From Bryoerythrophyllum caledonicum (Eukaryota > Streptophyta > Bryopsida > Pottiales > Pottiaceae), in NCBI GenBank assembly GCA_963971425.1, contig OZ020516.1, positions 35,638,199-35,702,198 of the forward strand: DNA of 64,000 nt. The letters are read 5' to 3'. The notes beneath the pieces were generated by a model. It saw only the letters and a list, made by a program, of their open reading frames with translations, had not been told where the DNA came from and searched no databases. Both the position numbers and the translations under genes were made by a program. How positions within the stretch are numbered: position 1 is the stretch's first letter; each line of letters opens with the position of its first letter. This document shows, one piece after another, positions 1 to 64,000 of this stretch.

Positions 1-1370
1 ATTTGGGCAAGACCTAGAGAGGGTAGGAGGATGGAGAAAATCTAAAGGAAAGACTTGCCGCAAGGCTAATACAATAGAAAACAAATGATATGATACCAAT
101 GTAGACCCACACGTATAAAAAGCTACAATCTACGACATATATGATCTAGATAGAGTCCACCGGGGGACTTTTTCTCTAGACCGAAGAGGATGTTATCAAA
201 AGTCACCTCGGTAGGAAAAAAAAAGACTTACAATCAAAGAAATTTGCATAAATAAGAGAAACCCAACATAATTAGGAATCACCTTTGTTTTCCAACTCCT
301 TGTTGCACCTGCAACCTCCGTCAACTCTTGACCTTATCTCTTGGATCTTCTCGCCACGGCCACGAACCTCCATGCACCACCAAACCCTAGGAATCTCCAC
401 CAACTTATCAAAAAGACTCCTCCACCACCAAACCCTAGGTTGTGCAGACCTCTTCCTTCAAACTTTAGTTACACGCACCTCTTCCTTCAAACCCTAGTTG
501 CACTACCTCCTCTTCAAAATCCTAGATTCTTCTTCTCCTTAAAAACCACCTCTTCTTCTTCTTTGAAATTGCACCACCTCTTCTCCTTCTTTGACTACTT
601 CTTCTTCAAAACTCCAACTCCAAAAAAGACCCAAATAGAGAGAGAGGGAGAAACTATGATAGAGGGAGAACTAGAGAGGGAGATAGAGGGAAAAATTTGA
701 GATGGGGTCAGAGAGGGAGAGAGAAAAGAGAGTTGCTGGAGGAGAAGGAAGAGTTTCTGGAGGGGGGGTCCAAATTTGGGATAGGGGAGTTCGTAGCTGG
801 CTATCGAGAGGGGGTCGGCTGCTGCTTCCCGGGTAATACTCGGGCACCGGGGATGATACCCAGGCTAGTTCATTCCCGGCTTGATACCCATGTATTGGAT
901 TTTTTAAAAATAAATTATTTAGTAAATTTTTATTTATTTTTTCGTTTTTATTTTTTTCTTTTCTTTTCTTTTCTTTTCCTCTTGTTTCTCATTTTTATTT
1001 TTTGTTTCATATAACTGAATTCTTATTATTTCAAATAAGAATTTATGTCAACAACAATCAAAAACATAAAGAAGGAACTAAAGCAACTTCCTAATCAATC
1101 TAACTACCTTCTAAACTTAACTAATTAATTTAGTTTCAGTGGTGATTTTAGAATTACATCCCGGAATCTCTTCCGAGACTCTTTGAAATTGTTTTTTGGG
1201 ACTAGACTAGAGATTTTAAGACCCGATTTTATCACCACTATAAACCTAATTAACTACTTAAGCATTTCCCTATTTTCACTATCCGCTATCTAATCTAATT
1301 CTACACAACACTAACTACTTTTCTAGTTAATTAAGACTAAAAATCCTACTTTAACTAACTTTTTGGGTAG
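1..1370. other. Low-complexity non-coding DNA with telo-box-like motifs
   Basis: No gene is supported here. Positions 285-640 are CT-rich on the plus strand and hold several copies of the plant 'AAACCCTAG' motif in a loose repeat around CACCTCTTCCTTCAAACC. Positions 640-760 are AG-rich and 900-1010 are T-rich. Short open frames across 285-1014 are low in complexity and look non-coding. Part of it may be the 3' flank or terminal repeat of the broken Ty3/gypsy relic that follows, but I could not find a matching second repeat. Confidence 0.5.
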
Positions 1371-2400
1371 GGGCAACCAAGTGGGAGTTTTAGACTCCCA
1401 CATAACCCTTTTTTCATTTGTGAGCGTCCTCGTGAACACTCATTCAACATCCGCCGGGTTATTAAATTTTACCCGGGAACCATTTGTCCGAGTATCCAAT
1501 GGAGTCCCATCAATTGCTCCAATTGTAAGCTTCCATTTTCAAAGATTTGAATGACTCTATTAGGACCCATCTACCGGGTTTGAAGCTTACTCGGAAAGTC
1601 TTTGTGACTATTATCGAACAAAAGCACTAATTTGCCTTCCTGGATTCCAGTCTCCCGGGATAGCTTCCGGTCAAAGTCCTCCTTTCTCCGGTCTTGGGTT
1701 AGGGTTGTCCGATCCAAAGAGTCTCTTCTGTGCTCTTCCAGTTGGTCAATTTGTGATAGCCTGTCATCCAAGTCTTCTGTCCGATCTCCCGGTAAGTCTC
1801 CACATCCAACTCAATTTCCTGCAACACATCTATTCCATACACAAGGAAGTAGGCAGTTCTCTCGGTAGTCTTCTTCCAAGTCGTATTGTAGGCATATACC
1901 GCCGAATGGAGCTTCGTGTCCTAATCAATCTTGTGTGCCGACACCACTTTGTTCAAGATATTCCCTATAGTTCCCTTGGCTTTCTCCGTCAAACCGTTTG
2001 CCTCTGGGTTGTAAGGCGTTGTCTTCCGGTGCTTGATGTGATAACATTTGGTAATCAGTTCAATGGTGTCGTTCAAGAAGTGGGTACCCCGTCACTCACC
2101 AACTCCAGAGGATATCCAAACCTCATCAAAATGTGCTCAAATAGGACCGTGGCGGCGGTGGCAGCATCATTCTTCTTGGTGGCTCTAGCTTCCACCCACT
2201 TGGTATAATAGTCCATAGCGAGGACTATATACCGATTTCTACCGGAACCTACCGGTGCAATGAGACCGATGAAACCGATACCCCACTTGGCAAAAGGTGC
2301 CAATGGAACTATGGGTGTGAGAGGCCAATGATGCCGGAATGATGGAGTTCCGGTTCGTTGGCATGGGTCACAACTATGCACCAATATTGCTGAAGCTTCA
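1370..2400 (-). mobile_element. Ty3/gypsy LTR retrotransposon relic (integrase part)
   Basis: The minus strand carries recognisable Ty3/gypsy integrase sequence: the end of the zinc-binding region (CDPCQRTG near 2375), the start of the catalytic core ('YIVLAMDYYTKWVEA' region near 2210) and, nearer 1600-1770, the C-terminal part ('GKLVLLFDNS' region). Protease, reverse transcriptase and RNase H are absent from the upstream side, and no terminal repeats are visible. It is a fossil, broken by several disruptions, and clearly older than the complete element at 37342-48785. Confidence 0.75.
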
Positions 2401-3058
2401 GTAATGGGGATTGTGTTATGTGTTATATGTTACATGTTATGAGATGTCTCAATTGAGATATCATATGTTACGTGTTATGACATGTCTTGGTGGTAATGGG
2501 ATGGAAGAGGGTTGGATATACCACAATTTTATAGGCGTTGGCTATGGATATTTGTTGGTTATGGTAGGCTTATCTTATATGTTACTAGTCGGGAACAGAA
2601 AAATCATAACACATGTAGTGTTATAACATATAGCACTTATAAAACTTGATCTCGATAATTAGTAACATTTATATTTTCTTCCGTTATACTATTTTTCATC
2701 CATCATGATAGTAGTTTTTATCCAAAATTGTTACCTTGAACCCTATATTGTGTTTCATCCGGCTAGTTTTACTGCCGTGCACTACGTTTTATTGTCCCTA
2801 CTTCTACATCCTCCTCCATAATTTCTCTAATTTTTCCAACCTTTTCAGTTTTAGAAGTAAAATGATTGAAGTAAAGAGCGAGACATCTGATAACACATAA
2901 CATATAACACTTAATAGTGTAAATTTTTCAAAGAGTGTAATTTCCATAATATATATGAGATTCTAACACTTAAAGAGGTAACATATAAAGAGTTTGGATT
3001 GTAATATATAAGGGCATCCTTGATGCATTCAGTGTAAATGAGGTCCTTAACCTCAATA
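2401..3058. other. AT-rich spacer
   Basis: This is AT-rich DNA between the retrotransposon relic and the nested element. Short repeats of TGTTATATGTTACATG type occur near 2410-2480. I see no coding potential or RNA gene. Confidence 0.5.
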
Positions 3059-3620
3059 TCAATCCCTAAGGTTCCGTGACAGTATCACATCAAAAACACT
3101 CCAAAATTGTTGGATTCTAGTGCAATAAACAAAGAAGGAAACAAAACTTTTATTTCTAGTTTTGACCGTAGGATCTCACTTGAGACTTATTAAGTTACAT
3201 ACTCTCAAAATTTCATAAATTTTGACTGCACAGATTGAAAGATTATAGTATTTGAAGTCAAACATATGGTTCATTTTCTTCCCTGCGTTCAGTGGATCAG
3301 CAAACTTTAACTTCACTTGGTGCCAAATTTTTCCACTACACAAGGTCTAGATCCATTACCATCGTGTTAAACATGATGTTAGTTCCTTACACACCAGATT
3401 TTAGAGGTAAAGGAGGTGTGTAGCATATTCAAAACAATCGTGCAAGGAGTAGAGGTTGAAATATTGCCAATTTTCATCTTAAATTTTTGTGAATTTACAA
3501 TGTTTTAGATTGATAATGCAAATGCTCAATAAGTAGAATTACACTACACATTGTTGTGGAACAATGAAATTTTAAAAAATATGAAGATCTCTAAGTTTAG
3601 TGTGCAAGGAAGACATTTTT

Positions 3621-3651
3621 AACACGCAATTAAGCAATTATGCACTTGGCC
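3621..3651 (+). repeat. Left terminal inverted repeat of the 12.4-kb element
   Basis: It starts AACACGCAATTAAGCAATTA and ends TGCACTTGGCC. It pairs with 15953-15983 on the opposite strand with 30 of 31 positions matching. A second AAGTGCACTTGG lies just inside at about 3657-3670. Confidence 0.85.
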
Positions 3652-4190
3652 ATTTAAAAGTGCACTTGGGTACAACGGCGGCCATTGCGAACAAAAGTGG
3701 CAAAATTGAAAAAAAAAAAAAATCAATGAAAAAAAATGTTTTCCAAAGGAAAAAAAATTGAGCTTCTGCAACAATATTACGTACAATCATGGTTGTTCAT
3801 ATTGGAAGCGATTTTTTGGCATTTCCAACTAAATTGTGGTGGCCCCTCGCTAATACAAGATAAATGTGTATTTAATATAGTTTCACAATATTTCAAAGAT
3901 AGATTTGAACGATTGTAGTATATAAATAGGCGTAATTACAAAAAAACATTCTTTATGCAAGGGTTGGCAGTTGATTAAAAGATATTCTACGTAGTACATA
4001 ATGCATACAATAGTGGAAACTAAATATAGATGCTTCAACAATTGGATTTAGCACCAATAGTAAACACAGCTTCACTCTAAAGGATCAATGACATAACATC
4101 TTACATCACCCTTAGAATATACTACTTTTACACATACACTATATATCAATTACCATACACAACTAGTATACTCTCAAAAAGGCACACTAT

Positions 4191-7100
4191 CTACTCCATA
4201 GAATATAGGGCTGCTTGCAAACGGTCGTCATCGATAGCTTCGGTTTGCATTGCAATATATTGTAGGATGTGAGCCTTTGCCGATTGAAGAATGCGAATCT
4301 TGCTTTCAACCTGCACTCCAAATACATTGCGCTTTCTCCACCCGCCGCCTCCGGACATGGTTCTTTTCAGAGAGTCTACTTATGAAAAAATGCATGCATC
4401 TTTCTCTACCCAACTATGGCTCTCCCCAGATGGCTCCCAGATTGAGTCCATGCAATTTGCATACCGTTGTGCAGAAGACCCATGTCCATCAGCAACCCCC
4501 CTTTGGATGATGGGCCAATACCAACAAACCTTTATCTTAAGTCTCCATCGGTTTTTTCTTTCCTCAATCACTTTCCCCATATAGAATGGTACACTGCCTT
4601 CTATCTCTGCTCGATCAACACTCAAGGCTACAAACTGTCCACAACGGATATCAGATTGTGGATTAAATGGTGGAAATAGGTCGTGATTACCTTCATACAT
4701 TGCTCCTTCTTCAGCTTGTTCCTCAACATAGTTGCGCTCTGTTTGTTGTGCCCTACGCACAGCTTGATTAGAGGGTCTTCTTCTACGAGGACCAAAGTAT
4801 CCTCGAGCCTCGCCATTTGGAAGCATCGCCACTACCTACTCTACGACATTTACCTCGCAATTTTCTTCACTTGCACCATCCATGACATCCAAAGATGCGC
4901 TCCCTGTAGATCCGATGTTGGAGAACTCTGAAGGCCAAAACGGTGAGGAACAATGCTCATTGCTACGATCTTTGTGTGGAAATTCAGCTAAATAGAGTTT
5001 CAATATTTCAGCCTCTACTTTTGCCTCACGATTCTTGTCCTCATGTTGCAACCTTTGAATGCACCTTTGTTTATATGCAATGAAGTCATTCAACGCCTTC
5101 AACTCCCGTTCGTCCGCTGCAAATACTTCCGCAAACGATGGTCGTTCATTCCTATTTGGCAACGACCTCAAAGTTTTCGTCCCTGCCTCCGGTCCCCATG
5201 GATCCTAGCAATAATGCTTGTGTTGTACTCAAACCTCACGAGTCCCTTCTCAATTGTCCATATAGAATCGCTTATGGTGCGGAAATGTTATGCCCACCAA
5301 TGAATCCTGACATGTCAGTAAGTGAGGAGTTATGAACAATTTTCAATCCCATACATTCTCTAGCAGCCAGGCACTAACAAATGCCTCCGTAGGAGATGTT
5401 CCTCGTTCTATAAGACTAATCATTTCCTTCAACGAGTCCACGTCCGACCTCTTCAACGTTTTTGATATACAACTGAAGCGTTGATCAATATCTTCGTAGG
5501 TATGGCCCACTGTAAGAAAAGATAGTTCCATTTCCTGAAAAAACGCCAATCCCACTAATGTAGCACATAGAGCAAACATATAAATGTTTTTGTTCTCACG
5601 GGTGCAATTGTCGGCCTGAATTCGCAGTGTTGGTGGCAAAAAGCCCCTCCTCCGCAGCACATCTTCACTCACGTACAACAATGTACTCACGACTTGATTG
5701 CTATCGTGTTTGTGGTGAGCCCCAAACCACACGTCGCAATATAAACCAATCCCATGTACAAGAGCACCACACAGATGGGTCTTCACAAACCGGTGTTCAA
5801 TGTTCTTCACAGTCTGACGCATCCTCGGTACCATGGCCGTGTTTTGGTCCATGCCATCTATTATGATGCACATATACAACTCAGGGCTAATATAACAGGA
5901 CCTCTTGAATATCCAATAATGCCTACATTCTTCCATCTAGTTGCGCAGATGCAACATAAACAACTCCTTTATCTTTATCCTTGCATCCGCATTGGTGGTT
6001 CCTTCCATGGCACATTTATACTCCCAACAATGATAATACTTTGAGAATTTCAAGAATGGAGGTACCTGAACGTGGGGATACTTGATGCGCCACATCCTCC
6101 GGAACGAACTCATAGAAATGATTTCACCATTACAAATTCTCTTGTCCTCCTCGTTCACGTAATTGAATACATCAGATTTGGCTGTATTCATAGGAAGGAG
6201 CATAAGAGGCACCACTTCGTTGTCACTCTTACGGCGAATACAACAATGAGGTTGAGGACAACCAGCTTCATCAACAAACGATTTAAAGCAAGCCTCTGCT
6301 CCAGACATTCTAGTACTCTTTCTTATTGGATCTGAAAAGATATTGCCGTGAATCGATGTCACTCTTCCATATATTAGACAATCCTTCTTCAATTGCTTAA
6401 AGCGCCTCTGTGAATATCCAACCTCAAGAGCGTAGCAAGCATTGCAAACTTGTTTCCCATCTAACTTTGTTACAAACTTGTCTCGACGAGTTCCTTCCGT
6501 CCTTGTGTAAAAAGAAACTAGCATCTGTCTCATCCACGTACTTCGAACTGAAAACTCATTATCCCATGCATTATATCGCATGTCCAATAGATACCTTTCG
6601 AGAACGTCCCTCAAACAATTGCGTTTGCATCCTCCTTGTGCCATTACAAATTGTACGCTTCTAAGGGATACCTTCGATGGTGCAACTTCTGTCAATGATG
6701 GCTCCTTTGAATCTCTCCTTCTCCTATTTTGCATAGAATAGGGACGACGTGGTGGTCTCACATAAGAAAATCCATCTATATGGGGCAAATCTTGGATATT
6801 TGAGGGAGTAGGCTGGGAAAACGGCGAATTTTCATCTATGGCTTTAGAAGCTTGACTACTACATCGAGACCTCTCAGTGGATCTTGGTGTGTTGATGAAC
6901 TCAAGAAAATCAAATTCTGGGGCCATCACTTGTGTAGGCGCTATCTGTGATCCAATGTCACCATGAACACTTGTAATATCAAGTTCTACAGCCACTACTC
7001 GTAGCAAAGACCGATGCCAACGAATGATCAAGCCCACACACATGCCGAGGCGTTCTCCTACAATCTCTCCGGTCCAATGCAATGCATCATCTATCCTAGT

Positions 7101-7421
7101 GATACGCACTGCCACCTCAAATGGAAAGAACTTCGACCGATTCAATTCCATGCCACTTTTGAATGCATGCTTCCTGGTTGCTAAGCCCACCACACCTCTT
7201 TTCTCAGAAAGCAATTCCACTGCCCTCTCCAATTCAGATGTTCTGATTCCAACAGATCTCTGTTGAATTTGCCTTGCACGTGCTGCTCGTACTAATCGAG
7301 CCCCCACAAAGCTATTGGAGTGCATATTATCCCTTTGGATGTGTGGCCGTATCGAAGGAGTTTGAATCGTGCAGTTGTCCATTATCAGTATTGAAAAAAT
7401 AGGAACATTATGGCTACACAT
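4191..7421 (-). pseudogene. DUF7869-type putative DDE transposase, eroded
   Basis: One reading frame runs from the ATG at 7421 to the stop at 4191 (1,076 codons) with no frameshift but about seven in-frame stops. The N-terminal 260 residues are variable. A Cys-containing segment (CKRNC, about residue 265; CNAC, about 326) is followed by an RNase-H-like block with the candidate acidic residues IIDGMDQ (about 522), QADNCTRENKN (about 604) and GHTYEDIDQRF (about 640). A C-terminal segment 'GQFVALSVDR...PFYMGKVIE' resembles a BAH-like fold. From memory this order of blocks is that of proteins carrying DUF7869. Catalysis of transposition is inferred from the D-D-E/D-like spacing and from the enclosing inverted repeats. 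The stops (TAG, TGA and TAA) are of kinds that arise from CAG, CGA/TGG and CAA by C-to-T or G-to-A change, as expected of a methylated, silenced copy. Confidence 0.7.
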
Positions 7422-7600
7422 TAGTCAAAATACATGTACTAATTGTTAACCTTCAAAGCACCATTCATTTTATAAAAGATATATTTCTAAATACATATTC
7501 ACTGATCAAAATATGATGATGATATTAGACCTTTTGATAAAAAAACTTTGAAATGAAAAAATTAAGAATTTGTAGAGCATGAACTCCTTGCACAGAGTCA

Positions 7601-8552
7601 TTAACCCTGAAGGTACAATGACAGTCTTACACCAAAAACACTTCAAAATTGTTGGATTCTAGTGCAATGAACAATAATGGAAACAAAAAAATTTATTTCT
7701 AATTTTGACCGTAGGATCTCAATTAAGGCTTATTAAGTAATATATAAACAAAATTTCATAAACTTTGACCGCATGGATTGAAAGATTATAGTGTTTGAAG
7801 TCAAGCATATGGTTCATTTTCTTCCCTGAGTGCAGTGGATCAGCAGACTTTGACTTCACTTGCTGTCAAATTTTTGCACTACACAACGTCTAAATCCATA
7901 ACCATCTTGTTAAGCTTCATGTTAGTTCTTTGTACACCAATTTTTAGAGGTAGAGAATGGGTGTAGCATATTCAAAAACAACTGTGCAAGGAGGGGAAGT
8001 TTGGAATTTCTTAAATCACACTATAATTTTTTGTGAACTTAATATGTTTTAGATTGGTAATCCAAATGGTCATAAGAAGGTTTACACCACATATTGTTGT
8101 GGATAAAATAAAAAGTGAAAAATAAAAAAAAATCTAGGTTTTATTTGGAAAACAAAAAGTTTTTTTGGTACCTTGTCCAACACTGACTGACAATGAGTGA
8201 AAATGTTTGACTTGGGTTGATATGCTATTTTTCACTAATGACAAGAACTTATTTTGACAACATCAAGGGAAATAGTATTAGTTGCAAGTACCGAAAATCT
8301 CACATTCAACATAGTGTCATAGCAAAAGTTTTTGAACGTGCCCAACTTGCCCGCTCTCTCCATTTGAAATTCAAAACCCTTCAACTTTTTGATCAAATGT
8401 CCAATTTAGGTAAAAACTATTTTCCCACTGAAGTCTTGATAATGCCTTTCTATGGTAAAATTTTCAAAGAGAAATGTTGGAAATTGACACCATAGGAACA
8501 TGATTGAACTTTCAAAAAGCCCATTTTTGACACTTGATCCTTTAGGGGTTAA
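7601..8552. mobile_element. TTAA-type miniature transposon (944 bp), nested
   Basis: TTAA flanks both sides (7601-7604 and 8549-8552). The ends are CCCTGAAGGTAC... on the left and, read from the outside, CCCCTAAAGGATCAAG on the right, giving a short imperfect inverted repeat. No coding sequence. It is the uninterrupted relative of the copy split at 3059-16375 and lies upstream of the DUF7869 gene's start. The TTAA duplication and CCCT termini resemble piggyBac-type ends; no piggyBac transposase is present in the window. Confidence 0.75.
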
Positions 8553-9839
8553 ATATGTTACACCTCTTCTGCATCCCTAAACATTGGTGTAAAATGGAAC
8601 TTATATCATTTCTAACATGATGATAATGAATCTAGATCATGTGTGATGCAATCTTTTGAATCCAAGTGAACTGAAATGAAGGGATTCCACTGAATCTAGG
8701 GAAAAAAATGAACCATGTTGTCTACTTGCTATTACTGACACTATTGGAACTTGTTACAATTGCTAATAAATGAAAGGGTTTATACATCCACATAAAGGTT
8801 ATTCTATAAATTACATAGTATAGAAGATCAATCAACAATCAATCTTAAACTTGTATAAAAATAAATGTTTACCTGAAGATACGTTGCAGGTGTTAGCGGT
8901 ACACGCACTAATGCTTGATGGCGTTCAACATTAAATCACCATTCTGTCGTTGATGTTGAACATGTTTTCCAACCCTTCCCACTGTACCTGCAACACATGC
9001 ATAAAATTTATATGGTAAACTGTGTGATAAAAAGTCCCAAGTATCTTTGTATTACATGTAGGCTATAGCCAATTTTTTTAATATAATATGTAAAAAGCTT
9101 AAACAAAAGGAGAAACAAAGCAAAAGGTCCAAAGTTCCAAAGTCAAACTTTGACTAGTAAACTTGGAGCACAAGGTTCCAACAAGGATATAAGGTTTCTA
9201 TGCAAATCTAGAGGTCTCTTCCCTTCTCAATTTGTAAGGTGAGCTCTCTTGCAATCGAAACCTCAAGGCCATGTGCATTTTTACTTCATTCACTAATTTC
9301 TGTCAACTTGTGTGTACTGTGTAGATTGGAGGAAATTTGAACATTGAGAAGTCTCTTGCAAATTTGGTAAGCTTCTGACATTGTTTCAATTCTGAATATC
9401 AGGGAACTCCAGTGTTAGATTCATGATGATTAAAGATTAGTCAGAGATACAATAGTGTAAGGTGAGCAAAACCAAGAGTTGAGCACCCAAATGAAAACAT
9501 CCACTTCAGTATGTTCAAAGATTACAAATTCAATAGAAGTAAGATGTTTACAACTAGTGAGTCAACTAGTGACATCAAAGAGTGACACCAAAACCCACTG
9601 AGAACTTCAATAATGAGAGTAGCCCGTAGTATTGTACTAAAACCATGGTATGGCACATCAGCCCACTACCTCAAACCCTAGCCACCGCAACCAAACCCTA
9701 GCCGCCACAACCAAACCCTAGCCGCCGCAACTGGAAACCCAAACCCTAAAAATCAGACCCATGGAGTTCGCGTGACGCCTCATGAGGTGTGCTCGCGTAC
9801 ACCCCCACAAGCTGGTGCTCCTCCATCCATCCGATAACT
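8553..9839. other. Non-coding centre of the 12.4-kb element, left of the gap
   Basis: This is AT-rich DNA without a supported gene. At 9670-9760 the motif AAACCCTAGCCGCC(A/G)CAACC is repeated about four times, a GC-richer island with the plant telo-box AAACCCTA. It continues up to the assembly gap and could be the promoter or 5' leader of one of the two divergent genes. Confidence 0.4.
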
Positions 9840-10039
9840 NNNNNNNNNNNNNNNNNNNNNNNNNNNNNNNNNNNNNNNNNNNNNNNNNNNNNNNNNNNNN
9901 NNNNNNNNNNNNNNNNNNNNNNNNNNNNNNNNNNNNNNNNNNNNNNNNNNNNNNNNNNNNNNNNNNNNNNNNNNNNNNNNNNNNNNNNNNNNNNNNNNNN
10001 NNNNNNNNNNNNNNNNNNNNNNNNNNNNNNNNNNNNNNN
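9840..10039. other. Assembly gap (200 N)
   Basis: Exactly 200 undetermined bases. Open frames that cross it are artefacts. It lies in the GC-richer, repeated part of the 12.4-kb element, so sequence may be missing or collapsed here. Confidence 0.99.
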
Positions 10040-10269
10040 CACAACTATGGCAAGGGTGTGCGCGCGCACACCCGTCCTTGGACTACCCAAGGATTGATAT
10101 CTGTAGTTGACACCCTCTTAACAAAAACCCTAATTCTCAAACCCTAATTGATACCCTGAACAATTACCTATGTTGATAACCGGATGTTGGTACCCATGAA
10201 ATCATACCCTGGTTGTGATACCTTCGCTATTGATACTCAAAGTACCATAGTCCATAAATGGTGTAGAGA

Positions 10270-11370
10270 ATATCTCAACCAAAACTCGTAAAAAATGCTT
10301 GTTTTAGTGCAATTAGCTTGCATGAAAAAATGAGGTTTTTTTTGTAGTTTGAACCGTAGGATCTCAATAAAGACTTATAAAATAATGTACTCACAAAATT
10401 TCATAAAGTTTGACCGCATAGATTGAAAGATTATAATGTTTGAAGTTGAGAAAAGGCTCATTTTCATCCCTGCGTTTTATGGATCAGCAGACTTTGACTT
10501 CAATTGGTGTCCAATTTTTGCATTTTAAAGGGTCTCAATTAATTACCATAATGTTAAGCATGATGTAAGTTTGCTATATACCAATTTTTAGAGGTAGACA
10601 AGGAGCGTAGCATATTCAAAAAAATTGTGCAATGAGTGGAGGTTCAAAAATTCTCAATTCACGTTACATTTTTTGGGGAACTCGATATTGTTTTAATTGA
10701 GAATCCAAATGGTCAATAAGAAGTTTTACGTCACATAATGCTGTAGGAAAAATAAAAAGTGAATCATACTAAGATCTCAAAGTTTTATGTGGGAAGGTAG
10801 TGGATTTTTTTGGTACGTTGGCCGAAAATGTGTGACAATGTGTGAAAATAATTGATTTGGATTGGCGTGCTATTTCACCAAAGAACTAACAACATGCTTC
10901 ACACGATGCTATTGGATTTTGATCTTGTGTAGTGCAAAAGTTTTTAGAGGTAGAAAGGAGTGTAGCATATTTTTAAAAATTGTGCAATGAATGGAGGTTC
11001 AAAAATTCTCAATTCACGTTTTTTTCTTTTGGGGAACTTGATGTTGTTTGAAATGAGATGCCAAATGGTCAATAAGAAGGTTTACATGACATAATGCCGT
11101 AGGAAAAATCAAAAGTGAATCATACAAAGATCTCAAAGTTTTATGTGGACAGGTAGAAGATTTTTTGGTACCTTAGCAGAAAATTTGTGACAATGTGTGA
11201 AAATAATTGACTTTGATTGATATGCTATTTCACCAAAGAACTAACAACATGCTTAACATGATGGTATTGGATTTAGATCTTGTGTAGTGCAAAAGTTTTT
11301 AGAGGTAGACAAGGGGTGTAGCATATTCAAAAATATTGTGGAATGAGTTGAGGTTCAAAAATTCTTATTC
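10270..11370. repeat. Eroded TTAA-miniature relative with 356-bp tandem duplication
   Basis: From about 10,340 the sequence follows the interior of the miniatures at 3063 and 7605: GAACCGTAGGATCTC, then TTTGACCGCATAGATTGAAA, then GGATCAGCAGACTTTGACTT. The GTAGCATATT...GAGTGGAGGTTCAAAAATTC block recurs at 10607, 10962 and 11318, so a unit of about 355-356 bp is present twice plus a third partial copy. Neither TTAA-bounded end is preserved. It lies just upstream of the plus-strand gene starting at 11428. Confidence 0.65.
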
Positions 11371-11427
11371 CATACTAATAGTGACTACCGGTTATTAATG
11401 ATATACAGGTTTTTTGAGTGTTGCGTT

Positions 11428-14400
11428 ATGGCACCACCAAATATTGATAGAATCTGGGAGAGCCACGGCTGGTGGATCGCAGAAGTGGATGAGTCGAGCG
11501 CCTTCTTGTGAGTGACGGATTATCCCTTTGAGTTGGGGAAGTGTACATCGGCGTTGGAGAAGAGTTTTGGCAAAATCCATGCAATCACTCTTCGAGGTGA
11601 TGATATGGTATATGTTACTTGCGTAGTGGGTCCAGGTCAATCGGAGTTGAAGACTTCTCTTTCGAAGAAGTTGCTTCTTGTACCTGTCCCTTTGAACCTT
11701 CTTCAAAATCGAGGTCAAGTGAAATTCCTCAAATCATTGCAGACGTTTTCGTTAAACATCTCTCTTGCAGTACGTACTGCTAGACACAATAACGTCTTAG
11801 TCTGTTTAGCGTTATCACCGGAGATGGTGTTGAAAGCTAAGAAGAATATGGAGGAATATATAAGATATGAAGCATTTCGGGAGAGGGACCCATCACGTGC
11901 GACAACTCAAGCCCCACCAGCGGAACCAGAAGAAACAAAAGTTTATCAAATTCTTGCTGAGCCGTTACAACTGGATTGGCAACCACTAGAAGGGGCCAGG
12001 GAAAGTGGAGGCCAACATCCTACCACAACTTCTGAGGTACAAATATTACCTAATCCTCCATCAACGAATAGACGTCCTACGAAGAGGCCACGTCGTATTG
12101 AGAGTGATGCAGCTTCTGGTTCAAGAGAAGGCCCATCAAGTTTGGATCCAAGCAGGAGGAGGTTGATTGGAAGAAGTGTAAGGTCCGGTGGCAGAGTTCC
12201 TAGATCGAGGCTCAGGACGTTTGATGGTCATGTAGGGCCCCTACATCTACATCGGGAGATTTTGCTGATGTGTCAGCCATGGCGCCGGAGGAAGAAGAAT
12301 TTCACAACCTATCAGACAGTGTACAAGAGGATTTTGAAGACAATGCGGAGATACCACAGGATGTTCCAACTTCTATGTATTTAAAAGCACCAATGCCTAC
12401 AACAAAGGAGATTGCAAAATGATTAGTGTGGGGGAATTTTGTGTTTAAGGCGCACATAGACCGCATTGTCTCTGTGGAGAATCCAGAAACCAACCACCGG
12501 GTTTTATCACAGAAGGGGGTCAGAGAAGTATTTAATCGCTTAAGAGACCCAGAATCCGCGACTCGAGTGAGTAGATTGGTACTTCGACCGATCAGATACA
12601 TCGTGCATACTACCACTGATGATGGTGTCGTTGAGAAGGAGGAGCTGCCATTTCCGTTGGTAGGAACTGCACGAGAATATGAGCGCATGTTCATTGCACA
12701 CGAGAGTGCTTCAGCATAGGGTGCTATGGGATCCCAGTATTCTTGGCTTCAAGATCATATCATTTGGAAACCGGTGGATGGGCAACACATAGTACCAGTT
12801 TGTAAGTTTGCACAGCAGCAGTGGAGAGATGGTACTATGCCTTTAAATAAGTACCTGGACACGTTTGAGTGGCGGGAGGCCTCTTTTGTGGTGTATGATG
12901 ATCGCCGGTTCTACATTGAGAAGTCTGCGCGAATCAACGTGGCGGAGTTCCAAAGACATTCATATTCTACCATGGAGGAGGATTTGAGGAAGATCCGTCA
13001 GATTTGGGATCTATACGGGAGGCCTGATAGCACACTACGTGCGGACGATGCATGTAGGGTTGTTGCTTTAGTGAGTGCGGCAAGTGCAGTGCATAAGTTG
13101 TCCAAGGGGGATGGAGTTCTCACGATGAAGAGGTTGGCCAAAAACATGGAGGATCTGACCAATCATGCATGGAATCCGAGCAATGACTGCCTCGAAGCTA
13201 TCATTCAAGTATGCAAGGACTACGAAGACGGCATTCTCTTTTACAGCAAGGAGGAAGAGGACAAGTGGAAGGACATGGCGAGGAAGAAAGAGCTGGATCC
13301 AAATGTGGACGTACAACCAACAAGAAAGGAGATGACCCAGAATTGGTTGAGGCCGTTAGGTAGAGTTCCGAATTCATATTATCTTCAGTTGGCAAAGTCT
13401 GCTGCAGCGAAGCCGGTGACGGAGGATGGAGTAAGACCTCGTCAAGCATATTACTTCGACGGTGTAAAAGACAAGAATCCTCATACGATTGCCGGTGTTT
13501 GTGACCGATATCAGAGACGAGAAGTTGCGATCAATTCCATCCGTTGGTTGATGGTGGAGAACAAGGAAAATACACGTGATTCTATGGAGGAGTTCTTTCG
13601 TATCCGTGTAGGGAAGTATTTTCCAAGGAGTAACGCACAACTTGATACCTTTGAAAAGCTTTTGAATGCTACCACGAAAAAAACTTGGACTACTCCTATG
13701 CGGGGGAAGGTGTCTAAACTGGAAGACATAGGCTACCTCATCCCCCCTTCCATCAGGTTTCATTATGGTGACATTGCAGCACGGGGGCGTGGATACATTG
13801 GACTGTCCATGGATGTTGGAGGACATGCTACAACTAATTGGGAATGGCAGATGGAAGTCAAGAGGCCAGGCTAGAGCGACACAGAGAATCTTCTTCCGAT
13901 TCGGTGTAGAAGAGGGTTATTCCGCACCGACTACATAGAGTTGGGGAAACCATGTTTGTGGGTGATTGATTGCCGACGTGGCGGTGGGAGGCATGGAGAT
14001 GGTCATTAGGGAGACGCCTAGTTATCCGCAGCTTTTGCACAGCTGACATTGTGGATGGCAAATATTGAACGATGGAACGTCATCTTCTTGTTACTAGCGG
14101 CTGTGTATGTGAACGAGGAGTTTTTCTCAAAGGTGAAGCTTTGAGAGGGATGTACTATGCAACGTGGATGTTGGGCATTTGATCCGTACTCGGTTAATCC
14201 CTATGCTCTCGATTTTACAGAGAATGGGCATCTAGAGCAAGTAGTACAACCGATTGACGATGTTGTGATTTGTATGCAACACCCTGTAGGTACATCTCCT
14301 GGCCCGAACTATGTTTCTAGAGACGTTCCACTTCCTCTTGTTTTCTTGGATCACTGGCGTGAGGCACGCCAACCCTCTGAAGTTGATTCACTTGAGAGAT

Positions 14401-15384
14401 CTCCATCAGAGCTGGCAAGACTAGTGGGCTCATACTTGCCCTGTGGTTGGGGTTTAGTGGCGTGTAACATATCTACGGCCATTCCCATGATCCTTGAAGG
14501 AGATTTCCAGGGATCTGAGGTTTTCATCATTGACGATTGTACAGACAGAGTTTCATTTCGGTCAATGAGTTGTCCGACAATTTCCAAGGACAACTGTTGG
14601 TCAGGACTGGTGGAACAAGTACCGGTTGCAATATCGTACCTGAGACTGAAGAGACGGTTGGTGGAGTGAGGAATGAAGACGACAATGAGGATGGAGGTGG
14701 TTTACATGAGAGATTGCCACATTTAGGTACCACTAAAAATTTCTCATCTCGGAGTAGTTCAGACGCCGATGAAGATGGAGTGAACCAATCTCCTCTAAGA
14801 GAGAGGATTCCATCAATGCAGCGGGCACTGGGAGATACTTCAAGGGAGACGTCTGCAACACCTACAGAGAGGATGCAAGATACCGGTGTAGTGGATGTTG
14901 GTTTGGCGGCAGGGGCAGGAGGGGGGCATACATTTGATGGTCCTAGGCTGGAGATAGAGGAAGAAGAATTGGATTCATTGGAATTTTTTTCGGTGCAGAG
15001 GAGGATTCCACAGCCTTCGATGCCTTCTCAATCAGAGCCTGTATCGGAGACACAAGAGACGTTTGGAGGTACTTAGAGTGATACCGGACCCGGTTTGCCT
15101 TCCGTTCCAAGATCTAGCGTATCTGAGGACATCATTGCATTTCAGGGGGCCTTCTCGTTACAGCGAGAGATGTCCTTCAATCCAGAGGACGGTTTTTTCT
15201 ACAATGATGATAGGGTAAGGCATACGCGGGAGGGTGTTCCTGGCAATTACCGATATGTTGAGTGTGCGTCCATTGGCATCGAAGATGTGGGAGATCGTCC
15301 AGTGCAGGATCATGAACTGTCCGCTATGGTAGGTAGCGCCATTGGACACGTGGAGGGAGTCGTTGCGCCAGAAGATGAGCTCTG
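11428..15384 (+). pseudogene. Second gene of the 12.4-kb element, function unknown
   Basis: I do not recognise this protein. The first ATG (11428, 'MAPPNIDRIW') opens a frame interrupted after 27 codons; coding-like sequence then continues to 15384 across three phases (changes near 12230 and 14550) with several stops, and it is most eroded at 13875-14157. The best-preserved piece is 12726-13874 (382 aa): Trp/Arg/Glu-rich, with 'YDDRRFYIEKSARINVAEF' near its start and 'NAWDNE'-like spacing absent, so it is not another copy of the transposase. An acidic, Ser/Pro-rich region follows at 14600-15384. The gene is GC-richer than its surroundings. It is divergent from the DUF7869 gene and enclosed by the same inverted repeats, so an accessory role in mobility is possible, as in two-gene transposons of other superfamilies. 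GTGAGT at 11508-11513 could be a splice donor instead of part of the first interruption. Confidence 0.5.
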
Positions 15385-15952
15385 AGCCCTGGAGCTATAT
15401 ACTATAGTAGAGCATGCACGTAGTTTAGGTGGCAAATACGTTAGTATAATGCAGTTTGAGATGTGTCTATCGTTCGGTGGATGGTATATATTTATATATT
15501 GGGTGGTCCATATGATATGTTTGATTTTAGAATTCCTCAGCAATAGTGTGGAATTGCTTGATTATGTCTGTTTTTGCATTATAAAATACAGTGAGATACT
15601 TTACACTGTCTTAGAAAATTGCATATATATTTTTGTATCTCTTACACATTGTATTTGTAGTGCACTACTCTAAAATCCTATAATAACTCATAACAAATTT
15701 ATAATCTCTTTGGGCACATGATTATAATTTTGTAGCAGGATTTGTAAACTAGATTAGAAATCATATATTTTCTAAAAAAAAGTAGCAAATGTAAAAAATA
15801 TATTACTGATATGAACATGAAGATGCCTAGGTATGACACGACAAACACCAAAAAAATTTGACAGAAAACATACTAAACTTTTGCCAAATTTTGATTTAAA
15901 AAAAAGTTATGAGCAAATAACTTGCGGCTTTCTACCAGCAACCAGTGCACTT
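15385..15952. other. 3' flank of the unknown gene
   Basis: AT-rich DNA between the end of the plus-strand gene and the right inverted repeat. No further gene or RNA feature is seen. Confidence 0.5.
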
Positions 15953-15983
15953 GGCTAAGTGCATAATTGCTTAATTGCGTGTT
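15953..15983 (-). repeat. Right terminal inverted repeat of the 12.4-kb element
   Basis: On the plus strand it runs GGCTAAGTGCATAATTGCTT and then AATTGCGTGTT, the reverse complement of the left repeat at 3621-3651. CAGTGCACTTG lies just inside it, at about 15943-15953. Confidence 0.85.
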
Positions 15984-16618
15984 ATTTTGGTACCTTGCCC
16001 GACAATGTGTGACAATGTTTGAAAATGTTTGACTTGGGTTAATATGCTATTTTTCACTAAAGACAAGAACTTCTTTTTGACAATTTGAAGGGAAGAAATG
16101 TGACTAGCTAGTATTGAGAATCTCACATTCAATAGAGTGTCTTAGCAAAAGTTTTTGGATGCGCCCGAAGTGCCCGCTCTCCCCATTTCAAATTCAAAAC
16201 CCTATAATTTTTTCATTGAATGGCGGATTTAGGAAAAAAATCTTCTCCCATTTAGGTCTTAGTAATGTCCTTCTACAATAAAAGTTTCAAAGTGGAATGT
16301 TGGAAATTGACACCATAGGATTGTGACCAAACTTTCAAAAAGCCCATTTTTGACACTTGGTCCTTTACGGGTCAAGGATCAATTAGACTCCTCTACCAAA
16401 ATAGGTGGCCACTCGAAGGGTGTTGCACTTCAATTCTACCCTCTAAATAGGGCCCTATATCTTGTTCTTTAAATCTTTCGTGATTTCATGTCATCGTCTA
16501 CATGAGAAAGATTCACGAGTAGCACGTGGTGTGTTCTGCAATGCACAAATTCTTACACATGTTTGCATGCTGCAGCTGAGCTTTGGGATTTGGAAGTTTT
16601 GATGTTTCTATTTTTTGG

Positions 16619-17332
16619 TTAACCCTTTAACGACGGAGCCTATGACCGTGGAAATTTTCAATCAAGTGCATACTCTAGTTTCTCATCAAATATAAGTGGA
16701 ATTTTTTTTAAAAAAATTTCAGAGATGAGATCATATGTCTCAATTATGTTACAAAAATCACAGATTTTATTGTGGAAATTTGAGTTTATTGTGATTTTTT
16801 GAAGAAAAAGTTAAGAAAATTCATATTAAATACAAATTATGCTAAAAAATTCTTAAAATTTCATCAAAGGCGGACATTATAATTCCAAAACTTGTGGTGT
16901 AAATGAAAGTTCCGTGTTCGGCTAAAATTAGAACCACGATTATATGTCCAAGTTCAAATTGCAATAACTTATTCAGTTTTACGTATTTTTAAAATTTTCA
17001 AAATGGTATGGAAACTAGACATCATTAGCTTCATTTCATTAGTTGGACTCAAATTCAAAAAATATCAGTTTGATGGCTTGAATTCAGATCTAGAACTAAA
17101 GCTAGAAGTTTCTCAATTTCAGTGTATTGAGATCCGTGTCACAAGCATTTTCTTGCTTAGATAAAACATGATTACCTCAATGAGGCCAGTTTCATCATCA
17201 TCTTATGCTTGTACATACAAGGAACTCTCCTTTAAATTAAAAAAAGATGAAAAACAGATGTTTACGTTGATTATCATCCAACAATGTCATCCGAAAAGCC
17301 AATTTCTGGCTGCTTCGGCGTTTAAGGGTTAA
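16619..17332. mobile_element. TTAA-type miniature transposon (706 bp)
   Basis: TTAA duplications lie at 16619-16622 and 17329-17332. The left end is CCCTTTAACGACGGAGCC. The right end read inward is CCCTTAAACGCCGAAGCAGCC, so about 14 of the first 17 positions pair. No coding sequence. The interior is not visibly related to the 7605-8548 family, so it is a separate family with the same type of ends. Confidence 0.75.
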
Positions 17333-18393
17333 GCAGGAAGAAGTTATGACAAGTACTTGAAGATGAAGCATTTTGTGTTGGTGCACGGCGGTGGCCTTGG
17401 AGCCTGGTTCTAGTACAACTCCATAGCCTTACTTCTGCTACAATCTAACTAGCAACTAGCAACTAGCAATAGATACCACTGAAAACTAAATGCATCATCA
17501 TGTTGTGTGCGTATGATACTACTTCTTAGTGATTTCATTATAAAGGTAATTGATGGATGTAACATTTTAAACAAAATTGCCCAGGGGACAAAGGTTTCAA
17601 CACTGCTAGTATGCATTTCAACTTTTTGTGAACTCAATTCCCTTACAGAACACAAATGTAAATGGTCAAACCAAAACAATGCTCCTTTCTCAGTTTTTGA
17701 AACATTCAAGAGAAAAAATCATTTTCTAAATTTGATGTAAGAAAAAAATGTTTCCACATAAATTTTCAACCCTAGCTGATAGTACTTGACTGTGCTTGGA
17801 GTGAAATTTCATACTCTGGCACAAAAGTTTTACTGTAAACAACCCTTATTAGTTCTTTCTATTGTAAGTTCTTTAGTGATTTATTTCTATTTAGAGAATT
17901 CATGGCCATTATATTGTTTGATTTAAGTGGCAATATTATTTCATTTTGATGCCTACTTGCATTTTTTATAGAATATTATTAGACTAGTCAAAGAAAATTC
18001 ATGACTCATTTACAAATCATTTTCTTTGAAATTTCTTAATAAAAGAATTTGCATTGTTATGGAATGATATAATATTTTGGATTGAATCTTTGAAACCATA
18101 TTGTCTACCTATAATGAAATTTTCTATGGATGCTATTGTAGATTACTGCATCGGTTTGGTTCACACACCCCCTGTACAAATCAATTGTTAATTTATAACA
18201 CAGTGGTTTGGACACAATGGGTATCACCTAGGTAACATATGAGAATTGTCTAGATATTACAAGGGTATGACCTTGACATTACCTGGGTATCACCTTAGAC
18301 AAATATTTGATATTTACCAAAAAAATTCAACATCTTCCATTCTAAATTAATTATGTACAAACCCAACCAACACGTAGGGTATACATTGGAAAT
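17333..18393. other. AT-rich intergenic DNA
   Basis: No gene is supported. Short open frames at 17449-17740 lie on both strands and have no recognisable product. Confidence 0.5.
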
Positions 18394-19189
18394 TTAACCC
18401 TTTAATGCCTAGGTCATGTTTATCCAAAACCAAGATATGTGCTGATTTTTTTCTTTGAATTCACTTTAATGGAAATAAAATGCCTAATTTTAATATTCAT
18501 CCTTACAAAATTGAACTCAAACCATGACCTAAGCTTTGAGGAAAATTAGCACAACAACCAACAATTGATGGAATAGATTATATTGTTTAAAGTTACCCAT
18601 TTTTTAATGAAAATTGTCAACTTTGGAGGGTATACTACTTAATCCATTAATAGATTTGTACAAGAATTTTTGTACTTGAAATAAAAGAGGTTCACATGTG
18701 CATTAGGTCAATAGCTTCGCATTGACATATCATGTGTGATGAAAACCATTATACATGATTATTGATGATTATTTTACTTTTGTCTACTTGATTGTTACAA
18801 AAATGTTCCAAACTTATACAAACTTAAACAAAAGTATTAAATGCAATAAGAGAAATCAACAATCACAAAACAATGAAGAAGCTCTCAAAGACAAATTTCA
18901 ATCAACATTTAAGACTAAAATCATTTTGCATGTGTATGAAATACAATATAGTATGCAACATAGTATTCATTGTGTTTTAGTGTATTTAATGTATTTTGTG
19001 TTGTATTCCTAGCTATTCCATGAATTCCATAACACCAATTCATGATTTGGTATTTGCAGAATGTTCATGCAATGTGTGCGCAGATCTAAACTTCTAATCT
19101 CACAACCTAATTCCACATGAATTTCATGCAAACTGAGTTTGAACACCTCCAAAGTCCCATTTTGGGTCTCATGGCCATTAAAGGGTTAA
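18394..19189. mobile_element. TTAA-type miniature transposon (788 bp)
   Basis: TTAA lies at 18394-18397 and 19186-19189. The ends are CCCTTTAATGCCTAGGTCATG and, read inward from the right, CCCTTTAATGGCCATGAGAC; the first ten bases match exactly. The interior is AT-rich and non-coding. The termini closely resemble published piggyBac-type ends, which start CCCTTT after TTAA. Confidence 0.75.
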
Positions 19190-19982
19190 ACATCAAACTC
19201 ATAGAATAAACATAAAGAAGTGATTTGTGAAATCCTATATCAAAAAACACATAAAGATCCAAAAAGCCTTTAGCAGCTTCTACTTAGAACACAATGAAAT
19301 GTCCTCTTTTAAAAAATAGGGTTAGTAAATAAAGTATAATCACGAAGAATCATTTCTCAGATAATAGAAATAATGTAGAAAGAAAATGTTCATCAATATT
19401 GTCAAAGAATATTGGGCTTTAAATACTCTAGCAAAATGATAAAATTAACAGACATAATACTTTCTGTCTTGGATAATTCATCACGGCCCAGAATAATATT
19501 GATATCTTGTTTACATAGATACGGGTTCAAGAAAAATACACAAGCTCAATGAATTCATCGCCAACAAAACCTTGTAGGACCAATACTCGAAGGATATTTC
19601 CTAACAAACTGAAACTTCTTGATCTAAAGTAAAAGACGGCTAATAAAAATGAAGCAAATGCCATCAAAGGAAAGAAGTAGAAGTGCGTCATTTCTTCCCC
19701 AGAAATGAGAATGGCCCATTACAGAAGCAATTAGTCACTGTTAAGACTCGACAACCAGAATTCTGAACTTATCCCAACAACTCCATGTCATCTGTGAATG
19801 TGAATGAACTGTGAAACTTACATTCAGTCCTCTTTAAGTGTGCCACCTAACGACAGACTTGCCTAATGGAAATAACTCAGGAAATGCATATTTTCTCACC
19901 AACTAGTTCTGAGGAATCCAATTATCGGGGTGACAACTTATCTCAAAATCTCGTGAGTGGTGTACAAAACTGAAGCGACAGC
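19190..19982. other. 3' flank of the tRNA methyltransferase gene
   Basis: AT-rich sequence downstream of the stop codon at 19983. It presumably includes the 3' UTR; no clear poly(A) signal could be assigned. Confidence 0.4.
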
Positions 19983-22900
19983 CTACAACCTTTCAAACAG
20001 CATGACCATTTCACAGTGTTTTGTGTGAGGAAAGAGATCTACTGCGCAAGCTTTTACAGGATAGAAAGGCTCAGAGGGAGGGAGTGTCTTAACTCTGCGC
20101 CGTGCGTGGCCTAGGTTAGATCCTTTGAAGCCTCCTCTGGTTTTCTGCTTCTCCACAGGACCCTCCTTTATGGGCATGCACAACTCCACCGCATTGGCAA
20201 GTAGGCTGTCAGGGTTGCAAGATATATACCTGCACATGGTAGGAATTTATGGTCAGCAAATGCTACCGTATGCCCACTTAGCCCCCAGACTAGAACATAG
20301 AGATGTTCAATCTACTACTTCAGAGGGAGCTATTCGAAAAGGACAATGAGGAACATCAACAATGTATTCCTTGAGGATTTTATCTGCGTTAACCTCATGA
20401 ATTACACAGGCAAGCATCGAGAGGTGCCAGCGCAATGAACAGAATGGGACTTACACGAGACGCTTTAGTTGCTTGTGTAACCTCAATGTTCTCAAGACCT
20501 GCCACATAACCAAATCCCACACCCGATTATGATGCGGTCAAGAACGAAATTGAACATTCTTCCATGCATAGACGTTTTACAACGATTGGGATCATCGCTT
20601 CTGTTACACTTGTGAAGGAGTATTGGGAAGGGAACTCATTATATCGTGTTTGGGAACAAAAAGGACTATATCGTGTTCTGCAAATCAATCCATAAATCCT
20701 CCATTTGGTTGATGATTTCGACGCCTGAAAGCGCATTGATACTAACCATGACGTAAATGGAAAACTTGCCCTTACTCACCACATGATGAAGTCCTACTCG
20801 AGGTGGATCGACAATAGCCACAATGTTCTTGAATCGTGGTCTCTTGTCCTCGTTCTGCTTAACTGAACCTTCAATAGAAGATGACGTTTGTTCCTCACTG
20901 CCTTTTCCAGTTTTAGCAGCTTCAGCTTCATGGTCATGCTGGTCTGGACCGTCTATAGCGTACTCCTTCAGCAAGTTGCTAATCACATTTTCTGCCTGTA
21001 TACGATGATAGCAAAGACTTTATTGATTCGTTCAGTCATAATATGGGTCCTTGCAATATCACCCAATTTCGCATGTTTAATTATCATAAACTGACTAAGC
21101 CCGACCATGGCAACTTAAATATTTGCATACCTTGCCGCAGATAAACCGGCAGTTTTTAATACCGTTCAAATCCGCATTAAGTTGTGCATCAGCAACTGCC
21201 GAGGCGTTCATCTCGATTCCGACCACCTGAAAATATCCATAGATTATATAATTAATGATTCATCCAGAAGAAAAATGAAGACTGTTGACAGCACAGCTTG
21301 CCATTCAGCTTGGTGAGGCTAAGGAGGCTGTAGCATACCATTCCAACTCGTTTAGCGAGTGTCAGCCCAATAGCACCAGTCCCGCAGCACACGTCAAATA
21401 GCAAGGTGTCTGGACCAAGTCCAGCCCAATCGCCAGCGAGCGAGTAAAGCTTTTCTGCACCAGCTGAATTGACCTGCAATAAGAAAGTCGTACACGTGTT
21501 CCTTTCAATAATCCCAGAGTTTTATGCAGCAGAGAATCAAAGGGTCAAGAAGGAGGAGGCAAGTACTGCCCCTAGCATTATTTCAGAGACACATGCAATT
21601 CCTAATAATTGATCGCAACCCCCTAAGTATATCCCCACCACCAGTAGTTCTTCTATCAGATGATATATTACACACTTCCCAGATATCACCAAAGATACAT
21701 TGTAGAACTTCCTTAGAGACGTCCCATATGATTCAGCTTCAACTCCTCTCGAAATGTAAGTGCGCTCAATTTCGGGTAAGATAGGCAATCAAAGGCAAAT
21801 AAAACACATTGCTTAGATTTCAACTTGAAGTTATTAAATGAGTTCTTATCTCCAAAATACAGGGTACCTTGATGAGAGAAAGCAGATTGAGCTTACCTGA
21901 AAGAAAGCAGTTGGTGATATCCTGAATTTCGAAGTACCAATATAGTCATGAATGTGAGCTAGAGGTTCATCAAGAGGTTTCCCTGAATTATGAATCTCCT
22001 CTAAACCAGGCAATGGTAAGGCATGCAAAGGACAATCCGCCGGAGCTGAGTTTGATACTCCCACATGTTCCTGAGAGGTCAACCAGGAAAGGTTCCTAGT
22101 AATTAAAGCATGAATATTCAACCTTGAAAGGGAGCTTTTGACGCTAAGCAGACGAATTTCAAAGTGACGCCTAACCGAACAATTGTTGTATAAACAATCA
22201 CCTGGACGAGAAGAGCTGTCAAGGGTAGTTGAGGAGTTGCAGTAGTTGCAGCCTCAATAAGCGCCTTCGCCATGTTCGAGTATTCTTCTTTAGCTCGGTG
22301 GTCTGGAACGCCTGTTGGGCACACCTGTGAACGGAAAATGCTGTATACGTAAGCAAAAAGGCCACCATTTGTTGATTCTTTGAACTCCATGTTAACCAGT
22401 TGCTTAGAGCCAGACTGCCTTGTGTCTAAAAAGTAACACTCAGATTTGAAAAACGACACTGCGCACAGATTCAATATCACAAGTTCGCTCGTTTTCATAC
22501 ATGAGCTTTCCAAAGTGTTTTTAAATGATTAAAAAAAAATCCATTAGAGATAAGAGTCATACCTGTACGACTAGCATAACTTCTGCTATTTCCTTGCCTA
22601 TTTCATCTACAGATCCAAGTTCTCGGCCTTCTCTGATCTGCGCAATGTTAACAAAAATATGATACAGAAGACCTAAAGCATCCACAGTCTACCAATAAAA
22701 CACATGATACATCAACTTCTTAAAATAATATATAGGAAGTATATATTGATTGTTTGTCTGCAGCCCTCCATACATTTCAAATACGCACACCGTACATATT
22801 CTAAGCAGATCAATATAATTGACATACAAGTACAACTTACAGTTAGCATACGCCAGAAACCAGTATTGTCCGTTTTATTCCAAACAGGAAGCTTGGAAGC

Positions 22901-25134
22901 CCGAATAAATGTCTGAAATGCTGCCACAAAATTTAGCGCAACAGATGAGACATTGCGGCATTCACCTGGTTCCGCAATTGCATTGATCCCCTCCCTGTTT
23001 GAGCCACAAACAACGATCAGTTTTGAATCCTTGATTGAACAAGTATGTTAGCCACGAAAGTATATAAGCCCCACCAACAAGTGAAAACAATGAAAAGACA
23101 ACTTCATGTACATCGTCCAACTTACTTCTAAAGTGTTCAATGCCCAGCGTGTAACAAAGAATACTAGATAATAGGCAAATCTGACCTGAATGAACCAAGC
23201 TGAAAGCCAACAACACGTTGCTTTCCGTCAGGTCCCAATCCGATAGCAAATTCACATTTATTGCGATAACCCTCTACCACTGGAGATGGCAATATTCCTT
23301 CAAACTCGCAAGGTAGGCCCTCTGGACGTCCCCAGCATCAACTTCCACATATCAGGAATACTACCGCATTTCACCACAGGAAGGAACCAAAAGGGGGAAA
23401 AGAAAGAAAAAGAAAAAAAACAGAGACTAAGAACTAGCTACATACCGCGGTCCTTTGAAGCAGCCAGCCAGTCTGGTAAAAGCATTCCGGAAGGACAACC
23501 TTTCCTGATGTTTCGGGCCTGCATGACAAATAAGTAAGTATAGATCACATCAAAATAGAAAAAATACCCTATTTATGCACTTCAAACAACCTCCTCACAA
23601 GCAGAAAGACCTATACTAGTACGAGCAGCTCGACAATGCATAGGATAGGGCGTCAAAAACTGATACACTGCCAAGGAATTCAAATTCAAATTGACGTAAA
23701 AATTATGCAGAATTCTTCGAGATGATTGGATGCGGTCTTACAAGGCGTTTCAGGATATGTATAATTTCTTCTTTCTTTTTGGCCAACTGATCTTCGTAAG
23801 ATAAGTCAGCAAGAGGTGTCACCACCTGGGTCACATTCCTGTAAGGTTCTAAAGCTTTTTTATCATTTTCATCACCTGAGCCATCCTCGACCATCAAATG
23901 ATCTCCGTTATTATTATCCTCTTCCTTTTTGTCACCAGCAAGAGCTGCTTCTGTCACTCCGACGGCCTTTTGCTCCCATGCACGAGGTAGTACATCCGCA
24001 AGCTTCAACCTCTTGTTACAAAGAGACATCCCATCCAGGATCTGCTCAGACCAGAAGAAAATAGCAACACATAAAATGTCAAAACACAATAGTGCGTACT
24101 ATCTAATCACTTACGATGCTAATCTAGATACAACACACAACAAGAGGGCTTCCGTTGAATCAGCTCTCATGTCCACCACAAGAACTGCGTCAAATACATT
24201 GAACTTCTAGCTCGGTATACTTCTAGCTCGGTATATTAAACAATAAATTTAATAACCTCAATTCCAGCTACCACAGTCGGCGTCCAACTCAGCATTCAAA
24301 AGCTTGGAACCCGAACATATAGCTCGCATTGCTCTTACAAAGAAAAGCAGACAATACTTCTGTGCAACAGTCACACTCTGAACACGAAGACAGAGCAACA
24401 ACTCACTAAATGCGGAAGGAAAACAACAATGCAGTCATTCCACTATTTTTATATGCTTTGAGGACTGAAGATTAGGATTCTGAGATAGAAGAGTGATCTG
24501 CAATGAAAAGGCGCACCTCTGCAGACTTCGTGAGCTGCTCTTGAGAACTGAATCCCATGAAGCACACCTTCAGGGATTTTCGCTTCTGCGCACTAGAGTA
24601 CGTAACACCCTGCGCGAACAATTCGCAATTTCTCAGCTCAGAAAAAATTACTCAAACATTTCCTGAAACCATCCTCCACCAAAATATACTCACATTCTCG
24701 TCCAGGAAGCTCTTCAGCTTCTGCTGGCTCCATTTCATAGGCACATTCACGAGGCACTTCCGATACCGGCTATCGTTGCCCTTGCCGTCCTCGCCGTCCT
24801 CCTTCTCCTCCTTCTTCTTGCACCGCTCCGACGTCGGGTCCCAGGTCCCGTCCGGCCGCATCTGTAGCTCAGTCTCCCCATGCGCAAACTTACAACTCTC
24901 GCCGTGATTGCATCCCTTCTTCCTGAAATAAGAGCACAAACTCGTCTTCGCAATCGCAGGATTCGCCGGCCGCTTCTCCTTCTCGTCCTCCTCCGCCTTC
25001 TCCCCGCCTTCCTTCGCCTTCTCGCCACTCTCCTCCTGCTTCAACACCTCCTCACTCGCCACCACCTCCTCCTCCGCCAAAGCACCCTTCGTCATCACTG
25101 TCTCCGGAATCTCCATCGCCTTCCCGTCCTTCAT
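19983..25134 (-). CDS. C3H24: CCCH zinc finger / tRNA (uracil-5)-methyltransferase (TRM2/TrmA family), 14 exons
   Basis: Conserved blocks and GT-AG sites give exons 25134-24694, 24609-24517, 24041-23742, 23518-23446, 23321-23186, 22994-22841, 22637-22563, 22324-22202, 22070-21897, 21473-21339, 21226-21131, 20995-20780, 20498-20455 and 20229-19983. They total 2,307 bases in one frame, 768 aa, close to Arabidopsis At2g28450. Order: an acidic Lys/Glu-rich N-terminus, a CCCH finger (C67-C75-C81-H85), an RRM-like segment (about 130-195), then the TrmA-type methyltransferase. The SAM motif [11 protein letters not shown] starts at D550, VDPPR has D663, the nucleophile is Cys691 in YISCNP, and a likely catalytic Glu lies in HTKHCEMV near the C-terminus. 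The family makes 5-methyluridine (position 54) in tRNA from S-adenosylmethionine. The start is the first ATG of the frame. No disruption is seen, and it is probably expressed. Confidence 0.92.
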
Positions 25135-25622
25135 CTCTGATTCTCTGACACCTCGACGCCTTAAACTATCTCCTCCTTCTCTCAGACCATCAATCTCTCC
25201 TCGTCCTCCTCCTCGCCCTTCTCCGCAAATTCTGTCTGCGAGTTTTGTCGCAAATATTTGCTACGTCTTGCTCTTTGTGGTGAGCGCCAAACCCTAGGAG
25301 TCAAAAGCCGTGCTTCTGTACCTCCTCGTTACAGTTTGAGATGTGATTCTTCTAATTTGGGCGATTTTGTGTGGTGACGGGTTTTGGGGTGTGCGATTTC
25401 TTAAACCCTGATTCTGAATGGAGACGATGGCTCCGGTGGATGATTTGTTGCTGGTTTCCTGTTCGTCCTTGGGTGGATATGGATGACTTTCGTGGGATTT
25501 TGGAATGTGAATATTTTTGTCATTTGTCCCATTTGACTCCATTCTCAATCTAATCTCTTCTATGTCACCTTCTATGATATCACTAATCTCTATATCAAAA
25601 CCATATCCACATAATTGTGATA
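25135..25622. promoter_or_regulatory. 5' flank of the tRNA methyltransferase gene
   Basis: This is sequence upstream of the minus-strand start at 25134. Positions 25140-25230 are CT-rich on the plus strand (AG-rich in the sense of the gene), as in many plant 5' leaders, and AAACCCTAGG occurs at about 25288. No TATA box is assigned with confidence. A TTAA miniature begins at 25623, under 0.5 kb from the start codon. Confidence 0.35.
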
Positions 25623-26019
25623 TTAACCCTTAAAGCTCTGAGAAGCTTCATTCGGGTTGCAACATGATGTTTTCTGTGTATTTCACATACAAGGTGTAAG
25701 ATTTGATGTATACAGTGGTTATAAGAGTTTGTATTTGTGTTAAGCCCGATCCAATGAGACATGACAATTCTATTTTAGATCATTATTGCACCTACTACAT
25801 GCTTGAGAAGTTGCAAAATGGTCATGTATTCTACATGTATGGTGTCATATTTGAGCATGATAAGGTTCACATATTGAAATGACCTCCAAATGAAAGATGT
25901 TATTTGAAGAATCTCCAAATCCAAAGGTGCATTCTTGCTAAATTTTAATACATTTTTTGTGTATTAAGAGTAAAATATGTTACCATATATATGGTCCCCC
26001 ACTGACCTTTAAGGGTTAA
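25623..26019. mobile_element. TTAA-type miniature transposon (389 bp)
   Basis: TTAA lies at 25623-25626 and 26016-26019. The ends are CCCTTAAAGCTCTGAG and, read inward from the right, CCCTTAAAGGTCAGTG; the first nine bases match exactly. Non-coding. It is the shortest of the set and lies upstream of the tRNA methyltransferase gene. Confidence 0.75.
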
Positions 26020-27125
26020 GGTGGGTTGCAAGCATTCCTACGTCCAGTAGCTCAGATGGAATCCTTATCAAAAACATCTTGTCAATAAAAAAAAACATGT
26101 GAAAATGGAGTTTTTGGTCTCAAGCCAATCATAATAACAAGGTTTCTGTGTATGTGACATTGATTCCGTGCATAGGAGATCCATAAATGGTTATTTAAAC
26201 TTCAAAAAGGAACTAAAATGGAATTGGAGTTTGGTATGCAAGGGTCACATTTGGAGTGTTATTATGCTTATCAAATGTAGCAATCCAAGTATTCATTTTG
26301 AAGTTTCTCGACTTGAAAGGGCATATATAACAAAGTGCAAATTGTATGAAAGAGAGTAAAGCAAAGTTAGTGGAAGATGAAGTGTATAGATAACTTGCAC
26401 GTCGACTCCACCGTTATCAGCGATCGATCCATTTGCAAGCTCCAGATAATCATCGAGAAACATATCTGCTCTTCCAAGCTCCAAGAGGTGAACACTGATC
26501 AGCTCTTGAAAGTTCCAGAATATGATCATCCAAGGCAGAGGCACCCAATTCCGATTGCCCACCCAATTGGGTACATAAAAAATGGTATATGCATGAAATG
26601 GTGCATGAAGCGACCCAAATCTGATAACTCAAAATCTGAAAACTCCATAAATTATCAGCATAGGGTCATGAAGTGTGCAATTTTGGGTTGCTCCACCTCA
26701 ATGGAGCTCTCATTGTGGCCTTTGCCTCAAAAGTCAAATAAGGCCGATCGGCATTGGATACCCTCCATGAGTTGGTTATCCATGGCATGTCTTCTCTCTT
26801 TTACTCACTCTCACTTATTGGCATTGGGTGAAGGAGGGCACCAAATCTCTCCTACTCTAGAGTTTGATTATGGGCTCCGGTGGTTTATGGGCTTTTAAAT
26901 TCTATATCCATTCCAAATCTTTGAGATTAAATTTGAAAAATATTTGTTGAGTTTCATTCCAAATTCCGCATCTTTCTACATAAATGATTTTGACATACAA
27001 TGTCATTTGAGTCCCGAAATGGCTTAAGTGATCGAAATTGGATGCCTCTACCTTAAATCTTGAAATTCTTCTCATCAGGTTCTTGGAACGAGGAGCTCAT
27101 TGAATTGCAAGAGTAATCATTGAGA
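26020..27125. other. Intergenic DNA with an unassigned coding-like stretch
   Basis: Positions 26391-26562 on the minus strand read as a Leu/Glu/Asp-rich segment ('ELGRADMFLDDYLELANGS' region) followed by a possible GT donor, so it might be an orphan exon. The plus strand is also open across 26377-26898. I recognise neither, and neither has supporting neighbours. The rest is AT-rich spacer. Confidence 0.3.
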
Positions 27126-29805
27126 TGGAGGGAAGTGCCATACAAGATGGCAATCTTTGCTTGTCGATGCAAACTATATCTACAAAGATCACCAATGATG
27201 TATCAGCGGAGGATTCTATCCAACTTGTCTCCGCGCCAACTACTTCTACAAAGATAACCAATGTTGGACTAGCAATGGACTCTATTCAATTGCTACTAAG
27301 GTAGAGTAAGCTTTACCTATTTGTTTAAGCTGTGCAATATAATTGTATGAACAATGTCTTAACAACAAAATGTTCCTTAGATAGAGCTTGGGGTGAAGAG
27401 CTAAAACCTATTTCTTAACAACTAATTATGACTTTCCTACTAATTAAATATCATTTCATTTGTTACTAGTCTAACTCATTCTTGTGCACACATCATCCAC
27501 CAATCATGTTTCATCCATTAAAATGTATGTAGTTACACATAATTATTAACTAAAGAGTTGGATACAAGTCCATTTACAAGTGATAGTCATAGTTCCTCCA
27601 TAGAATATTATGCACTGTTTTAGGTCTTGAATCCTACCTTCAAATTGGGTCTTCTGACATGTAATGTAGAGGGAGAGCAAGCTTATGACTTCCGTAGATT
27701 CCAAGAGTTGAATCTTCCAAAAGTCATTGGAGTGAGCCATTTAATAATGGCATAAGTGGAAGTACCAAACTAAACGAGAAATTCTATTGGTCGTTGCAAA
27801 AAGTATGCGGAACTGAATTCTTTCAACATCCTGATAGAAGGCTGAGAGTAGTTCAAAAGATTGCAGAGGGTGGCCAAGCTGAGATATTCCATGCAATTCA
27901 CACAAGTCCGGTGTCGGAGCAGAGTGGACCGGCAAATAAGAGGTTAAATTGAAACATGAATGGAGATTATATTTGAAGGTATTTGAGGAAGGATTTTTGT
28001 TGAAAGATCTAGAGAAACAATGGCCTCTTGGTATGCTTATGACACAAGAGAAGAATCTATTTGGAAAAGGATATTCAACTCAAAATTGTTCTCAAATATT
28101 GGGTGCAACATTGTTGTATAATGGAAGGTTTGCATTTCTAATGAAGTACCATTGGGGTGATTTACGGAAGGCCATAGATTGAAGATTGCAGCATAATCAC
28201 TATCAACCCACGCCTTTCACTACCACCGAGGTAGGACACACATTGGTAAAAATTGCTTGGGGCATGAAAACAACATTGTTCATGGCGATCTCAAAGCCTC
28301 CAATGTTCTTATTAACCCCTAAAGTTTTTGGCCATAAAATCCCAAATTCTGCCTCAATTCTGCCCTGTTTTAGTTCAAGGTAGAATTATGCAAATTCGAA
28401 CGTATTTTAAAGAATCTAACCGTAGGATCTAGTACCTAACTTGTACATGTATGTGTACACAGAATTTTAGATTGTAACTCCTCACCGTTTGGAAGATCAT
28501 AAGGTTTGAACTTGAGAGAAAAGTTTTTTTTGGTACTGCCCGGCAGGGACAGCCACCCTTCGGAGAGTGAAACAGCCAATTTTTTGAGATCGTGTGGTTG
28601 GAGGCTCTTCAGTTTTGGATTCTAAAGTGAGTTGGGAGTATGCTCAAAAAAAATTGAAGACAATACAACACACAGAAGCATTGGAAAACCACATTTCCAG
28701 TGACGGGAGTCAAATGAAATGCATATACACTGGCTCTTTTTCCACACTACAAATGCCTAAGAAGATCATCTATTTTTTGAAATCCGAACGGTGTATACAT
28801 GCATTTGTATGGAAAAGAAATTGTAGAGGAAAGAAATCCAAAAAATAAATAAATCCAAAATAGATATGAATTTTACAGCATATACTGTGGTTTAGGAGGA
28901 GAAAATGGTGAAGGAAAAATGGGTGACGAAGGTGACCCAATCACTGTTGATCTGCCTGAAAGTTTTTATAAAACTTGGAACTTTGACTGAATATATCTCA
29001 AGATCCGTACGGTCAAAATTTACAAAACTTAGTGCGTATGCTAATTGGATGGCTCTAAACAAGATCCTACGGTTGGATTTTTCAAAATCAAGTTTTAAAA
29101 AAAATTGTGAAACGATTTCAGAAAGGATCATTTGGAAGTCACTGTAGACTGTCACAGATTTGGTACACCACTCCCATTGGCCACAAACCTGCCCCAACTG
29201 CCCTGAATTGAATTTTGATCTTTAAACACGAGTTATTTCTTAACTACGGGCCCGATGAAAGTAAAATTTGGTCTTGTCAGGAAGATATGACAATTTCCCA
29301 TGCTGTGCCAAAGTTACAGCCACATCCGGTAAAATTTGACTCATAGGGAGCCTGACCGGACCCTAAATCATACCAAAACTGTTGAGTTGATGCTTTAGGG
29401 GTTAATGGTCCACGGACTTGTCATGCATTTGATCCCATTAAAACCAAAGGTGAGGATGTGAAGGTGGCGGATTTCAACTGCTCTTTTGGAGTCGTGGGAA
29501 CAACATACTGGAGAGCTTCGGAGATTTTACAAGCGGTACAAGATTGCAACATCGAACGTCAACGTCGTTTATTCTTTGAAAAGGTAGATGCCTACATGTT
29601 TGCAATGACTTGTTATGAAGTCTTGATAGGCATGATGCCCTTTCAAGACCTCAAAAAAGATGGAACTCTATACATCAAAGTTTTCGAATGCCAGAGACCA
29701 CAACTTCCCAAAGACATCAACCCGTTATTGAAGACATTATTGACCAAATGTTGGCATGGTGATCCTTCAGAAAGACCTTCATTCAAAGAGATCACCAAAT
29801 CTTAA
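27126..29805 (+). pseudogene. Protein kinase-like pseudogene, interrupted by a TTAA transposon
   Basis: A Ser/Thr-rich leader starts at the ATG 27126 and ends at a likely donor near 27299. The kinase part runs from about 27715: 'WSEPFNNGISGSTKLNEKFY', a Gly-rich loop (KIAEGGQAEIF, about 27860), an N-lobe stretch (27965-28180), then VHGDLKASNVLI (about 28280-28312) in place of HRD. After the transposon it resumes with VADFNCSFG in place of DFG, then WRASEIL and the C-lobe to the stop at 29803-29805. Phase changes near 27940 and 28265 and a stop near 28180 interrupt the frame, in addition to the insertion. The HGD and DFN substitutions suggest an atypical kinase even before decay. Similar kinases form expanded families in bryophytes and lycophytes, as I recall. 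Confidence 0.7.
28312..29405. mobile_element. TTAA-type transposon (1,086 bp) inside the kinase pseudogene
   Basis: TTAA lies at 28312-28315 and 29402-29405. The ends are CCCCTAAAGTTTTTGG and, read inward from the right, CCCCTAAAGCATCAAC; the first nine bases match. Reading the host from ...GTTCTTATTAA straight to TTAATGGTCCACGG with one TTAA gives one open kinase frame, so the target was a coding exon and only TTAA was duplicated. Inside, a CCGTAGGATCT motif occurs in plus orientation at 28419-28430 and inverted at 29062-29073. Non-coding. Confidence 0.85.
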
Positions 29806-30147
29806 AGAGAGATATATACATTTGTTAATGTGCCAAGTAAATGGGTCAGAACTTCAAAGCGGATGATGACCCTAGGTCAACAAAAATTTTGCAAATCAAT
29901 TTCAGATGGGATGTTTTATTCTTCCATTTGTGCTTTCTTGGTGGTCTATGATGTACTTTGTGTTTCAACTTGGCAAGCATTAAATAGCAGGTAGCATGAA
30001 AAGTCTCAACAATTTAGGTTAGTGGTACATAATATTGTTTATCGTTACGTGGTGGTTTTATAGCAACCAATCATATTATGCATTCGAGCTACAACACTAA
30101 CTACTTTATTTACCTTATTTAGTGCAAGACTCAAATTTAGTGCAAAG
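29806..30147. other. 3' flank of the kinase pseudogene
   Basis: AT-rich DNA between the kinase stop and the LINE insertion site. No gene is seen. Confidence 0.5.
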
Positions 30148-30277
30148 ATCATATGCTGGGTTTTTTTTTTGACACAAATAAAGAGAACCTTAACTGCAAA
30201 GGAAAAGGGGAGAGAAGACAAAAGACCAGGCAGACCCCGCCAGGTTCGGCGAGGCCGGGTAAGCGCCCGGACCAAGG

Positions 30278-33200
30278 TTAGAGGTTAGTAGGGTGGTTAA
30301 ACCTAGAGACTAAACTAAGATAATTCGGGAGAGAATGCCAGAGAGGCTTCATGTCCACCCAAGAGGCAAGAATGTCGTTGCAGCACCAAAGCTCTTTGAA
30401 ACGCTTCGAGAACTTCCTACTCTTCTCAAGGGCTTGAGTACATCTAGACAAAGCCCTGGACCACGCCGCGCGCCCGTAGTCCACAAGGCTCAGCCAAACC
30501 TTGGTCCTGAGCTTCGTCTCGTTCCACTTAATCTCATTAAAGGCAGCGTCGTTTCTTTCGCTCCATAAGTGCCACAAGATGATGCCTCTCAGAAGGAGCC
30601 ACAACCTGCAAACAGGGGTGAATCTCCTAGATATCCTATGGTCAAAGATTCCATGTTTCCACGTCAAACTGAACCCTTGGGTCGTCTCAAGCACCCCCGT
30701 AGTGGCAGCAGTGCTTTCGTCGAGATTCAGGTCCTCCGCCCTACTGGAGCAGCCTGAGTCCTTGCAAGGAGACGGGGGAGCTTCCTGGACGGTAATAGCC
30801 TGTAGGTTGCTTTTCCTTCTAGGCACCCCCTTCCGTCGCCACCACCTCCGACTTCTCATGATATCCGAACTGTGCATGAACCTCTGCGAGTTCTGCTTGA
30901 CAGCATGCCGCGGAAGCAACCTCGTAAGCAGACTAGCATCCCACGTCCTGGTCTCCTTGGCTAATTTGCATTCCCAGAACCTGTAGAGGACCATTTTCGA
31001 AGCTCTCGTCTCACACACAGGGCAATTCTGATCGATGGAAGCCTGAATCTTCCCTCTCCAGACATTCACAGCTGCAGCCTTGTGCCAAATGGCCCAAATC
31101 AACCCCACTTCCTTCTACGCCCTCTCCGAATCCCAAATGCTGGGCCATTTGAGTTTATAAGACGCCGGGAGGATCCCGCTCCATTTAGTTTCAACCACAG
31201 AGGGAACATGAATTCTGCTTCGCAAGAGAATACGTCTGAGTTTGGCGGAGAAGTCCATAAACAGGTATTCACCATCCCATCTGTAGCGATCAGGATCCCA
31301 TGAAAGCATATCGCATCTCCCGTAGAAAAGGTGCAGGGTCAATTTCTTGGTATTTCTGATCACCTTCGACACTCTAACACGACGAAGCAGGCCAAAGTGC
31401 GAGGAAGTCCAGTCTTCCGCCTGTGTGCTCCAACTCGGAGACTTGGTAGCCATCGCGAGGCAATCCGGCCAGTTAATGGCTTGCAAGCAGTGGGAGGTGG
31501 ATCTCACAAGGTAGACATCCTTGCTGGTTGGGATCTCCAGTCTTTGCCAACCAAGCTCAGCGTGGAGTCTCTCCCCAGCTTGGAGCACCATTCTCGGGGT
31601 CAGGGCTTCTTCTCCATCGAATAGGCCGAACCACTCTCCAGGCATAATCCTCGAGTAGTTAGTGTTAAGGATTCTATGCCAAGAGCACTCCAGTCGAAGA
31701 GTAAGGTCGTGCTAGACCCTTCTTTCGGTAGCCGCAAGATTGTAAGTGGCCTGAATCTCGTCAAAGGTAGCAAATCGCACGCCGTTCGAGCCGTCCTTGA
31801 CGATCCGTAAACCATTCCTATGGAGCTCCAGAGCCCTCGCTCGGGAGAACCCCGGGCCGATGGTCTGCGTCGCCGGACAGAGCCAAAGGCTGCAGCGCAA
31901 AAGGTCTTCGAGGATAGATGGTGGGTTGAATTTCAGGTTCGGGAGCATGATCTTCCACGCTATGGTTACTCTATTCCAGACATTGGAGCCCCTCTTAGCA
32001 TGGTGTTTGAGGAGTGTGAAGAACTCCATGTTGGCTTCCATCTTCCTTTGGGGAAGGGTTGGTACGACGCAAGTCGAAACCTAAGGATGTGGTGGAGGTT
32101 TTAGTCCCCTGGTTCCAATGCCTTTACCACCCATTTTGTCATCAGAGCTATTGAAGCATCGACAATATTTATCAGGTTTGGTCCTCCTTGAGCCTTAGTC
32201 TGACAACACTGGATCCAACTGACGGGGGTGCGGGAACGCCTCGCCGTGCCCGAGGCCAAGTAATTCATGATCAATCCCTTAACCCACGCAATACCTTTTT
32301 TCGTGCCACCTCATATTGATAGGAAGAATAGAGGTGTTGATAAGAGGACACTATTAACGATCACGCTGCGCCCGAAGGGGTTAAGTTTCGTAGAGCTCCA
32401 GTATACTAGCTTCTTGGAAATTTGTTCATACAGAAAGTTGTCCACTGAACTTGTGTCCAGCGTCATACCAAATGGAGAACCGAGAAGCTTACTAATGTCA
32501 TCGAGCCCCGCCCAGGTAATACTAAGCCGATCAGCCCATGGCGGTCTACCAGTGCCTCTCCAGTCTTGCCAATAGCCGCATGATTTGTTACAGTTAATGA
32601 CCAGACCTGTTGCGAGGCAAAATTTGTCTAACAATTCGATCAAGAAACTCACCGGTTCTTCCTTCGCGAGCAGAGTAAATGAGGTGTCATCACCGTACTG
32701 CGCCAAAATCTGTTGCCTTTTGGAGGAGGGGAGTTTGATGCCCTCCACTCTTCCTCTGAGCATTTCAGTTTTAACCATGGAGTTCAATGCCTCTGCCACG
32801 ATGATGAAGAGGTATGGGGCGAGAGGGCAGCCTAGGCGAACTTCCCTTTCAATACTAAATGCCAATCCTGGTTTTCCGTTTAGTTTGACCGCCGAAGTGG
32901 CGTCTAAGAGCATGATCCTGATCATTTGAATGAATGATTCTGGGAAGCCCAGCGTGCTCATGATCTTGTACAGACATTCCCAATCCACCATGTCGTAGGC
33001 TTTGGTGAAGTCAAGCTTAAGAAACACAAGAGGTCGACTAGACTGTTCTGCCCATGCCATAGTTTCGTGCGTGAGCAATAAGTTGTCAAGAATGTAGCAA
33101 AGAGGAAGAAATGCAGATTGATTTGGGTTGATGATTTCCATCAAGATCGGTTGCAACCGTTTCTCTAGAGCCTTGGCAAAAATCTTGTACGTGGTGTTCA

Positions 33201-34848
33201 ACAGGAAAATTGGTCTCCAATTGGTTAAAGACCGTCGTTCCCCTCCCTTGTGTAGTAGCGCGAGTAGACCGTGCGTCATGCCGTTCGGAAGTTTGCCAGC
33301 AATAACACTAGAGTGAATCATGCTGGTGAAGTCTGGGCCGATGAGGTCCCAATAGGCTGTGAAGAACTTGACACCCACGCCGTCCGGGCCTAGGGACTTC
33401 CCCGGTCCCATCTCGCACAACGCCGCTTTCAGTTCATCCACGATGATAGATGCGCTAAGCGCACTTTTCATTTGTTCGTCTAGCCTGTCACTGAGGTAAC
33501 CCAGCATTGTATATATCGCCCCCTCTGATGCCGCGGCTGGAGTGCGCGCCTTATACAGGCCTTGATAAAAGTGGTGGCACACCTTCTCTAGGCCGACGCT
33601 GGACGACTCCACCTGTCCTTCCTCGTTTATTAACTCTGAAATGATTGAAGCTGACGAGCGGACTTTGTGAGAGTTAAAAAATTCGCGGGAGCACTTATCT
33701 CCTACTTCTAGCCACTTAAGGCGACTTCTTAATCGCGCTCCTACCACCTTTTTCATGTCCAGAGCTTGGAGCCGGGCAGAAAGCTCATCTAATTGTGATT
33801 GTGCGGCTTGACTGCCCGGGTCGCTTTGTAGCTGCGTGTGTGCAATCTCCATCTTATTCCTTGCCCAGATCTCCTCCCTCAAGTTTTCTTCCGTTTTTTC
33901 CACACAGAATATCTTGAAGAAACGAACCACTCTTCTGAGTTTTCCAGAGAAGGGCAGGTGTGCATACCTCCTCCACATTTGGTGTATACCAAATTGTGCC
34001 TCCGGATGCTTCAACAGAGAAGCATTCATTACGTATACTGGCTTGCGTTGACGAGCGGGTTCTAGTTGTATCTCTCTCAGTACAGGGAGATGATCCGATA
34101 GCGCCGTGTTGCCTAGAATCTTGTACGTGTCTTTGTTAGCATGTGGCCTCGCCTCCAGGAAAGAGAAGGTTCGATCGAGTCTCGCTAGTATTCTTTGTCC
34201 ATCGCGCCTCCTACTGTCCCAAGAGAAACAAATGCGACTCCTCTCCGGGAATGTGTCTTCTACAGCAAGGACGCCTTTTAATTCCTGAAAAAGTTGTTTC
34301 TCCTCAATGGATCTATATGACTCGCACAAATTAGAATTATCTTCCTTTCTTTCTACAAAGTTCCAGTCCCCTGTTAATATCCATCTCCAATCTCGCGGCA
34401 GTGACTCTCCATAAGACGCAACGTAGCACGTCTCTCCATAAGACGCAACGTTCTGCTGAGGCGTGAAGGCAATAGACATTAAGAATGGCAATATCACCCC
34501 CCGGAGGTCCTTTAAGTCTTACCGATTGTGCGCTACCTCCTGTGCCTATCATTGGCTGCAGATCATATGTGAGATCTTGGGTGACACCCACATCCCTATC
34601 CCGCCACTCCCAACTCCTTCTTCGTTGCCGTCATTGTTGTAAGCCACCGAGGCTTCCTGGCCTGTGAAATAAGCTCCTAGCCAAAATAGACTAGCTAGCC
34701 CTTGATACTTGTTACCTCTTAACTTAGTTTTCTGGAGGCAGATTATATCTAGTTTCCCTAGCATCCTAGAGTAATAGTTTTTGATAGAGTCCCTTTTCGT
34801 TCCTTCATTCATGCCTCGAACGTTGTGTATCACAATGGATAATTTCAT
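30278..34848 (-). pseudogene. LINE ORF2: endonuclease, reverse transcriptase, zf-RVT
   Basis: The AP endonuclease starts at 34848 ('HNVRGMNEGTKRD', DIICLQKTKL). Later motifs are GDWNFVE (about 34370) and SDHLPV (about 34095). The reverse transcriptase lies in the 728-aa frame 34497-32311, with LGPDGVGVKFF, LKLDFTKAYD and the catalytic box AQYGDDTSF (about 32690; YGDD where plant L1s more often have YADD). The zf-RVT-like Cys region is at about 31020 (CPVCE), followed by 'RLWLLLRGIILWHLWSERND'. Frame changes occur near 34560, near 34500 and several times between 32311 and 31108, so the gene is dead. A short tandem duplication of about 27 bp (CTCCATAAGACGCAACGT twice, 34405-34455) lies in the endonuclease region. 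Confidence 0.85.
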
Positions 34849-36471
34849 GGACGGGGGGAGGGGGAGCGAATGTGGTATGCAAACCTTTGGTGGTATTAAA
34901 CATTGGGCTGAACCTGACTGCCTTGTACAATTGTGCTTGTAGTAGGTTCGCCGGGTGATCTCGGCTTGGCTGAACCGAGGTCCACGTCTTGCTTGGAAAG
35001 TTCAGTTCCACCTCTTCGTCCCATCCTTGGTCATGCAGCCATTGTCTGTACACAGAGCTTAGAATGGCGGGGGCCGGAGCTCGATTTTTCTTGTTTGGGC
35101 CGCCTAAGAACTCCGTTATTTCTTGAATGTATGTCGGGCCGAGGCTGAGTTCATCGGATTCCTTCCATGTCTGTCTCGATTTTTCCTCCTCTCTCCATTC
35201 AGGATGTTGTGTTCCCTCATTGGTGGATTGTGCATGTGCTCTTGCCTGTAACATGTCCACGTCGAAATTTTCATTATTTCTTGGGAGACCAGCTTCTTCT
35301 GTTGGAGAAGAGAAGAATCTTGCGATAGTGTGGGCCGCTGCCTCTGCCCTCGTATTGCTTGGAGCCGAGACACGTAGGCCGGAGTTAGCTGAGGAGGCCG
35401 TCGTGTGGTCCTCCAACTGCAAGGCATATGAACCGCCGCCTGCTTGTATGCCCTGAGTTTGGTCGTGTGTTCCTATGTTCATCGCCCCCGCAAAAGTTCC
35501 AATCTTCAGTCTGCTTCCTTTGCCGTTCCTCTTCTTCCCTACCCCCGCGGCCGACATATGCACGTCCAGGCTCCTCCGGAGCTCTCGGACTTGAAGGCTC
35601 TCCATATATCTGGAGATCGTCATGTCTTGGACTTGCCTCGAGTCTGCTGGACCTGTTGTGTCTGAGGCGTTTGTGACTCCCTGAGCCGGCGCCTCTCCTA
35701 ACTGTGGAGGTAGCAGTCTGGGATGTGGAGGCGGCATATGCTCCTGAGTTGGCTGGTGATCAGGTACCTCTGACACCGACTGTGCTTTCTCCGACGATGT
35801 TGGTTCTCTGTTGCTCGTCGATGTGCTTAGCTCGGTACTCAGAGACCGGGCCCTTTGTTGCGCATTTTCTTGATTCCTCTCACGTGTAGTTGGGGACACT
35901 TTGTTTCTTTGGTGTCTCGGGCCCCGTTTGACGTGCGAGTTTTGTAGCGCTCGGCAGTCTCTTATTAGGTGCGATGTGGACAAGCAATGTCTGCATCGTA
36001 TTGGGAGATTGTTGTAGTCCACTGCTAGTGACACCATCTCTCCTAGTATTAGATTCATGACGTTGATGTTCATGACGAAAGGTTTGGTCGTGTCAATGTT
36101 GACACAGAACTTCTGATCTGCAGAGTGTCGATTGCCTCTGTGTTTGCCCACTACCCGTCCGATGCACCTGGCAATGTCATGGATGTTATTGCGTATCTTG
36201 TCTCGGACTGCCTTGAGGGTGATCCATACCGGCATCTGTGCTTTGACCGGAGCGTTGGGATCAAAATCGGCCACCCATGGTTGCAATATACATGTATCCA
36301 ATTGCGAGGTGTGGGGGGTCAGCATGAGTAACTGTTGGGTAGCACAGACGTCTTTGGTGACGATCTGGAAGAAACCGTTGCCTAGGTTGCGTCCATGTGA
36401 GCTCTCTGCTTGGGCGTCTCTTGAAAGAGTCTCTACCCACGCTGGGAGGAGGGCAAGAAATTGATGGGATC
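34805..36471 (-). CDS. LINE ORF1 (nucleic-acid-binding, zinc knuckle)
   Basis: The frame is open from just after a stop at about 36472 to 34805. The first in-frame ATG giving a long product is at 36325 (506 aa), but the conserved DUF4283-like region ('GNGFFQIVTKDV') starts upstream of it, near 36385, so the true start is upstream or has been lost. A CX2CX4HX4C knuckle is present (CRHCLSTSHLIRDC, about 35930-35971). The C-terminal 300 residues are Ser/Thr/Gln/Pro-rich. This is the RNA-binding partner of ORF2 in L1-type elements. ORF1 and ORF2 overlap slightly near 34805-34848. Confidence 0.75.
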
Positions 36472-36954
36472 AACAGCTCCGCCATGTGTGGATAATGATG
36501 CAGTCTGCACCTCGCACTCTTGCCTTTAACGTATGTCGACGATGTACTCCCAGCTTCGGCGTTCCAAACCGTTGATGGGAGATGTGTAGTTCTTCGCTAG
36601 CTTGAACGGCAGTTCTCCGCATTTGCAGTAGCTGGTGTCTACACCGGGAGATCTAGGGTGTTTACGTGCACTCTAGATGTGAGTGTACCAGATGTGTATG
36701 TACCGAAATCAATTTGACCTAACCCTAATTTCCTATTAGTGACGCCTTACAGACGGAACCCTATGTGACCCTAACTAACTCCACTCTTTGTGTGGTGATT
36801 CGTTCGCTGCCGTGAGCATGTGAATCCCGGCGCACGTTGAGTAGATCCTGCTGTGATGGTTACCTACATGGACATTGGTGTATGCAGTTGCTGAATCGCA
36901 ACTGCCCTAGGTTACGCATCGCAGTCGGGACAGGTAGAAATTCCATCATATGCT

Positions 36955-37336
36955 AGTTTCCACACTATTGTGACAGTAGCAAACATTGTAATTAGCATGC
37001 CTCACACTTCTTTTAGTTTCAAAATTATTGTAAGATTTTGTTATGAGCACAATTCACACTATGTATTACAATAATTCGTGTGTTATTACAGTAATCCTTT
37101 ATTAGGGTTTTGTTCTAGAGTAGAGGCATTTGATTCTATAAATTTTTAGTTTCATGCTCCTTGTTACGGTCAAAGAGTTTCTGTGGTTTAATGTATTCCA
37201 TGCAATCATGCACAAGTTGGCTCCATTTTGTCATATTGCCAAACAACTTTGTAGAATTTGTCAATTTTGTACAACACTGTTATTAAGTGAAATGTCTACA
37301 TCTTTGCCCATAGTCATTTTGAAGAATTTAAGCAAA
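36955..37336. other. Short spacer between LINE and LTR element
   Basis: AT-rich DNA with no recognisable feature. It ends in CCTAG (37337-37341), the left target duplication of the LTR element. Confidence 0.6.
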
Positions 37337-37341
37337 CCTAG

Positions 37342-39116
37342 AGTGAGGGCTCAGAAGCGCCACAATGTTAGTTAGTGATTAGTTAGTGGAAAACTGTCTT
37401 GTTTATTTCAATTAGTAGTTAGATTAGTAGTTAGTAGCGCCTTCTAGTGTGTTATTAGTAAAGGTTAGTTAACTGGACTCCACGTAGCCTTAAATTAGTG
37501 TGGAGGGCAAAATTAGAGTTATTAATAGGAAGTTAGACTTGCGAAAAGCAAAAGAGACATAGAAACCCATTAGTGAATTAGAATTAGTATGTTGTTCTAG
37601 GTAATTCAAGTTAGTAGTTTAGTATTTAATTCAGTTAGTGGAAAAGTTATATTAGAACCTCAATTGTATGGTACTTATGTTATTGTGAAAAGAGAAAAAA
37701 TAGAAGATAAGAAAAAGAAAAAAGAAAAAAACTAGTAGCAAGTAGATTTAACGATTAAAGTAAACTACTTGGTTTCTAATGATCTAGAACTCGGATTTGG
37801 ACTTGTGAATAATCAATCTTGGGATTAAAGTGTGTTTTGAACACATTGGTGGTGTTAGTTTTGCTCAAATCCTATTAGTTTGGTAGATATAGGCATGTTC
37901 AGCCCTAAAATCGAGTTTAGGGCTTTGGTGATCGTGGGCCCTTGATCTTGATTAGGGATTGTTAGATTCAAGGGTAGGGATGTGGCCGCCACCCTTGGGC
38001 CTCCTCCCACTTGGATAAGAGGCGTGGGTGGCCACTCTCCCTCTCTCTTTTTTTGCCTTGGGCGAAGCTATGCCAAAACTTCTTCTATTTTCCCTCTTAT
38101 TTTTTAGGCTGCGGTTAATCTTGTTTAGCTAAATGGATACTTAGAGTTAGGACTTGATATTTTAGCAGTAGTTAGATCTTATTGTTAGCTTTCGAGAGGT
38201 ACTAAGCACGCTCCATTTGGAGCAGTGACAAAGGAGTTATAGGATAATTTGTAGAAAGAGGTCTGCTGCCTTGGCAGAATTAGAGCATCAACTTTGGAGG
38301 GCCATTGCCGGCGGACCACGACGACTTTGGAGTCTATTTTTTCAGGAAATGTAGCCCTTGAAGTTGGCTCTTTGTGGACATCCAGCACGCTCAAATCCGA
38401 GCACAGAGGACTGAGTTACAGCGGTTTTGGTGTCCGGGGTGCTGCTGCTAGCTTGATTCGGTTCACCAACTTTGACGGACCTCTGCGAGCGAACGACAAC
38501 GATTCTGGAGCTGAAAATTGGCACGCTTGTAGATCTTCAAGTCAGGATTCTAGGGACTCTAAGCTCGCTTACATCCGATCAGCGACGACAAAGTTATAGG
38601 GATTCTAGCGACAAGGGGTGTGCTGCCTTGATCGGAGCACGTTTTTTCATGCATTTTTATTCTCCTTGAATGTTCATCGTGTATTTTTGACTTCTTACTT
38701 CTACCCTTGAGTTTCATTGTTTATTTATTTACTTCCATATCAAGTTACTTATACTTTACCTTGTATGGTTAAAGTCTTTAACCTTAACCTCATCTAATGA
38801 AATTCATCCATTAGGTTTTAGGGATCATCCATTAGGTTTTAGGGTTTCATCCATTAGGTTTTAGGGATCATCCATTAGGTTTTAGGGTTTCATCCATTAG
38901 GTTTTAGGGATCATCCATTAGGTTTTAGGGTTTCATCCATTAGGTTTTAGGGATCATCCATTAGGTTTTAGGGTTTCATCCATTAGGTTTTAGGGTTTCA
39001 TCCATTAGGTGTTAGGATTTCATCCATTAGGTTTTAGGGTTCCATCCATTAGGTTTAGGGTTTCATCCATGCAATTTAGGTTGGATGAAATTAGATAGGG
39101 TTAATTTTGGTTCACA
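37342..39116 (+). repeat. Left LTR
   Basis: It matches 47011-48785 over its whole 1775 bp by eye and ends TTCACA. It holds a purine-rich stretch (about 37690-37730) and a minisatellite near its 3' end. Short open frames inside it occur in both LTRs and are not genes. Confidence 0.9.
38803..39070 (+). repeat. Telomere-like minisatellite in the left LTR
   Basis: About twelve units of 19-22 bp, consensus CATCCATTAGGTTTTAGGG plus AT or TTT, alternate between a GGGATC and a GGGTTTC form. Each unit contains TTTAGGG or a near variant, the plant telomere heptamer. The same array recurs at 48472-48739 in the right LTR. Confidence 0.85.
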
Positions 39117-39119
39117 TAA

Positions 39120-39139
39120 TGGTGCGTCTGCCGGGAGTG
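39120..39139 (+). other. Primer-binding site of the LTR element
   Basis: TGGTGCGTCTGCCGGGAGTG lies just inside the left LTR. It complements a tRNA 3' end in CAGACGCACCA. From memory this fits a plant tRNA-Gly acceptor stem, but I could not check. Confidence 0.6.
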
Positions 39140-39751
39140 TAACTCTATAGGCTTTAGGATTGCTTGGAAGGTGATTTGTCTATCTTGTAGAACATTGACG
39201 TGTGGCTCACATATAGGTGACGTACAGGTGCATGTTGGGGTCGTGTTGGAAGGAGCACTGCCCAGGTTTTATTCCTAACTAACTTTTGTTAGAATAGAAA
39301 CCCTTGTGATCGAATAGGCCGGTGGTATACTAACTGCGCAGGAAGCTGGATTGCGGAAGGTACATCTTAACCTTGAATGGATATATGTGAACAATTTAGG
39401 TCAGTCTGATAGGTTGCTTGTAGTAGGTAATGCCAAGAGTGGGCTGAACTGAGAACAAGGAGTCCTGGCCGCCGAGGCAGGGCGTAGTGTCTCGCCCATT
39501 ACTTGGTCAGCCCTACACAACGTGACAGTCTCGTATGCCCAATCCAGATGAGACCTTTGGGGTTTGCCAAGCCGGAGCTTGTCATCAAGGTGTAGTCTGG
39601 ATTGGGTGGCTTGCGTTCCCTACCTGTTTGAGGGTAGGCTAAGGTCTTAGTTGTCAAAAAACAAAATAAAAATAAAATATAATTAAGAAAAAATAATTAA
39701 AAGTTAAAAGGAAGTGTAGTTAAAAAGTGCACGTGGATGTGAGGCCGTTAG

Positions 39752-41467
39752 ATGCAACCGCGCACCCGATCCTCTATCCCCAACCTTCTACCTGGATTAG
39801 ACCATAGATCCCGGAGGGACCGTGGAGGGACTGACCAAGACCGGAGGACTTCTGAGGATAGAGTGGGGCTAGACGAACAAGGAAGTGGTGTTGAACAGGA
39901 AGCCAGCGTATCTGCAACATCCCGAAAACCTGTAGGAAGAGATTTTATAGAGGAGGTAGACGTGGAGGCGTTGGACGTCATCGACCCTGGTACTCGAGGT
40001 AGTGTCCCAATTATAGAGTTAGTGGTGGATCAAGGACAAGAAGCGATGAGCACAGGTAGTGGAGGGGACCAAGGCCCAGTGGCTAGGCTTATAAACCCTT
40101 TGGTGCAACCCAGGGGTTTACCCATAGTGTTTCCTGCAGGGTTGGCTTCACAATCGGTTCCACCTAACCTCCCCGTGTTCACAGGTTCAAGGGATGAAGA
40201 CCCTTCATCACACGTGGAGAGGTTCATCGAGATTCTCACGACCTCCTTGGTTTCAGAGCCTGGCTATTATTTGGTATGGTTTCCCAATACTTTGAGAGGT
40301 AGTGCCTATGCATGGTACCGCAACCATGCAGCCAATACCTTTGCGGATTGGAATGCACTTCAGGCGGCATTTTTGGAAGAGTTTCGGCCAGAGGTGGGCC
40401 AGAGTGCAGCCTTGACTGCCTTGTCATCAATTAGACAGGGCATGGATGAGGACATCACATCCTACATCCGTAGGTTTGAGTGGGTGGTGACCCGATTTGT
40501 GGGTACATTGTTAGACAATGATACTCTTAAACACTTCTTCTTGCAAGGATTTACTGATGAGAAGGTCATCAGAGAGATCTTAAACTCTCAGCCAGCAAGT
40601 TTAACGGCTGCTAAGGAAGCGGCTAGGCGCGTGGAACAAGTTAACAAGGAGCAAGAGCGGTTGTGGAGGCGTGAAGGGGAGAAGATTCCGAGTTTCATTC
40701 CTATTTATGCTCAGAATCCTGCACCACCTCATCCACCAGCTCGTGGAGGAATTCCTATATCTGTGAGATATGGGTCAAACCCGGAACAGCCTAGACTAGT
40801 GGCACCACCCGTGGTGACACCAGTGCAGATTCAGACACCCATACTGGCTCTTCCAGAGCGGAACTGGACAGAAGAAATAAAGAAGGAGATCGAGGACACC
40901 CAACGCGGGTTCCATGATCGTATGGTTCAACAGATGAACCAGATGACTGAACAGATGGCTGCATTGATGAAAAACCACAATCCTAACCCAATTCCTCCAG
41001 CCATTGAGTCAGGGAAGCATCCATCCACTTTGTGGTGTACAAGGTGTGGCCAGGCCGGGCACACCTCACAGTTCTGCCAAGCTCATCACGTGCATTACGC
41101 ACCACCTCCTCCGCCTCAATTGTATGTGCCACCTCACAAGAGTCAAGGTTACCAAAGTGGCAGCCAAGGTTACAACAGCCACGGTAGGGCTAGGAACGAG
41201 GTCCATTCCTTTTGTGGCAAGAAACACCCCCCCGGGAGTGTTGGATTGAGAACCATGTCGTGTGTGGGAACTGTGGAGGCAACCACCCCACGCATGTGTG
41301 TAGAAGACCTGACAAGGTTATTGTGCTACCACATCCACCTGGTAACTATCCACAACAGGCTGTGGATCAACAACGGGGAGCTAGGCAGCCTCCACATCCA
41401 AATGATGTTAGGCCTCCAAACCTATACTACGATTACAATGCCAATAAGCAAACCCAGCAAGCTCTAG
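39752..41467 (+). CDS. gag of the Ty3/gypsy element
   Basis: A 571-residue open frame starts after a 635-bp leader. The central region resembles the Ty3/gypsy gag domain ('RDEDPSSHVERF', 'AYAWYRNHAANTFADW', 'FLQGFTDEKV'), and a CCHC zinc knuckle (CTRCGQAGHTSQFC) lies near residue 430. It overlaps the pol frame by about 256 bp in a -1 relation, an arrangement compatible with the frameshift expression used by some members of the family. Confidence 0.85.
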   Translation: MQPRTRSSIPNLLPGLDHRSRRDRGGTDQDRRTSEDRVGLDEQGSGVEQEASVSATSRKPVGRDFIEEVDVEALDVIDPGTRGSVPIIELVVDQGQEAMSTGSGGDQGPVARLINPLVQPRGLPIVFPAGLASQSVPPNLPVFTGSRDEDPSSHVERFIEILTTSLVSEPGYYLVWFPNTLRGSAYAWYRNHAANTFADWNALQAAFLEEFRPEVGQSAALTALSSIRQGMDEDITSYIRRFEWVVTRFVGTLLDNDTLKHFFLQGFTDEKVIREILNSQPASLTAAKEAARRVEQVNKEQERLWRREGEKIPSFIPIYAQNPAPPHPPARGGIPISVRYGSNPEQPRLVAPPVVTPVQIQTPILALPERNWTEEIKKEIEDTQRGFHDRMVQQMNQMTEQMAALMKNHNPNPIPPAIESGKHPSTLWCTRCGQAGHTSQFCQAHHVHYAPPPPPQLYVPPHKSQGYQSGSQGYNSHGRARNEVHSFCGKKHPPGSVGLRTMSCVGTVEATTPRMCVEDLTRLLCYHIHLVTIHNRLWINNGELGSLHIQMMLGLQTYTTITMPISKPSKL

Positions 41468-44400
41468 GTGGTTTGCAAACCAAGGCCCAATTTATTCCAC
41501 TGAATCAGAACCAAGGTGGCAACCAACACTCACAAGATGTGAGATACGTGAGTCAGACCACCGAAGAAGGATATGGACCGCCACCCCTTACAACTTCTGT
41601 GGTCATTGAAAATCTGACGCCAGAGTCCAATTTCATTACCCATTCTACTTCGAAGGGTGGTAGTTCTATGGTGGTTCCATCTTTGGCTATCATGACAAGG
41701 TCTATGGGGCCTATACCGGAGGTCATAGAAGAGGAGGAGGATTCTTCCACCACTAATAGTCCTCCTAGATACTCCGAGATAAAGGAGGTAGCACGGAAAG
41801 CCGCCAAGGCAATCCAAGTCAAGGAGGGAGTTCCTTTGAATTTCCATCCCTTGCTAAAAGATTACCCCTTTCCAATACCAAGTCATAAACAAGATGAAGA
41901 AGCGGATGATTGGGAAGGACCCCGAGTACCCGATTCAGAGAGGTTGCCACCTCGAGGACCCAAAAAGGTGTCATCACGCCATTCCTATGATTTGTGGGAG
42001 GACTTGAGTCGAATGAAGGCGGATATTACCATAGCCCAATTGTTGGAGTTGTCACCGGAGATCCGGAAGCTGCTCAAGACTAAGCTACCCTCTAGACCTC
42101 GAAGGAAATCCAAGGTCAAGGTGGCAGCTAGGGCTCATGCACTTAACAAGGTAGCAGAGGTCAAAGCTGTGGAGGTAGAGGCAATCATTGTGGACAAGGT
42201 GTTACCACACACACTAGTGGACGGCGGTAGTAGCTTGAATATCATGCCCTTGCAAACCATGGAGAAGCTTGGGCTAAGCTTTACGGGACCATCTCCCATT
42301 GTGATTAGCATGGCTAATCAAAGTCCTGCAAGGCCTGTAGGCCAAATCAAGGATTGTCAAGTGATGGTAGGGGGTGAAGTGTACACCTTAACAATTCACG
42401 TCATCCAGACTCACTCTTTGAAAGAGTCCTTCCCCTTGCTCTTGGGGCGACCTTGGTTGAGAGCGGCAGAGGCGGTAGTTAATTGGGGTGGGGACAAGCC
42501 TCACATATCCTTTGGTCCAACTCACAACAGAACCAAAGTAAAGATTAGAGCTTCTCAAACTCAGTTTACTATTGGATCTAGTGACTCATCGGACAATGAT
42601 GTCTCTGAGGTCCCTCAAGACCTTCATCAACTTGAGTCCAAGCAGCAGCTACCTAACCCAAGGACAACATTGGGTGGACAACCCCTTGCATGTTGTTCAG
42701 GTCCTAGTTTCTATCATTGGCAAGGAGATGAAGAGTTTGCAGAATGGTTAGAGAAATACCCTGACACAGAATCAGAGGTAGTGGAAACAGTGAATTGGAT
42801 TGAGGGGGTAGCCATGTTCAGTGAAGTAGAGATAAACCACAAGGATGTGATTATATCAGAAGAATCCTATACCATGAATATGGATGGGACGATCGAGGAG
42901 GATATTGAGATCCTCAACGATGAAGAACAGTTGAGGCCTCCCCTCCACTTCAAGAAGACTTCTTCAGGCATGATAGTGGGTGGAGGAGTCATTGGTTATC
43001 CACCCATCCCCGAGGACTGGTATAGAGGCCCTGCAGAACAGCCCCACGTGCTTCAATCTGATTGGAAATACCTTGATGTGTCTCGCAATGGAGAAGAGAC
43101 TCGGAACATCAAGGTTGGAGTCAATCTAAGCAACAAGGAGGTTTCCATGTACAAGGAACTGGTGATGGAGTATAGAGATATCTTTGCTTGGTCATACAAA
43201 GATCTCAAGGGTATACCTCCAGAAATAGCTCAACACCGAATTCCTTTAATCCCCGGAGCCATCCCTGTACGTCAGAAGGAGCGTCGAATGAACCCCCAGT
43301 TGCAGTTGGTAGTCAAGGCTGAACTGGAGAAACTGCTCCAAGCTGGATTTATTATACCTGTGGAGATTACAGATTGGGTTTCACCCATGGTTTTGGTAAA
43401 GAAGAAGAATGGTAAATTGAGGGTATGCATTGATTACCGGAAGCTAAACAAAAGCACTCAGAAGGATCACTTCCCTCTTCCATTCATCAATAGTATCTTG
43501 GATGAAGTTGCTGGCCATGAGATGTACACCTTCATGGATGGCTACTCGGGATACAACCAGGTGTCTATTGCACCTGAAGATAGATACAAGACAGCCTTCA
43601 CCACCCCTTGGGGTACCTTCATCTTCTTGGTGATGCCATTTGGGCTTTGTAACGCCCCATCAGCCTTTCAGAGGGCCATGACTTATGCTTTCTCAGACTT
43701 GCTTCACAAGTCTATGACAGTATTCATAGATGATTTCAGCACTCAATCTCATGCTGAATCTCACTTGGAGTGCGTGAGAGAAGCCTTCGAACGGTGTAAG
43801 AAGGCCGGAATAGCTCTCAATCCGGAGAAATTATTCTTAGCAGTTCTCAAGGGCATCACCTTGGGGTATGTAGTTTCCAAGGATGGCAGAGAGCCTGACC
43901 CGGAGAAGGTAGCGGTTATCACAAACTTAGCTGCACCTGTGAATTTGAAGGGAGTGGAAAGGTTGTTAAACCATATCGGCTGGTATAGGGAGCTGATCCC
44001 AGATTACGCTACACGCACAATCCCCATCACACGGCTTCAAAGGAAGTTAGTGAAGTTTGAATGGACAGAGGAGTGTGAGACAGCACTTCAGTGGCTCAAA
44101 AATGCCTTGAGCTCTTACCCGGTTTTGAGGCCTCCCAATTGGAATATGCCCTTCCATGTCTATTGTGACGCTTCTGCAGTGGCAGTGGGTAGTGCTTTAT
44201 GCCAACCAAATGGAGATACTAAGAAGGATCTTCCCATAGCTTTTGCTAGCAAGCAATTGAACGCTGCGGAGAAAAACTACACCACCACGGAGCGTGAGTG
44301 CTTGGCTATGGTGTTTTCTGTGAAGAAATTCCGCCATTACCTCCTTCTAAATCCGGTGGTTTTCTTTGTGGACCATATGGCAATCAAGTATCTAGTAAAC

Positions 44401-45843
44401 AAGACAGATTTGAGTGGTAGGATTGCTCGTTGGGTTCTTCTTTTGGAGGAGTTTGACTACAAGGTGGAGTACAAGCCTGGCAAGATCCATAATCAAGCAG
44501 ACCACTTGTCCAGGTTAAATGAGACTGTGGGTTCAACTCCAATTGAGGATGGATTGGTAGATGAAGAGCTGTTCATTGTCACCTCTAGACCCAAGTGGTA
44601 TGACCACATTGCCCAGTTCTTAGCCACTCAACAACTGCCTGAAGAGCTGTCACATCATGAGCGTCGCAAGGTGAGGGTGAATAGCCGTCACTTTGCCATT
44701 GTGGGCCACCGGTTGTATCGTCGAGGAGTCGACGGTTTATTGCGACGTTGTGTGATTGAAAAGGAAGTGCCCAAGATCTTAGCAGCATGCCATGACAGCG
44801 CATGCGGGGGACACTTTGCTGGGAGATTGACCGCACAGAAAGCCTTGAGGGCGGGATACTTTTGGCCCACGATGTTTCAAGATGCCCATGATTATGCCAA
44901 GTGTTGTGACGCTTGTCAGAGGTATGCAAAGAACGATTTGCACATGGCGATGCCGTTACATATCTCCTTGCCACTTGCCCCATTTGAAAAGTGGGGCATT
45001 GACTACATTGGAGAAGTTCATCCCAATTCTTCTCGTGGGATGAAGCACATCATTGTGGCCACAGAGTACCTCACCAAATGGGCTGAGGCTAAGGCTGTAA
45101 AGGCTAATGACGCGGTTCATGCAGCCAATTTTCTGTTTGAGAATGTGATCACAAGGTTTGGGTGCCCCAAAACCCTCATTAGTGATCGTGGCACTCATTT
45201 CCTAAACTCCGTGATTGAGTCAATGACCGAGAGGTTTGATATCAACCACCGAATGACTACACCATATCACCCCCAAACCAATGGTAATACAGAGAGGGTG
45301 AATCAGACTTTGGTGAATATTTTGAGGAAGACGGTCCACGATTCAAAGAGGGATTGGGACACCAAACTCTCTGCTGCCTTGTGGGCATATCGGACCACCT
45401 ACAAGGTGACCACAAAAGCCACTCCATTTTCCTTGGTTTATGGGGTGGAGTCAATTCTTCCTATTGAGTTTGAGGTTCAATCTCTTCGGGTAGCTATTGA
45501 TGAAAGGATGACGATGGCGCCATCTTTGATTGAGAGATTGGAGATGCTAGAGAGCCTGGATGAGTCTCGCAGGGCAAGTGCTCAACACATAGAAACTATC
45601 CAGCGTAGGAGGAAGTTGGCCTTTGATAAAAGGCACAAAACACGCATCCTCTTACCGGGTATGTTGGTAATGTTACAAGATGCCAGGAAACTTGATTTCC
45701 CTGGTAAGTTTGATGCAGTCTGGATGGGTCCTTATTTGGTGGTGGAGGCTTATCCAAACAACTCCGTTCAGCTACAAACATTGAACGGAGAAGTATTTCC
45801 GACGAGGACTTCTGGTAATCGATGCAAGGAATACAAGGTGTGA
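41212..45843 (+). CDS. pol of the Ty3/gypsy element (PR-RT-RH-IN)
   Basis: A 1543-residue open frame. Order: a second Cys-rich knuckle near the start, aspartic protease (DGGSSLNIM, about residue 340), reverse transcriptase (KLRVCIDYRKLN about 735; VFIDD about 840), RNase H (VYCDASAVAVGSAL about 980), and integrase with an HHCC zinc region and catalytic core (about 1190-1420). It ends soon after the integrase C-terminal 'GPYLV' region, without a chromodomain. Confidence 0.9.
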   Translation: MWQETPPRECWIENHVVCGNCGGNHPTHVCRRPDKVIVLPHPPGNYPQQAVDQQRGARQPPHPNDVRPPNLYYDYNANKQTQQALGGLQTKAQFIPLNQNQGGNQHSQDVRYVSQTTEEGYGPPPLTTSVVIENLTPESNFITHSTSKGGSSMVVPSLAIMTRSMGPIPEVIEEEEDSSTTNSPPRYSEIKEVARKAAKAIQVKEGVPLNFHPLLKDYPFPIPSHKQDEEADDWEGPRVPDSERLPPRGPKKVSSRHSYDLWEDLSRMKADITIAQLLELSPEIRKLLKTKLPSRPRRKSKVKVAARAHALNKVAEVKAVEVEAIIVDKVLPHTLVDGGSSLNIMPLQTMEKLGLSFTGPSPIVISMANQSPARPVGQIKDCQVMVGGEVYTLTIHVIQTHSLKESFPLLLGRPWLRAAEAVVNWGGDKPHISFGPTHNRTKVKIRASQTQFTIGSSDSSDNDVSEVPQDLHQLESKQQLPNPRTTLGGQPLACCSGPSFYHWQGDEEFAEWLEKYPDTESEVVETVNWIEGVAMFSEVEINHKDVIISEESYTMNMDGTIEEDIEILNDEEQLRPPLHFKKTSSGMIVGGGVIGYPPIPEDWYRGPAEQPHVLQSDWKYLDVSRNGEETRNIKVGVNLSNKEVSMYKELVMEYRDIFAWSYKDLKGIPPEIAQHRIPLIPGAIPVRQKERRMNPQLQLVVKAELEKLLQAGFIIPVEITDWVSPMVLVKKKNGKLRVCIDYRKLNKSTQKDHFPLPFINSILDEVAGHEMYTFMDGYSGYNQVSIAPEDRYKTAFTTPWGTFIFLVMPFGLCNAPSAFQRAMTYAFSDLLHKSMTVFIDDFSTQSHAESHLECVREAFERCKKAGIALNPEKLFLAVLKGITLGYVVSKDGREPDPEKVAVITNLAAPVNLKGVERLLNHIGWYRELIPDYATRTIPITRLQRKLVKFEWTEECETALQWLKNALSSYPVLRPPNWNMPFHVYCDASAVAVGSALCQPNGDTKKDLPIAFASKQLNAAEKNYTTTERECLAMVFSVKKFRHYLLLNPVVFFVDHMAIKYLVNKTDLSGRIARWVLLLEEFDYKVEYKPGKIHNQADHLSRLNETVGSTPIEDGLVDEELFIVTSRPKWYDHIAQFLATQQLPEELSHHERRKVRVNSRHFAIVGHRLYRRGVDGLLRRCVIEKEVPKILAACHDSACGGHFAGRLTAQKALRAGYFWPTMFQDAHDYAKCCDACQRYAKNDLHMAMPLHISLPLAPFEKWGIDYIGEVHPNSSRGMKHIIVATEYLTKWAEAKAVKANDAVHAANFLFENVITRFGCPKTLISDRGTHFLNSVIESMTERFDINHRMTTPYHPQTNGNTERVNQTLVNILRKTVHDSKRDWDTKLSAALWAYRTTYKVTTKATPFSLVYGVESILPIEFEVQSLRVAIDERMTMAPSLIERLEMLESLDESRRASAQHIETIQRRRKLAFDKRHKTRILLPGMLVMLQDARKLDFPGKFDAVWMGPYLVVEAYPNNSVQLQTLNGEVFPTRTSGNRCKEYKV

Positions 45844-46184
45844 TGATGTAGAAGTCTAATCTAGGAGTTTCCGCGTTCTAGAAGGTCAGTTAAAGTCTAC
45901 CTACCTTGGCATCATACATTATTAGTTGAGCCAATTATAGGATGCCAATCCTAGCTCAACCATGTCCATCCACGATGGCCTTATCTTTTAGGATAAATAT
46001 CCACGACTGGTGTCAGGGAAAAATCACAATGGCACTGTGGTTGTAAATTTAGAAGTATAAACTTAGTATAAGTTGGTGCAAGAGCGATGGCTTCTCATCC
46101 TTACCACTTCCTCCACACCTCTCATCTTATCCTCTCTTATTTTCTCTCTACTCATTCTTAGTTCTAAGCGTAGCTTCTGTCGAT

Positions 46185-46844
46185 ATGTCAAATACCGTAT
46201 GGTTCCGATCCTCGGGCTCGGCCGGTGAGGCAGATACCGGTGAACAACCTTCAACTAGTGAGGGTGTTCAACCGTTAGCTAGTAACCAGAGTCTAGAGCT
46301 ATCACTTGCAGACCTTCCAGATAGAGAAATATCATTGACCCAACCTCCTTCCCCTCATAGTAGGTGGCGTGAACCATCACAAGTCGATTTACTTCCACTA
46401 CCTCCGGCACAACGTCGGCGGTTGAATGCCCCATCCAACTTCGGTCAGAGGGGAAGGGGTCCTTTGAGTCCGCACCCACCTTTATTTCCACCTTTGCCGA
46501 CGCGAGTTGCGGACAGACCGGAACCTTCAGCATCAACCAGAAATGAAGTGCTTTATATAGGCAATTTGTTACCTGGACAAGCTAGAGTGCTAGGTCAATT
46601 TTTATGGGTTGGTAGAACCGAGCCAGAGGGCCCAATCCGATACTTCGAGGCTACTTATGAGGGTCCTAATGATGATCAATATTGGGGAGCTTTTAGGCCC
46701 CCAATTCCACCACAAGAGGGGGCGACACACTGGGGCCATCATCGGTGGTTGTTGGGTCATCCAAGGGAGCTATCGGAGGCAGACTTAGCGGCACAGGTCG
46801 GAGATATGACACACAGTACGCTACGATTTCTGCATCTTCCGTAG
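46185..46844 (+). CDS. Extra ORF between pol and the right LTR
   Basis: A 219-residue open frame in the same orientation as pol, Pro/Ser/Arg-rich in its first half and Trp/Gly/Pro-rich in its second. I recognise no family. No membrane segment or signal peptide is evident, so there is no support for an envelope-like protein. Extra ORFs at this site are known in some plant Ty3/gypsy lineages. Confidence 0.45.
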   Translation: MSNTVWFRSSGSAGEADTGEQPSTSEGVQPLASNQSLELSLADLPDREISLTQPPSPHSRWREPSQVDLLPLPPAQRRRLNAPSNFGQRGRGPLSPHPPLFPPLPTRVADRPEPSASTRNEVLYIGNLLPGQARVLGQFLWVGRTEPEGPIRYFEATYEGPNDDQYWGAFRPPIPPQEGATHWGHHRWLLGHPRELSEADLAAQVGDMTHSTLRFLHLP

Positions 46845-46922
46845 GCGCAAAACTTCCCAACTCTTCTAATATAGATAGCTTTAGTTTTTATGATAGCTCT
46901 CTTACATATAAAAACTATAAAA

Positions 46923-46950
46923 CAAAAAAAAAAAAAAAAAAAAAAAAAAT
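46923..46950 (+). repeat. Poly(A) run in the LTR element
   Basis: An uninterrupted run of nearly 30 A, 60 bp before the right LTR. It is simple sequence prone to length error. Confidence 0.8.
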
Positions 46951-47010
46951 TTTGACCGTGTGCCCAATGTTGGGTATCTCTCCTGTTAGTCGTCCCAGAT
47001 GGCCGCCATA

Positions 47011-48785
47011 TGTGAGGGCTCAGAAGCGCCACAATGTTAGTTAGTGATTAGTTAGTGGAAAACTGTCTTGTTTATTTCAATTAGTAGTTAGATTAGTAGT
47101 TAGTAGCGCCTTCTAGTGTGTTATTAGTAAAGGTTAGTTAACTGGACTCCACGTAGCCTTAAATTAGTGTGGAGGGCAAAATTAGAGTTATTAATAGGAA
47201 GTTAGACTTGCGAAAAGCAAAAGAGACATAGAAACCCATTAGTGAATTAGAATTAGTATGTTGTTCTAGGTAATTCAAGTTAGTAGTTTAGTATTTAATT
47301 CAGTTAGTGGAAAAGTTATATTAGAACCTCAATTGTATGGTACTTATGTTATTGTGAAAAGAGAAAAAATAGAAGATAAGAAAAAGAAAAAAGAAAAAAA
47401 CTAGTAGCAAGTAGATTTAACGATTAAAGTAAACTACTTGGTTTCTAATGATCTAGAACTCGGATTTGGACTTGTGAATAATCAATCTTGGGATTAAAGT
47501 GTGTTTTGAACACATTGGTGGTGTTAGTTTTGCTCAAATCCTATTAGTTTGGTAGATATAGGCATGTTCAGCCCTAAAATCGAGTTTAGGGCTTTGGTGA
47601 TCGTGGGCCCTTGATCTTGATTAGGGATTGTTAGATTCAAGGGTAGGGATGTGGCCGCCACCCTTGGGCCTCCTCCCACTTGGATAAGAGGCGTGGGTGG
47701 CCACTCTCCCTCTCTCTTTTTTTGCCTTGGGCGAAGCTATGCCAAAACTTCTTCTATTTTCCCTCTTATTTTTTAGGCTGCGGTTAATCTTGTTTAGCTA
47801 AATGGATACTTAGAGTTAGGACTTGATATTTTAGCAGTAGTTAGATCTTATTGTTAGCTTTCGAGAGGTACTAAGCACGCTCCATTTGGAGCAGTGACAA
47901 AGGAGTTATAGGATAATTTGTAGAAAGAGGTCTGCTGCCTTGGCAGAATTAGAGCATCAACTTTGGAGGGCCATTGCCGGCGGACCACGACGACTTTGGA
48001 GTCTATTTTTTCAGGAAATGTAGCCCTTGAAGTTGGCTCTTTGTGGACATCCAGCACGCTCAAATCCGAGCACAGAGGACTGAGTTACAGCGGTTTTGGT
48101 GTCCGGGGTGCTGCTGCTAGCTTGATTCGGTTCACCAACTTTGACGGACCTCTGCGAGCGAACGACAACGATTCTGGAGCTGAAAATTGGCACGCTTGTA
48201 GATCTTCAAGTCAGGATTCTAGGGACTCTAAGCTCGCTTACATCCGATCAGCGACGACAAAGTTATAGGGATTCTAGCGACAAGGGGTGTGCTGCCTTGA
48301 TCGGAGCACGTTTTTTCATGCATTTTTATTCTCCTTGAATGTTCATCGTGTATTTTTGACTTCTTACTTCTACCCTTGAGTTTCATTGTTTATTTATTTA
48401 CTTCCATATCAAGTTACTTATACTTTACCTTGTATGGTTAAAGTCTTTAACCTTAACCTCATCTAATGAAATTCATCCATTAGGTTTTAGGGATCATCCA
48501 TTAGGTTTTAGGGTTTCATCCATTAGGTTTTAGGGATCATCCATTAGGTTTTAGGGTTTCATCCATTAGGTTTTAGGGATCATCCATTAGGTTTTAGGGT
48601 TTCATCCATTAGGTTTTAGGGATCATCCATTAGGTTTTAGGGTTTCATCCATTAGGTTTTAGGGTTTCATCCATTAGGTGTTAGGATTTCATCCATTAGG
48701 TTTTAGGGTTCCATCCATTAGGTTTAGGGTTTCATCCATGCAATTTAGGTTGGATGAAATTAGATAGGGTTAATTTTGGTTCACA
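47011..48785 (+). repeat. Right LTR
   Basis: It begins TGTGAGGGCTCAGAAGCGCC and ends TTCACA, the same as 37342-39116. The target duplication CCTAG follows at 48786-48790. Confidence 0.9.
48472..48739 (+). repeat. Telomere-like minisatellite in the right LTR
   Basis: Same array as 38803-39070, with the same order of unit variants. Confidence 0.85.
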
Positions 48786-48790
48786 CCTAG

Positions 48791-49856
48791 GAAATGTTTT
48801 AAAATTTGATTGGTTGTAACGGAGTATTCTCCATATATTAGATTTTTTTGTGAAAGTGCTTCCCAAAGAGGCAAGCCAGGAAGAATATGGTGACAGACTC
48901 TATGAGATTTAAAAACAGAAAGAATGAGAGCACAAAGAATTTCATATCCCTTTTTCTCTGCTCCAATGAAATGCTTGGCAATCAATGATCTTGGGTCCTA
49001 TCCCATGCAAGGTGAAGCTCCCCATAGTACCCTAAGTTCTCAAATAGTTGACCGATACTTCCCCCCCACCTTTCCCAAGCCACGCCACCATGTGCATGTG
49101 GTCCAAGTTACTAACATAAGATTCTATGATTTGGGGTGAGTACCCAATGTGTTTTGGTGGCTTTCAGGAAAACTCTATTGTATGGATTGGCTTTTAAGAG
49201 CAAATATTGGTGATTGAAGATAAATTTTAGGTTTTTATGGAAATGGAGTAAGTTTGGCCAATATTAAAATTGTGGATCAAGAACATGGTATCTAAATTCC
49301 TCTTATCCTTTGTGGTAAGAGGTTATATTAGGTTAATTGTAGCTGCCATGGTCTATATGGAAATTAATGAATTCTAGATTCACCACTTTATTTTGTGGAA
49401 AATAATATAAAATGGCTCTCTAAAAGCATGTCACGAACATATAATAAATTCCACATGTAACGAGGTCCAAATCACAATAGTAGAAGAGCAATCTATTAGG
49501 GGAAGAAGAAAGGCAAGGGCCCCACCAAAAAGAATCCACAAATCACACCTTTTACTTGTGTTCAACTTTAGCAATAGATGACCTAGAGTAGAAATGAATT
49601 CTTGGGAACAACCCCACACTTGCCACCATTACAAAAGAGAAGATTCATTCATCTAGCTAATGAATGTTATGAAACTAGGTAGAGACATTCTTAAAAACCC
49701 TATATCCTATACCCTAAACTAAACATGGTCATAATTGCAAAAAGTATTAAAAACTATTTCTATCATTATCCTCACAAAGAATGGTCAAAGGGTATTTCAT
49801 TTTTTTTTCCTCTGGACAACAGAGTTCTTATTCTTCACAAAGAATGGGTGTTCTCA
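48791..49856. other. Intergenic DNA / 3' flank of the Nudix gene
   Basis: AT-rich, no gene supported. It probably contains the 3' UTR of the minus-strand gene ending at 49857. Confidence 0.45.
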
Positions 49857-52800
49857 TTAGTGATTATCTCCGCTGTGCAAGCTTTCATGCAGATGGATGT
49901 ACCCAGTTTGCATCGGATTGACATGCCTGCAACAAAAGCATGGACGTCAAAGAGATTGTGTCAACATACTGGGTCAAAGGGTATAATTGAATTTTGTGTA
50001 CGTAACCACAAACAACATGAGCTTATTTTCTCCCACTGTTGACACAATTACTCACCCATGTCGGAACAAGAAGTCAAGCACAACTAAGGAGGAGTTGAGC
50101 TTGAATTGGCCTGGTGTGCAAATCATTTTTGCCACGTCCATGAGAGACATCAGCGTGAAGTTCTCAATATCTCCATCTGGAAGTGGTTAAAGAAAGATAC
50201 CATGAGTATGGACTTCTTTTCTCAATTCTTCAATAAAACAAGCTCTAAATCAAATCTATTTAAATCAAGGAAGAAAAAGGGGTAAGATTCATGACACTAA
50301 ATGACCTCTCTTCTTTCATCATCAAAGGCGGCTAAACTTGAATTCAAAGACCACCAAACTCTTCCACATGTAATAGGCTATTAAGAGTGACTAGGTTAAG
50401 GGTTTGGGGTCTTAGGGACCAATTGTTTTACTTGGTTCAAGTGGTCAATTAGGACGTTATACCATGATGTGATATAGAACATACCATTGCTGAAGGGAAG
50501 GAAGTCCGGTGGCAGCTCCAAGTCGTAGACGTAAACCACGTCCCTCTTAAACTTCCACCCGATGCACTGGATGTAGCTCACATGGCCACTTGAAACAGCC
50601 CTGCAAATTGGGCCCCATAATCGTCTCCTAATTTAGTTTTCATGAAGACAAACACTGTCCGTGGCCATTACTATCAAAAATAAATCAAAGTAAAAAAATT
50701 TGGAGTTTTGATAAATCAGAGTAATTTTTTTTTGAAGTATTGGAATTTCGCGAGAATAAAAAGCTCAGTTCGATGGAAAGTGAACCACTACTATCAATTT
50801 ATTGCAAGAACCATGATTAGTCTGATATTTTAGTACAAACTATCAGGAAAATTCCAGAAACGCAATGTGGACTCTACAAGCTATTATTGAAATCCATAGG
50901 TCACCTCATTTTATCGAACTTGGAAGTTGATCTAACCCCAAAATTGAATCAAGTCAAATGACAAGAAATAATTGGTGTAGCAAATTCTCAATTGTGTACC
51001 ATTGGAAAATAGAAAGTATGCCTCAAGATATGGAGTAGTTTCAATTTACACAAACTGGTTTATGTTCTTATCTATGGAGTTTGGAAGAGAGTAAGACATC
51101 ATCACGCATTCCAAAAAGTGGAAGAATGAGACCTCAACACAACTGCACTAAATTTTATGTTTAGTGTAGGTACACTATTTGATTTGAAAGTGCTATAAGT
51201 TTTTCCTCTATATGATTTATAAATGCTATAAAATTTTACTCTCAATGAATATTTTTACCAACCATATTGACAACAATCACCCTCTTCAAGTAGAATAGAT
51301 AGTTATCCTCTTAGTAAAAATCTTTATCAAAAGTAAAAAGTTATAGCGCTTTCAAATCATAAAGTACCACTACATTAAACATAAAATTTAGTGTTTCACT
51401 TTGAACAAAGCAACTTTTCTCATTTAAAGCATTCTAAGGGATTGGGTAATCGTGGCTACCCTATTGATAATAAAGGGTAGTACCAAAGTGTTCCTTGTCC
51501 ACTTTGGATCTCTACACAATGGTTAAAATTGTAGGCTTGGTTTTCAAGGAAAAATGGGTCCTATATTCTAAAGATTGATAATGAGTAATAGTTTTTTTCT
51601 TTTTTCAATAAGGACCCTAAACTCTCAAGATTGAGAATTGACATTCTTTTCCCATGGAGATGAATTATAAGCTCAATCATTGTCAATCTTTACAAAATTA
51701 GATAGGATATCACTCTGTAAGAAAACCGAGAGAATGTCTCAGGCTATAATCCTTTGTCAAATGGACATTACTTTAGTGGTGGAACGAGTAGACACTTTAT
51801 TCACGCTGGCCTCCTTCAGAGACCAATGTTGTAATTGTTGTTCTTCTTCTTCTGCCTACCTCTCCTGAAGTCAATTGATGTTGGAGTACTAAAATACTTG
51901 TTCCAAAAATGCAGATGTAATGACACCCATTTTTACATGGAAAAAGTAACTCACTTCTCAGCAAGTTGGCGGGGAATATTAGCTTTCTCATAAACTTTCT
52001 TAATGAGATTCTCTTTACAATTCCCTCCTGCAGGCTGATATCAGCCACGTGTTACAAATTTCACATGCCCTTGTGACCACCATTGAACCATGCACCACAT
52101 GTATTCAAATAAATTTAATATGTCCCAGTTATTTGTTAAGATACCGTGAGTTGTTATACCCCTTTCTCATTAAAAATGTCCTGTATAGTTTGAGGTTTCT
52201 ATGATCACCTCAGCGAGAAAAAAGTTGAATGAGAATCACGGTATAACATAACTTGTCTTCCTCCATACCAAAGGTGGTTGAAACTACTTCTAACTTGAGT
52301 TTATAGACCACCAAGTTCATCCATACTTAACCCGTAGCGACCAAGGATTTTTCCCACAGTATGAAGATCGGCATAATTTTATTTTTCTTTCGACCAAAAA
52401 CAAATGTTTAATGTTAGTATTTGATCTTATGAAACTGAACTCAATCCATGTTCTCAACTTTGGGTAAAATTTGCAGAGTATTTAACTATTGATGTGATAC
52501 ATTAGAATAGTGTTTGAAGTTAATGTATGTTGGTAGTGAAAATTTACTTTAACCGATTACATGTATTGCAAGAACTCAGACCTGGGAACAAGGGACCATA
52601 TTGTCCATGACACCGGGATATGACTTTTTCTTCTTGCTACGCTTTGAAATCCACAACCAGTCTTTTCCATTCTTTCTTACAAATCCGTTCAAGTGCAAGC
52701 AATAGCCCTGTCGCAAGAAATCAACACTTTATATCATGATTCGCGTAAAAAGTACACTTAGGACTTTTGGAATCAATTTTGAGTGGAAGTTGTTGGCTTG

Positions 52801-55800
52801 TTTTTTTAGATGTTGGAAATTCTATGAGCTTTGCAGATATATGACTTTTTTATATGTTGAGTATTAAGACAATATTTTATACTGCTTGTCTTTGAGGTGT
52901 GGGCAGTCATGCTATACAATTTTATTACAAGATATTTAAGACAACATCATAAACATAATTTTCTTTGAATTAAAAAAAATAAAAATTTTATTACACAAGA
53001 AACTCACTTTTAAATGTTTGTGCGTAAAAGAACCTCTGAATCAATTGAAATTGAAGATTGTACAATTCTTCAGTTTTAGTTTTTTCAATCACAAAGCATC
53101 ATGAACTTTAATATAATGGTTCGGATCCTTAAGGTAAAAAATATCTAAGTTCAAAAAATAAAATATGGAAAGCTTAGTTTTGGACACGTTACTTTTGCAA
53201 ATTAATTTTGAATATATTAGAAACTATGTTTCTTCTTTGCATTTCTCAAGTAAAATCAACTTCAGTAATGGAACAAATAGTTTATTGACTGATTTAAGTG
53301 GGCTCATCCTTCATTGCAAGGTTGATTGAATATACTTGAAGCTAAAATTCAAAAAATTGAAGCCAATTTTATTTAATTACCTATGACTCTATTTCAATAT
53401 GTTACAATTGAATCTTGAGTTTTCACACTATGGAAAATTTCCTTTTGTAGAATTGTAAATAAGATTCTGTTGATTACTTGCATAGAAAATCTGGAATATA
53501 ATGTAAGATTTCAGCATAATTGTCCAATCTGCATGTCCTTATAAAAAAGTAATTCAAGTGGCATACATACTTTTCAAATCAATTATACATTCTGCAAGAA
53601 AAAATCTGTTCCTAGAAAGGTCTTATTATAATCCTACTTGAAAATTGTAATTAAAAAAACAGTAAAAGTTTGTAGCTTGGGAACTTGCCCAAGTACTCAA
53701 AAAGTCACTTTCTCGAGAGTTGATCCTTTAGGAATTAAAACCATCTCATGATGCAATGCAAATAATATCTCTAGAGGTAGCAAGCAAGTCTTATGTCACC
53801 CTTGATGAATCATTATTGGCAAATATTGACAAGATTCAAGTGTTGACGATATGTTTGATAATGTGCAAGGGATTTCAATCGTAGAAATACCATGAATAGT
53901 CACTCCCGCAACTATTCTTCTCACAACCATGGTTCAAATGACAAAAGATTATCTAGCATACCTTCACACCAAACAATGGGAGGGCTGCGCGCTCAATGGA
54001 AAAATAACGATGCCCATCAAACCGTGTTACAACTGGGCAGAGCTGCAACAATTTAGTAGACCATTAGAATGTCACACATGTTAAGAGATACTTTCATATT
54101 TATTCACCCATTTGACTCCAAAATTTTAGAACTCGCCGTAAATTTCATAAGTGAAGTAAGGGCCTAATTTCTTGGGACAAAGGGAGTACTATATTATGTA
54201 TTTGCCAATACATTCATTTCCCTCTACAATAGCCCTATGTGTTTGGCCTGCTACACAGAAAGGCTGTTATTATGAAATGGTTTGGGAATGTGCAACATGT
54301 ACTTGACAAGGCGACTATTATAATGAAATTAAATGTTGTAATAGATGCTCTTGTAAAGGAAGGTGATTGTAGTACCACATACGCAAACTAACTTATTATG
54401 AAAGATAAGTATTTTCACCCAAAAAAGGAAAAAGATCCATACTATCAATGTAGGAAGCTCTTCAAGGTTAAAAAATCCATCTCATTAAAAGTTTCAACAT
54501 TTTAAGATCACTGCACTAATTTTGGTATGTAGTGTTGTGTACTAGAAATACCTGATAAATGCTATAAGTTTTTACTTTTAATGAAGAGTTTTACTATGAG
54601 CACAACAGTCTATACCACTCAAAGAAGGGGATCATTGTAAACATAGTTGGTAAAAAGATTCATCGAGAGTAAACACTGATAGCATTTACAAGCCATTTAC
54701 CGTGCATAACACTAAATACCAAAATTAGTGTAGTGTAGGTGACACTATTAGCACAAAATAATGCTTGAAAATTTTCATTACAAAGCATTATCTATTTAAA
54801 ACATGATTTCAACATTTTAAAATAAAAATAATCGTGTAAGTGACACTATTGGCAAAAATGATGTGCATGATGTTAGAAAGATCTGTGCATGCATGAGGGA
54901 CAACTACCTCATTGCGCCAATTGGGAATAATGTTTTCTCTCTCGAGCACACGTAGACATTCTCCTACTTGCCTTGTTCGCTCGCCGGTTGAATTGCATGT
55001 TGGATGTAGGGTGATCCAATTGTTCCCTGTAAAAAAAGTGTTCGGTTGTAGGGTCCCTGCTGTTAAGTCCCCGGGGTCTTGAAAGAAGACCAATGGGAAA
55101 TTCTTTACATGCTCCCAAAACCTACACACATGTGAAAGAAAATGCACATGTGAAAAAAATTAAATGCTTTAGGTTCTAGCATGTTGGAACCATTGATAAC
55201 ATTCTAGAAGAAATGGTGGGGCAACCTCTTGGGTTTTTGGAATCACTACACTAATTATGAAATTTAGAGAATACAACACTAAAATTGAAAGTCAAGGAAG
55301 TCTCACATGTGGCTAACACTAAATGTACCTCTCACACTATTTGTTAATATTGGTAAATATTTGAAATAGAAAAAAGTAACATGTGTACATTTTTTGCAAG
55401 GTTTCTCCAACCCCTAGCTTAGCTTGACATTTGTTGCTATTTGCCTATTTGTGAATTTAAATTTGTTTACATTTAGAGTGAGTTACATAGAAAGGTAAGT
55501 AAGAATAATTGTCAAGCCACATCTAATACTATAGTTAATGTAGCGTACTCAAAGGTCAAGTTTGACATTTTAGAGCTGAATACATACATTTGCTTTTGCC
55601 ACGATAATATTCTCACAAATTATTTTTACTTAGTGAAAAAATCTAACAAGATTTACAAATTGTGCCTTTGTTTGATTTCTAAGTGGAAGGTTAATTCAAC
55701 ACTGGTTTTATGTCTATTTTCAAGAACTAAAACTTGAACATATTTTAGTTGTACTTTGGATGAATGTAGCCAATAAGCTCGCCTTCGAGCATAAAGGGAA

Positions 55801-57140
55801 TGAAGATCTTTGCTTGCTCCTGAATTGCCAAAATTTTAAAATCATCTCAGTTATCATGAGAATGAAAATCCTTAAAAAGGTAAGAGGGATGGATGTTTCT
55901 TCTTCTATTATAAATATTATCAGTTATAATTTTTATAATAATTACTACTTCTATTTAGGCACCCATTCTATTTTCAAAACCAATTATAGGTCTAGATGAC
56001 ATGAATCATTTTAGTGCGCAATAATAGAACTAATGGAATATTAATACTTGTCTTTTAGGTATGCCCTTATTTTCTTAACTTACTAATTTAAAATTATATT
56101 GGAATAGTCTTTAATCATTGAAAAAATAGAACATGATTTGAAAGAAAATTTACATTTTTGAAATCAAGAAACATCATTATCATAACCATTTCTTTGATTT
56201 TTGTTATTTTTATACTGAATAGAAGACTTAGTGTCTCATTTTTCAGAGCTACATATTGTTGTATCAGAAAAATTCACAACTCCAATTTTAATTCTAAATA
56301 ATGTATAAATTAAATCTTGTAATGATGAAATATGTATGACCAGTGAAATTGCTAATTTATTGTGAACTTGATTCAAAAGATTTTTTTAATAAATAGTTTC
56401 AAACTCGAATTTCTAATAAAAATAATAAAAATAATTTCCAAAAATACTTAGATGCCTTTTTTAATTAAAAATTCTTGTAATTATGAACAAATTCGTTTGA
56501 TTTAATAGATGATTGAATATTATGGTGTTAAAAAATAATCTTTCTAGTCTGCCAAAAATGTCATTATTTACATATTCAAACCTTCTTTTACAATATGAAA
56601 ATAGCTTATTAGTGGAATAACAACAAGATTGTTAGAACACATACTCAAATTTCATAAAAGTATACATTCCTTCCTTGATATTCAACAATTGGATAATAAT
56701 TGTACAAAAATTTCATTAAAATAGGAAAAAATTATCATATAATTATAATTCACATTTTCAACCATGATTTCAACTTGAAAATTGAAAAATACCACTATAT
56801 TCGTGCAATATGATCACAAGATTTTAGGATTATTATCATATCTATATAAATTTTAAAATAAGAATACAAATTTTAGAAATGAACATTTTTTAGTATTAAC
56901 ATTTTTGGAAAAAAAGGGTTTGAATGATTACCACATATTTAATGACATCTATATTTCTAGCAACACATCCTTTAGGATTTTGATAAGAAAGCCAAAATTA
57001 AGAATTGTTGGTGTAATTCAATTTAAGATTAATAACTAATACTTCAACAAGGTTTAGATGATTCTTACCCGACCAACATTGCAATTGTTCACTATAGTCT
57101 CCCAATAAGGTCCCAAGCTCTCAATTGCAAGATCTACCAT
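49857..57140 (-). CDS. NUDT20/24-type Nudix-fold protein with a degenerate Nudix box, 9 exons
   Basis: Exons 57140-57069, 55819-55755, 55121-54908, 54042-53962, 52707-52582, 52034-51955, 50600-50485, 50176-50056 and 49926-49857 join in phase through GT-AG introns to 945 bases, 314 aa. In order they match the plant NUDT20/24 (DUF4743-Nudix) family: IFIPFMLEGELIGYIH (about 28-43), ERTRQVGE (about 93), the RNE|LCPV junction at 117/118, FSIERAALPLFGVK (to 144), LHLNGFV, WISKRS, KFKRDVVYVYDLELP (about 228-242), VVLDFLFRH and a short C-terminal tail. The canonical REUxEExGU reads KKVYEKANI (198-206): Lys replaces two catalytic Glu and Asn replaces Gly. It may be a pseudoenzyme. There is no transit peptide in exon 1, but an acceptor-like TACAG about 50 bp upstream allows a further 5' exon. 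Introns hold two fold-back elements. Confidence 0.85.
51146..51393. mobile_element. Fold-back MITE (248 bp) in a Nudix intron
   Basis: The left arm is CACTAAATTTTATGTTTAGT and the right arm read inward is CACTAAATTTTATGTTTAAT; pairing continues with gaps for about 60 bp into GATTTGAAAG(T/C)GCTATAA. It is non-coding and lies in the intron between exons 6 and 7 of the Nudix-fold gene. A target duplication is not clear. Confidence 0.75.
53716..53739. repeat. Eroded right end of the 7605-8548 miniature family
   Basis: GAGTTGATCCTTTAGGAATTAA, preceded by TCAAAAAGTCACTTTCTC, resembles the right end at 8530-8552 (CACTTGATCCTTTAGGGGTTAA preceded by TCAAAAAGCCCATTTTTG). No left end was found. It lies in an intron of the Nudix gene. 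Confidence 0.4.
54514..54730. mobile_element. Fold-back MITE (217 bp), second copy of the family
   Basis: The left arm is CACTAATTTTGGTATGTAGT and the right arm read inward is CACTAATTTTGGTATTTAGT, continuing to AAATGCTAT(A/C)AG. It is related to 51146-51393 by the CACTAA(A)TTTT start and the GCTATAAGTTTTTACTTTT block. It lies in the intron between exons 3 and 4 of the Nudix-fold gene. Confidence 0.75.
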
Positions 57141-59448
57141 GATTTCCAAGCCTCAATATCTTCTTTTATAGCAAGCATGAACCCTGTAAAAACAAAATAA
57201 TTGTATAAACCTTATATGGTATATGAAAATGATGTTTTCCCAAATTAATATAATGCTAGCTAGAAAAGTGTGACCATTGTGCATAATAGTGGCCACAAAG
57301 GGAGTTCCTAGTCTTATTTACAAGACAACTATTCACATCACCTACTTCAGCTCAGGACACCAACAAGACTATTAGATTAATACCATAATTCAAAAAAGTC
57401 ATACAAATGTGATATTTTCACAAAGACCTTGTTCAACGTTGCATGATGCTTAGAGGCCTAAAGGTCACACACTTTTCTAAGAATCTTTTAAAAATACAAT
57501 GTGAATGGAAACTCACCTTCTTGATGTATTTAATTACTTTAGTATTGGTGTCTTATCAAAATCAAGATTCATTAATAAACGTATTGCATATCAAAATACG
57601 CTCATCACAACATGAAGTGATGTCATTGAGGAAGTTGTGTGTACTATAAGAATCAATGGCATTGCATGTTAGTACCCTTTTATTAAATTGTTGGTTGACA
57701 TTCTTCATTGGACGTAGCAAAAAATGTTGTTGTAATGTTAAGTATATTTTTTGTAGTGTTGGTCCACCAATGCAACCTTTAAAAGACCAACATTGAACTA
57801 CAAATTCTGCAAACTATATTTTCATTTTTTCACAACATTATTTTACAAATATGTTTTTAAGTATTGAATTTTTTTTAAAGATATCTACAACTACTTGTGT
57901 ATTATTGTACAAAAATGCATTAAAAATCACACTCAAAAGTTACACTCTCCAGAAAATTCATCATTTTTTTACAAAATGTCCTTGTTCTACAAACTAACTA
58001 TTTTGATTCCAATTTGGTACAATGTGAATTTAATAGCTCATGAACTTTGATTGTGTAATGTTTAATTGAAAGGAAGAATTCTATTTTAGATTGTTTTGGT
58101 GTGAGACACAAAAAAATTCTTATGAATTTGATGCAAAAATTGTTTGGAATTATTATTTTGTTAAATATATTAATTAAAAGCATGTATTATAGTGTTTTTG
58201 GTGCAAATTGAATCATTCTATAATTATTCAATCAAGAATTGAAATTATTTGAATTTTGATAAGATTTTTAATGATCAAACATGAATCTAAAGTCTTCTAA
58301 ACCAAAATATCATGATAGTTGATGTATTGAAACTAAGTATGATAAAACAACTTCTAAATAAGTTCCATGAATGATTTTTGTATTCCATGTATTCAAAAAA
58401 TATTATTTTAGAAAGATCTAATTCATGCATTTGGTGAATCATAAAAATGAAAAGATATAAATATATTAAAACTATTAAAATAATAAAGAAAAAATAAGTT
58501 TACTCTTTGAAGTACCATATAGACTAAATTTCAAATTTTTGAACAACGAGATTTTTAAAAGAATGTTTTAAATCATGTAAAGAACAACAAGCAATACAAT
58601 TTCTTACCCTCTATCATAGTTATCAAAGCTCTTAACCATTTATGAACGTGTACCCACAAATGAATCTCTTGAGAATTATTCTAGGTTTGTATGATGCCGA
58701 TTTGCAATGGAATGTTTCCAAATTTTATATGAAGGTGGGGATTGATAGGATTGCATCAAAATATGATTTCTTTTTGAATTAAACATATAAACAAACAATT
58801 ATGTTATTCAAGTTAGTTTCTATCTAAGGGTAGTTAATGCTATGCTCTTTTGCTTCTTTGAAGGTTTGTATACAATTGACACTTTCTTTGAGATTGTACA
58901 AAAATTATCCCTCTCGATTGCAATAAATTTACTTTGAAGTAAATCAAAGCTTTTAGACATTGTCAAGTGAAAACAAGAATTTCCCTTCCACATTTATTAA
59001 TCACATCTAAGAGGGTTTTAGATTTGCACAATAAACCTTCTCAAGTATTCAGAGAAATTCTTAATTTCTTGTTTAACTCTATTTACATAATAGAATTGTA
59101 AAGCAAGTCAGAATTCTATGGCCTTTATTTCAACAAGCTTTTCTCCAATTGTTGAAAAACTATTGCAAACATAACTATAATACCTCTATAATTGATATTT
59201 AGGTAGCTTTACATTTGAATCTCTAAACATTTTCTATTCTTTGTAATTAGTTGAATAACTTGGATAGTATTCAAAACATAGTAATAATAGAGATTTGCCA
59301 AGTTTATAGATCAATACCTTATTTTAACTATTATCCAAACCCTACATATCAAATGACATTAATTTGAAATCCAAGAGAAAATTAGTATCACCTTTAATAG
59401 ATTTCCTATAAAATTTCTCTTCTCTATTAGAAATAATCAAGTAGAGTC
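57141..59448. other. AT-rich intergenic DNA
   Basis: It is very AT-rich with scattered homopolymer runs. No coding block, RNA gene or repeat boundary is identified. It may contain an upstream 5' exon or promoter of the Nudix gene near its left end. Confidence 0.5.
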
Positions 59449-59470
59449 TTAACCCTTTTGCGCCCAGTTC
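59449..59470 (+). repeat. Solitary TTAA-CCCTTTT transposon-like end
   Basis: TTAACCCTTTTGCGCCCAG has the form of the miniature-element ends elsewhere in the window. No matching right end (AAAAGGGTTAA or similar) occurs downstream to 64000, so the element would be truncated or the match fortuitous. Confidence 0.35.
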
Positions 59471-59997
59471 ATTGTTTGGATGAACATCTATTTTGAGTGG
59501 TTTTTCTTATTGATCAAATAAAAAACCCATTTTTTTGGGTAATTCAACTATACAACAATGAAAATGGCACATGTCTATACTTGTCTGAGAAATTTGGTGA
59601 AGATCCAGTAGTTAGTATAGAAGATTATAACGTGTACTTGGACAATATAATCTTGAGGAAACCTATGATTGCATTGGATACTAAATTTAAAGGTAAGTTT
59701 GCATCAAAATTATATTTCATTTTCCGTTAATTTCTTGTTTAGCTCTAGGTGCATTCTAAGTCTTTTTCTTAGAATGATCCATAAAATTAAATAATTTTCT
59801 ATGATTTACAATGAATTGTTGAAGAAGAATTTTGTACCTTTCAACAATTTTTTGGACTTCCTTTGCGGCATAAGAGAGTGGCAAGTGCGTTTTCTTTACA
59901 AACCTCAATCATTCAAAGTACATCATGATGTTTCTAAGGTCTTGTGTGGCACCAAAGAGGACATTTTTGTCTAGTTTTCAGAATTCTTCTACATCAA

Positions 59998-60368
59998 TTT
60001 AGTACATTTCCATTTCATATTTGTACATGTTGCATACACGTGATCGTAATTCACCTCCATTGATTGTTGCACTTGCCCAGTCAAGTTGATCTTTTGTGCA
60101 CGTGATGCGTCTCTTCAAAGAGGTGATCTGAACTTCATGTTTATAGCGTTCAATTTCCACATATGTACCGTCTTCTCACATAAAGTACCTCAATTGTCTT
60201 GTTTATGGCTTCATGGGCAACAAAAGGTTGATCATTAAACACGTGAAGGTACCATTCAACCCTATTTTTGGGATTTGAGAAGATAGCCACTATAGTTGCG
60301 TTTCTTTGGATGTGGCGGCTATTTTGGCGCTGAGGAACTATGGGAGGAGGGAAGTGTGTGGATGCTAC
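59998..60368 (-). pseudogene. Possible two-exon coding remnant, unassigned
   Basis: On the minus strand, 60368-60196 reads a coding-like segment ('NRVEWYLHVFNDQPFVAHEA') ending near a GT donor. After a short gap, about 60170-59998 reads 'YVEIERYKHEVQITSLKRR' and ends at a stop. The two may be joined by a short intron. I do not recognise the family. It lies on the same strand as, and downstream of, the hAT-like sequence at 60802-62219, and may be part of the same unit. Confidence 0.3.
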
Positions 60369-60801
60369 AACACACGAAAGCAAGCTGATTTGCAAGTAAG
60401 CGGAAAAGTAATTAGTACTAGGTGACGATTTTTTTTCCTTCTAGATGACTATTTTGGCTAAGGAGGACTTGCACAAAAGTGCAATACAACGCTTTGGAAT
60501 TTTTTGAAGTATGTAAATTGGCAAATGATCAAATTAGGGTCTCGATTTTTGGCTCCCAGTAATTTTTTTTTGGTGCAATTGAGGCTAGAAAAGAGGACTA
60601 AAGCTTTGCATTTACAACCTATTCACAAGAGCCTCAGGCTCAAGCAGACATGGTCCTTAAAATCTGCAGCACTAGTATTGTAAAACATAATTCAAGTAGG
60701 ATGTACACAAGTTGAAAATGAAGTGTTAGACATTAGTATGCACACAAGCTTTCAAATCACCCACAAAGAAGTGAAAGCACATAACCTTCTATACAAGCAC
60801 C

Positions 60802-62234
60802 CTACTCCTCAAAGCTATAATGGAACCCCTCCGTGGTCTTGTACAAAATATTGAATGCTTCATAAAAAGGAAATGTGTCCAATTCAAAAAGCCTCTCAGT
60901 AAACATACCAACCACAACACTAAGATGACCATCGAGAGCATTGTGGAGAAGTGACTTCAAGAAAGATAACGAGCTAAATGTTCTCTCATCTTCAATTGAG
61001 TCCAAAACCATAACCATCGCGATCTCTACAAGTTTGAGATACTTTGGGAAGCGGCATGAAAGAGGAGTGTTGGCCTAGGCTACTCGCTAGATCTTAGTTA
61101 GTAAGTGCACATCAAATGGTTTTGTGCATGCGCGCGTGCAGTTGCTCGCCATGAAAATTTGATCATTATGAAAAATTTGATCATTGATTGCTCGGAGTCA
61201 AGGTCATGAACCACAACCAAGTAAGAGACTTGACAAAAAGAATTAAAAGTACCTTGTAGTGGCCCTCGTGCTTCAAGAGATTATCTGTCTTTGGCTTGAG
61301 GAGTTTAACTTTTCCACTAATGGTGGTGCAAACTATGCACTTCACGTGATCTTTCCCATTCACAACCACGCCGAGGGCCCACGCAAACTGTGCCGACCAC
61401 TCACTCTGATAACGATGATTCCAATCATATTTGCTTGATGCTCGCTTCCGTGCAGATACGCGCTCAAAATCTGAATCGTTCAATTCAGTCTTCCTACTGG
61501 TTGAAATCACCTGCATGCCACACATGAGATTAGATTAGTGCAATAACCTCAACCAATCACAACCATTTTAAAAGTGAAATAACCATGAATCAAACATCTC
61601 AGTCCCTTTGATACACCAACGGGAGCTACAAGCCGTCATACATGAAGACCTCTGCCCCTGCAATCGGAACAACCAAAGATTTGGGTTGAAAGACATCCAA
61701 CCTCAAGGACAATATGAAAGAAGCAATTACAAATAATGATTGCAAGTCAACTCTCTACGGCGCAGAATATGCATCTCAAAACCCTAGTGCCTACATAGAC
61801 TACTTAGTTGAGACAACTACAACCTCAACTGACTCTTTCTCTGTTAATCCATCACACCAATTATCATAGTATTTCTGCAACAACATGCAACAGGTGGAGT
61901 ACTGTGTTGAGTGGATGTGTGGACTCCAGTCCGTCACATATACGGACACATGGAACACAATCAAGAAGCAAAAGATGCACAAGGTTGAACAGAAGGATAT
62001 ACACACCTGAATGGGAGCTTCGATAACGGATGTCGACCCTCCAGGGGACGCTCTAAGTCTCGAGGACCTTCTAAGTTGCGATGACGAACCAGTTTCCTTG
62101 TGCATCATGAGATTGTCCTTAGCGGCCGCCAAAGGCTGCTTTCTCTTCTTACCGGCGTCCACCTTATGTTGCTTCTCATTTCCGCCGGCGTCCAGAAGTT
62201 CCACCGCTGGATTGCTCACTGGAGTTGTAACTCA
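60802..62234 (-). CDS. hAT-like transposase-derived sequence lacking the catalytic core
   Basis: Three segments join in phase through GT-AG sites: 62231-62007 (basic, Lys/Ser-rich, 'KKRKQPLAAAKDN'), 61510-61253 and 61074-60802 (ends in a stop). The second holds a BED/TTF-like zinc finger (CIVC then LLKHEGH, C2H2 spacing) after 'YQSEWSAQFAWALG'. The third resembles the hAT C-terminal dimerisation region (LVEIAMVMVLDSIEDERTFS). The DDE core normally found between them is absent; only a 178-bp intron-like gap separates the two. No ATG opens the first segment downstream of the TGA at 62232-62234; the first Met is at 'LMMHK'. The same frame is open upstream of that stop to 62732, so the gene may be longer and broken, or may start internally. 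Domesticated gene and deletion remnant are both possible. Confidence 0.45.
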
Positions 62235-62732
62235 TAGCAAAACTGTGTCTTTTGGTGAATTCGAAGTTGTCTTCGTGTCCAACAACTTTGTTGTTGTCTC
62301 CGCGTTTGATTCCTTTGTTGCCCTCGGCCACAAAATAGGAGCTTTATCCAGTGTGTTTCTCGATGATTGGAAGAAAAGCTCCAATGTCACACCGACCTTT
62401 GTGGCCGATCTTCCAGTCGCCTGCCGCTTCCGCAGATTTTTGCACTTGTCCGCCGCCTCCTTCGTAAACGCTTCTGGATCCTTCCCTACTCTCAACCGAC
62501 GATCCTCTTTTGCTTTGCACCGGAGATGAAGACACAAACGTTTAAGCCTTCTTCTTTGCTTAGAAAAACTCCATCCATTATAAGAAAACATGGGTTTTTG
62601 AGACGCCCCCGCGTATTTTTGGACGTCCCACAAGACGTCAAAAAAGATTGAAGACCCGGCCCAAATCCCTTGTTTTTTTGGGACATCAAGCTGGACAGGT
62701 GAGGACGTAGCCGGATCCGCGTAGACATCCAC
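62235..62732 (-). pseudogene. Upstream open frame continuous with the hAT-like sequence
   Basis: A 166-codon frame, Lys/Arg/Ser/Thr-rich, in the same phase as the first segment at 62231-62007 and separated from it by a single TGA. Its composition resembles the basic leader that follows, so it may be the lost 5' part of that gene. No domain is recognised. Confidence 0.3.
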
Positions 62733-62893
62733 AAAAACGTCCTGACACTTGAGATGTCAAAAATGACAACATGATTTTTTAAAGGACGTCTCGAAGAACG
62801 CGCCCCTGCCACGTCAGTGCAGGGGACTCTCCTCGCTAGTCTTGACGGGCAGGGGGGCAGTCCTCACTTTTTCAAGAGTGAATAAGGGCGTGA

Positions 62894-62928
<35 letters not shown>

Positions 62929-64000
62929 TCGCTAGGGTTTGTGTCTCTCTCTTTCTGTGTGGTTGCGCGGGTGAGAAGAGACTGCGCGTGTAAGTTGTAT
63001 GTGCGTTGTGTGTGTTTGTGAGTGTGGAGTGTGTGCGTGTGAGGTGTTTGTGTAGTTTTAGGTGTGTGTAGGTGAGACTTAGATGTGTGTATGTGCGCGT
63101 GAGGTTGTGTGTGCGGTGTGTGAGTGTGTGTTGAGTGCGTGCGGATGTCTACGGAGTTGTTACATCCCCCCCTTCGGTGACCAAGAAAGCGGCCCCAACA
63201 AAGGCAGTGGGACATTCTAAACCGCCAATCCCAAAGGTCAGCTCGACATGCTCGGGGCTTGCTTTCCCTCCTAATGCGTGGATGCCTTTGGTTTTGGCTT
63301 AGGAGGGGGTTGAATTGGTTGCAAATGTATGCCAAAGTTCGATTCTGACCTTCGTATTCGTGCGCATAAGGGTGATGGAAGTCGGAAGAAGTGAAGGGGA
63401 CGCCTCCTTTGACGTTCGTGAAGACGTCATCCGGGACATTCACATGGGCACTGAAGATGTCGAAATGGACGTGGCATTGAGGTGAGGTCAGGACGAGTTA
63501 GGTTTCCGTCTAATGCAATGTCACTCGAAGGGCAGTAATCTTAGTTTGTAGGTGGCTAAACATTGTAGTGAAAATGATTAGTGCTCAAGTGGACAGGGTT
63601 TTCATACCTTCAGCCGTTCTGATGCACGTTTACATGAACGAGTTCCATGTAATCCACACGTTTGTCCATGTGGACGTCTGTAAAGTCGTTCATGTACATG
63701 ATACAATACTCATCCATTCTCTCGTTTTCGGTGACGTCTAAAGCAAACCGGTCGCCACAAACTTGTAGACGTCACCGTTGCATTCCTCGAACACAAACAA
63801 TGTTCAGTAGGACGCCGTTTTTATCAGGTGGATGTCTATAATTACAACCCCACAAACAAACTTGTGCACAAGGATTGTCCTGGGAAACACCCCATGAAAT
63901 AACGACAAAAACGTAAACGTCTATTCGTACGTCTACGTAGACATTCAGTAGTTCTGTATGATGTCCAGGAGGACATCATCAGCAACCAACAACATCCGAG
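62600..64000. repeat. GACGTC-rich region
   Basis: GACGTC occurs exactly at 62622, 62634, 62785, 63423, 63673, 63733 and 63768. Many near forms also occur (GGACGT, TAGACATCC, GATGTCT, ACGTCTACGT). Chance would give less than one GACGTC in this length. No gene is supported; the 62814-63443 open frame is largely GT and TC repeat. It may be the subterminal repeat zone of a DNA transposon that continues past the window. Confidence 0.45.
62896..62925 (+). repeat. (TC)n microsatellite
   Basis: About 15 uninterrupted CT dinucleotides, followed at 63000-63140 by a GT/GTGTG-rich stretch. Confidence 0.9.

What the first reader, a model, noticed from the sequence alone, without database searches (positions are those of the whole stretch)
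3621..15983. Possibly undescribed two-gene transposon with a DUF7869-type transposase and 31-bp TIRs
The sequence shows a 12.36-kb segment bounded by AACACGCAATTAAGCAATTA-type inverted repeats (30 of 31 match), inserted in a miniature element. It holds two divergent genes: one with DUF7869-like blocks, including D, DN...ENKN and GHTxEDID motifs that look like an RNase-H-fold nuclease, and one unknown. DUF7869 proteins are widespread but, to my knowledge, functionally uncharacterised; linking one to clean terminal repeats and an insertion site would make it a transposase.
Basis: partly seen in the sequence, partly recalled or inferred. Interest (0 to 1): 0.88.

Follow-up and report, generated by a model that had tools for sequence, protein, structure and literature searches.

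The report
Two-gene jumping DNA, probably Sola type
This is a worn-out copy of a cut-and-paste jumping gene whose unnamed protein domain (DUF7869) is most likely its transposase, and relatives in a probable fern carry beside it a DNA-methylating enzyme gene and an evenly spaced array of mirror-image DNA sites.

Summary
Window 3620-15984 is bounded by 33-bp inverted repeats (32 of 33) and holds two divergent, broken genes, one with DUF7869. Removing the element rejoins a repeat that aligns through the junction to its paralogue, so it is a clean insertion. The duplication length there is undetermined: TTTT flanks both ends, but paralogues fit better with 0-2 bases removed.

DUF7869 as transposase is well supported. 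Of eight DUF7869 loci from a probably Azolla-derived contaminant bin, three have inverted repeats at both ends, starting AACA like the window's. One sits in a gypsy pol gene, whose frame returns on removal of element plus AACA (4 bp; 5-6 possible); the other two show no clear duplication. Three aspartates are nearly invariant. No fold could be predicted.

"Undescribed" is probably wrong: the DDD triad, 4-bp duplication, opposite-strand methyltransferase gene and SOLA-rich Azolla point to Sola, probably Sola1. No Sola sequence was available to prove it.

New here: DUF7869 tied to terminal repeats; and, in seven of eight fern loci, a palindrome array (39 units, 23 of 32 spacings 50-52 bp) confined to the region between transposase and methyltransferase genes, a candidate target of that enzyme. 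The window's second gene shows no detectable relation to the methyltransferase.

The parts
3620..3652 (+). left terminal inverted repeat, 33 bp
   Evidence: 32 of 33 complementary to 15952-15984
15952..15984 (-). right terminal inverted repeat, 33 bp
3616..3619 (.). TTTT next to the left end, possible 4-bp target duplication
   Evidence: equal to 15985-15988; length not settled, paralogues fit better with 0-2 bases removed
15985..15988 (.). TTTT next to the right end, possible 4-bp target duplication
   Evidence: poly-T site
4197..7382 (-). broken DUF7869 transposase gene, 1062 codons in one frame, 7 in-frame stops
   Evidence: (78% to P0001), (PF25273 in 5343-5936)
5343..5936 (-). DUF7869 domain with D, DN..RENKN and GHT.EDID blocks
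   Evidence: PF25273 E 5.7e-44; conserved acids in relatives
4383..4835 (-). C-terminal region of the transposase that may resemble a BAH domain
   Evidence: relatives' profiles: ORC1 BAH in PDB, E 0.018 and 0.047: weak
11428..15385 (+). second gene (gene B), broken, three frames; start and end read from the sequence, aligned part 11437-15370 with 8 stops; relatives of up to 1488 aa
   Evidence: no convincing family match
7605..8552 (+). nested copy of the host repeat, between the two genes
   Evidence: 80.8% to the rejoined host repeat
10271..11363 (+). further nested copy of the host repeat with a 355-bp tandem repeat
9786..10073 (.). two palindromes (9786-9803, 7 of 9 pairs; 10054-10073, 10 of 10) sharing GGTGTG..CACACC arms, either side of a 200-N gap; possible counterpart of the fern palindrome array
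   Evidence: suggestive only, the second is one of 24 palindromes listed in the whole window and the first is not in that list
3064..3615 (+). left part of the interrupted host repeat
15989..16374 (+). right part of the interrupted host repeat

Best explanation
The segment is a decayed copy of an autonomous cut-and-paste transposon, most likely of the Sola type (probably Sola1). The DUF7869 protein is the transposase: it recognises the AACACG-type ends, cuts the element out and inserts it with a short (probably 4-bp) target duplication, using three aspartates (D509, D591, D633 of P0001) of an RNase-H-like core. The divergent partner gene is an accessory. In the related fern elements it has an N4/N6-type DNA methyltransferase domain, and I infer that it acts on the palindrome array between the two genes. 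Shown: ends, clean insertion, one case of a 4-bp (4-6) duplication, divergent gene order, conserved triad, methyltransferase domain in fern copies, place of the array. Inferred: catalysis, fold, end recognition, role of the accessory, Sola membership.
For: Inverted repeats beyond chance. Rejoined site aligns through the junction. DUF7869 in the window; 89 of 95 listed relatives carry PF25273 in the precomputed column. Twelve DUF7869 loci in genome contigs; in 7 of L001-L008 (not L005) the shared block ends at a related terminal sequence, and L001, L003, L008 hold both ends. L003: right flank encodes a gypsy integrase, and removing element plus AACA restores one frame, DGLLFHN-NLLYVPDG. D509 in 60 of 60, D591 in 58 of 61, D633 in 56 of 57 rows with a residue there. 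Fern partner gene: PF01555 above its cut-off in the exon read straight from L003, L001 and L008 (E 8.3e-8, 1.1e-7, 5.8e-7), CcrM E 4e-6. Sola: 4-bp TSD and DDD transposase, methyltransferase accessory in Sola1-1_Ec32, Azolla richer in SOLA than Salvinia.
Against: Of four copies with both ends, only L003 shows a clear duplication, and it can be read as 4, 5 or 6 bp. L008 shows none and L001 only TTAA with ends moved by two bases. In the window TTTT flanks both ends, but alignment scores to the three paralogues are best with 0, 1 and 2 bases removed and lower with 4. No other copy from the window's own genome: the genome search did not complete. No Sola sequence to compare. Rows P0082, P0085 and P0089 have no residue at D509; P0020, P0026 and P0031 have N at D591 and P0014 N at D633. 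The left flank ORF of L003 matched no Pfam family.
Confidence: 0.74

Rival explanations
1. A DUF7869 transposon superfamily separate from Sola: same kind of mechanism, but not a member of any named group.
For: No paper in the held library names DUF7869 or PF25273 (0 papers each). Repbase was not available. The 4-bp duplication is clear in one copy only.
Against: DDD, a 4-bp duplication, an opposite-strand methyltransferase and the abundance of SOLA in Azolla coincide with what is in print for Sola.
Confidence: 0.2
2. The DUF7869 gene is a passenger between the repeats; the true transposase is gene B or acts in trans.
For: Both genes are broken; gene B is large and conserved too.
Against: DUF7869 lies between related AACA ends in the fern loci beside a different partner gene, and it carries the conserved triad.
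Confidence: 0.06
3. A KDZ-type or CACTA-like giant transposon.
For: Large size, accessory gene.
Against: No such Pfam domain in either gene or its relatives scanned; KDZ duplications are longer (recalled).
Confidence: 0.02

Closest known systems
Sola superfamily, Sola1 group (for example Physcomitrella Sola1; Sola1-1_Ec32 of Ectocarpus)
   Same: DDD transposase by conservation, 4-bp duplication in one clear case, inverted repeats, large size, opposite-strand accessory with an N4/N6 DNA methyltransferase domain (fern elements)
   Different: No sequence comparison was possible. In the window element the partner gene is not detectably a methyltransferase. A palindrome array is not mentioned in the passages of PMC12477816 that I saw.
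Pfam PF25273 (DUF7869)
   Same: The window gene and relatives match it far above the cut-off
   Different: Pfam gives no function; here it is tied to terminal repeats, an insertion site and an acidic triad
ParB-methyltransferase transposon accessories of algae (cited in PMC12477816 to Iyer 2011 and Petroll 2025, neither held)
   Same: Fern gene: PF01555 methyltransferase, on the strand opposite to the transposase
   Different: The ParB-like label for its N-terminal part is from a recalled motif; Pfam gave no ParB hit. Host probably a land plant.

Membership tests
Sola superfamily | 4-bp target site duplication | tested here: inconclusive
   L003 AACA, also readable as 5-6 bp; window TTTT on both sides but paralogues prefer 0-2; L001 only with shifted ends; L008 none
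Sola superfamily | DDD transposase | tested here: met
   Conservation only: D509 60/60, D591 58/61, D633 56/57 of rows with a residue; activity and fold not tested
Sola superfamily | sequence homology to a Sola transposase | not testable with these tools
   No Sola sequence at hand; the papers looked up by DOI as Bao 2009 and as a recalled DDE survey were not held
Sola superfamily | terminal inverted repeats (11-1124 bp reported) | tested here: met
   33 bp in the window, 34 bp in L008; range from PMC10741241
Sola1 with ParB-methyltransferase accessory | N4/N6 methyltransferase gene opposite the transposase | tested here: met
   Fern loci: exons in 5 of 8 loci (the other 3 contigs start upstream of the DUF7869 gene), PF01555 above cut-off in 3 of 3 exon-4 stretches scanned
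Sola1 with ParB-methyltransferase accessory | same accessory in the window element | tested here: not met
   No Pfam match; profile comparison with the fern gene P 0.56; block scan not above shuffles; no sub-region stands out; tblastn nothing
Pfam DUF7869 | score above gathering cut-off 26 bits | tested here: met
   150.4 bits
RNase-H-fold transposase | clustered acidic triad in the fold | not testable with these tools
   Structure prediction switched off; PDB profile search gave nothing relevant

The most novel reading that the evidence does not exclude
These transposons carry their own epigenetic control module: a DNA-binding plus N4/N6-methyltransferase protein that binds and methylates a phased array of palindromes placed between the two divergent genes, much as ParB proteins bind arrays of palindromic sites on plasmids, thereby marking, silencing or counting the element's copies. 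In the window's lineage the partner has diverged past recognition (possibly a dead methyltransferase kept as a binding protein) and its own palindromes flank the assembly gap.
Probability: 0.35. Interest if true: 0.85.

Novelty: new variant of a known kind. Interest (0 to 1): 0.57.

Why it matters
It gives a likely function to DUF7869, a Pfam domain of unknown function found here in a liverwort, sea urchins, mussels, a lancelet and a coral besides metagenomes, and named in none of the 5.39 million papers searched. Genes now annotated as 'DUF7869 domain-containing' would then be transposon genes or their remains. The palindrome array next to a methyltransferase gene offers a directly testable site of N4 or N6 DNA methylation in a transposon of a probable fern.

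Tried and rejected
Homology of the window's gene B to the fern methyltransferase: I thought I saw matching motifs (DGQH, ERSPLELSRLVDSYLP), but hhalign, a profile block scan against 60 column shuffles (best scores 20.4, 14.8, 10.9 against shuffled maxima 27.3, 23.4, 16.0), tblastn both ways and Pfam give no support; it is kept only as a guess. Viral contigs: scans with the DUF7869 alignment, the gene B alignment, the window TIR and the fern protein found no relative (4 of 8 scans used). Plasmids with gene B: no match. L009-L012 hold DUF7869 fragments; the inverted-repeat lists (the 5 longest each) show no convincing terminal pair around them. BAH-like C-terminus: weak, E 0.018 and 0.047. A 4-bp duplication in the window copy: my first reading said that lengths match the paralogues; on re-checking they fit better with 0-2 bases removed, so I withdrew that claim and lowered the main confidence from 0.80 to 0.74 and raised the rival from 0.17 to 0.20. 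KDZ and CACTA considered and set aside.

Open: no copy from the window's own genome, because the genome search (19 identical requests) did not complete.
Full report
What is in the window. The inverted repeats at 3620-3652 and 15952-15984 match at 32 of 33 positions, and no other copy of the first 30 bases exists in the 64 kb within 3 mismatches, with none expected by chance. The element is 12,365 bp. It interrupts a non-coding repeat of about 1 kb. With the element and one TTTT removed, the joined flanks align through the junction to another copy of that repeat at 7605-8552 with 80.8% identity over 951 columns and 11 gap positions. So the insertion is clean. The length of the duplication is not settled: TTTT lies on both sides of the ends, but the site is a run of T, and alignment scores to the three paralogues are best with 0, 1 and 2 bases removed and lower with 4. 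Two further copies of the same repeat sit inside the element between its genes.

Genes. The left gene reads from 7382 to 4197 on the minus strand. A full-length 1063-aa metagenome protein, P0001, aligns to it over 1062 residues at 78% in a single frame; the window copy has 7 in-frame stops. Its core matches PF25273 (DUF7869) with E 5.7e-44. The right gene runs from about 11428 to 15385 on the plus strand; P0096 (1327 aa) aligns in three segments, in three frames, at 54-66%, with 8 stops over the segments. Twelve proteins of its family were found (7, 5 more). No family match beyond chance was seen in Pfam (3 members scanned; window ORFs), PADLOC or NCBIfam (7 members; best E 0.28). The copy cannot make either protein as it stands.

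Relatives. The protein search listed 95 relatives of the DUF7869 gene, 89 of them with PF25273 precomputed: metagenome proteins, sea urchins, Mytilus, a lancelet, a coral and the liverwort Riccia sorocarpa. A scan of genome contigs gave 12 loci. Eight (L001-L008) come from one bin named 'uncultured Trichormus'. L003 has a flanking gypsy integrase and the genes of these loci are split by what look like introns, so I take them for eukaryotic contamination; because Trichormus azollae is the cyanobacterial partner of the fern Azolla (recalled; the name was checked), I infer that they come from Azolla. Pairwise DNA identity of the shared blocks is about 71-84%, so they are several families. Four have DUF7869 open frames of 873-898 codons, stop to stop. 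The host of the window itself was not identified.

Ends in the relatives. In seven of the eight loci the shared block stops at a related terminal sequence, ACGCAATRTTACC...CGTGTT in the best copies; none was found in L005. L001, L003 and L008 hold both ends, giving elements of 7805, 7724 and 6044 bp. All six of these ends begin AACA and five of six AACAC, as does the window's end after its first T; beyond that they differ from the window's repeat. L003 sits inside a gypsy pol gene: taking out the element and AACA leaves one open frame over 360 codons with the junction DGLLFHNNLLYVPDG, whereas taking out the element alone leaves a stop. Removing 1 or 7 extra bases also keeps the frame, but of 1 to 8 bases only 1 and 4 are repeated on both sides. 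With the ends placed differently the duplication reads as 5 or 6 bp. L008 shows no duplication and L001 only TTAA with shifted ends. These two may be chimeric or rearranged; I cannot tell.

The transposase. In a 63-row alignment three aspartates stand out: D509 in 60 of 60, D591 in 58 of 61 and D633 in 56 of 57 rows with a residue; P0082, P0085 and P0089 have no residue at D509, and four rows have N at D591 or D633. D512, E485, E596, H478, H543, H627 and H629 are also 90% or more conserved. In a 14-row alignment of the core, which I chose from 56 segments for diversity and which leaves out the deviating rows just named, these three are the only acids invariant in every row. The order strand-D, strand-DN, helix after GHT with D fits an RNase-H-like core by eye; this is inference. 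The C-terminal part resembles a BAH domain only weakly (ORC1, E 0.018 and 0.047).

The partner gene in the fern elements. On the opposite strand, diverging from the transposase gene, L001, L002, L003, L006 and L008 carry exons of one gene. The exon read straight from L003, L001 and L008 matches N6_N4_Mtase (PF01555) above its cut-off (E 8.3e-8, 1.1e-7, 5.8e-7); a typed, joined version gave E 1.6e-15 and a profile of three joined copies matched CcrM with E 4e-6. ADIPYG and DLFSGTG motifs are present. An N-terminal stretch (GGSHSAEARRQL) looks ParB-like to me from memory; Pfam did not confirm it. The window's partner gene occupies the same place, but four kinds of test found no relation (tblastn; hhalign; Pfam; block scan).

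The palindrome array. Between the two genes of the fern elements lie repeated palindromes. Using the core CGATRC-n-GYATCG, a pattern that I wrote after seeing them, there are 39 units in L001-L008, all between the genes or, in L004, L005 and L007, whose contigs start there, upstream of the DUF7869 gene; none lies elsewhere in these loci, and 20 dinucleotide shuffles of each locus gave none. Seven of eight loci have them (3, 15, 4, 2, 3, 10, 2); L008 has none. Of 32 spacings 23 are 50-52 bp: all of L004, L005 and L006, 10 of 14 in L002 and 1 of 3 in L003; L001 (42, 40) and L007 (84) differ. Arms differ between families but stay palindromic. The window has two palindromes with shared arms, 9786-9803 (7 of 9 pairs) and 10054-10073 (10 of 10), on either side of a 200-N gap between its genes; the second is one of 24 that the scan listed in the whole window, so this is only suggestive.

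Comparison with what is known. PMC10741241 (passages seen) describes Sola transposons as encoding a DDD transposase with 4-bp duplications and inverted repeats of 11-1124 bp, present in Physcomitrella. PMC9033089 (passages) lists Physcomitrella Sola1. PMC3627910 (passages) gives 4-bp duplications for Sola2. [quoted passage not shown] Together these make Sola, probably Sola1, the likely home. That DUF7869 or PF25273 is not in print rests (0 papers each), in a library that lacks most subscription papers; Repbase may well hold this transposase under the Sola name. The original Sola paper, Iyer 2011 and Petroll 2025 were not held.

Verdict. It is more likely a member of Sola than an undescribed kind. 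The palindrome array beside the methyltransferase gene in the fern relatives is the most interesting lead.

Noticed in passing
L002:2526-3291, L006:2555-3037, L003:4522-4709 and L001, L004, L005, L007: Palindrome arrays (core CGATRC-n-GYATCG, 23 of 32 spacings 50-52 bp) between the two divergent genes; 39 units, none elsewhere in L001-L008 by that pattern.
   Followed up: partly
window 38803-48739: Likely LTR retrotransposon: tandem arrays with the same consensus unit, length and scores occur at 38803-39070 and 48472-48739, around a 1549-codon open frame at 41194-45840 plus.
   Followed up: no
window 30281-36469 minus: Several long open frames that look like parts of a LINE-type retrotransposon (by eye).
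   Followed up: no
window 9840-10039: A 200-N assembly gap lies between the two genes, flanked by palindromes that share GGTGTG..CACACC arms.
   Followed up: partly
L002:6023-7580: Tandem duplication of the right part of the element (6023-6787 and 6808-7580, 91% identical).
   Followed up: no
L001-L008: A public genome bin named 'uncultured Trichormus' (ERR2144891) holds contigs that look eukaryotic (split genes, a gypsy integrase in L003), so it is probably contaminated.
   Followed up: partly
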